This document shows, piece by piece, positions 1 through 38,703 of a DNA stretch of 38,703 bases (its first letter is position 1; every line of letters starts with the position of its first letter). The stretch is from positions 1-38,703 of the forward strand of contig PABA01000149.1 of the NCBI GenBank assembly GCA_002699025.1. Reading direction: 5' to 3'. The position numbers and the translations under genes are program-made. Source of the DNA: Sandaracinus sp. GTDB taxonomy: Bacteria > Myxococcota_A > Polyangia > Polyangiales > Houyiibacteriaceae. The notes under the pieces are model-generated. The model saw only the letters and a list, made by a program, of their open reading frames with translations. It ran no database searches and was not told where the DNA came from.

Positions 1-34
1 CGCTCGCTGGCGCTCGCTATTTTTGGCTTACCAG

Positions 35-71
35 CGCGGCCGTGGGCCGCTCGGCGCCGCCTTCGGCGGCG
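35..71. repeat. Two short GC hairpins at the window edge
   Basis: Two perfect stem-loops sit side by side: GCGGCC-gtg-GGCCGC at 36-50 and CGCCGCC-ttc-GGCGGCG at 55-71. The only T-run nearby (20-24) lies before the stems on the plus strand, so neither is a good intrinsic terminator for plus-strand transcription. They lie about 580 bp downstream of the minus-strand toxin gene and could at most help end its transcript. Function unknown. Confidence 0.35.
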
Positions 72-153
72 TCACACGGGTCGGTTCTTCGCTGGTACGG
101 AGAGGCGGCTCCGTGGGGCCGTGCTACGGGGCGGAGATGGGGGCGCTCCCCTT

Positions 154-651
154 CGCAGCGACCTGGCTTCGCCGCTCCGCGGCCGGAACGCTGCCCTTCG
201 CAGCGGCGGGGCTTCGCCGCTCACGCGGCCGCTGCGCCCCCCGGACGGTGCGGTGACTTTGCCGCCGTCGCGGCCGCTGCCCCCCCCCGACGGTGCGGTG
301 ACTTTGCCGCCGTCGCGGCCGCTGCGCTGCCCTCGACGGTGCGGTGACTTTGCCGTCGTCGCGGCCGCTGCGCTGCCCTCGACGGTGCGGTGACTTTGCC
401 GCCGTCGCGGCCGCTGCGCTGCCCTCGACGGTGCAGTGACTTTGCCGCCGTCGCGGCCGGGGCGCTCCCCCGACGGTGCGGTGACTTTGCCGCCGTCGCG
501 GCCGCTGCGCTGCCCTCGACGGTGCGGTGACTGTGCCGCAGTCGCGGCTGGGCGCTCCCCTCACAGTGGGGGACTTCGCCGCGTACGCGGCCGGAGCGCT
601 CCCCTTCGCAGTGGGGGGAATTCGCGGGCGGAGCGCGGCCCGCGGTCCATC
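154..651. repeat. Tandem array of eleven imperfect 45-46 bp repeats, non-coding
   Basis: Unit starts recur at 154, 199, 244, 289, 335, 381, 427, 472, 518, 562 and 607, so spacing is 44-46 bp. The best-conserved units (244-518) run GACGGTGCGGTGACTTTGCC, then GCCGTC, then GCGGCCGC or a close variant, then a GC-rich spacer. The exact palindrome GCGGCCGC occurs in six units (199, 244, 289, 335, 381, 472). Within a unit, GACGG-tg-CGG can pair with CCGCCGTC to form a bulged hairpin, but the unit variants do not show compensating changes. Because spacing alternates between 45 and 46 bp, no reading frame is kept through the array, so it is not a protein repeat. The outer units (154-199 and 562-607) are the most diverged. 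No gene is seen in 1-649. Confidence 0.85.
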
Positions 652-946
652 AGTCGTCGAGCTCGTCTTTGCGGAGGAGTCGATGACCCTCGAAGACCGT
701 CAGGATCTCGACCCGCTTCGCCGTCGCGCGGTAGACGATCCGGTAGCCCCGGTGGATGACTTCGCGGAGACCGCTCCCCGGGAGCTCGGGGACGACCCGT
801 CCTCGCTGCGGCGAGTCCCCGAGTCCTTCGCCGAGGTCCAGGAGCTTCCCGACGAAGCGCTCTGCGGCGGCCGGATCGTCCTCGGCGATGAGCTCCTCGA
901 TGGCCTCGAGTCGGGCGACCGCGGTCGCCGTCCAGACGACCTTCAC
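650..946 (-). CDS. Type II toxin, RelE/ParE family
   Basis: A 98-residue protein with the usual length and pattern of the RelE/ParE fold. It begins VVWTATAVARLEAIEELIAE, followed by a helix-rich segment, a PELPGSGLREVIHRGYRIVY strand region and a C-terminal EILTVFEGHRLL. Family members are ribosome-dependent mRNases (RelE) or gyrase poisons (ParE); the sequence alone does not say which. The start is GTG at 946, whose codon overlaps the antitoxin stop (GTGA, 4 bp). The antitoxin gene comes first, the usual order for Phd/YefM-linked pairs. The coding sequence ends at the edge of the 45-bp repeat array. Toxin family assignment is fairly secure, cellular target is not. Confidence 0.85.
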   Translation of the reverse strand: MKVVWTATAVARLEAIEELIAEDDPAAAERFVGKLLDLGEGLGDSPQRGRVVPELPGSGLREVIHRGYRIVYRATAKRVEILTVFEGHRLLRKDELDD

Positions 947-1239
947 TTCCTCGCCTTGGAACGTCGCTTCTTCATCGCGCGCCGAACCGCGGCGGTGGTC
1001 TGCGTACGGCCCGCATCCACGTCGGCTAGGCCCCGGGCGATCTCCTCGACGAATCGCTGCCGGGCGCGGAGCGCGTCGAACTCCCGCGGCGACATGACCA
1101 CGGCCGCGGCTTCTCCGTTTTGGGTGATCACCAGCGTGCGGCCTTCTTCGGCCATGTCCTTCAGGATCTTCGCCGTACCACTACGGAACTTCCCGATCGG
1201 GACGAGATCACTCGCGAGCTCCGGATCCTTGGGCGGCAT
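943..1239 (-). CDS. Type II antitoxin, Phd/YefM family
   Basis: A protein of 98 residues from the ATG at 1239. The N-terminal half has the Phd/YefM DNA-binding pattern: LVPIGKFRSGTAKILKDM, then GRTLVITQNGEAAAVVMSP and REFDAL. The C-terminal half is charged and helical and would wrap the toxin. It should bind and neutralise the toxin encoded next to it (4-bp overlap) and repress their shared promoter. A longer form from ATG 1275 adds 12 residues. I prefer 1239 because an AT-rich imperfect palindrome (1246-1260) sits just upstream of it and would otherwise lie inside the gene. Neither start has a convincing Shine-Dalgarno sequence. Confidence 0.82.
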   Translation of the reverse strand: MPPKDPELASDLVPIGKFRSGTAKILKDMAEEGRTLVITQNGEAAAVVMSPREFDALRARQRFVEEIARGLADVDAGRTQTTAAVRRAMKKRRSKARK

Positions 1240-1245
1240 GGTTCG

Positions 1246-1260
1246 AATATGGACCGTATT
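1246..1260 (-). promoter_or_regulatory. Likely antitoxin operator
   Basis: The 15-bp imperfect palindrome AATATGGACCGTATT has one mismatched pair and a single-base centre. It is strikingly AT-rich for this DNA and ends 6 bp before the preferred antitoxin start at 1239. Phd/YefM antitoxins are known to bind palindromes that overlap their own promoter. The role is inferred from position and symmetry only. Confidence 0.45.
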
Positions 1261-1323
1261 TCGATCTTGGTCCATCTCGGCGCTCGGGGAGACCGGCAGG
1301 GACCGAGGGCGCCGGCCGGGCGC

Positions 1324-3222
1324 TCAGGACGCGGCGGCCGCGGCGGCGGCGCGGCGGGCGCGCTCTTCCTTGAAGCGGCGGATCGCCGGGCGGGCGCGCG
1401 GGTAGTAGACGGCCGTCACCGCCAGGAAGACGGCCGCCGCCTCGAGGACGACCAGGTCCACCAGGTAGCCCACGCCGAGCGCCGCGCCGTAGCCGACCGC
1501 GCTCGCCACGGCGACCATGGCCGTCTCCTGCATATCGCTCTTGAAGGGCGCGAGCCCCTCCTTCTGCGCCACGAAGAGCGAGAGGAGGTAGCGGAAGCTC
1601 TCGGTCGCCGCGTAGCCGGCCACCGCGCCCGGGAAGCCGACCAGCCAGTAGCCCAGCGGGATCAGCGTCACCATTCCGACGAGCTTCGCGGTGTTCGCCG
1701 CGGCGATCCATTGCGACTTGCCCTTCGCCAGGATCGCCGGCGCCACGGTCGCGTCGAGCACCATGAACCAGGCGCCCATGCTGAGCAGCTGCACCATCCA
1801 GCCGCCGTCGAGGTAGCGGTCGTCGTAGAGCAGCTCGATGGCCACGCCGCCGCCGCCGATCAACCCGGAGAGCACCCAGCCCGCGGCGACCATCATCGGG
1901 CCTCGCACGCGCAGGAAGTCCTTGGAGGGGATCGTGCCCTCGGCCTGGAAGATCTGGCTGTAGGCCGGGAGCAGCACCGTGCCCGTGAGGCGCCAGAGCG
2001 CCTGCGAGGGCATGGCCGCGAGCGTGACGGCGATCGAGTAGGTCGCGAGCACCTCGAGCGAGCCGAGCTTGCCGAAGACCAGCCGGTCGGTCTGCGAGAC
2101 GCAGAAGCTCACGATGGTGCTGATGAAGATCCACTTGCCGAAGCGGACCATGCTCGTGAGCGAGGGCTTGTGGATGCGGAGCCGGTCGCCATGCCCCTCG
2201 AGGGCGACGTGCGTGAGCAAGGTCTTGAGCGCGTCGCTGATCAGGCTCGCGATGACCAGGGCCCAGACCGAGCGGTAGATCCAGGCGAGCACGATCATCG
2301 TCACGACGGAGACGACCTGCGTGCCGAGCTCGAGGATGGCCGTCGGCCCGAGGCGGAGCTTGCGCTGGTAGACCCAGTACTTCGTCGACTGGAGGCCGCT
2401 GAGCACGGTCGTGAAGCCGAGCACCGGGAGGAGCGTCACGAGCTCGGGCTCCTCGTAGAAGAGCGAGAAGGGGTAGGCGACGGCGCAGCAGATCAGCCAG
2501 AGGAGGACGCCGCGGCCGACCTGCACGGTGAACGCCGTATGGAGGAACTTCGGGTCCTCGCCCTTCTCGTTCTGGACGATGGCCGGGCCGATGCCGACGT
2601 CGCTGAAGAGATGCAGGCCGATGAGCACGACGTGCATCAGCGCCATGAGGCCGAAGACCTCCTGCATCAGCAGGCGCGTCAGGATCAGGTTGGAGCCGAA
2701 GCGGATGAGCTGCGAGGTGGTGTGCGAGCCCACCGAGATGAAGGAGCCGCGGCGGACCAGCCGGCCGAGCTTCGAGCGGGGCTCCTCGTCCTCCTCGGCG
2801 CCCTCGCCCTCTTCGGCGTCGGCCTCTTCGGCGCTCGCGTCGTCTTCGGCCGCGTCGTCTGTGCTGGCGTCGTCTTCGCTCGCGTCGTCTCCGCGAGCGC
2901 CGTCTTCGGCCGCGTCGTCTTCGCTGACGCCGTCTTCGGCCGCGCCGTCTTCGCTGGCGTCATCTCCGGCCGCGCCGTCTTCGGCCGCGTCGTCGTCGCT
3001 GGCGCCGTCTTCGGCCGCGTCGTCTTCGGCCGCTTCGCCCCCGTCGGCGTCGTCGCCCTCGTCGACAGCGCCGCCCTCGGCTCCCGCCGCCTGCTCTTCG
3101 GCGCCCCCATGCGCGCTCGCGTCGCCCTCGTCGCGCGTCCGCCCCGACGCGCTCGCGTCCTCGGCCGAAGCGTCGGCGGCGTCGGGCGGGGGAGGCTCGG
3201 GGGGCTCGCGATCGTCGGACAC
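1324..3222 (-). CDS. Polysaccharide flippase (MATE/MOP-type, Wzx-like) with acidic N-terminal extension
   Basis: 632 residues from a GTG start at 3222. Residues 1 to about 150 are a very acidic, Ala-rich low-complexity segment built from DDA/EDG/DDAS units. From about 157 to 610 there is a multi-pass membrane protein of the oligosaccharide flippase superfamily, opening SFISVGSHTTSQLIRFGSNL with LTRLL and later FSDVGIGPAIVQ, typical of WzxC-like flippases. Such proteins turn lipid-linked oligosaccharides across the inner membrane for capsule, O-antigen or exopolysaccharide assembly. The tail is Arg/Ala-rich. The gene starts 10 bp after the GMC oxidoreductase stop, so the two are probably co-transcribed. 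No glycosyltransferase or polymerase is nearby, so the substrate is unknown. The acidic head is absent from ordinary family members. Confidence 0.85.
   Translation of the reverse strand: MSDDREPPEPPPPDAADASAEDASASGRTRDEGDASAHGGAEEQAAGAEGGAVDEGDDADGGEAAEDDAAEDGASDDDAAEDGAAGDDASEDGAAEDGVSEDDAAEDGARGDDASEDDASTDDAAEDDASAEEADAEEGEGAEEDEEPRSKLGRLVRRGSFISVGSHTTSQLIRFGSNLILTRLLMQEVFGLMALMHVVLIGLHLFSDVGIGPAIVQNEKGEDPKFLHTAFTVQVGRGVLLWLICCAVAYPFSLFYEEPELVTLLPVLGFTTVLSGLQSTKYWVYQRKLRLGPTAILELGTQVVSVVTMIVLAWIYRSVWALVIASLISDALKTLLTHVALEGHGDRLRIHKPSLTSMVRFGKWIFISTIVSFCVSQTDRLVFGKLGSLEVLATYSIAVTLAAMPSQALWRLTGTVLLPAYSQIFQAEGTIPSKDFLRVRGPMMVAAGWVLSGLIGGGGVAIELLYDDRYLDGGWMVQLLSMGAWFMVLDATVAPAILAKGKSQWIAAANTAKLVGMVTLIPLGYWLVGFPGAVAGYAATESFRYLLSLFVAQKEGLAPFKSDMQETAMVAVASAVGYGAALGVGYLVDLVVLEAAAVFLAVTAVYYPRARPAIRRFKEERARRAAAAAAAS
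2790..3065 (-). repeat. Degenerate 15-bp-period repeats encoding the flippase acidic head
   Basis: Inside the flippase gene, variants of a tcttcggccgcgtcgtc block recur in multiples of 3 bp, many at about 15 or 30 bp. They encode DDAAEDGAxx-like repeats (roughly residues 55-145). The frame is kept, unlike in the intergenic arrays of this window, so this is a translated repeat that probably varies in length between strains. Confidence 0.6.
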
Positions 3223-3232
3223 GGCGCCGTCT

Positions 3233-4849
3233 TCAGCCGAGCTGGCGTTGGATGGAGTCGGCGATGCGGAGCGCGTTCGCGGCGATCGTCAGCGAGGGGT
3301 TCGTCCCCCCGCTCGACGGGAAGAACGACGAGTCCGCGATGAAGAGGTTCTCGACCTCGTGGCTCCGTCCGTCGCCGTTCACCACGCTCGCGTCCGGGTC
3401 CTCCCCGGCGCGGCAGGTCCCGCAGACGTGGCCGAAGTTGAGGTTGTTCTCGCCGCTCAGGCGCAGCACGCGCAGGTGCCCCGAGACCGCCGTCGAGAGC
3501 GCGTCCCGGAAGAGCCCGTTCCGCTCCTCGAGCTCCTTCGGGTACGTGTACTCGAAGCGCATCCCGTTCGCCGCGCTCTCGTCGAGCACGATCCGGTTGT
3601 GCGCGTAGGGCAGGTCCTCGACCACGGAGGTCATGATCACCGCCTGCTCGAAGAGCGCCGCGCCCACCGTCGAGGCGACCTTCCGCCCGACGCGCCCGCC
3701 GACCTTCAGGTACCACTTGGATTCCTTCTGGGCGCGCATGCGCAGGTACTCGTTGATCACGCCGGCGCTCACGGGCACGCCCATGGACTGCAGGGTCCCG
3801 AGCTTGCGGCCGCCGCTCGTGTAGAAGTCGTTGACCGAGATGGCCTTCTGCGGCCCGTAGGGGTCGAGCTTCTCCGTGGGGCGCACGGCGACCTGGTCGC
3901 TCGTGTGGAGCATGAGGTTCCGCCCCACCTGGTCCGAGCCGTTCGCCAGGCCGTTCTCCCAGTGGGACGAGCGCGAGCGGAGCAGGATCGTCGGCGACAT
4001 CATGGCGCCAGCGGCGAGCACGACGACGCGCCCGGAGACGCGGATCTCCTCGCCCTTCCAGCGGCAGACGACGTGCTCGACGCGCTCCTTGCCGGCCTCG
4101 ATGCGGAGCACCTCGCACTCGGGGAGGATGGACGCGCCGTGCTCCTCGATGGCCGGCACGAGGCAGCAGCGCCCCGAGTCGGACTTGCAGGCGCGCGGGC
4201 AGAGCGCGCCGCCGCAGCCGAGGCAGCCGGGCCGGAAGCGCGCGCCGACGTGGGCCCGGTAGGGGTGGAGGCCGGCCGCCTCGAGCGCCTCGAAGACGAA
4301 GGCGTCGCGCGGGCTCATGGGCGGCGGCTCGCGGAGCGGGCTCTCCGGATCGGGGTTCAGCGGATCCGGCGTGCCCGCGACCTCGTAGAGGCGCTCGGCC
4401 GCCCGGTAGTAGGGCAGGAGCGCGTCGTACTCGATGGGCCAGCGCTCCGGGAGGCTCGAGTCCGTCGCCTGCGGGTGGTTGCGGCGCGGCTCGAAGTCGA
4501 TGGGCAGGAGGCGCTCGAGCTGCGAGGCGTAGAGGCCCGAGGAGCCACCCGTGCCGCAGCCGAAGGGGCCGTAGAAGCGGGTCGGGCCGAAGCTGGTCTG
4601 GCCCTGCATGGGCTCGGGCCACCAGCCGCCCTTCAGGCGGTCGGCGGGCACCTCGGAGCCCTCGGTCATGTGGCCCGGGCCGCGGTCGTGGTCGCCGAAG
4701 AGGTAGAGGCCCTTCTCGAGGAAGAGGACCTTGTAGCCCTTGGAGGCGAGCGCGTAGCCGGCGGTGGCGCCGCCCATGCCCGTGCCGATGATCACGGCGT
4801 CCCAGGCCTCGTCTTGGGGGTGGGTCGGGACCCGGGGTGCCTGCGCCAT
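3233..4849 (-). CDS. GMC-family FAD-dependent oxidoreductase
   Basis: 538 residues from ATG 4849 (MAQAPRVPTH). The N-terminus has the FAD Rossmann motif VIIGTGMGGATAGYALA (G22, G24, G27) followed by a strand ending LFLEKG. The C-terminus has the GMC signature: NNLNFGHVCGTCRAG (putative catalytic His), FIADSSFFP and GGTNPSLTIAANAL (putative catalytic Asn). The family oxidises alcohols, sugars or sterols. Near residues 205-235 there is a Cys-rich insert (CLGCGGALCPRACK..CC) that might bind a metal or form disulfides. No signal peptide is visible, so a cytoplasmic location is likely. It lies 10 bp upstream of the flippase gene. The substrate cannot be read from the sequence. Confidence 0.88.
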   Translation of the reverse strand: MAQAPRVPTHPQDEAWDAVIIGTGMGGATAGYALASKGYKVLFLEKGLYLFGDHDRGPGHMTEGSEVPADRLKGGWWPEPMQGQTSFGPTRFYGPFGCGTGGSSGLYASQLERLLPIDFEPRRNHPQATDSSLPERWPIEYDALLPYYRAAERLYEVAGTPDPLNPDPESPLREPPPMSPRDAFVFEALEAAGLHPYRAHVGARFRPGCLGCGGALCPRACKSDSGRCCLVPAIEEHGASILPECEVLRIEAGKERVEHVVCRWKGEEIRVSGRVVVLAAGAMMSPTILLRSRSSHWENGLANGSDQVGRNLMLHTSDQVAVRPTEKLDPYGPQKAISVNDFYTSGGRKLGTLQSMGVPVSAGVINEYLRMRAQKESKWYLKVGGRVGRKVASTVGAALFEQAVIMTSVVEDLPYAHNRIVLDESAANGMRFEYTYPKELEERNGLFRDALSTAVSGHLRVLRLSGENNLNFGHVCGTCRAGEDPDASVVNGDGRSHEVENLFIADSSFFPSSGGTNPSLTIAANALRIADSIQRQLG

Positions 4850-4859
4850 CGGGCGCGAC

Positions 4860-5310
4860 GCTAGCAGCGGCCCCCGAAGGCGACAAGGAGAGGGGGGCCG
4901 CGGTCTGCGGTCCGCTCGCGCGACCTGCGGTCTCGGCCGTCCGCTCTCCGCCGTCGCTCGCTCGACCTGCGGTCTCGGCCATCCGCTCTCCGCCGTCCGC
5001 CGTCCGTAGGGGGCGGTCGCCCACGCGCGGAGGGGCCGCGTTCGCGGAGGGAGCGGGCGGAGGCGGGCGCGCGGGGCTCGCTCGACCTGCGGTCTCGGCC
5101 GGCCGCGTTCCGCAGTCCGTGGGGGCGGGGTCGCCCACGCGCGGAGGGGCCGCGTTCGCGGAGGGAGCGGGCGGAGGCGGGCGCGCGTGGCACGTTCGAC
5201 CTGCGGTCTCGGCCGGCCGCGATCCGCCGTCCGTGGGGGCGGGGTCGTCGACCCGCGAAGCGGCCGCGTTCGCGGAGGGAGCCGCCCGAGGCCGGCGGGC
5301 GCGTGGCGGC
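4860..5310 (+). repeat. Direct copies of a ~115-120 bp intergenic repeat
   Basis: The 470 bp between the GMC oxidoreductase and the SDR gene hold no convincing gene. The core GACCTGCGGTCTCGGCC occurs at 4922, 4964, 5084 and 5198. The last two are heads of long units that continue through a TCCGT-GGGGGCGGGGTCG segment and a GCGGAGGGGCCGCGTTCGCG segment to a GGCGGAGGCGGGCG tail. Inverted copies of the same unit lie on the other side of the SDR gene (6320-6531). Long open frames through here are by-products of the GC bias. Confidence 0.85.
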
Positions 5311-5319
5311 GGCTCGAGC

Positions 5320-6063
5320 TCAGCGGCCGAGGAGGCGCTTGACCTTGCTCTTCACCTTGCCGCGGAGGCCCTGGGGCGCCTGGTCCTCGATCAGCTCGCC
5401 GAGGAGGAAGGTCTTCCCGTGCGGCCCGCCGTGCGGGAGCGTCGCGAGGTTCCGCGCCCAGGGGTACGCGCTCATCGGGTCCTCGCCCTGATCGGGGGTC
5501 ATGCCCGTGCGGTAGATGCCCGGCATGAGCTGGTTCACGAGCACGTTCGGGTGCCCGACGTCCGCCGCGATGGCCTTCGTCAGCGCGTCGACGGCCCCCT
5601 TCGAGGACGAGTAGAGCGCCGAGCGCGGGATCGGCGCCTTGAAGGCGAAGGAGCCGATGTTGATGATCCGCCCGAAGCCCCGCTCGAGCATGCCCGGGAG
5701 CGCCCGATGGCAGGTCCGGGCCACGCCCATGACGTTCACGCGGAGCGCCCGTTCGAAGGCGTCCATGTCCGCGTCGAGGAAGTGCTCCTTCGGATACACG
5801 GCGGCGTTGTTCACGAGCACGTCCACGCGCCCGTGCTTCGCCTCGGCCTCCGCGAAGAGACGCTCGACGTCCTCGCCCTTCGACACATCGCCGACCACGA
5901 AGCTCATGCGCCCGCGCCCGTGCTTCTCCGCCGTCTCCTCGAGGCGCGAGGCGGTCCGGCCGAAGCCCACGACGAGCGCGCCATCGGCGCAGAATCCGGC
6001 GGCGTAGCCCCGGCCGATGCCCGAGCCGGCCCCCGTCACGATGACGACCTTGTCCTTCAGCAC
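5320..6063 (-). CDS. Short-chain dehydrogenase/reductase (classical SDR)
   Basis: 247 residues from a GTG start at 6063 (VLKDKVVIVTG). It has the classical SDR features: TGAGSGIG cofactor motif (G11, G15, G17), NNAA at 85-88, catalytic Ser138, and Tyr151-x3-Lys155 in the YSSSK motif. A PGIYRTGM segment follows, and the C-terminus is basic (KVKSKVKRLLGR), which may favour membrane association. The family catalyses NAD(P)H-dependent oxidation or reduction of alcohols and ketones. An Arg (R36) near the end of the second strand suggests NADPH preference, which is only inference. The gene stands alone in a sea of repeats: direct copies downstream and inverted copies upstream. The substrate is unknown. 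Confidence 0.88.
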   Translation of the reverse strand: MLKDKVVIVTGAGSGIGRGYAAGFCADGALVVGFGRTASRLEETAEKHGRGRMSFVVGDVSKGEDVERLFAEAEAKHGRVDVLVNNAAVYPKEHFLDADMDAFERALRVNVMGVARTCHRALPGMLERGFGRIINIGSFAFKAPIPRSALYSSSKGAVDALTKAIAADVGHPNVLVNQLMPGIYRTGMTPDQGEDPMSAYPWARNLATLPHGGPHGKTFLLGELIEDQAPQGLRGKVKSKVKRLLGR

Positions 6064-6127
6064 CCCCGCCGAATACCCGAGGGCGCCCGGTCCGCACAAG
6101 CGCCAGCGCGCTCCCTCCCTTCCGCCG

Positions 6128-6538
6128 CACACCTGGCTCGACCTGCGGTCTCGGCTCTCCGCTGTCCGCTGTCCGCAGGGGACGGCCGGCCTCGCGCACG
6201 GAAGCCGCATTCGCGGAGCACGGTGGGGAGGGCGGAGCGGCGGCAGGCGGCGGTCTCGCCCAGCGTGGTGAGCGCCGTCCGTAGCGCCCCCGTGCACGAG
6301 CGCGTGTCGCCCCGCCCGGCGGACGGCGGACGGCGGATCGCGGACGGCCGAGACCGCAGGTCGAGCGAGCGGACCGCGGACGGCCGAGACCGCAGGTCGA
6401 GCGATGCCACGCGACAGACCGCCGCCGCCCGCCTCCGCCCGCTCCCTCCGCGAACGCGGCCCCTCCGCGCGTGGATGGCCCCACCCCACGGACGGCGGAC
6501 AGCGGACCGCGGACGGCCGAGACCGCAGGTCGAGCGAG
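6128..6538. repeat. Degenerate direct and inverted copies of the 4.9-5.3 kb repeat
   Basis: The 475 bp between the SDR and the acyltransferase hold no gene. A diverged direct copy begins at 6140 with GACCTGCGGTCTCGGCT. Inverted cores GGCCGAGACCGCAGGTC lie at 6346-6362, 6382-6398 and 6515-6531. The segment 6419-6500 is the reverse complement of the GCGGAGGGGCCGCGTTCGCG..GGCGGAGGCGGGC body seen at 5030-5190. The last inverted core ends 7 bp before the acyltransferase stop codon. Confidence 0.82.
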
Positions 6539-8551
6539 CTACTCGAAGGCGGGCTCGAAGACGGGCGCGAGCTCGCGCGAGGTCGACGTCGTGACGTGGT
6601 TGTTGTCGTAGTAGAGCGGCTGCCCGTCGCGGATCGCCCAGCAGGTCTCCGCGTCGCAGAAGAACCCGCGCGGGTCGAGGAAGCCGAGCCCCTCCCGCCC
6701 CTCGAGGGCCGCCGCCGCCCGATCGAAGGACGCCTGCCGCGCGTCGACCTCCGCCCGCGGCACCTGCGCCCGCTGGAGCGCGATCTCGCGGCCGCTCTCG
6801 GCGTCGCGGATCATCGCGTTCGCCAGCGCCGTCGCGTCGTATTCGGGGATCTCGGGGATCGGCCGGAGCACGTAGACCCGCTTGCCGAGCCCGAGCAGGT
6901 GCTCGACGGTCCCCTCGAGCGCCTCCTCGAAGACCTCCCGCTGCGGCCGCGCGCCGCGCTCGCCGTCGATCGGCCAGAGCGCCACCGTGTCGCCCTCGTT
7001 CGTGCCCACGCCCCGGCCCTCGGAGTAGTAGGCCCAGCGCCCGATGAGGATGACGGTCTCGATGGCGTCGACCTCCTCGATCACCCGGAGCACGCGCGCG
7101 TTCGTCTCCGTGCAGGCCTCGTCCTCGGCCGTGTCCGCCACGCTCTCGTCCTTCTGGACGCCCCTCAGCGGCGGGCAGCCGGCGCGGTTCGAGTAGAGCC
7201 CGGCGCGCCCGGCCTCGGTGGCCGCGGCGTCGGCGCCGTGCACCAGGATGCCCGCGTGCGAGTCGCCCCAGAGGAAGTAGCTCGGCGCCTCCACCTCCGG
7301 GTCGCCGATCAGGCAGAAGCCCTCGGCCACCCCGTCCGGCCCGGCCCACTCGCCGCAGCGCTCGGCCTCGGGGAAGAAGTCCTCGGCGGCCACCGCGAGG
7401 CGCATCTCCTCGTCCGAGAGCCGCCCGGCCGCGCCGCCGGTCACGTGGAGCGCGACGCCGGCGCCCATCCAGAGCGCGCTGACGACGGCGGCGCCGATGA
7501 ACATCTGCTTGCGGCTGAAGCCGTCCTTGCTGCGGAAGGGCGCCTCGACCCAGCGCCAGGAGACGGCGGCGACCGCGATGGAGGCGACGACCACCAGGCT
7601 GCCGCTCATCGCGTCGAGCTCCCCCTCGGGCGTGAGCAGGCGGCCGAAGACGATGAAGGGCCAGTGCCAGAGGTAGAGCGAGTAGGAGATCTTGCCGATG
7701 AAGACGAGCGGCGCGAGGCCGAGGAGCTTCGCGCCCCAGGTGGCCGGCGTGAGCCCGGCGTGGATCACCATCAGCGTGCCGACGCAGGGCAGGAGCGCGC
7801 TCCAGCCCGGGAAGACCGTCTCCTTGGTGAAGGTCGCGACGGAGACGAGGATCATCCCGAGGCCGACCAGGCCGCTCGCCGAGGCCAGGCCGCGGCTCCG
7901 GAAGGCGGGCAGGAGGCCCACCGAGAGGATGGAGCCGAGGAGCATCTCCCAGGCGCGGAAGGGGAGCAGGTAGAAGGCCGCCGACTGGTGCGAGCCGACG
8001 ATCAGGACGCAGGCGCCGAGTGAGAGGAGGAGCGAGACGACGATGATGGGCTTGAGCCAGCGGAGGGCCCAGCGGTGGATGGCCCAGAGCATCGGCGGGA
8101 AGAAGAGGTAGAACTGCTCCTCGACCGCGAGCGACCAGGTGTGCAGGAGCGGCTTCAGCTCGGCCGGGCCGTCGAAGTAGCCCGCCTCGAGGAAGAAGAG
8201 GATGTTCGAGCCGAAGACGGTGACGGCCACCAGGCTCTGGCCGAAGTCCTTGAGGAGCGAGGGAAGGAGGAGCCAGTAGGCGAAGGCGACGCTGAAGGCG
8301 ACGACCACCACCAGGGCGGGCCAGAGGCGGCGCACGCGGCGCTCGTAGAAGCGGACGATGGAGAAGCGCTTCTCGCCCATCTCGCGATGGAGGATCGCCG
8401 TGATCAGGAAGCCCGAGATCACGAAGAAGACGTCGACGCCGACGTAGCCGCCTTCCATGAAGGGGATCAGGTCGACGTGGAAGAAGACGACGGGCAGCAC
8501 GGCGATGGCGCGCAGCCCGTCCACGTCGGGTCGATACTTGAGGGTAGCCAC
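6539..8551 (-). CDS. Acyltransferase-3 / SGNH fusion O-acyltransferase (OafA/YrhL type)
   Basis: 670 residues from a GTG start at 8551. Residues 1-350 form the acyltransferase-3 membrane domain with about ten helices: YRPDVDGLRAIAVLPVVFFH (Arg14, His25), then GGYVGVDVFFVISGFLIT and the LHTWSLAVEEQFYLFFP motif. Residues about 360-670 form a periplasmic SGNH domain with FLWGDSHAG (Ser431) and DNNHVT (Asp649, His652). Such fusions take an acyl group, usually acetyl, across the inner membrane and transfer it to O-antigen, peptidoglycan or other glycans. The domain order and length match OafA-like enzymes. A GGA motif about 7 bp upstream could be the ribosome site. It lies alone between repeat DNA and a divergent promoter region, so the glycan acceptor is unknown; the flippase 3.3 kb away is a possible partner. 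Confidence 0.9.
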   Translation of the reverse strand: MATLKYRPDVDGLRAIAVLPVVFFHVDLIPFMEGGYVGVDVFFVISGFLITAILHREMGEKRFSIVRFYERRVRRLWPALVVVVAFSVAFAYWLLLPSLLKDFGQSLVAVTVFGSNILFFLEAGYFDGPAELKPLLHTWSLAVEEQFYLFFPPMLWAIHRWALRWLKPIIVVSLLLSLGACVLIVGSHQSAAFYLLPFRAWEMLLGSILSVGLLPAFRSRGLASASGLVGLGMILVSVATFTKETVFPGWSALLPCVGTLMVIHAGLTPATWGAKLLGLAPLVFIGKISYSLYLWHWPFIVFGRLLTPEGELDAMSGSLVVVASIAVAAVSWRWVEAPFRSKDGFSRKQMFIGAAVVSALWMGAGVALHVTGGAAGRLSDEEMRLAVAAEDFFPEAERCGEWAGPDGVAEGFCLIGDPEVEAPSYFLWGDSHAGILVHGADAAATEAGRAGLYSNRAGCPPLRGVQKDESVADTAEDEACTETNARVLRVIEEVDAIETVILIGRWAYYSEGRGVGTNEGDTVALWPIDGERGARPQREVFEEALEGTVEHLLGLGKRVYVLRPIPEIPEYDATALANAMIRDAESGREIALQRAQVPRAEVDARQASFDRAAAALEGREGLGFLDPRGFFCDAETCWAIRDGQPLYYDNNHVTTSTSRELAPVFEPAFE

Positions 8552-8697
8552 GAGCGTTCCGTCCCTTCGGCGGCGCGACGATAGCGGGCGCGCGGGGGCG
8601 AGTACAGCCGCCCCGGGGTTGCTCCGGCGGGGCCCGTCCCTCAGCCTTCGACTGGCCGCTGCCCGCCGCTCGCGGCGAGGGCCGACGAGGACGATTC
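8552..8697. promoter_or_regulatory. Divergent intergenic region
   Basis: 146 bp separate the starts of the minus-strand acyltransferase and the plus-strand glycosidase-like gene, so promoters for both must lie here. I see no clear -35/-10 pair or operator. A GAGGA ribosome site at 8686-8690 serves the plus-strand start at 8698. Confidence 0.4.
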
Positions 8698-10431
8698 ATG
8701 CGCACCACGCCCCCCGCCCTGGCCCTCGGCCGCCGGCTCTCGATGAGCCTCGCGGCGGCCTTCCTCTGCTGCTGCACGACCTGCACGCGGGACGCGGCCC
8801 CGGCCGTCTCCCAGACGACGACCTCCTCCTCCTCCTCCGGGGAGCGGGGCGAGTCGCCGCGCGGCACCGCGCGGACCGCCCCCGCCTCGAGCGGGCCCTC
8901 CTCGCTCGGGACGAACCTCTCCGGCGTGATCGACTGGAGCAAGGAGGAGCCCTTCGTGAACGTCTTCAAGATGGCGCGGCCCTTCGTCAGCGGCGGGCCG
9001 AACGCCTGGGCGGACGAGCGGGAGCTCCCGCGGGACGAGCACGGCTGGATCCAGCGCATGGCCTCCGATCAGGTCGCGCACACGCTCATCTACACGGACA
9101 ACGCGCACTTCCGGCCCGGCCGCTACGTCGTGCGCTTCGAGGGCTCGGGGGAGATCCACTACGCGGGCGCGGCCCGGCGGGTCTCCGCCCGCGAGGGGGA
9201 GCACGTGCTCGAGCTCCGCGCGCCCATGGGCCCCGAGGACCTCGGCATCGGCATGGACTTCGTCTCCGTCGACCCGGCCGACCCGATCCGCAACCTCCGC
9301 GTGCTGCCGCCGGGCGGCGCCTGCGCCGAGGATCGCGCGCGCTTCTGCGACGCCCAGACGCCCTGCCCCGAGGACGCGGGCGAGTGCCTCGCCTTCCAGG
9401 AGCACGAAGACGAGCTCCGCTTCCACCCGGACTTCCTCGCGCGCATCCAGCGCTACGGGATGCTCCGCTTCATGGACTGGATGGGCACCAACGGCTCGGA
9501 GGTGCGCGAGTGGGCGGACCGGCCGCAGGTCGAGGACGCCACCTGGAGCCGGAAGGGCGTGCCCCTCGAAGTGATGATCCAGCTCACGAACGAGCTCGAG
9601 GTGCAGCCCTGGTTCTGCATCCCGCACCTGGCGAGCGACGAGTACGTGCGCCGCTTCGCCGAGCAGGTGCGCGATGGGGTCGATCCGGAGCGGAAGGTGT
9701 GGATCGAGTACTCGAACGAGATCTGGAACGCGATCTTCCCGCAGGGCACCTGGGCGGAGGCTCAGGGCGAGGCGGCCGGGCTCGGCGAGGGCTTCCAGGC
9801 GCGGCTCCGCTACCAGGCCCAGCGGAGCAGCGAGATCTTCGCGATCTTCGAGGAGGTGCTCGGCGCGGAGCGGCTGGTGCGCGTGCTCGGCTCGCAGGCG
9901 AACAACACCTGGGCGACGGAGCAGCTCCTCGAGCACGACGGCCTCGGCGAGCGCGTCGACGCCATCGCCATCGCGCCCTACTTCGGCGCCGTCGCCGGGC
10001 CGGACGAGGCGGACGCGATCGCCCAGATGAGCGTGGAGGAGCTGATCGCGAAGACGCGCGAGGAGTACCTGCCGGAGAGCCTGAGCTGGGTGTCGGACCA
10101 CGCGGCGCTGGCGGAGCGGCACGGGCTCGAGCTGGTGGCCTACGAGGCCGGGCAGCACTTCGTCGGCGTCGAGGGGGCCCAGGAGAACGCGCGCATGAAC
10201 GCGCTCTTCGACGCCATCAACCGGCACGAGGGGATGGGCGAGCTCTACGCGGCCTACCTCGAGGGCTGGGTGGAGCGCGGCGGCGGCTGGCTGAACCACT
10301 TCGTGAACTGCGACGGCTGGTCGAAGCACGGCCGCTGGGGCGCGCTCGAGTGGCAGCGGCAGCCGCGCGAGGCGTCGCCGAAGTTCGACGCGCTGATGAC
10401 CTTCATCGAGCGGCACCCGAATGGCTGGTGA
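8698..10431 (+). CDS. Exported glycosidase-like (clan GH-A-like) protein
   Basis: 577 residues from ATG 8698, preceded by a well-placed GAGGA. The N-terminus is a signal peptide ending in an odd FLCCCTTC cluster (Cys24-26, Cys29) without a normal lipobox, then a Ser/Thr-rich linker to about residue 70. A beta-rich part (about 70-210) precedes a TIM-barrel-like part. That part has LRFMDWMGTN, VWIEYSNEIWN (Glu341) and LVAYEAGQHF (Glu483). Paired glutamates in NE and strand-end E positions are the acid/base and nucleophile of clan GH-A glycosidases, so I infer a carbohydrate-active enzyme; family and substrate are not identifiable. Similar proteins are often labelled cellulose-binding-domain proteins. 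The next gene starts inside its last 11 bp. Confidence 0.75.
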   Translation: MRTTPPALALGRRLSMSLAAAFLCCCTTCTRDAAPAVSQTTTSSSSSGERGESPRGTARTAPASSGPSSLGTNLSGVIDWSKEEPFVNVFKMARPFVSGGPNAWADERELPRDEHGWIQRMASDQVAHTLIYTDNAHFRPGRYVVRFEGSGEIHYAGAARRVSAREGEHVLELRAPMGPEDLGIGMDFVSVDPADPIRNLRVLPPGGACAEDRARFCDAQTPCPEDAGECLAFQEHEDELRFHPDFLARIQRYGMLRFMDWMGTNGSEVREWADRPQVEDATWSRKGVPLEVMIQLTNELEVQPWFCIPHLASDEYVRRFAEQVRDGVDPERKVWIEYSNEIWNAIFPQGTWAEAQGEAAGLGEGFQARLRYQAQRSSEIFAIFEEVLGAERLVRVLGSQANNTWATEQLLEHDGLGERVDAIAIAPYFGAVAGPDEADAIAQMSVEELIAKTREEYLPESLSWVSDHAALAERHGLELVAYEAGQHFVGVEGAQENARMNALFDAINRHEGMGELYAAYLEGWVERGGGWLNHFVNCDGWSKHGRWGALEWQRQPREASPKFDALMTFIERHPNGW

Positions 10432-11578
10432 GGCGAAGGGGAAGGGGCGCCTCGCGCGGCGCCTGATGAAGTGGGGCGCCGTCGCGGCCGGGCTGCTCGC
10501 CGTGCCGGCGGCGCTCTACGCCTGGCCGGCGCCGACGGCCGAGCCCGCGGACTACGCCGGGCAGGCGGCCGGGCCCGTGGACGCGCGGACCGTCTACTGG
10601 GTGGGCCACAGCCTGATGGCGCATCGGGACCCGCACGTGGAGGGCGCCGAGAACGTCATCGAGCGCGTGGGGCGGCTCGCCGAGGCGCGCGGGCTCGCCT
10701 ACGAGAGCTACGCGCAGACGCATCACGGGAGCCCCATCTCGCTGGCGTGGCGCGGGGTCGCGCACTCGCACCCGCGCGAGGAGCCCGAGCTCGCGGCGCG
10801 GCGCGAGGAGCTGATGGAGAACGGCGCGCGCTACGACGCGATGGTGATCACCGGCTGGGTGCCCATCGAGGCCGACCGGCGCTGGGAGCACGCGGCCTGG
10901 TACGCGACGCGCTTCGCCTGCGCGCTCCTCGAGCGGAACCCGGACGCGCGGATCTACCTCTACTCGAGCTGGGTCAACCTGCAGGCGACGGAGGCGGAGG
11001 AGGGCGTCGGCTCCCCGGCGGCCTGGGACTGGCCGGCGCGGGTGCGCGAGGAGCGGCGGGGCTACGAGGAGCTGGCCGACGAGGTGAGCGCGGGCGTGGC
11101 GATGGAGCCCGGCGTGAAGGGGCGCTTCACGCGCTGGCTCGGCGGGGGCGGCGGCTGCGCGATGGAGCGGCCGGTCTTCCTGGTGCCCGTCGGGGCGGCG
11201 CTCGGGGAGCTCCACGCGGCGCTGCCGCGGGAGGGCTGGACCGTGGACGGGGAGCCGCTGACGATCCTCGACTTCTTCGCGAACCCCTACGTCGAGTGGC
11301 CGGAGGAGTGGCCGACGGAGGGCGTGGACGAGGCGACGGCCCGGGCGCGCATGGAGACGCTGCCGACGCGCTACCCGGACGCGGAGGTGGACGACATCCA
11401 CAACAGCGCGCTCGGGTCGTGGTTCGCCGCGCTGGTGCACTTCGCGACGCTCTACCGGCAGAGCCCGGTGGGGCTGCCGGGGCCGCCGCATGCGGAGCTC
11501 TCGGACGCGGCGCGCGAGGGCATGCAGGAGCTGGTGTGGCGCGTGGTGCGCGAGGACCCGCGCGCCGGCGTCGAGTGA
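10421..11578 (+). CDS. Membrane-anchored SGNH-hydrolase-like protein
   Basis: 385 residues from ATG 10421, which lies inside the stop region of the gene before it (11-bp overlap), so translation is probably coupled. Residues 14-36 form one N-terminal membrane segment or uncleaved signal, and the remainder would be periplasmic. The stretch VYWVGHSLMAHRD resembles block I of SGNH hydrolases with Gly-His-Ser (Ser64). A late DDIHNSALG (Asp324, His327) resembles the DxxH of block V, and GSPISLAWRG may be the glycine block. I therefore infer an esterase or deacetylase fold, possibly acting with the glycosidase-like partner on a decorated glycan. The similarity is motif-level only, and the family is not one I can name. 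Confidence 0.7.
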   Translation: MAGEAKGKGRLARRLMKWGAVAAGLLAVPAALYAWPAPTAEPADYAGQAAGPVDARTVYWVGHSLMAHRDPHVEGAENVIERVGRLAEARGLAYESYAQTHHGSPISLAWRGVAHSHPREEPELAARREELMENGARYDAMVITGWVPIEADRRWEHAAWYATRFACALLERNPDARIYLYSSWVNLQATEAEEGVGSPAAWDWPARVREERRGYEELADEVSAGVAMEPGVKGRFTRWLGGGGGCAMERPVFLVPVGAALGELHAALPREGWTVDGEPLTILDFFANPYVEWPEEWPTEGVDEATARARMETLPTRYPDAEVDDIHNSALGSWFAALVHFATLYRQSPVGLPGPPHAELSDAAREGMQELVWRVVREDPRAGVE

Positions 11579-11630
11579 GCGGGGTGAAGAAGGCCGAGGT
11601 GCAGAAACCCGTGCCCGTGCCCCTGCCCGC

Positions 11631-11693
11631 AGGCCGAAGGGGCTGAGGAGCCGAAGACCCCGAAGGCCAAAGGGGCTGAGGAGCCGAAGACCC
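11631..11693. repeat. Two 33-bp-spaced direct repeats between convergent genes
   Basis: The 30-bp block starting AGGCCGAAGGGGCTGAGGAG at 11631 recurs at 11664 (33 bp apart) with one base changed (AGGCCA). It sits in the 155-bp gap between convergent stops at 11578 and 11734. No intrinsic terminator with a U-tract is seen. Confidence 0.75.
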
Positions 11694-11733
11694 GCAGACA
11701 GCCCCGGATGCGGGCGGGCCCGGGCTCCTCTTC

Positions 11734-13926
11734 CTACTCCCGGACGAAGACGCAGCTCGAGAGGACCGGGACCGTGCCGCCCGAGCAGTTGCCGAGGGCG
11801 TCCGTGTAGCCGGCCGGCGGCGACCAGCTCTTGTCCGCGTCGCGGTTGATCGCGACGTACACCGTCTCGCCCGCGTGGCTCACGGAGAAGACCCAGAACC
11901 AGTCCTCGACGAGCACGTGCTCCCGCGTGCCGCGCCGCAGCGCGACGCTCTCCTCGCGGAGCCGCCCGAGCTCCTGCACGTGCTCGAGGCTCGCCCGCTC
12001 CTCCGCCGAGAGCCCGTCGAAGCGCATCATCCGCCGGTTGTCCGGGTCCTGCTCCCCCTCCGTGCCGATGTCGTCGCCCTGGTAGAGCATCGGGACGTTG
12101 TAGGGCGAGGTCATCAGCATCGTCTGCGCGAGCCGCAGGCGCCGGTAGGCGTCCGGGTTCGAGATGCCCCCGGCCTCCGTCAGCGCACGCCACTGGTCGT
12201 GGTTGCCGAAGAAGTTCCCCATGATCGCGCCCGCGTAGCCGCCCGCGCCGCCCATGGTCGGCTGCTCCGTGAGGTAGGCCCGGTCGTTCCCGATCGCGAA
12301 GTTCGCCAGGTCGCGCACGCTCCGCGAGAAGGTGAGCAGCGCGTCGCGCACGTGCTGGTAGTAGGCCTCGTCGACCTGCCCCTGCACCATGTCCTCGCGC
12401 ACGTGGTAGCGCGCCCAGCCGCCGAGGGACTCGCCGACCATGTAGAAGACCGTCGGCTCGAGGGCCATCGAGTGGTCGTCGACCGTGGTCTCGATCTCCT
12501 CGACGATCGCCTGCTTCAGCGCGCGCACGAAGACGTCGTCCATGTGCTTGAGCGCGTCCGCGCGGAAGGCGTCGAAGTTGAACTCCTGGATCATCCAGAG
12601 CGCGTGGTCGACGACCGCCTCGACCGCCGCCGGGTTCGCGCCGAAGTGGAAGTCCGGCATGTCGCGGGTGAACCAGCAGCCGATGCGCGCGACGTCCCAG
12701 CGGTCGTGGCACTGGTTGTACTCGAAGAACCACTCGGGGTGCCGCGCGTAGATGTTCGCCTCGCGCTGCACGTGGTTGGCGACGAAGTCCGGCATGATGC
12801 GGATGCCGCGCCGGTGCGCCTCGTTCACCAGCTCGTGGAGCTCCTCGGGCGTGCCGAAGGCGGGCTCGATCGGGTTCGGGTAGCCGTAGTCGTCGAGGTG
12901 CGTGTGGCCCGTCGCGATCGGGTGGTAGGAGTGGTAGCTGCTGAAGCGGCGGGTGTCGGCCGGGTCCACGCCGGGCTGGCTGTTGTGCGAGTTGAGGATG
13001 GGCGAGCTGATCCAGAGCGTGTTGATGCCCATGTCCTCGAAGTAGCCGTCGCGGATCTTCTGCGTGATGCCGGCGAAGTCGCCGCCCTGCCACTGGCTGC
13101 GCACGTCGTCGACCTCGGCGAGGGAGCCGACCGAGTTGTCGAGGTCGTTGGAGGGGTCACCGTTGAGGAAGCGGTCCGTGAAGATCTGGTAGACGATCGA
13201 GTCGTTCCAGGTGAAGTCCGCGTAGCGGATGCCCTCGCCGATCCACATGGGGATGAAGAGCGGGCGGACGTCGGCGCCGCCCTCCGTGCGCATGCGGAAG
13301 AGGTAGCTGTACTTGGAGGGCTCGAGGCCCGCGGCGCGGAGCGCGAAGGTCTGCGTGGCGGCGTCGAAGCTCGAGGCGAGGTCGACGTCGGCGCCGTTGA
13401 GGCGGATGGTGCTGGCCGCCAGGTCGAGGGTGCCCGCGCCGTCGTAGCGGACGACCACGTCGTAGCCGTCGTCCTGGGTCTCGAAGCAGAAGGTGAAGTC
13501 GCCGACGGTGCGGTCCGGGGTGCAGCCGGGGGCCTCGCAGGAGCCCGTGTCCGGGTTGCAGACCGAGCCCGCGTCGCAGGGGCCGCCGCAGGCGTCCGCG
13601 ACGCAGGTGGCCATGGCCGCGTCCCACTCGTAGCCGGCGTCGCAGACGCAGCGGTCGAGCGCCTCGTCGCAGCGCCCGGGCCCGCAGTCCACGTCCGCGC
13701 AGAAGCCCGGGCCCGCGTCGGCGCCCGGCGTCCCGCCGTCCTCACCGGGCACGCCGCCGTCCTCGTCGGGCATGCCGCCGTCGCCCATGGGGAGGGGCCC
13801 GGCGTCCTCGCCGAAGGGGGGCAGGTCGAAGCCCTCGTCCCCGTCGCAGCCGACGAAGGCGAGGCTCGCCGCCGCGACCAGCGCCATGACCCCGCTCCGC
13901 CACCCCGCGTCGATCCGTGCCCTCAT
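11734..13926 (-). CDS. Surface lipoprotein alpha-amylase (GH13)
   Basis: 730 residues from ATG 13926, with AGAGGA upstream at good spacing. The signal peptide ends in lipobox FVGC (Cys27), followed by an Asp/Gly-rich linker (to about 70) and a Cys-rich EGF-like module (about 75-135). A beta domain follows (about 140-240), then the GH13 barrel: DSIVYQIFTDRF, region I PDFVANHV (Asp380, His385), region II FDAFRADALKH (nucleophile Asp457), region III YMVGESLGG (acid/base Glu499), region IV FFGNHDQ (His576, Asp577). All GH13 catalytic residues are present, so it should cleave alpha-1,4-glucans such as starch or maltodextrins at the cell surface. Exact specificity is unclear. It is transcribed alone. 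Confidence 0.93.
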   Translation of the reverse strand: MRARIDAGWRSGVMALVAAASLAFVGCDGDEGFDLPPFGEDAGPLPMGDGGMPDEDGGVPGEDGGTPGADAGPGFCADVDCGPGRCDEALDRCVCDAGYEWDAAMATCVADACGGPCDAGSVCNPDTGSCEAPGCTPDRTVGDFTFCFETQDDGYDVVVRYDGAGTLDLAASTIRLNGADVDLASSFDAATQTFALRAAGLEPSKYSYLFRMRTEGGADVRPLFIPMWIGEGIRYADFTWNDSIVYQIFTDRFLNGDPSNDLDNSVGSLAEVDDVRSQWQGGDFAGITQKIRDGYFEDMGINTLWISSPILNSHNSQPGVDPADTRRFSSYHSYHPIATGHTHLDDYGYPNPIEPAFGTPEELHELVNEAHRRGIRIMPDFVANHVQREANIYARHPEWFFEYNQCHDRWDVARIGCWFTRDMPDFHFGANPAAVEAVVDHALWMIQEFNFDAFRADALKHMDDVFVRALKQAIVEEIETTVDDHSMALEPTVFYMVGESLGGWARYHVREDMVQGQVDEAYYQHVRDALLTFSRSVRDLANFAIGNDRAYLTEQPTMGGAGGYAGAIMGNFFGNHDQWRALTEAGGISNPDAYRRLRLAQTMLMTSPYNVPMLYQGDDIGTEGEQDPDNRRMMRFDGLSAEERASLEHVQELGRLREESVALRRGTREHVLVEDWFWVFSVSHAGETVYVAINRDADKSWSPPAGYTDALGNCSGGTVPVLSSCVFVRE

Positions 13927-14307
13927 CGCCGGTCCTCTTCTCCCGCGCGCTCGCCGCGCACATCCCCACGCGGTCGCCCGCGCTCACCCATCGGGGCCGC
14001 GTCGGGCACCCCTGCCCGAGCTCCCACGACCACGACAGTGACTCAACCTAGAGCGACGTTCGCCCGGCGACAAGTCGAACGCGCCTTTCCCACCCTTCGC
14101 CCGCGCCGCTACGACGGCACCTGCAGGCTGTCGAGCGCCCGGTCGAAGAGGGCCACGACGCCGCGGTCGAGCTCGAGCAGGAGCTGGCCCTCCACCACGC
14201 TCCGCTCGCCCCAGCCGACTCCCGCGCCGCGCATCCAATCGCGCAGCTCGTCCACGGACGTGGCGAGGGGTCTACGCCTCAGCCGCTCGCACTGTTATTC
14301 TTCACGG
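13927..14307. promoter_or_regulatory. Divergent 381-bp region between amylase and Cys-rich lipoprotein
   Basis: Promoters for both flanking genes should lie here. The only coding-like content is a 48-codon frame on the minus strand (14109-14255, listed separately). A low-GC stretch with TGTTAT at 14293-14298 lies 9 bp before the plus-strand ATG at 14308. It could be a -10 box of a leaderless transcript, but no -35 match accompanies it. Confidence 0.35.
14109..14255 (-). CDS. Possible small protein or gene remnant, 48 residues
   Basis: From GTG 14255 to TAG 14109 the minus strand reads VDELRDWMRGAGVGWGERSV, then VEGQLLLELDRGVVALFDRA, then LDSLQVPS. The composition is that of a folded protein: balanced charges, regular hydrophobics and a helical LLLELDRGVVALFDRALDSL stretch. 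Nearly every third codon position is G or C, as in the real genes here. The frame is closed upstream by a TAA about 40 bp before the GTG, and no good ribosome site is seen. It could be a real small gene or the 3-prime remnant of a longer one. I do not recognise a family. Confidence 0.35.
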   Translation of the reverse strand: MDELRDWMRGAGVGWGERSVVEGQLLLELDRGVVALFDRALDSLQVPS

Positions 14308-15321
14308 ATGGCCCGTGATTCGCTTCTCCGGGCGTGCGCCACGCTTGGTCTCCTGCTCGCCTTCTCTGGTTGCTCCGCCCTCGTCGATCCGGACGAGGGG
14401 CAGCTCGGGGGTCCAAACTCGGACTCCGGGATCGTCCTGATGGACGCGGGGGGCGGCGGCGTGGACGCCGGGCCCCGGCCGGACACGGGCACGCCCCCCG
14501 TCGACGCGGGCCCCGGCCCGGCCGACACGGGCACGCCGCCGGCCGACACGGGCACGCCCCCCGTCGACAGCGGACCCCCGCCCGCCTGCCGCCCGGACGA
14601 GCGCGGCTGCGAGGGCGAGACCTTCTTCTTCTGCGACGAGGGCGAGCGCGTCGAGATCGACTGCTTCGACGAGGGCGCCTACTGCACGGCGGAGGGCTGC
14701 GCGCCCTGGCGCTGCGAGCCGGGCGAGCGCTTCTGCATGGAGGGCGCGGTGGCCCAGTGCGACGCGCGCGGCAGCGGCTTCACGCTCACGGCCTGCCCGG
14801 AGGGGAGCTTCTGCGACCCGGACTCGGCGAGCTGCGTCGACGACGTGCTCAACCCGGACTGCGAGGCGCCCGAGGCGCTGGGCGGCTTCTTCGCCGAGCG
14901 CATCGACCTCTGCGACGAGGACGACGACTGGACCTACGTGCCGATGGGCGACTGCGGCGCGGGCTCGGTGGCGGACGGCGGCGACGCGGTCTTCACCTTC
15001 GACGTGATGACGCGCCAGCGGGTGGTGCTCGACCTGCGCGACGACGACGGGAGCGCGGCCGTCGACACGGTCATGTACCTGCTCGACGAGTGCGGCGACC
15101 CGATGAGCCAGCTCGCTTGCGACGACGACGTGCCCTGCTCGGAGTCGGACGTGCGCTGCTCGGACAGCGACCGGGGCGTGCAGGTGCGCCAGTCGATCAT
15201 CGACGTGGTGCTCGACCCGGGCACCTACTACGTGGTCGTCGACAGCTTCCTCTACACGCGCTCCGATGGGAGCTTCACCTGCGGTCAGGTGCGGCTCGAC
15301 ATCGACCGCTCGCGACCCTGA
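14308..15321 (+). CDS. Cys-rich lipoprotein with PPC-like C-terminal domain
   Basis: 337 residues from ATG 14308. The signal peptide ends in lipobox FSGC (Cys22). A linker (about 35-95) repeats DTGTPP, DAGPGP and similar units. Residues about 95-190 hold many cysteines in short CxxxE-type modules (RGCEGETFFFCDEGERVEID, WRCEPGERFC, GSFCDPDSASC). The C-terminal part (about 195-337) has strands VVLDLRDDD, VDTVMYLLDECGDP, ACDDDVPCS and DPGTYYVVVDSF, the pattern of bacterial pre-peptidase C-terminal (PPC) domains. It is probably a surface protein with adhesive or accessory function; no catalytic motif is seen. Architecture of this sort is common in myxobacteria. Confidence 0.85.
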   Translation: MARDSLLRACATLGLLLAFSGCSALVDPDEGQLGGPNSDSGIVLMDAGGGGVDAGPRPDTGTPPVDAGPGPADTGTPPADTGTPPVDSGPPPACRPDERGCEGETFFFCDEGERVEIDCFDEGAYCTAEGCAPWRCEPGERFCMEGAVAQCDARGSGFTLTACPEGSFCDPDSASCVDDVLNPDCEAPEALGGFFAERIDLCDEDDDWTYVPMGDCGAGSVADGGDAVFTFDVMTRQRVVLDLRDDDGSAAVDTVMYLLDECGDPMSQLACDDDVPCSESDVRCSDSDRGVQVRQSIIDVVLDPGTYYVVVDSFLYTRSDGSFTCGQVRLDIDRSRP

Positions 15322-15346
15322 GGGCTCGCTTCACGAGCTGTCCGCC

Positions 15347-15493
15347 GTCCGCCTTCCGCTGTCCGTGCTGTCGCGCGCCATCACGGTCCATGCCGCCTAC
15401 GCGGAGTCGGCGGGCGCTGACGGGGTCGCTGCCGGAGCAACCCAGGCGCTCACCTCGAACGGTCTTCCTCGTGCACGTGCACGATGGAATCGA
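15347..15493 (+). repeat. Duplicated 147-bp non-coding element, copy 1
   Basis: This segment matches 15572-15718 base for base at a constant 225-bp offset, with only scattered substitutions and no indels. It carries TGCTGTCGCGCGCCATCACG, GCGGAGTCGGCGGGCGCTGA, and a perfect 16-bp palindrome TCGTGCACGTGCACGA at 15469-15484. The 480 bp between the lipoprotein stop and the SDR start contain no convincing gene. Confidence 0.9.
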
Positions 15494-15571
15494 CTCGCGC
15501 CTGAGCGGGGTAGCGCCGCGGCTCTCCGCCGGGCTCGCCGCCTTCAGCCAGGGGCCTCGCTTCGCTCGGCG

Positions 15572-15718
15572 GTCCGCCGTCCGCTGGCCGTGCTGTCGCG
15601 CGCCATCACGGTCCATGCCGCCTACGCGGAGTCGGCGGGCGCTGACGGGGTCGCTGCCGGAGCTACCCAGGCGCTCGCCTCGAAGGGTCGTCCTCGTGCA
15701 CGTGCACGATGGAATCGA
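15572..15718 (+). repeat. Duplicated 147-bp non-coding element, copy 2
   Basis: Second copy of the element at 15347-15493, including the intact 16-bp palindrome TCGTGCACGTGCACGA at 15694-15709. It ends 83 bp before the SDR start. The segment between the copies (15494-15571) is unrelated to them. Confidence 0.9.
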
Positions 15719-15801
15719 GGTACCGCTGCAGCTCTCCGTCGTCCGGTTTCGCGACCGGGGCGGGCTGGTCAGGAGGGGTCGGGCGCCCCAGGATCGGCGG
15801 C

Positions 15802-16716
15802 ATGTCCCTCTACGCGATGATCCGCGGGCGCCGCGGTGACAACGGCTTCGGCTACGCCTCCACGGCGGAGGAGGTCACCGCCGGGGTCGACCTCGGCGGC
15901 AAGACGATCCTGATCACCGGCGTGAGCTCCGGGCTCGGGCAGGAGAGCGCGCGGGTGCTCGCGGCGCGCGGGGCGACGATCCTCGGCGCGGCCCGGACGC
16001 GGGAGAAGGCCGAGGCGGCCTGCCGGGAGATCGGGGGCGCGGTGCCGCTCGCCTGCGAGCTCGCCGACCCGGCCTCGGTGCGCGCCTGCGTGGCGGAGGC
16101 GAAGGGGCACGGGCCCCTCGACGTGATCCTCTGCAACGCGGGCATCATGGCGCTGCCGGAACGCGAGCTCGTGCACGGGCAGGAGAAGCAGCTCTTCGTG
16201 AACCACGTCGGCCACTTCCTGCTGGTGAAGGGGCTGCTCGACGCGCTCGCGGACGACGGGCGCGTGGTGATGCTCTCGAGCGCGGCCCACGGCTGGGCGC
16301 CGCCCGCGGGCATCCAGCTCGAGGACCTGAGCTTCGAGCGCGGCTACAAGCCGGCGGTCGCCTACGGCCAGTCGAAGCTCGCCAACCTGCTCTTCGCGCG
16401 CGAGCTCGCGCAGCGCTTCGAGGGCACGGCGCGGACGGCGAACGCGGTGCACCCGGGCGTGATCGCGACCAACCTCGGGCGGCACATGCCGCTGGTGGCG
16501 CGGGCGCTCATGCCCGTCGCCTCGGCCGTGGCCATGAAGAGCATCCCGCAGGGCGCCGCGACCCAGTGCTACGTCGCCGCCCACCCGGACGCCGGCCGCG
16601 TGAGTGGCGAGTACTGGGCCGACTGCAACGTGACGAAGTCGAGCCGCCACGGGCGCGACCTGGCGCTCGCCAAGCGCCTCTGGGAGCGCACCGAGGAGAT
16701 CGTCGCGGCGCTCTGA
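15802..16716 (+). CDS. Short-chain dehydrogenase, retinol dehydrogenase-like
   Basis: 304 residues from ATG 15802 (MSLYAMIRGR). An upstream extension to 15709 would run into the repeat and is unlikely. The SDR features are ITGVSSGLG (G40, G44, G46), CNAGIMA in the NAG position, MLSSAAHGW (catalytic Ser159 or Ser160), and YGQSKLANLLFA (Tyr188, Lys192). The DLSFERGYKPAVAYGQSKLA stretch and VHPGVIATNLGRH match the retinol dehydrogenase/WWOX-like branch, whose members reduce or oxidise lipid-like aldehydes and alcohols, usually with NADP(H). The bacterial substrate is unknown. It is the last gene before a convergent junction with the helicase. Confidence 0.88.
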   Translation: MSLYAMIRGRRGDNGFGYASTAEEVTAGVDLGGKTILITGVSSGLGQESARVLAARGATILGAARTREKAEAACREIGGAVPLACELADPASVRACVAEAKGHGPLDVILCNAGIMALPERELVHGQEKQLFVNHVGHFLLVKGLLDALADDGRVVMLSSAAHGWAPPAGIQLEDLSFERGYKPAVAYGQSKLANLLFARELAQRFEGTARTANAVHPGVIATNLGRHMPLVARALMPVASAVAMKSIPQGAATQCYVAAHPDAGRVSGEYWADCNVTKSSRHGRDLALAKRLWERTEEIVAAL

Positions 16717-16728
16717 GCGCGGGGCGTC

Positions 16729-16742
16729 CGGTGGGAGCACCG
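16729..16742. terminator. Weak hairpin between convergent genes
   Basis: CGGTG-ggag-CACCG forms a 5-bp stem with a 4-base loop 13 bp after the SDR stop, in the 140-bp gap between convergent genes. There is no U-tract, so it is at best a weak or Rho-assisted terminator. Confidence 0.2.
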
Positions 16743-16856
16743 CCGGGTCGCCGAGCTCACCCGGACGAGCGCCACCGAACGCGGCAGGGGCTCGGCACTC
16801 GCGACGGGGCGGCGTCGAGCGCGAGAACGATCACGATCGGCTCCGGCTGTGACGGC

Positions 16857-18185
<1,329 letters not shown>

Positions 18186-18304
18186 GGGTCGCACGTTCGG
18201 CGTCGCGCGCAAGCCGACGGGGCCCCGACTCGGCGCCGGGGATCGCCGCGGCGCCCCCCCCGAAGCGGGCGCCCGGGAGCCCGCGACGCCCGGGCGCGGA
18301 GACC

Positions 18305-18598
18305 TCAGCGGTAGGCGCCGCCGTCCTTCTCGCGCCGCACGCGGCGGAGCCCCTGCGTCCCCGCGTCGGCGAGCTCCCCGAGGGTGTCGACGTCCTTCGC
18401 GAAGAGCTCGGCGTAGCCGCAGCCGGCGCAGACCCAGAGCTCGAGGTCGGTGGCGACCTGGCGGCGGAAGTAGGACATCCGGAACGCCACCTGGGTCGGG
18501 GAGGTGGTGTTGCTGGAGCCCGGATCGGGCTGGCTCCAGGGGTCGACCACGAGCAGGTCCTCGCCCTGGCACTTCGGGCAGCGGTGGCTGGTGCGCAT
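18305..18598 (-). CDS. Small zinc-ribbon protein
   Basis: 97 residues from ATG 18598. Two Cys pairs, CPKC (7, 10) and CAGC (57, 60), are spaced as in a zinc ribbon. The part between includes [20 protein letters not shown], and the C-terminal part is charged and helical. It is reminiscent of small nucleic-acid-binding or regulatory zinc-ribbon proteins, with no family name I can assign. It is divergent from the thioesterase gene (75 bp between starts) and lies upstream of the helicase. Confidence 0.75.
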
Positions 18599-18673
18599 GG
18601 GCGGATTCTACAGGGCGTGCTGCGCGCCGGCGGGAGCCAGCGCCCGGCGGCGACTCGTGTAGGCTGCGCCGCC

Positions 18674-19072
18674 ATGGAGCCGCATCGCCTGCCCGTGCAG
18701 ATCTACTACGAGGACACGGACCACTCGGGGCTCGTCTACCACGCGAACTACCTCAAGTACTGCGAGCGCGCGCGCGAGCACCTCCTCGGCACGGACGAGC
18801 TCGTGCGCCTGCTCCGCGAGGACGGCGTCGGCTTCGTCGTCTACAAGGCCGCGCTCACCTACAAGAAGGGCGCGGTCTTCGGCGACACGATCGAGATCCG
18901 CACGACCGTCGCGAAGGCCAGCGACTATCGGCTCGCCTTCCGGCAGGACGTCTACCGGGCGCCGGGCTCGGAGGAGCTGCTCGTCGAGACCGAGATCGAC
19001 CTCGTCTGCGTCGACGAGGCCGGCAAGCTCGTCCGCGTGCCGGCCTCCGTGCTCGAGCGCGTCGCCGACTGA
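18674..19072 (+). CDS. ybgC: YbgC-type acyl-CoA thioesterase
   Basis: 132 residues from ATG 18674. The N-terminus [20 protein letters not shown] followed by ERARE is the hallmark of the YbgC/4-hydroxybenzoyl-CoA thioesterase hotdog family. Asp16 is at the position of the catalytic Asp18 of E. coli YbgC, and the length is normal. The enzyme hydrolyses acyl-CoA thioesters. In many proteobacteria ybgC sits with tolQRAB-pal, but no tol or pal gene is present here, so the symbol is by family only. The kinase gene starts 138 bp downstream; a functional link is not shown. Confidence 0.85.
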
Positions 19073-19210
19073 GCGATCGGGCGCGCTCGAGCTCCGGCTC
19101 TTCATGCGCCCGCCCGGGCGAGGCCCCCGTGTGCGCTCGGCTCGAGCTCGCGCCGCTCGGAGCGCGCGAGCGGCGCGCGAGCGGCGTGCGTTCCGTGGCA
19201 GAATTGCGTC

Positions 19211-21484
19211 GTGGGGGATGGCGGCGCGACGAGGAGGCGGTGGGCCCGGTGCGGGCTCGCGCTCCTCCTCCTCGCGGGCTGCGGCGACGCGGGCGACACG
19301 CAGGAGCTCCGGGCGTGGCGCGTGGACGGCCCGCCGGGGACGGCCCGTTCGCTCACCGTGCCGGCTCACCTCGAGCTGCCACGCCGCCGGCTCCGCTACG
19401 CGCTCGAGGCCGAGGTGCCCGTCCCCGAGCGGTGGCGCGGCCGGCGCCTCGATCTCCACTGGACCCACCTGCCCGCTCCCGTCGAGCTCGAGGTGGACGG
19501 CGCACGGGTCCCCCCGCTCGACCCGGCCCCCGACCTCTACCGTCGCCCGGGCCCCCACCGCTGGCACCTCCCGGCGGACGCGGGGGCGGACGGCTCCCTG
19601 CACCTCCGGCTGATCGTCGAGCACACCTGGGCGCAGAGCGCGTGGGTGGACGTCGCTCCCCGGCTGCTGCCCACCGGCGGCGAGGACCCGCTCCTCGACG
19701 ACACCCAGCTCCACAACCGCGCTGGCGCCACCGTGGCCGTCGTCGCGATCCTCCAGTTCGCCCTCTTCTTCCTGGTCGTCTTCCTCTGGAATCGGCAGCG
19801 CCGGGAGTACCTCTTCTTCTTCGTCCAGTTCCTCGGCGGCGCCGCCTACCCGGCCTTCTGGCTCGGCGTGCTCACGCCGGTGGTCGGGCGCGCGGACGGC
19901 CTGGTGGTGGCCGCCGCGCTCGTCATCGCCCCGGTCGCCGCGGTGAAGGTGACGCACCACTACTTCGCGCTGGAGCCGACGCGCTTCGAGCGACGCTTCT
20001 GGGCCGGGCTCGCCACGCTCGGCCTGCTCGCCCTCTTCGTCTTCCGGGACCCCTACGTCATGAGCTACGCGGGCGGCCCGGTGGTGGGGGTCAGCGTCGG
20101 CATCGCGACGCTCTACCAGCTCTACACGGGCATCCGCCTCTGGGGGTCCTGGGACCGGCTCACGCTCGTCTTCTTCCTGGGCGGCTGGCTCGGGCTCGGC
20201 GCGCTCGCCTGGATCGACGCGCTGGCCTGGTCGGGCGTCGCCGATCTCCTCCACGGGATTCGTCCGGCCTGCTGGGGCCTCGCGATCTACGGCATCCTGC
20301 AGGCGCTCTTCGTCGGCCGGAGCTACTTCCGCTCGCTCGCGCAGGCCGACGCCCTGAACGAGCGCTTGCAGGAGCAGCTCGGCGCGGCCGAAGCGCGGAA
20401 GGCGGAGCTCGACGCGCTGAACACGGAGCTCCGGCGTCAGCTCGGGGAGCGCTCGCAGCGCATCGTGGAGGCGCTCGCGGCGAGCGGCTCCCTCGCCGAG
20501 ACGACGCTGGAGCCGGGCGACGTGGTCCACGGGCGCTACCGCGTGATCGGCGAGCTCGGCACGGGGGGGATGGGCACCGTGTACGAGGTCGAGCGGGAGA
20601 CCGACGGGAAGCGGCTCGCGCTGAAGGTGGCCCAGGAGCGCCGCGGGGTCGCGCTCGCCCGGCTGGCGCGCGAGGCCCAGGTGGCGGCGCAGGTGGAGCA
20701 CGAGAACGTCGTGGCGATCGTCGACGTGGACGTGGCGTCGGGTGGCTTCGTCTTCGTCGTCCTCGAGCTGGTCGAGGGGCCGAGCCTCGCCGACCCGGGC
20801 GCCGCGGACCGGCCCGTGCCCTGGTGCCTCGACGTGCTCGCGCAGGTCGTCGAGGGGCTCGGCGCGCTCCACGCCATGGGCATCGTCCACCGGGACCTGA
20901 AGCCCGGGAACGTGCTGCTCGCCGAGCGCGAGGACGGGGGCGTGCGCGCGAAGATCACCGACTTCGGCATCAGCCGCAGCGTGACCGCGCCCCTCGACGA
21001 GGGCGTCACCGTGCCGACGGCCGAGCTCGGCAAGCGCGCCGGGGCGCCTCTCTCGGACGTGACGGCGACCGACGCGCTCTCGGTCACGCCGGGGGGAACG
21101 GTGCGCCCGAGCGCCGCCGGCAAGCTCCACTCGCTGACGCGCACCGGGCTCGTCGCCGGCACCCCGTTCTACGTCGCGCCCGAGCTGACCGAGCTGCCCC
21201 CGCGGATCACCGGCGCCGCCGACCTCTTCTCCTTCGGCGTGCTCGCCTACGAGCTGCTCACCGGGCAGCGCCCCTTCGCCGTGCCGCTCGCGGAGCTCCA
21301 GCTCGATGGCGCCGCGCTCCCCGAGCCGCTCCCGCTCCGCGAGGCCTGCGCCGCGCTCGAGCCTGCGCTCGCGGACCTCTTCGAGCGCTGCCTCGCGCCC
21401 GAGCCGGAGGCGCGCCCGAGCGTCAGCACGCTGCGGGCCGCCCTCGCCTCGCGGCCGCGAGCGCAGGGGAGCGAGGGCGCCTGA
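19211..21484 (+). CDS. Membrane receptor Ser/Thr protein kinase (lipobox, 7TM-DISM-like, coiled coil, kinase)
   Basis: 757 residues from a GTG start at 19211; no clear ribosome site. The signal peptide ends in LLLAGC (Cys24). Residues about 30-165 form a beta-rich exported domain, and about 170-385 contain around seven hydrophobic helices, the layout of 7TMR-DISM receptors. A coiled coil (about 388-425) leads to a Hanks-type kinase: Gly loop GTGGMGTVYEV (about 451-461), Lys472 in LALKV, HRDLKPGNVL (His560, Asp562), DFG (Asp584), and an APE-like FYVAPEL near 656. All catalytic residues are present, so it should be active. A long Ser/Thr-rich insert sits between DFG and APE. It probably couples an envelope ligand to protein phosphorylation; ligand and targets are unknown. 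Confidence 0.88.
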   Translation: MGDGGATRRRWARCGLALLLLAGCGDAGDTQELRAWRVDGPPGTARSLTVPAHLELPRRRLRYALEAEVPVPERWRGRRLDLHWTHLPAPVELEVDGARVPPLDPAPDLYRRPGPHRWHLPADAGADGSLHLRLIVEHTWAQSAWVDVAPRLLPTGGEDPLLDDTQLHNRAGATVAVVAILQFALFFLVVFLWNRQRREYLFFFVQFLGGAAYPAFWLGVLTPVVGRADGLVVAAALVIAPVAAVKVTHHYFALEPTRFERRFWAGLATLGLLALFVFRDPYVMSYAGGPVVGVSVGIATLYQLYTGIRLWGSWDRLTLVFFLGGWLGLGALAWIDALAWSGVADLLHGIRPACWGLAIYGILQALFVGRSYFRSLAQADALNERLQEQLGAAEARKAELDALNTELRRQLGERSQRIVEALAASGSLAETTLEPGDVVHGRYRVIGELGTGGMGTVYEVERETDGKRLALKVAQERRGVALARLAREAQVAAQVEHENVVAIVDVDVASGGFVFVVLELVEGPSLADPGAADRPVPWCLDVLAQVVEGLGALHAMGIVHRDLKPGNVLLAEREDGGVRAKITDFGISRSVTAPLDEGVTVPTAELGKRAGAPLSDVTATDALSVTPGGTVRPSAAGKLHSLTRTGLVAGTPFYVAPELTELPPRITGAADLFSFGVLAYELLTGQRPFAVPLAELQLDGAALPEPLPLREACAALEPALADLFERCLAPEPEARPSVSTLRAALASRPRAQGSEGA

Positions 21485-21521
21485 GCCCCGGCCCGGAGCT
21501 CGCCTGGCTCGCCCAATAAGT

Positions 21522-21541
21522 TGAACTTGACGTCAAGTTCA
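21522..21541. promoter_or_regulatory. Perfect 20-bp AT-rich palindrome
   Basis: TGAACTTGACGTCAAGTTCA is a perfect palindrome, 38 bp after the kinase stop in the 422-bp convergent gap. It is strikingly AT-rich for this DNA. As RNA it would fold into an 8-bp stem with a 4-base loop, but no U-tract follows. As DNA it looks like a dimeric regulator site, of the kind bound by MerR-type or similar proteins. No start codon for an obvious target gene is adjacent. Confidence 0.6.
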
Positions 21542-21658
21542 CTTTCCGCCCCTTCCTCCCGCCGAGCCTCCGCCCCCTCCCGAGCCCCCAACCCGCGGAC
21601 ATCACGTCGATTTCCCCCCGCACGGCAGCGCCCCCACGCCCCCGCCCGGAAGCCCTCG

Positions 21659-21735
21659 TGTCCGCAGGACTCCCCCCGATGTCCGCAGGACTCCCCCCGA
21701 TGTCCGCAGGACTCCCCCGCTGTCCGCAGGACTCC
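21659..21735. repeat. Four tandem 20-21 bp repeats
   Basis: TGTCCGCAGGACTCC recurs at 21659, 21680, 21701 and 21721 with CCCCGA-like spacers. It lies between the convergent stops of the kinase (21484) and the subtilisin-like gene (21907). The word TGTCCGCAGG also occurs near 6172 inside the other intergenic repeat. No gene is seen in 21485-21906. Confidence 0.85.
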
Positions 21736-21906
21736 GAGCCCCGGGGCCGACGCGAGGAGCGCGCGGCTCGGGCGCCGAGGTCGGGCCGCCTCCGGGCCCC
21801 GATCGTGCCCGCCCACGGCGGGCGTGGCGACGGCTCGGGCGTGGCGACGGCTCGCGGCTCCGGGCCGACCGCGACGGTCCGCGCCCGGAGCCGCGACGAC
21901 CGGCGC

Positions 21907-23895
21907 TCAGGGGTAGAAGGGCAGCGTCGTCGAGACGACCTGGCCGACGTGGTTCGGCGACTCGCGGTAGATAAACGCGATCTTGGTGTCGGGCGGGTAG
22001 CTCGCGGAGCTCCAGGGGAGCGGCACGGCCGCGATGTCGCCCCCGGTGAGCATCGGCTCGTTCATCGCGTCCGCGAGGGCGATGTTCCCATAGTTGGGGA
22101 TCACGAGCGTCGGCTCCTCGAGCGTCCCCCGGAAGTCGTCGAGGATCGAGAGGTAGACGAGGTCCCCCTTGGTCCCCTGGCCGAAGAGCGCGCACACGCC
22201 GCAGCCGTTCGGCCCGGGCTGCGGGTCGAGGCGCTCGGGCGCGGCGGTCCAGCTCTCTCCCGCCTCCCAGGGGCAGTAGGCGCGGCTCGGCTCGTACCCG
22301 CTGTCGCCGTAGACGGGAGCGCTGCAGCTCGAGCCGACGATCGGCGTCGAGAGCTCGACCCCCTCGGCGACCAAGCCCTGCTCCTTCCCGAGGGAGAGCA
22401 GGCGATCGAGCACCTCGGCGGAGGGCTCGGCCCGACCCATCCCCGCCGCGCAGGGCACCTCGCAGCTCGGGCAGGCCGACGCGAGGACGCTCTGCAGCGC
22501 GCCGCAGGCCGTGACCCGGCGCGCCTGCGGGCAGAGCTCGCCCGCGTTGCCGTTCCAGGGGCAGAGGTCGGCCCGCTGGTCCATCGTCTCGCCGGCCCAG
22601 AAGAGCCAGTCGGCGACGTCGTGGTTCGAGAGGTCCGGCCGGTAGCCCCAGACGAGCGTCGCGGCGGCGGCCACGGACGCGACGCCCATCGAGGTGCCGG
22701 TCCAGATGCCGAGGAGCTCGTCGGTCGGCTCGGCGCGGGGCCGCAGCGTGCCGATCGAGCCGCCGCCCCAGAAGGAGGTGCGCGTCCGCTTCACCTCGAT
22801 GCGGTTGTCGGCGCTCACGGCCTCGCCGTAGCCCTGGAGGCGCGCCATGCCGCCGTCGCGCGTCAGGCCGATGGGCTCGCCGTCCCAGCCGACGGCGCCG
22901 GCCGCGTACACGATCGGGCGCTCGAGGTTGCAGGACGAGGGCGTCGACTCCCAGGCCGCCGGGTAGAGCGCGCCCGCTCCATCCGCCGACGAGGTCTGGT
23001 TGCCAGCGGCGGCGAGGACGAGGGCACCCGAGCAGGTGGCCCAGTCGAGGGCCGCGCGGACCGCGGCGACGGTCTGGGCCTCCGGCGCGAGCGGGTCCCC
23101 GTCGCGGTGCTGGTAGCGCGGGTGCCAGCCGACGGCGAGCGGGATGATCGTGCGCTCGCCGCCGTCGAAGACCGCCTGCTCCAGGGCCTGCGCGAGGCGC
23201 GCGATGCTGCCGTAGTGGCCGCCCTCGGTGCCGTCGTCGCCGCCCTGGTCCAGGACGAGCTGCGTGTCGAAGTCGGGGATGCAGACGTCTTCGCGGCCCC
23301 GCGGGCAGGTGCTCCGGCGGATGACCTGGCTGATGGCGCGGCCGTGGAGGTACTCGCCGGTGGTCGGCTCGAGCTCGTGGGGGTCGCTGTCGGCGGAGCT
23401 GTCGAGGATCGCGACGTGGACCCGCTGGGGGATGCCGCGGCCCTCGGGGAGGTAGCGCGGCGCGCCGACCTGGCGCTCGTAGGCGGCGGCGTGGTCCTGC
23501 CAGACGTACTCGAGCGGATCGGTGCTGCCGAGGGGGACGACGCCGAGGCAGTCCGCGTCGGTCCAACTCACCCCCGCCGCGCCGGTCCCGGGATCGCTCG
23601 GCAGCGTGGCGAGCGTCGGCGCGCCCACGCCGGTCCACTCGTAGAGGCAGAAGGGCTGGCCGCTCGGATCGGTGATGCCCCAGGGATCGCTGAAGAGCGG
23701 CTGCCCGAGCCAGCCGCTGCCGCCGCCCGGCGCGGGGCAGCCGCCCATGGACGGAACGCCGACGCGGGTCCCCGGGTCGCAGCTCGCGGCGCTGAGGGCG
23801 CTGGCGCGGGCGGCGACGGGGTCGGCCTCGTCGGGGGTGGCGGCCGTGCACGCGCCCAGCAGGAGCGCGGCGGCGATGGCGGCGATGGACCTCAT
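21907..23895 (-). CDS. Subtilisin-like (S8) serine protease lipoprotein
   Basis: 662 residues from ATG 23895, preceded by a strong GAGGGGAGA ribosome site. The signal peptide ends in LLGAC (Cys16). The S8 catalytic set is present: Asp165 in VAILDSSAD, His184 in YLHGRAIS, oxyanion Asn299 in AAAGNQTSS, and Ser402 in GTSMGVAS. Asp and His are only 19 residues apart, closer than usual. Residues about 440-660 form a Cys-containing C-terminal part without a clear family. It should be an exported, membrane-anchored endopeptidase. It starts 33 bp after the CHAT gene stop and is the last gene of the sigma-CHAT operon, so it may process a substrate of that system. Confidence 0.9.
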   Translation of the reverse strand: MRSIAAIAAALLLGACTAATPDEADPVAARASALSAASCDPGTRVGVPSMGGCPAPGGGSGWLGQPLFSDPWGITDPSGQPFCLYEWTGVGAPTLATLPSDPGTGAAGVSWTDADCLGVVPLGSTDPLEYVWQDHAAAYERQVGAPRYLPEGRGIPQRVHVAILDSSADSDPHELEPTTGEYLHGRAISQVIRRSTCPRGREDVCIPDFDTQLVLDQGGDDGTEGGHYGSIARLAQALEQAVFDGGERTIIPLAVGWHPRYQHRDGDPLAPEAQTVAAVRAALDWATCSGALVLAAAGNQTSSADGAGALYPAAWESTPSSCNLERPIVYAAGAVGWDGEPIGLTRDGGMARLQGYGEAVSADNRIEVKRTRTSFWGGGSIGTLRPRAEPTDELLGIWTGTSMGVASVAAAATLVWGYRPDLSNHDVADWLFWAGETMDQRADLCPWNGNAGELCPQARRVTACGALQSVLASACPSCEVPCAAGMGRAEPSAEVLDRLLSLGKEQGLVAEGVELSTPIVGSSCSAPVYGDSGYEPSRAYCPWEAGESWTAAPERLDPQPGPNGCGVCALFGQGTKGDLVYLSILDDFRGTLEEPTLVIPNYGNIALADAMNEPMLTGGDIAAVPLPWSSASYPPDTKIAFIYRESPNHVGQVVSTTLPFYP

Positions 23896-23928
23896 GACTC
23901 TCTCCCCTCTTCTCTCTCGGCGGCCTGG

Positions 23929-26685
23929 CTAGCGCGTGAAGACGCGATAGTCGGGAAACGTTCGGACGACACGGGCCCAGGCCTCCGCGTCCGGGGACAC
24001 CTCGGCGAGCGCGCGGCCGAAGCGGCGCGCCTCGTCGTCCTCGACGGGGGCGATGGTGCCGACGGCCAGCTCGGCGCCCGCGAGGACGAAGGCCTGGGCG
24101 ACGCCCACGGGCACGAGCCCCTGCGCGGACGCGGTATCGCAGCCGTTGAGGGCGACCCGGGCGGGGGCGCGCGGGAGAGCGAGGACGTCGACGAGCGTGA
24201 GCCGGACGCCGTCGGCGAGCTCCAGGGCGCCGCCGTGGACCTCGCTCGCGATGCCGTGGCCCGCGTAGTGGAACTGCCGGACACCCCCGAGCGCCCCGAG
24301 GACGCGATCGCGGGTGGCCGCCGCGCCTTCGAGGAGCGTCGCGTCCTGGCGGGCGGCGAGCGCGCGCCCTTCGCGGAGCGCGCCGTCGAGGGTGCCGGTC
24401 GGGTCGACGAGGACGAGCCGGCCCGCGCCTCGCCACGAGCGCGGCGGGCGCGGCGGGAGGTCGAGGGCGTGGACGATGGGGAGGTCGAGGGGCGGGCGGG
24501 CGAAGGCCTCGGCGCCGGCGCCGAGCACCTCGACGCGGCGGGCGCCCTCGGCGAGGTCCTCGAGCTCGGGCCAGGCGCCCGGGGCGAGGCGCGCGCCGCG
24601 CACGGTCGGCTTGCGCGCGGAGCCGTCGCGAGCGTCCGGCGCGTCGTCCCACGCGGCGCGCGCAGCGAGGACCAGCCGGCCCTCGGGGTGCGGGAAGACG
24701 AGCACGCGGAGCACGTCGTCCGGAGCCTCGGGGAGGGGCGCGTCCGAAGCGGCGCCTCCGTGCTGCACGCCGGCGTCCTCGAGCGCGCGCTCGAGCTCCC
24801 CGAGGCGGGCGCGCCGGTGGGCCTCGAGCTCCGCGAGCTCGTCGACGGGCGCCTCCCAGAGCGCCCCCGCGTCGGCCTCGAGGGCCTGGCGGGCGCGCAT
24901 GTAGCGAGCGATGGCGCGCTCGAGCTCGGCGTCGCCTTCGGTGGCGAGGGGCGCGCGGGCGAGGGCGCGGCGGCGCGCGAGGCGGAGCGCGCGGTAGGCC
25001 TCCGCGGGTCGCTCCGCCTCGAGGAGCGCCTCGGCGAGGCGGGCGGCGCTCGTCCAGCGCGCGCCGACGAAGGCCGTCGTGCCGCGGAGGGCGAGGGCCC
25101 GGACCTCCTCGTCGAGCACCGCTTCGGCGGCGCGGTAGGCCTCGACGGCGTCGGCGTCGCGGCCGAGGGCGCGGAGCGCGTCGCCGCGGCCGAGCGCCGC
25201 GCGCCACTGGAGCGGCGGCGCGGGGGCGAGGCGCGCGCGGGTGGCGAGGGCGTCGAAGCGCGCGAGGGCCCCGGCCGCGTCGCCGCCCTCGAGGGCGACC
25301 CGCGCCGCGAGCGCCTGGCGCCAGCCGCGCACCTCCGCCGTCGCGCCCTCCGCGCGCTCGAGGTGCGCGCCGGCGGCCGCGAGGTCGCCGCGGAGCCAGG
25401 CGGCGAGGGCGAGGTTCACCTGGACGTTTTCCCGATCGCCCGGCGCCGCGTCGCAGGCCGCGTAGGCGGCGAGGGCCTCCTCGAGCGCGGCGTGGGGCGC
25501 GCGCCCGACCGGCGCGGCTCCCCCGGACGCCTCGGCCGCGAGGAGCGCGACCCAACCCCGCGCCGCCGCGTGGTGCGCGCGGAGGCAGCCGCCCTCGAGG
25601 TGCGGCTCGGCGGCCCGCAGCGCCTCCGTCGCGGCCTCCGGTCGCCCGAGCGCCTGCAGGACCTCCGCGTGCTTGAGCGAGGCGTTCGCGATCAGATCGA
25701 TCACGCGGAAGCGCTCCGCCAGCGCGCGCGCCTCCCGGAGGAGCCCGTCCGCGTCGCGGAGCTGGCTGAGGCGGCTGGCCAGCATGGCGCGGTGGTAGAG
25801 CACCCGCGCGCGGGCGCCGGGCAGCTCCGGGAGGAGCTCCTCGACCGAGGCCAGCGTCCGGCGCGCGTCGCCGAGCTGCCAGAGGCGCTGCTGCTGCACC
25901 CAGCCCGCGGCGATGGCGTCGTGCACGGCGGCCGTGAGCGCGCCGGCCTCGCGCTGGGCATCCCGGGCGGCGAGGAGCGTGCGCGCGGCGTCCTCGTCCT
26001 CGCCGAGGGTGAGGAGCACGCGGCCGAGGCGGGAGAGGAGCGCGGCGCGGCGCGCGTTCGCTTCGCTGCTGCGTGACGGGGCCTCGCCATCTTCGGCGCG
26101 AGCGGCATCCTCTCCGAGGGCGGCGCGGAGCCGGTCGCGGACGGCGGGTGTGCGCGCGTCGCCGAGCTCCTCGAGGAGCGGCACGGTGGGCGCCGGGAGG
26201 ACGCGGAGCGCGTACCGGCGCTCGCCGCGCGCGAGCTCGAGCGTGCCCGGGACGAGCTCGAGCTGGGCGCGGTGGCCGCCGGCCGTCGGCGCCCACTCCA
26301 GATCGTCGGGGGAGGTCGGGGGCGCGCCCGGGACGAAGAGCGTGGCGGCGCCGGCGAGGCACCCCTCGCGCGTCCGGGTGCAGTCGACCTCGAGCTCCAG
26401 GGGGGCGGGCGCCTCGGCGGCGTCGTCCGGCTCCTCGGCGCAGGCGGCGAAGAGCACGCTCGCGAGGACGGGCGCGAGCGGCGCGCGGACGGTGAGCCCG
26501 CGGGCCGTGAGCGCGCGGGCGATGAACGCGCGGGCGGTGCTCCCATGGAACCTGCTCGCGCGGCCGGTGAGCGCGCGGGCCGTGAGCGCGCGGACGCCGT
26601 GGCCGCGGGCCCCGTTCCCACGGGTCTCGTTCCCGCGGACCCCGTTCCCGCGGAGCCGGTGGGCGCGCCGAGCGGCGGGGCTCAT
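23929..26685 (-). CDS. TPR-CHAT protease with predicted lipoprotein anchor
   Basis: 918 residues from ATG 26685, whose codon overlaps the stop of the gene before it (ATGA). Residues 1-68 are an Arg-rich, five-residue-period repeat (RGNGA, RALTA and variants). A hydrophobic stretch with lipobox-like LFAAC (near 82) follows. Residues about 90-150 are a beta domain, and about 180-620 are Ala/Leu-rich TPR-like helices. The C-terminal CHAT domain (about 690-918) has the caspase-fold dyad: His810 in FHYAGHG and Cys849 in LNGCDTA, so it should be an active cysteine protease. CHAT proteases act as triggered processing enzymes in several bacterial signalling and defence systems. The exported location is inferred from the lipobox; the 68-residue head before it is abnormal for a signal peptide. 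Confidence 0.88.
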   Translation of the reverse strand: MSPAARRAHRLRGNGVRGNETRGNGARGHGVRALTARALTGRASRFHGSTARAFIARALTARGLTVRAPLAPVLASVLFAACAEEPDDAAEAPAPLELEVDCTRTREGCLAGAATLFVPGAPPTSPDDLEWAPTAGGHRAQLELVPGTLELARGERRYALRVLPAPTVPLLEELGDARTPAVRDRLRAALGEDAARAEDGEAPSRSSEANARRAALLSRLGRVLLTLGEDEDAARTLLAARDAQREAGALTAAVHDAIAAGWVQQQRLWQLGDARRTLASVEELLPELPGARARVLYHRAMLASRLSQLRDADGLLREARALAERFRVIDLIANASLKHAEVLQALGRPEAATEALRAAEPHLEGGCLRAHHAAARGWVALLAAEASGGAAPVGRAPHAALEEALAAYAACDAAPGDRENVQVNLALAAWLRGDLAAAGAHLERAEGATAEVRGWRQALAARVALEGGDAAGALARFDALATRARLAPAPPLQWRAALGRGDALRALGRDADAVEAYRAAEAVLDEEVRALALRGTTAFVGARWTSAARLAEALLEAERPAEAYRALRLARRRALARAPLATEGDAELERAIARYMRARQALEADAGALWEAPVDELAELEAHRRARLGELERALEDAGVQHGGAASDAPLPEAPDDVLRVLVFPHPEGRLVLAARAAWDDAPDARDGSARKPTVRGARLAPGAWPELEDLAEGARRVEVLGAGAEAFARPPLDLPIVHALDLPPRPPRSWRGAGRLVLVDPTGTLDGALREGRALAARQDATLLEGAAATRDRVLGALGGVRQFHYAGHGIASEVHGGALELADGVRLTLVDVLALPRAPARVALNGCDTASAQGLVPVGVAQAFVLAGAELAVGTIAPVEDDEARRFGRALAEVSPDAEAWARVVRTFPDYRVFTR
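26477..26680 (-). repeat. 15-bp tandem repeats encoding the CHAT protein N-terminus
   Basis: Units of the type GTGAGCGCGCGGGCC (26492, 26507, 26522, 26567, 26582) grade into CCGTTCCCGCGGACC-type units (about 26597-26660), all at 15-bp or 30-bp steps. They encode the Arg-led pentapeptide head of the CHAT protein. The region has no alternative start codon in frame between 26685 and the signal peptide. Confidence 0.8.
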
Positions 26686-27698
26686 GGGATCCGCTCCAGG
26701 ACGAGCTCGAGCCGGCGCGCGTGGCGCTCGAGGGTCGGCGCGGGGGCCTCGTCGAGGACGAAGACGATCGTGTGCTCACCGAGGTCGGGCAGGAGCTCGC
26801 CGGCCGGGCCGACGACGCGGACGGCGCCCGTGGCAGAGACCTCCAGGGGCGCGTCCCAGCGTCGTCCGTCGACGAACGCGGCGGCGTGCACGGGGGCATC
26901 GACGCGGGTCTCGGGGCGGAGGCGGATCTCGAGGCGGTCGGTCGGGCCGTAGCGCGCGGGGGCGTCGGCGCTCGAGCGCGTGGAGGCGTCGCCGCCGAGG
27001 CGCTCGAGCTGGTAGCCGGGGAGCGCCGCGCCCCGCGGGAAGAGGACGAGGAGCGCGATGGCGGCGGCGGCGAGGGCGCCCCCGAAGGCGACCAGGGCGC
27101 GGCGGCGACGGCGTCGGGCGGCGAGATCCACCGGCGCCTCGGCGGGGCGCGCAGCGCCGGAGCCCGCGGCGCCGTCGCCGTCGCCCTCGCCTTCGCCCGC
27201 CTCGGCGCGGCGCTCCGCGGACGCGCCGGCGTCCGTGTGGACGCCGCCAGGCTCGCCGCCCGCGCCGGACGCGGCCCGGAGCTCCGCGGACGCGCCGCCA
27301 GGCTCGCCGCCCTCGCCCGACTCGGCCCGGAGCTCCGCGGACACACCGCCCTCGCCCGACGACTCGGCCTCTCGCTCTCGCCCGTCGCTCGGCGAGCTCC
27401 CGTCGCGGCCGGCGGCCAGCTCGAGGACCTGCTCGCGGACCCCCACGTCCACCGGCGCGTAGAGCGCCCGCAGCTCCGCGATCGCCTCCGCGTCCAGCCC
27501 GCGTGCCTTCGCGTCCGCCTCCGCCTCGGCGAGCGTCCCCTCCCCGCGCGCGAGCGCCTCCCAGGCGACCTCCTCGGGCGCCGCGCCGTCTTCCGCGGAC
27601 GCCGCCGCGTCGTCCACGCCGTCCTCCGCACCGTCGTCCGCGCGCGCGTCCTCGCGCGCCGCCGCGCCGAGCGCCGCCAGCAGCTCGTCCTCGGTCAC
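26682..27698 (-). CDS. Single-pass membrane protein, putative anti-sigma-like regulator
   Basis: 338 residues from a GTG start at 27698, with GGAGGGGGC just upstream; the start overlaps the sigma-factor stop (GTGA) and its own stop overlaps the CHAT start (ATGA). Residues 1-100 are acidic and helical (VTEDELLAALGAAARED, EVAWEALARGEGTLAEAEAD). Residues 100-180 are a low-complexity linker. RRRRRR at 195-200 precedes one membrane helix (201-221), which sets the N-terminus inside. About 115 beta-rich residues follow outside (DRLEIRLRPETRVDAPVHAA, GEHTIVFVLDEAP). Position and topology suit an anti-sigma factor, but the protein has no cysteine, so the HxxxCxxC zinc motif is absent. The role is inferred; I do not recognise the family. 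Confidence 0.75.
   Translation of the reverse strand: MTEDELLAALGAAAREDARADDGAEDGVDDAAASAEDGAAPEEVAWEALARGEGTLAEAEADAKARGLDAEAIAELRALYAPVDVGVREQVLELAAGRDGSSPSDGREREAESSGEGGVSAELRAESGEGGEPGGASAELRAASGAGGEPGGVHTDAGASAERRAEAGEGEGDGDGAAGSGAARPAEAPVDLAARRRRRRALVAFGGALAAAAIALLVLFPRGAALPGYQLERLGGDASTRSSADAPARYGPTDRLEIRLRPETRVDAPVHAAAFVDGRRWDAPLEVSATGAVRVVGPAGELLPDLGEHTIVFVLDEAPAPTLERHARRLELVLERIP
27240..27341 (-). repeat. Two 51-bp in-frame repeats
   Basis: The block beginning GGCTCGCCGCC recurs 51 bp apart (27250 and 27301). It encodes two SAELRA-SG-GGEPGG units (residues 120-136 and 137-153) in the linker of the membrane protein. A third, degenerate ASAERRAEAGEGEG unit follows. It lengthens the cytoplasmic tether. 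Confidence 0.75.
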
Positions 27699-28306
27699 GA
27701 CGCCCCCTCCGCCGCCGACTCCTCCGCGAGCGCGCGCGCCAGCTTCCGGATCCGCGAGCGCCAGGCGTAGACCGCGTCCCGCTTCATGGCGAGCTCCGCG
27801 CAGACCTCCTCCACGCTCCGCTGCTCCGCCCAGAGCAGCTCGAAGACGCGGAAGCCGAGCGGGCTCAGCCGCGCGCGCAGCCCCTCGAGGAGCACGGCGA
27901 CCGCCTCCCGATCCGCCACCCGCGCCTCCGGCACGTCGCTCCGCGGCGCCTGCAGCTCGCGCCCGACCGTCTCCGTGGCCTCCTCCGTGAACGGGCTCCG
28001 CTTCCGCGTCCGGAGGATGCCCACGACCTCGCGCTCCGCCACCACGCCCACGAAGGTCGAGAGCGACGCCCCCCGCGCCGGGTCCCAGGCGCGCAGCACC
28101 TTCGCGTCCTCCGCGAAGAGCCGCGCGAACACCTCTTGCACCAGGTCCTGCATCTCCTGTCGCGCGTCCCGCCCTCGCGGCCCGTGCCGCCGGAGCGCCC
28201 GCGCCACGCGGATCTGCACCGCCGGCAGCAGCCGGTCGACCAGCTCCCCCGCCGCCGCCGGATCCCCGCCGTCGAGCGCCCGGGAGAGGAGCGCCTCCCC
28301 CTCCAT
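27695..28306 (-). CDS. ECF-like sigma-70 family sigma factor
   Basis: 203 residues from ATG 28306. Region 2 is recognisable at about 50-98 (EMQDLVQEVFARLFAED, then FVGVVAEREVVGILR). Region 4 is at about 145-195 (LRARLSPLGFRVFELLWAEQ, SVEEVCAELAMKRDAVYAWR, SRIRKLARAL), where the helix-turn-helix contacts the -35 element. Region 3 is absent, as in ECF-type sigma factors. It should direct RNA polymerase to a small regulon, perhaps including its own operon. It is the first gene of an overlapping set (sigma, membrane protein, CHAT protease, then subtilisin). No clear ribosome site precedes ATG 28306; longer in-frame starts exist but would cover the inverted repeats upstream. Confidence 0.87.
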   Translation of the reverse strand: MEGEALLSRALDGGDPAAAGELVDRLLPAVQIRVARALRRHGPRGRDARQEMQDLVQEVFARLFAEDAKVLRAWDPARGASLSTFVGVVAEREVVGILRTRKRSPFTEEATETVGRELQAPRSDVPEARVADREAVAVLLEGLRARLSPLGFRVFELLWAEQRSVEEVCAELAMKRDAVYAWRSRIRKLARALAEESAAEGAS

Positions 28307-28329
28307 GGGCCGACGGTATGGGCCTCGCT

Positions 28330-28356
28330 GCGGGCACCGTGCAAGTGGGTGCCCGC
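28330..28356. promoter_or_regulatory. 9-bp inverted repeat upstream of the sigma gene
   Basis: GCGGGCACC and GGTGCCCGC are perfect inverted arms around a 9-base centre (gtgcaagtg), 24 bp before the sigma start. It can be a dimer operator on DNA or a hairpin in the leader RNA. Function is inferred from position. Confidence 0.5.
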
Positions 28357-28395
28357 CCCACGTCCCCCGAACCGGCCGCGACAGCGGGGACGAGG

Positions 28396-28460
28396 GCGTC
28401 ACGTTCCGCACGCCGCCCCCGCGCACGCACGCGCCGCCCGGAGCGATCGGAACGTGACGC
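28396..28460. promoter_or_regulatory. 13-bp inverted repeat with 39-bp spacer upstream of the sigma gene
   Basis: GCGTCACGTTCCG (28396-28408) and CGGAACGTGACGC (28448-28460) are perfect inverted arms. GGAAC-type words are typical -35 elements of ECF promoters, and on the minus strand CGGAAC lies at 28403-28408, so the downstream arm may double as a promoter element for the sigma gene. Autoregulation is a reasonable inference, not shown. Confidence 0.5.
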
Positions 28461-28692
28461 GATCGACGCGCCCTGACGCGTCCCCGCCCCATGGCGAGCC
28501 GACGGGTGACGGGTCCTCACCCCCCACACTCGCCCACCGCCGCGCTGCTCGAGACGCCCTCTCGCATCATCCGATCTCCTCGAGGCCACGGCCGCCGGGT
28601 GTCCGCGCGGTCGACATCCTCGTGGATCCCTACGCGTCCGCCCCGAGCGATCTGACAACCGGACCCCGAGGGTCACGCCCCCGCCCCCCCCT

Positions 28693-29127
28693 TCACGGAC
28701 CGTCCCGCATCGCGGCAGCGCTGCCCTGGTGGGGGAGCTTGTGCTGTCTCCACGGGACGATCTGAATCGTCTGACCACGATAGTGATGGGGGGTCAGCTG
28801 GTTCTCACTCAGCCATCTGCGCACCGACGTGTTCGTCCAGTTCCGGCGCCCGAGGAAGCCCCTTCGATTGAACTGCCGGGCCATGTGGCGGCGGATGTGC
28901 GGCATGTCGAACCGGTGGTAGCCGGTCATCCCCGGAACGATGAACGTGTCCGTGGCCCAGGGCCCGAAGTCGGGGACGCCCTCGACGAAGTTCACGGCCT
29001 CCCCCGGCTGGAGCCCCCAACGCTCCGGGTCGTGGGGCGTGAATCGGCTGTTGCCGCGGACGTTCTCGAACGTGCCCGTCTTCGCCGAGGGTCCTCGCCA
29101 TCGGGAGGGGGGCGTCCACCGGCACTG
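28693..29127 (-). other. Hint-released C-terminal nuclease module of the RHS protein
   Basis: This stretch encodes the 144 residues after the predicted Hint cleavage point (Asn2685, codon 29128-29130). It begins QCRWTPPSRWRG, contains PHDPERWGLQPGEAVNFVEG, VPDFGPWA and HRFDMPHIRRHMARQFNRRG, and ends LTPHHYRGQTIQIVPWRQHK, LPHQGSAAAMRDGP. The HH...QIVP..xH...PHxGSAA pattern is that of WHH/GHH-type HNH/EndoVII toxin nucleases. The first His pair and His2814/His2818 would hold metal and water. The variant residue before HH (Pro instead of Trp or Gly) makes the exact subfamily uncertain. Confidence 0.7.
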
Positions 29128-32100
29128 GTTGTGCGCGCGGATCGCGAGGTCCGTGACGAGGTACTCGTGGTCCCCCTCGACCTCGAGGTTGTAGACCGTG
29201 TAGGTCCCCTCGAGGGGTCGGACGTTCTCGAGGACGACGTGACCTTCTCGGGTCTGCAGCACCTCGCCGTCCGCCAGGTTCGCGACCTGCACCCAGTCGT
29301 TCCGCGTCAGCGAATAGAGCGGATGCAGCCCGGTCGCGCGGACGGAACGCTGGTTCGCGAAGGAGAGCTCGTAGAGGTCCCGGCTCGCGTGCTCGACGGT
29401 CGCGAGGACGGCGCGCCCGGGGCCCTCTTCGACCTCGGGCGCCTCGAACGCCTCCACGTCGGCCCACCCGGAGACCGCGAGCTCCTCGAGCTCCATCCAC
29501 AGGCGGTCCCCGGCGCCCCTCACGCCGCGGTCCGCGAACCACGCGCGAGGGCGGAGGAGCGTGATGCGGTGCTCGACCCCCGTCCGTTCATCGAGCAGGC
29601 GGAGCGTCGCGGCGCGCCAGGTCGCGTCGACGTTCGACGCCGAGCCTCCTTGGTACGTGCCGACGCGATCACCCACGCGGATCGCGTCGATGCGGCGGGT
29701 CTCCCCGCTCGCCGAGGCCACCTCGGTGTCACCCGTGAAACACGTGGGGTTCGGGACCCGGGGCCCCGAGAGCGCCCCGCCCGCGGCCATGCTGAGGAGC
29801 CCGATGGCGAGCCCTCCCGCCATCCGGGCCCGGGTGACCTCGTCGGCGTTCGCGACCGCCTCGACGGTCCTCACCGTGGTGCCGATGGGGTCGACGACCA
29901 TGTCGGCGGCCCCCTCGGCGGTCGAGAGGATGGCGTTCCCCGCACGCTCCGCTTCCTGGAGGAAGGCCTCCTGGCTGAACCCCGCGTTCTGCAGGCGCTC
30001 CCAGACCAAGATGGGCTGAGCGATGGGTCCGCCCTCGAAGAAGGCGCCAGCGGCTTCGGCCCACAGGTCCGGCGGCGGCGACGGTCGCTGCGGGGACGCC
30101 GTGATCGTCATCCGGGCGGTGTGGACGACGCCCGTCTCCGCGGCGATCTCGACGGCGTGGTCCTGGATCCAGCCGTCCACGAAGGACTGCATCTCCGGAG
30201 AGACCTCCACGGGGCCCGCCGCGTCGCCCTCCAGCCCGAGCGGGTCGCGGACCTGGAGCAGGTTCCCGCTCACGTAGTGATAGCTGTTGAGCGCCTCCCC
30301 ACCCCCCGCCTCGTGGATGGCGAGCGGGTCGGGCGTCGCCCACCTTCCCAGCCGCGGCACCAGGTAGCGCTCGCCGAAGTAGGTGAGACCCACCTCTTCG
30401 TCGCCTTCCTTCCCGGTGAACCCCACCGGCTCGGGCTGCACGTCACCGCTGGAGCGGTAGGTCTCACGGGCGCCGTTGGGGTAGTAGGTGCCGTGCTCGA
30501 GGAGCTCGCCACTGACGATGTCGATGACGGCGGAGGTGGTGCCGAGCAGGTCCGAGATGGGCACCGTGATCCGGTGGTTCCGGTCGACGCCTGGCGTCGG
30601 CGCGCCGCTTCGCCAGACCATGCGGGCACCGGCGACGAGGTACTGCGTCTCCGTGCCGAAGACGGGATCGTCCTCGTAGGCGTCCAGGCCGCGCACGACG
30701 CCCCGGCGCTCCATGTCGCCGGGGACGACCATCAACGCGATGCGCTCGCCAGCGGTGTCGAGGGTCTGCTTGACGCGGCGCTGGTTCCCCTGGTCGTACC
30801 GATGACGCTGGCGCGCGGCGAGCTGCCAGCTTCCCGCGCCGCCGCTCCGGTCGTAGCGGCGCGCTTCGGCGAGGCGGTTCAGCTCGTCCCAGCGGTACTG
30901 ATAGTGCTGCTCGGTCGCGCAGCGGCAGCTCGTGCGTAGCGCGCTGCGGCGGGTCTCGAGGGGTCCGCCGGGGTCGACGCACGCGCCCGCGGCGTCGGCG
31001 CAGGTGCCGTGCACCGTCATCATCTCGAGGTTGCCGCTCTCGCCGTAGTCCATCTCGACCCAACCTCCGCGGTCGCTCGGCGGGCCCTCGAGGTCGGCGG
31101 CGAGGTAGAGCGCGCTGGGTCGCGAGCTCGGGTCGATGTCGGCGCCGTTGTGGGTCGCGCCGAGGCTCCGCTCGTAGAAGTGGTGCGCGTCATCGCTCCA
31201 GTCGGTCACGTTGCCGAGCCAATCGACATCCCAGGTCAGGCTCATGACGCGCTCGCCGGGCACGGTCCCGACCACGGGCGCCGGGCTCGTGCGCATGGGG
31301 TCGTGGGCCCAGGTCGCGGCCATCCCGGCGCGCCAGTCGGTGGCCGGGTCGGTCGTCGCCCCGCCGTAGTCCATCTCGACGCCGACGACCCGATAGAGCG
31401 CGTCGTGCGCGGCCCACACGGACTGCGGTCGGTGACCGACGGGCCACTCGGACGCGATCCGCTCGTCGTCCACCTCCTTCAGGTTGTCGGCCGCGTCCCA
31501 CACGAGCGCCTGATCGGCGACGACGCTCACGGCGCCGAGGGGGGCGCTCGGGTCGCTCGGCGCCGTCGGGGTGCGCGTCGTCCACATGCGCGTCGGGCGG
31601 CGGCGCGCGTCGTACGTCGACCGGGTCTGCGTTCCGTCGGCGTAGGTCGTCGAGCCGACGAGACCGTCGCGGAGGTACTGGATCGAGCTGACGATGGGCT
31701 GCGTGGCGATCGAGGCGCCGGGAATGGCCATCGCTCCGTCGACGAAGGCGGGCGCGCCGCCCCCGTCGATCACGTGCGCCAGCGCGGCGGAGGGGAGCCC
31801 GCGATGGTTGAAGGCCATCGTGCCCGCGACGCGCATGCCCGTGCTGGGATCCTCGGGGAGCACGACCGCCGTACCGCGCCCGCCGTGGTCGTAGCTCGTG
31901 GACACGACGTACTCGTTCGCCTCGTCGAAGACCACGCTGCCCGCCGCGGCGTCGCCCATCTCGACGGCGAGCGCGCCGTCCGGAATCGCGGAGGGGATGG
32001 AGGGGGCCGCGGGGATCATGGCGAGCTGCCGGGCGCTCCAGACGGCCTGACCGCGGCCGTCGTAGGCGACCACCATGCGCACGGAGCGGTCGACGCTCGC

Positions 32101-35100
32101 GGTGAGCCGGCCGAGCACCCCGGAGGTCGTCGCCGGGAAGTCCGCCATCGCGCTCGGATCGGGAGCCCAGGTGCCGGCGTAGCGGTCGAAGTAGTGCCGC
32201 ACGTCGACCGGCTGGGCGGCCGTCGTCTCGCCCATCGCGATCCGACCGGCGGGGACGTCGTCCACCGGGAGCTCGTGGCCCTGGGCCTCCCCGCACGACA
32301 CGTACTGCTCGCCGACGAGCCGACCGCCGTGGTCGTAGAAGAAGTTCTGACCGCAGCCCCGCGGGTCGCGCACGGCCACGAGATCGCCCCCCCGGTTGAA
32401 GAGGTAGCGCCAGGTCCGGTTCGTGGCGTCCCGGCCCGGAAGCGGACTGTCCGTGTCCGGATCCGTCGAGGCGATGCGCCGGCCGACGCTGTCGTACACG
32501 AAAGAGCGCTCGACCCGGTGATCGCCCACGATGGTGCTCGCGCCCATGGGCTGGTCGCCCGTCGTCTCGGCCCGCTCGAGGAGAACCATCGAGCCGTCGG
32601 CGCGGTAGCGCATCCAGAGACGGTAGTACTGCGTGCCGCCGAGACCGGGCTGCCGGTTTCGGAGGATGCGGTCGATGACCCGGCCATGACCGTCGACGCG
32701 CTGGGTCGTGCAGGTGCCGACGGCGAAGTGCTCGGGATCGTTGTCGAGCGGGTCGCAGACGTCCGTGCTCAGCGCGTGATGGTGTGTCCACGTCGCTTGG
32801 TTGTGCTCGTCGTAGACGGCGATGACCCGATCGAAGGCGTCGTGGAGGCTCCACCGATAGGGCACGGAGGGCAGAGCGAGGACGGCGGCCAGGTCCGTCG
32901 GGGCCCCCGTGAAAACGTCCGGCTGGTAGCTGCGCCGGACGGCTCCCCGCGCCGAACGAGTCGTGACGCTGTCACGAATCCACTCGCCCGGAGCGTCGCC
33001 GGTCGAGAGCGTCGCACGCGCTTCACCGCTGCCGGACACGAAGCTCACCGTCTCGAGGACCTCGGCGCCGAGGGCCCCCGTGCAACGCAGCTCGGTCAGC
33101 TCGCGCACGAGCGCCACCGGACGCGCCTCCGGGTCCGCGTCCTCGTAGAGGAAACGCGCCGTCGGCCGACCCGCCGGGCAGCCCGTCGCCGGCGGCGGGA
33201 TCTGCGCGCTCAAGCGACCGAGCCCGTCCTGCGTCACCCGATCCTCGAGCCCGTTCGGGTCGGCCATCGACACGACGGCGCCGAGGCCCCGGTCCCAGGT
33301 CGCCGTCGAGGTCAGCGTGGTCCAGCCGCCCGCCCCGTCGCGCCCGGTCGCCGTCGACTCCGCGATCACGAGCTGCCCATAGGCCGGCTCGTAGCTCAGC
33401 TCGGCCCAGCCGAGGCAGCCGACCCCCGTCGCCACGTCGCCCCCCGCGCAGGTGCGCACGGCCTGACCCCAGGCGTCGACCTCGGTGGTCGTGAGCGCGT
33501 CCTCGAGCACGCCCGAGAAGCCGAGCGCCTCACCGTCGCCAGCGAAGGCGTAGACCTGCGGCTGGCTCACGTGCCCATCGACGCGCACGACGTTGCCCCG
33601 GTCGTCGTAGTGCGTCGTCGTGTGGCCGAGCGCCGTCGCGTCGCCGTGGCCCGTCGTCCAGCTCTCGGTCGGACGCCAGAGCCAGCTCCCGAGGTTCTCG
33701 ACGGCCGCATGCGAGACGATGGACTCGTCCGGCAGGGCTTCCCCGAACGCCCCGCGCACGCGCCCGTGCGCCGTCGCGCGGAGCGTCTGGCCGAGGTTCG
33801 TGACCGCATCCGTGGTGCTGCGCACGTGCGCCCAGCCCGCGCCCCGCACGGCCACCGTGTGCGGCGCCCGCTCCTCGAGCAGCTCCCCCGCCGCGCCCTC
33901 GTGCCGCACGCTCGGAAGCGAGACGCTCTCGCCCCCCGGCGCCCAGCCGACGACGTCGTAGAGGAGCGTGTCCTCCTGCGTCCCGAAGGCGTGGCGAACG
34001 ACGCGCCCGTCGAGCCCCTCGTGGAGCCGCCGCACCGTGAAGCCGTGGTGGGTGGTCTGCAGGTACCGGCCGTCGTCGTCGAAGGACTCGCTCAGCCAGA
34101 GGCGCCCGGCGAGCGGGTCGTTCGGGTTGTCGGCGAGCCGCTCGCTCGCGAGCTCCGTCGGTCTCCGCCCCTGCAGGAAGTGGGAGCGCGTATGCCCCGT
34201 CGGGTGGTAGGTGCCGCCCACGGCGGTCGCGTCAGCGGCCCCGAAGCCGCGGAGCTCCTGCTCGAAGCCCTCGTAGTAGGCGTCATGGTAGGCCTGGCGC
34301 GTGACCCGCTCGGTCGCGACGCCGCCGACCACGTCCAGCCGATCGCTCGTGCGCACCTCCCGCACCACGCGCACGACCACCGGGCTACCGCCGGGCCGGA
34401 AGGCGCACTCCCCGGTGAGCGCCTCGAGCTTCGCGTCGCAGCTCTCCGCGAGCGTGGTCCAGGTGAACTCGCCCTCGCCCGCGTCCGCGTCCCGGAGATC
34501 GCGGAGGTAGTCCTCCGTGCTCACGCCGTACTCGAGCTCCGTGCGCCCGCCGAGCGGGCTCGTGATCCGCGTGAGCAGCCGCGGCCGCATGCCGCCCACC
34601 AGATCGACCCAGCGCCAGTCGTCGGCCGTCCCGAAGACCACGTCGAGCGTGCCGCTCCCGTCCACGTCCGCGAGCCGCACCCGCGGCGCGTAGGCCGGCG
34701 CGAAGACGCCCGTCTCCGCCGAGACCCGGCGCGTGAACCCGGCGCCGCTCTGGTTGAACCAGACGTGCACCACGCCCGTGTCGACCTGCACCACGTCGGT
34801 GGCGCCATCGCCGTCCACGTCCGCGAGGTGCACCCCCGCCAGATCCGATTGGAGCTCCGCCGGCGCCGCCTCCATCTCGACGTAGCCGCCGCCCCGCACC
34901 CCCGGCGTGCAGTGCTCGAAGTCGCCGAAGCCCTCGAGCCCGCGCCCGGGCCAGTAGATCGCGCGCCCGCGCCGGAGCTGCACCAGGTCCTGCAGCCCGT
35001 CGCCGTTCATGTCCGCGAGCTTCAGCTCCGGGTCGGCGAAGTCCACGCGCGTGCCGGCGCTCGGCAGGCAGACCTCCCGCGGCGCCTCCGAGAGCACCCA

Positions 35101-37182
35101 CTCGTCGTCCACGAGCTCGGCGCTCCCGAAGCGCCCGTCGCCGCCCGGGAGCCAGCCGAGGTTGCGCCAGATCTGGATCCGATCCCCGGCGGTCCGGACG
35201 ACGTCCACGAGGTGATCGTTGTCGACGTCGAAGAGGCGGTAGCGGCCCCCGTCACGCGCGAAGTCGATGCGCGGATCGCGGACGTCCGCCGGGAGCTGGC
35301 TCGGCACGTAGAGCCAGCGCCAGCCCTGCTCGGCCGGGCGCACGGCCGCGTCGTCGCCGTTCCGCGCGGCGACGAAGTAGCCCGTGTCGCTGCCGCGCGG
35401 GAGGTGGAGCAGGTCGCCGCGGCCATCGCCGTCGGCGTCCATGGGGCGGAGGTTCGCGTTGGAGAGGCTGAGCGCGCCGCTCCAGCCCTCCGGGATGGCC
35501 ATGGGCACGGCGTCGCTGAAGGTGCCGGGGGCCGCGGCCGGGCGCGCGCCGGGGCCCTCGAAGCCGTTGAAGAAGACGCCCACGGCTGGCTCCCCCGAGG
35601 CCGTGCGATAGCGCGCGGGGTCCGTGACGACGAGGTCGGGTAGGCCGTCGGCGTTCACGTCCATCAGGTCCGCGCGGCCCTCGTCGACCGAGTGCGGCGG
35701 AGAGACCGGCGCGTGGTGGAGCGCCGCCTCGAGCCCCCCGAAGCCCTCGGCCCCACCGGCCGGGAGCGTGGAGTAGTCGAAGCGGATCGGCGGCGAGGTG
35801 CGCCCGACGAGGGCGTCGCCGAGGCTCCCCTCCGGCACGTGGGCGTCCCCGACGAAGACGCCGAGGTCCGGATCGAGGGCGTCGGGTCGCCCTTCGAGCT
35901 GCACGGTCTCCAGGAGCGAGTGGTGGAGCCCCGCGTGGTAGCGGAGGTGGTAGCGCCGGACGAGGGTGCGGCTCCCGACCGTCTCGCCGGCGGCGGTCAT
36001 CTCCACGCGACGGAGGCGGAGGGCGGTCTCGACGCGCCAGCCGCTCACGTAGCTCGTCGTCACGTCCGGGCGGGCTTCGTAGACGAAGCGCACGCGCTGG
36101 GCGTAGTCGGCGAGGGGCGCCGAGCAGCGCCTGCGCGCCGCGGCCGTCGGGAGGCTCCCGCAGGGGCCATGGGGGGAGCCGTAGTGCACGTCGCGCAGGT
36201 AGGCGCGCCCGGCGTCGCGGAGGTAGCGGTACCAGATGACCGAGCCGTTCGGGTCGCTGCTCCGCGTCAGCTGCCACGCGAAGACCCGGCCGTCCGGCCC
36301 ACGCACGAGCGCGTCCTCGCTGGCGGCGACCACCTCGCTCGGACCCTCGCCGACCGGGAGCAGGCCGAAGTCGAGGCGGCCCCCGTCTGGGCTCTGGACG
36401 ACCCAGCGCGTGCCGTCGGGCGCGCGGAAGATGCGGTGGAAGCCTCCCTCGCTCTGGGCGCGGTATTGCTGCCAGCCCTGGAGCTCGGCGGGGATGGGCG
36501 CGCAGTCGGGGGCGCCGCAGTCGACGAGCATCGCCGCGGCCGTATCGACCGGGACCAGCTCCTGGCCGGCGCCGTAGATGAAGCGGTCCTCCTCGGGGTG
36601 CCAGACGCTCGCGTCCCGGTAGCGCGGCAAGCCGCGATCGGTCTGGCGGCGGATGGCCGGCGCGCCGAAGCCCCAGCCAACGCCGGCCGCGCCGTTCCCG
36701 GAGGTGGACGAGTAGGCGAGGGAGAAGCTCGGCGCGACGCCGGCCCGCCCGGGAGGCACGGCGAGGGGGACGGAGAAGGTGGCGGCGCCCGACTGGAGGG
36801 CGGCCTCGAAGGACTCGCCCATGCCCTCGATGGAGCCCTCGCCGCTGGGGAGGGAGAGGCTCTGCGGCGTGACGCCGCTCTTGGCCTCGCCGGTCGGGAG
36901 GGCGACCGGCGCGCGCCCGTCGTCGGTGGGGGCCTCGGCTTCGGGGAGCGCCGCCTCCTCGGGGATCTCGAGGGTCTCGTCGGGGAGCGTGGCGCGGGCC
37001 TCGAGCGCGTCTTCGGCGGCGGCGCGCGCGGCCTCGGGGCCGCCGGGCGCGCCCGAGACGGCCTCGGCGAGAGCAGCCGAGACGGGGGCGCCGGAGACGG
37101 GGGCGTCCTGGGCGCGAGCGTGGAGCGGCAGGAGCGCGGAGAGGAGGAGCAGCAAGGCCCCCGGGAGGTTGCGGCGGCGCAT
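28693..37182 (-). CDS. Giant SpvB-TcdB-RHS polymorphic toxin with Hint domain and HNH/EndoVII-like nuclease tip
   Basis: 2829 residues from ATG 37182, chosen because GAGGA lies about 9 bp upstream and a Sec signal peptide follows (LPGALLLLLSALLPLHARA). Order of parts: SpvB-like (about 100-420); FG-GAP/VCBS repeats such as LADMNGDGLQDLV and LADVDGDGATDVV (about 540-860); TcdB-like middle (LTRITSPLGGRTELEYG); many YD/RHS repeats (about 1150-2200); RHS core YFGERYLVPRLGRWATPDPL (about 2230-2313). An Ala-rich linker follows, then a Hint domain from Cys2481 to Asn2685 (CFTGDTEVAS, GLHPLYS, AHN|Q). The last 144 residues resemble HNH/EndoVII toxins with HH at 2799-2800, IQIVP, His2814 and His2818. 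Expected role: exported cage that self-cleaves and delivers a DNase. No immunity gene is visible. Confidence 0.9.
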   Translation of the reverse strand: MRRRNLPGALLLLLSALLPLHARAQDAPVSGAPVSAALAEAVSGAPGGPEAARAAAEDALEARATLPDETLEIPEEAALPEAEAPTDDGRAPVALPTGEAKSGVTPQSLSLPSGEGSIEGMGESFEAALQSGAATFSVPLAVPPGRAGVAPSFSLAYSSTSGNGAAGVGWGFGAPAIRRQTDRGLPRYRDASVWHPEEDRFIYGAGQELVPVDTAAAMLVDCGAPDCAPIPAELQGWQQYRAQSEGGFHRIFRAPDGTRWVVQSPDGGRLDFGLLPVGEGPSEVVAASEDALVRGPDGRVFAWQLTRSSDPNGSVIWYRYLRDAGRAYLRDVHYGSPHGPCGSLPTAAARRRCSAPLADYAQRVRFVYEARPDVTTSYVSGWRVETALRLRRVEMTAAGETVGSRTLVRRYHLRYHAGLHHSLLETVQLEGRPDALDPDLGVFVGDAHVPEGSLGDALVGRTSPPIRFDYSTLPAGGAEGFGGLEAALHHAPVSPPHSVDEGRADLMDVNADGLPDLVVTDPARYRTASGEPAVGVFFNGFEGPGARPAAAPGTFSDAVPMAIPEGWSGALSLSNANLRPMDADGDGRGDLLHLPRGSDTGYFVAARNGDDAAVRPAEQGWRWLYVPSQLPADVRDPRIDFARDGGRYRLFDVDNDHLVDVVRTAGDRIQIWRNLGWLPGGDGRFGSAELVDDEWVLSEAPREVCLPSAGTRVDFADPELKLADMNGDGLQDLVQLRRGRAIYWPGRGLEGFGDFEHCTPGVRGGGYVEMEAAPAELQSDLAGVHLADVDGDGATDVVQVDTGVVHVWFNQSGAGFTRRVSAETGVFAPAYAPRVRLADVDGSGTLDVVFGTADDWRWVDLVGGMRPRLLTRITSPLGGRTELEYGVSTEDYLRDLRDADAGEGEFTWTTLAESCDAKLEALTGECAFRPGGSPVVVRVVREVRTSDRLDVVGGVATERVTRQAYHDAYYEGFEQELRGFGAADATAVGGTYHPTGHTRSHFLQGRRPTELASERLADNPNDPLAGRLWLSESFDDDGRYLQTTHHGFTVRRLHEGLDGRVVRHAFGTQEDTLLYDVVGWAPGGESVSLPSVRHEGAAGELLEERAPHTVAVRGAGWAHVRSTTDAVTNLGQTLRATAHGRVRGAFGEALPDESIVSHAAVENLGSWLWRPTESWTTGHGDATALGHTTTHYDDRGNVVRVDGHVSQPQVYAFAGDGEALGFSGVLEDALTTTEVDAWGQAVRTCAGGDVATGVGCLGWAELSYEPAYGQLVIAESTATGRDGAGGWTTLTSTATWDRGLGAVVSMADPNGLEDRVTQDGLGRLSAQIPPPATGCPAGRPTARFLYEDADPEARPVALVRELTELRCTGALGAEVLETVSFVSGSGEARATLSTGDAPGEWIRDSVTTRSARGAVRRSYQPDVFTGAPTDLAAVLALPSVPYRWSLHDAFDRVIAVYDEHNQATWTHHHALSTDVCDPLDNDPEHFAVGTCTTQRVDGHGRVIDRILRNRQPGLGGTQYYRLWMRYRADGSMVLLERAETTGDQPMGASTIVGDHRVERSFVYDSVGRRIASTDPDTDSPLPGRDATNRTWRYLFNRGGDLVAVRDPRGCGQNFFYDHGGRLVGEQYVSCGEAQGHELPVDDVPAGRIAMGETTAAQPVDVRHYFDRYAGTWAPDPSAMADFPATTSGVLGRLTASVDRSVRMVVAYDGRGQAVWSARQLAMIPAAPSIPSAIPDGALAVEMGDAAAGSVVFDEANEYVVSTSYDHGGRGTAVVLPEDPSTGMRVAGTMAFNHRGLPSAALAHVIDGGGAPAFVDGAMAIPGASIATQPIVSSIQYLRDGLVGSTTYADGTQTRSTYDARRRPTRMWTTRTPTAPSDPSAPLGAVSVVADQALVWDAADNLKEVDDERIASEWPVGHRPQSVWAAHDALYRVVGVEMDYGGATTDPATDWRAGMAATWAHDPMRTSPAPVVGTVPGERVMSLTWDVDWLGNVTDWSDDAHHFYERSLGATHNGADIDPSSRPSALYLAADLEGPPSDRGGWVEMDYGESGNLEMMTVHGTCADAAGACVDPGGPLETRRSALRTSCRCATEQHYQYRWDELNRLAEARRYDRSGGAGSWQLAARQRHRYDQGNQRRVKQTLDTAGERIALMVVPGDMERRGVVRGLDAYEDDPVFGTETQYLVAGARMVWRSGAPTPGVDRNHRITVPISDLLGTTSAVIDIVSGELLEHGTYYPNGARETYRSSGDVQPEPVGFTGKEGDEEVGLTYFGERYLVPRLGRWATPDPLAIHEAGGGEALNSYHYVSGNLLQVRDPLGLEGDAAGPVEVSPEMQSFVDGWIQDHAVEIAAETGVVHTARMTITASPQRPSPPPDLWAEAAGAFFEGGPIAQPILVWERLQNAGFSQEAFLQEAERAGNAILSTAEGAADMVVDPIGTTVRTVEAVANADEVTRARMAGGLAIGLLSMAAGGALSGPRVPNPTCFTGDTEVASASGETRRIDAIRVGDRVGTYQGGSASNVDATWRAATLRLLDERTGVEHRITLLRPRAWFADRGVRGAGDRLWMELEELAVSGWADVEAFEAPEVEEGPGRAVLATVEHASRDLYELSFANQRSVRATGLHPLYSLTRNDWVQVANLADGEVLQTREGHVVLENVRPLEGTYTVYNLEVEGDHEYLVTDLAIRAHNQCRWTPPSRWRGPSAKTGTFENVRGNSRFTPHDPERWGLQPGEAVNFVEGVPDFGPWATDTFIVPGMTGYHRFDMPHIRRHMARQFNRRGFLGRRNWTNTSVRRWLSENQLTPHHYRGQTIQIVPWRQHKLPHQGSAAAMRDGP
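29128..29742 (-). other. Hint autoprocessing domain within the RHS protein
   Basis: The 205 residues from Cys2481 (codon 29740-29742) to Asn2685 carry the intein-like blocks: N-terminal CFTGDTEVAS, a VGDRVGTYQ segment, GLHPLYSLTRNDWVQVANL, VYNLEVEGDHEYLVTD and terminal AHN. In polymorphic toxins such domains cut the chain and release the toxin tip. All key residues (Cys, His, His-Asn) are present. Confidence 0.8.
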
Positions 37183-37250
37183 GATGGTCTTCCTCGGAGC
37201 GGGTCGATGAGCGGAGGGGCGGAACGTCCGGGCCCCCGCGGCAGGGCGAC

Positions 37251-37325
37251 GGGAGGCGCGAGGGTGGGAAGCGCGGCGGCGGGAAGCGCGGCGGCGGGAG
37301 GCACGGCGGCGGGAGGCGCGGTCGC
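37251..37325 (-). repeat. Five 15-bp tandem repeats in the leader of the RHS gene
   Basis: Units GGGAGGCGCGAGGGT, GGGAAGCGCGGCGGC (twice), GGGAGGCACGGCGGC and GGGAGGCGCGGTCGC lie head to tail. They are 69 bp upstream of the chosen RHS start. In frame they would encode RASRR-type pentapeptides if translation began at ATG 37347, but that start has no ribosome site and would place 55 Arg-rich residues before the signal peptide. Confidence 0.8.
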
Positions 37326-37357
37326 GGGGCGGTGTCGGGCGAGTCATCGGCGAGCTC

Positions 37358-38703
37358 TCAGTTCGCGGGCAGGCGGAAGGCGACGGCGCGGTCGGCGTCG
37401 TCGAGCCAGGTGATCCAGAAGCCGTCCTCGGCGGCAGCGACGCGCGGGCGCGTCTGGCGGCCGTCGGCGGCGAGGGCCGAGGCGAGCACCTCGAGCTCGG
37501 GGACCGGCGTGGTCATGGCGACGCCGAGGTCGCGGACCACCCCGGTGAGCGCGCTGCCGCGCTCGAAGAGGACCAGGGCAGCGCCGGCGGCGCTGGCGAG
37601 GCGCGGCCCGCGCTCGGCCTCGGGGCCGGCCGCGAGGGGCATCTGGGCGACCGGGCGGGCGTCCGCGTCGAGGCGAGCGAGGGCGACGTCGCCCCGCGGA
37701 TCGGACGCGCGCTCGCCGTGGGCCACGAGCCAACCCTCCCCGGCCTCCTCCGCCGCGACGTCGGCGGCGAAGCCCTCGCCCACGCGGCGGAGCGGGCCGG
37801 GCACGCCGTCGCGCAGCGCGCGCGCCCAGATCACCGGCGTGCCCGCCTCGCTCGCCGTCCAGACGACGACTCCATTGCGTCCTTCCCCGGCGACCCGCGG
37901 CGCGTCCGCGCGCCCCTCGAGCCCGGTGGCGGAGGGCGAGAGGAAGCGCGCCTCGCCGCTCGGCCGGAGCGCCTCGCCGAGGCGCTGGAACACCGCGCGC
38001 CCCTGGGTCTCGTCGAGGAAGACGAGCGCCACGTCGTCGCGGACGGCGCGGTCCCAGGGGAGGAGCGCCGGCGCCCCCTGCGCGCCGGGCCGCCGGAGGG
38101 CGCGCCGCTCGAGCACGGCGCCGTGACCGACGCGCGTGAGGAAGAGGTCCCCCTCGTCCTCGTCGGCGGTCCGGTGCGCGACCACCCAGCCCTCCGCGAG
38201 CGCGCGCACCTCCGGCGCCGGGTCGACGCCGCCGGGCTCCTCGCGGATCGTGAACGGCGCCATGGGCCCAGCCAGGCGATGGTGGCGCTGCGCGCGAACG
38301 GCCCAGCCCCCGGCGATGGGCTCGCTCCAGACGAAGAGCGTCCAGCCCCAGCGGTCGGTCGCCGGCACCACCGGGGCCGCCGCCGCGAGGACCAGCGGCT
38401 CCGGCGCGCAGCGCGCGTCGCAGCCGTCGCCGCCCACGAGGTTGCCGTCGTCGCAGCCTTCGCGGCCGTCGTCGCCGCTCTCCCGGAAGCCGTCGCCGCA
38501 GCCGAAGACCTCCACGCAGCCCCCCTCCACGCAGCGCCCAGCCTCCCCGCAGGCCACGCCCGCCGCCTCCGGCGCGCGCCGGCAGCGCCCCTCGAGGCAG
38601 GCGCCGACCACGCAGACCGCCGGCTCGCAGACGCAGGCCGGGCCGGCGTCCGGCGTCACGGCGGCGTCGACCGCCGGCGCGCCCGCGTCGCGCGGGGGCG
38701 CTC
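37358..38703 (-). CDS. Cys-rich surface protein, C-terminal part (N-terminus outside the window)
   Basis: At least 447 residues are encoded; the frame stays open to the window edge and reads through an Ala/Asp/Pro/Gly linker (DAGAPAVDAAVTPDAG), so the true start, probably a lipoprotein signal, lies beyond 38703. Next come cysteine-rich repeats (CVCEPAVC, CLEGRCRR, CGEAGRCVEGGC), including the CGDG..SGDDGREGCDDGNLVGG-DGCDARC module known from myxobacterial surface proteins. About 330 residues of repeated strands follow (GGWAVRAQRHH, NGVVVWTASEAGTPVIWARA, GWLVAHGERASDPRGD), suggesting a beta-propeller. No enzyme motif is seen. It ends 175 bp before the RHS start on the same strand, so co-transcription is possible. 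Confidence 0.8.
   Translation of the reverse strand, partial: APPRDAGAPAVDAAVTPDAGPACVCEPAVCVVGACLEGRCRRAPEAAGVACGEAGRCVEGGCVEVFGCGDGFRESGDDGREGCDDGNLVGGDGCDARCAPEPLVLAAAAPVVPATDRWGWTLFVWSEPIAGGWAVRAQRHHRLAGPMAPFTIREEPGGVDPAPEVRALAEGWVVAHRTADEDEGDLFLTRVGHGAVLERRALRRPGAQGAPALLPWDRAVRDDVALVFLDETQGRAVFQRLGEALRPSGEARFLSPSATGLEGRADAPRVAGEGRNGVVVWTASEAGTPVIWARALRDGVPGPLRRVGEGFAADVAAEEAGEGWLVAHGERASDPRGDVALARLDADARPVAQMPLAAGPEAERGPRLASAAGAALVLFERGSALTGVVRDLGVAMTTPVPELEVLASALAADGRQTRPRVAAAEDGFWITWLDDADRAVAFRLPAN

Follow-up and report, generated by a model that had tools for sequence, protein, structure and literature searches.

Four adjoining genes of Sandaracinus sp., which encode an ECF-type sigma factor, its predicted anti-sigma factor in the membrane (MEM), a TPR-CHAT protease and a subtilisin-like S8 protein, make up a cassette that is conserved in myxobacteria. 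Directly seen are the order of the genes, their conservation, the intact active sites and naturally occurring fusions of MEM with CHAT. They lead to the tentative proposal, held at a little under an even chance, that the TPR-CHAT protein, which is predicted to be exported, acts outside the inner membrane on the putative transmembrane anti-sigma factor, which would release the ECF sigma factor.

Layout of the locus

The window, meaning the whole stretch of DNA analyzed, is contig PABA01000149.1 of assembly GCA_002699025.1, with a length of 38,703 nucleotides. The G+C content of the region is about 80% and many open frames are spurious, so the gene reading was based on relatives rather than on open frames. 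The features are as follows.

27695..28306, minus strand: ECF-type sigma factor, 203 amino acids (Pfam and NCBIfam matches, relatives, profile against PDB)
26682..27698, minus strand: MEM, membrane protein and predicted anti-sigma factor, 338 amino acids, GTG start (prediction; no shared Pfam family)
27405..27698, minus strand: MEM residues 1-98, predicted inner domain of five helices (AlphaFold model)
27042..27125, minus strand: MEM residues 192-219, predicted single membrane helix behind six arginines
26685..27029, minus strand: MEM residues 224-338, predicted outer Ig-like beta domain
23929..26685, minus strand: TPR-CHAT protease, 918 amino acids, predicted exported lipoprotein (PF12770 on the genome stretch; relatives)
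26440..26442, minus strand: lipobox-like Cys82 of the CHAT protein (lipobox in relatives)
24256..24258, minus strand: CHAT catalytic His810 (conservation in relatives)
24139..24141, minus strand: CHAT catalytic Cys849 (conservation in relatives)
21907..23895, minus strand: S8 subtilisin-like protein, 662 amino acids, with a lipobox-like signal and Asp165/His184/Asn299/Ser402
21913..22233, minus strand: C-terminal CxxC domain (D4) of the S8 protein

These coordinates bear out the tight packing described in an earlier sequence-only reading: the sigma and MEM genes overlap by 4 bp (GTGA), as do the MEM and CHAT genes (ATGA), and the S8 gene, the last of the array, starts 33 bp past the CHAT stop codon. 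A purine-rich stretch was found ahead of the S8 start, where a ribosome site had been proposed.

The sigma factor and its membrane partner

The window sigma factor matches Pfam Sigma70_r2 with 25.4 bits (cut-off 24); its region 4 scores 18.7 bits, under the cut-off of 25.7, and its NCBIfam sigma70-ECF score is 41.5, under the cut-off of 42.9. Among 11 aligned sigma members, Sigma70_r2 is present in ten and r4_2 in eight (E up to 0.1). Ten relatives share 38-53% identity with the window protein, and the 11-member profile matches the ECF sigma factor of PDB entry 9isn with an E-value of 1.1e-9. With regions 2 and 4 only and about 200 amino acids, the protein is, judged by its sequence, of the ECF type. 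An autoregulatory promoter was considered and rejected, as no conserved motif was found upstream of the sigma genes: the upstream regions of 57 of them yielded no gapped motif above shuffles, and the few 6-8-mers that were enriched either vary in position or belong to close relatives. Ahead of the window sigma gene stands a perfect 12-bp inverted repeat containing GGAAC; none of the 11 other sigma genes checked has it whole in its upstream region.

The adjoining MEM is the predicted anti-sigma factor of this sigma factor, a pairing that the earlier reading had put forward and that agrees with the predicted topology of a single N-in helix, an inner helical domain and an outer Ig-like domain. 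Six arginines from residue 195 stand just before the predicted membrane helix. The AlphaFold model has a mean pLDDT of 73.2 and a pTM of 0.40, with values of 86-95 per ten-residue block over residues 41-90. In a fold search with this model, matches were dominated by the Ig-like domain, so that the helical domain was hardly probed.

The helical domain lacks a convincing anti-sigma match by profile, PDB or Pfam, which counts against the proposed mechanism. Comparison with 17 zinc anti-sigma domains gave an hhalign probability of 6.3% (two controls, 0.0 and 0.6%), no PDB profile match was found below E 0.3, and no Pfam family is common to any two of 48 MEM members at E up to 1. These results would suit a MEM that is a scaffold or other membrane factor, with the sigma factor controlled otherwise, as in the control by proteolysis without an anti-sigma factor that is proposed for ECF54 in a CHAT and subtilase context (in the part of PMC8999054 on this group). 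Such a role is nevertheless very unlikely, given that the MEM and sigma starts overlap in all ten loci of the window's sigma-MEM order, that the N-in single-helix topology fits an anti-sigma factor, and that the DdvA-like MEM-CHAT fusions fit one as well.

The CHAT protease and the S8 protein

PF12770 (CHAT) matches the genome stretch with 47.9 bits; hmmscan of the whole window CHAT protein returned only weak TPR families and no PF12770, and the family was matched in 9 of 11 aligned CHAT relatives. The His/Cys dyad is kept in every CHAT protein that covers the site (46/46), and the caspase-like fold is taken from the model of a MEM-CHAT fusion. In the window, His810 and Cys849 of CHAT and Asp165, His184 and Ser402 of the S8 protein are intact, so the earlier statement that both proteases retain their active sites holds. 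Whether CHAT might be cytoplasmic, a possibility raised in the same reading, was addressed by a simple script, which found signs of export in 44 of 47 CHAT proteins, be it a lipobox, a hydrophobic signal or a fusion that places CHAT beyond the helix; in 30 of the 47 a lipobox follows a hydrophobic stretch. The CHAT protein is thus predicted to be an exported TPR-CHAT lipoprotein. At four loci, one of them in Polyangium mundeleinium, MEM and CHAT are encoded as one chain, which ties the two together and places CHAT beyond the membrane helix.

The window S8 protein, which carries the Asp/His/Ser triad of peptidase family S8, matches PF00082 with 29.8 bits (cut-off 21.8). S8 is nonetheless optional in the cassette, being present in only 28 of 58 loci. 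Two envelope proteases joined to a sigma/anti-sigma pair had been suggested; the conserved unit with CHAT stands, and the subtilisin as constant fourth partner does not. Commoner than S8 at cassettes is the CxxC domain, borne by S8 or by a stand-alone small protein and C-terminal in the proteins inspected. All 13 matches of the CxxC profile, in eight genomes, lie at cassettes, and four S8 proteins outside the class (L154-L157), which were not profile seeds, also carry the domain.

Conservation of the cassette

Among 58 neighborhoods, 18 picked by sigma and 40 by MEM, sigma and MEM are each found in 57, CHAT in 48 and S8 in 28. Cassettes occur in several families and beyond the class, with Polyangium mundeleinium and Sorangium cellulosum So ce26 among the named strains. 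Scattering of the genes in relatives, which had been named as a possible objection, was looked for: the genes mostly stay together, with CHAT in the same stretch in 48 of the 58 loci, and in genome G003 it is on another contig with no sigma, MEM or S8 nearby. Together with G003, three observations count against the proposed mechanism, namely nine loci with sigma and MEM that lack CHAT (four of which lie close to the end of a contig), partial and unlinked CHAT genes in two Sorangium-group genomes, and locus L155 outside the class, where CHAT and S8 occur without sigma and MEM.

The absence of CHAT or S8 at some loci would also be expected if unrelated genes had been packed together by chance in a dense genome. 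These conservation counts place the cassette beyond chance, an explanation made most improbable by recurrence over several families and beyond the class, and by the fact that the next commonest neighbor family is just a generic kinase (14/58 loci). The kinase gene at 19211-21484 was accordingly dropped as a fifth part. Correlated distances (mirror-tree) gave rho values of 0.44-0.64, which is weak evidence, as such values are expected for any co-inherited genes.

Comparison with known systems

The earlier reading knew of no described pathway with exactly these four parts, which needs correction: DdvS/DdvA of Myxococcus xanthus is a precedent, pairing an ECF sigma factor with a transmembrane anti-sigma factor (passages of PMC4374960 and PMC12288465; PDB entries 8rot and 8rw5, by their titles) that, by a CHAT profile search, ends in a CHAT domain with His and Cys. 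The window cassette likewise has an ECF sigma factor with a transmembrane partner, and the TPR and CHAT fold of DdvA aligns along the MEM-CHAT fusion. With a Foldseek TM-score of 0.20-0.22 over the model, this superposition is loose, and gingipains, separases and Craspase reach scores equal to or above that of DdvA. DdvA was not found by phmmer with the fusion, nor in the best 60 matches listed for a mixed profile. Unlike DdvA, a single chain of 991 amino acids, MEM and CHAT of the window are encoded separately, the CHAT protein is predicted to be a lipoprotein, and there is a further CxxC/S8 protein; only the four fusion loci combine a predicted anti-sigma domain, helix and TPR-CHAT in a single chain. 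Moreover, DdvS drives an antiphage island (as described in part of PMC12288465), whereas no antiphage-island genes are among the conserved neighbors of the 58 loci. The cassette may therefore be a split, DdvA-like version that works like DdvA, yet it is not filed as DdvA.

Related ideas are also published for ECF54 and Craspase. The ECF54 group, with a model member from Geodermatophilus, has a subtilase and CHAT context, for which regulation by proteolysis is proposed, and is said to act without an anti-sigma factor, with a carboxypeptidase in its context (the part of PMC8999054 on this group). The likeness to the window is one of gene context, and the window sigma factor differs in being coupled to a membrane partner that is a predicted anti-sigma factor. 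Craspase (Csx29-Csx30-CASP-sigma of type III-E CRISPR) is RNA-guided and its substrate is not described as a membrane protein, whereas the window CHAT is predicted to be exported and is accompanied by a membrane anti-sigma candidate; no Cas genes were found among the conserved neighbors of the 58 loci. In the RseA/sigma-E system with DegS and RseP, the anti-sigma factor is cut first from outside and then further, DegS being a PDZ trypsin-like protease. The window has CHAT and S8 instead, and the outer domain of its anti-sigma candidate is predicted to be Ig-like. This RseA system is named in part of PMC10028731. Of the PADLOC defense models, BovA alone gave a match, and a weak one (E 0.047). 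No titles or abstracts describing the cassette were among the matches listed in open-licence literature.

Proposed mechanism and competing readings

Under the proposed mechanism, the window would be a split DdvA with sensor-protease and anti-sigma factor on separate chains. The predicted MEM helical domain would sit inside, on sigma, with one membrane crossing and the Ig-like domain outside, where the CHAT lipoprotein would dock; in Polyangium the two are one chain. A signal read by the TPR part may switch CHAT on, which would then cut MEM on its outer side, and a general intramembrane protease would complete sigma release, as for RseA. The CxxC domain, on S8 or a small exported protein, could serve CHAT as its own ligand or as a second client, and S8 could be an effector joined to this domain in roughly half of the cassettes.

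That CHAT is on one chain with its partner in DdvA and in the Polyangium fusions also fits sensing without cutting, in which TPR-CHAT binds a ligand and reshapes the anti-sigma factor, as is imaginable for DdvA, whose external inactivating signal is described as unknown in the passages of PMC4374960 concerned. We consider this improbable, since His and Cys are kept in DdvA and in all 46 CHAT proteins covering the site, and a non-enzyme would tend to lose them.

Less improbable, though still unlikely, is that the main substrate of CHAT is the exported CxxC protein (S8 or small), with the sigma/anti-sigma pair only setting the amount of exported proteins. The confinement of the CxxC profile matches to cassettes, its presence on the S8 proteins of L154-L157, its C-terminal place, as for a tag or cleavable tail, and the terminal position of S8 in the window's array all speak for such a substrate. 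It would leave the MEM-CHAT fusions and the likeness to DdvA unexplained, and 16 of 48 CHAT loci have no profile-level CxxC match, although visual inspection shows a C-terminal CxxC in about ten of the 16.

Implications

The cassette might represent an outward-facing caspase pathway, in which an exported protease of separase/Craspase type, triggered by its own CxxC ligand (often carried by a subtilisin), cleaves a split anti-sigma factor of DdvA type and turns on genes, with several parallel channels per cell; in this complete form the idea is doubtful. The best-known CHAT/separase proteases, such as Csx29 and separase, are cytoplasmic or nuclear. The CHAT lineage of the cassette is predicted to be exported; its catalytic pair is intact in all checkable copies, and it is firmly linked to an ECF sigma factor. 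DdvA, the trigger of which is described as unknown in those passages of PMC4374960, gains natural split relatives in which the sensor, the anti-sigma candidate and a candidate ligand are separate proteins. If CHAT frees the sigma factor, the cassette would be a variant of a known way of relaying external signals to the genes of the cell.

Organization of the cassette

The 38,703-base window is contig C160 of a 9.24-Mb genome, and the genes considered here lie on its minus strand:

27695-28306, minus strand, sigma factor (sigma)
26682-27698, minus strand, membrane protein (MEM)
23929-26685, minus strand, TPR-CHAT protein (CHAT)
21907-23895, minus strand, subtilisin-like protein (S8)
28693-37182, minus strand, large protein encoded directly upstream of sigma; it matches SpvB, TcdB-middle, FG-GAP, and RHS core, and has weak Hint-like matches as well

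The overlaps, spacing, and catalytic residues that the sequence-only reading gave for the four-gene set were reproduced on re-check. Two additional sets are found in the same genome: one on contig C196, with four genes in an order identical to that of the window, and one on contig C61, in which CHAT is divergent from sigma and MEM and the S8 slot after CHAT is taken by a 233-residue lipoprotein-like protein.

Judged by its sequence, the product of 28693-37182 looks like a polymorphic-toxin-type or surface protein, and it is not in the families common to at least four of the 58 gene neighborhoods (loci) compared. A perfect 12-bp inverted repeat, CGGAACGTGACG / CGTCACGTTCCG, lies upstream of the window sigma gene (28397-28408 and 28448-28459) and includes GGAAC, which resembles an ECF -35 element; none of the other 11 sigma genes inspected was seen to have the complete repeat in its upstream region.

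Conservation of gene order

A sigma search of 57 genomes, including the window's own, returned 12 places at E < 1e-20, the window among them. The 4-bp sigma/MEM overlap is readable in all 10 places that keep the sigma-MEM order; the eleventh (L044) reads CHAT-MEM-S8-sigma, and the twelfth stops at a contig edge. Six further sigma loci came from named records, mostly Myxococcota bins, with one (L129) from Acidobacteria by title. A MEM search of the class Polyangia (E ≤ 1e-3, weak partial matches counted, no more than eight candidates scored per genome) found MEM in 91 of 317 genomes, and in 56 of the 178 of good quality.

Forty MEM places, hand-picked from the upper part of the match list, were fetched. 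Sigma lies immediately upstream in 39, the sole exception sitting at a contig start, and CHAT and S8 are present in 33 and 20, respectively. The 4-bp overlap is readable in 20 of these 39 junctions; the others, with starts set by script, vary between an overlap of 50 bp and a gap of 241 bp. Across all 58 loci, the totals are sigma 57, MEM 57, CHAT 48, and S8 28. Among five CHAT loci examined outside the class, three (L154, L156, L157) are sigma-MEM-CHAT-S8, L158 is sigma-MEM-CHAT, and L155 has CHAT and S8 only.

Beyond the cassette and fusion-locus families, the commonest neighbor is a generic kinase (14 of 58 loci). A convergent Ser/Thr kinase of this kind is encoded in the window (19211-21484, plus strand) and is probably background.

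MEM as a candidate anti-sigma factor

Exactly one helix is present in 45 of 48 MEM members, and lysine and arginine are richer before the helix than after it in all 48, so the N-terminus is predicted to be inside. The structure model of the window MEM (mean pLDDT 73.2, pTM 0.40) puts five helices within residues 3-98, assigns 192-219 to the predicted membrane helix, and folds 224-338 into an Ig-like domain. No Pfam family at E ≤ 1 is common to any two members, and a single member matches TgpA_N (E 7.5e-5). Comparison of a zinc anti-sigma profile (17 proteins from related genomes) with the MEM helical domain gave a probability of only 6.3%. On grounds that include context and topology, MEM is predicted to be an anti-sigma factor.

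Linkage, active site, and predicted export of CHAT

CHAT is part of the cassette. Eight whole genomes were scanned, with no more than 116 candidates scored in each, and all 14 CHAT matches above 400 bits sit at cassettes. A broken copy in genome G163 also adjoins MEM. The counter-case is genome G003, where CHAT is on a different contig from sigma and MEM. Two Sorangium-group genomes carry unlinked partial matches of 243 and 156 bits (L152, L153), possibly decaying copies; the remaining matches reach 129 bits at most. At L105, CHAT is split over two frames, and thus broken or misassembled, and S8 is on the opposite strand.

Of the 48 loci with CHAT, two do not cover the catalytic site; in the other 46, His and Cys are both kept. 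Cutting is the activity proposed for CHAT below; alternatively, it might sense without cutting. A simple script applied to 47 CHATs above 250 bits (L105 excluded) found a hydrophobic stretch followed by a lipobox in 30, a hydrophobic stretch without lipobox in 10, fusion to MEM in four, and neither signal nor fusion in three. Cys102 and Cys109 (window numbering) of the N-terminal domain are nearly invariant, which fits an exported domain. In the window, CHAT codons 1-81 (26440-26685, minus strand) encode Arg/Ala-rich repeats (RALTARAL-like) ahead of the lipobox, and the true start may lie internal to the called frame. At the four fusion loci (L096, L099, L102, L103), a 956-975-residue protein, exported-looking in at least three and of a family seen at these loci alone, is encoded between the fused MEM-CHAT gene and S8.

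S8 and the CxxC domain

Asp, His, Asn, and Ser are kept in 27 of 28 S8 proteins, the remaining one being cut. Their C-terminal domain usually opens P-Q-P-x-P-x-C-x-x-C, and many S8-less cassettes have, near CHAT, a gene for a small exported-looking protein with a similar CxxC domain. At E < 0.01 the domain is found in 32 of 58 loci, on S8 in 27 and stand-alone in five. All 32 have CHAT. About 10 further CHAT loci have a C-terminal CxxC that only visual inspection reveals, in some cases on the opposite strand. A second alternative to CHAT cutting MEM is that CHAT may mainly serve the CxxC protein.

With up to 150 candidates per genome, the CxxC profile gave 13 matches in eight whole genomes, all at cassettes and none elsewhere, with no match in genome G043; most matched loci had supplied profile seeds, and the informative part is the lack of matches elsewhere. 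Four non-seed S8 proteins outside the class match at E 1e-8 to 2e-4. On a short contig without CHAT (L088), a 90-residue open frame with a CDVC motif (8359-8631) lies beside a sigma-MEM pair and is possibly a lone CxxC protein.

A proposed signaling line

The fusions, the retained active site, the Csx29/Csx30 precedent, and DdvA, a Myxococcus transmembrane anti-sigma factor ending in a CHAT domain, lead us to propose that CHAT would act on MEM from the outer side, by cutting. Csx29 of Craspase is reported to cut Csx30, an inhibitor of a sigma factor (PMC10028731), and the proposed cleavage of MEM by CHAT would resemble this. Proteolysis has likewise been proposed for ECF54, which has CHAT and subtilase neighbors (PMC8999054). 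The single ideas, namely ECF54 proteolysis, DdvA, and Craspase, are already published; among the records listed in searches of an open-licence library, none described a cassette that combines a split anti-sigma candidate and an exported CHAT, nor the CxxC domain. Taken as a cassette, sigma, the anti-sigma candidate, an outer sensor-protease, and an outer CxxC/S8 protein likely form one signaling line across the inner membrane.
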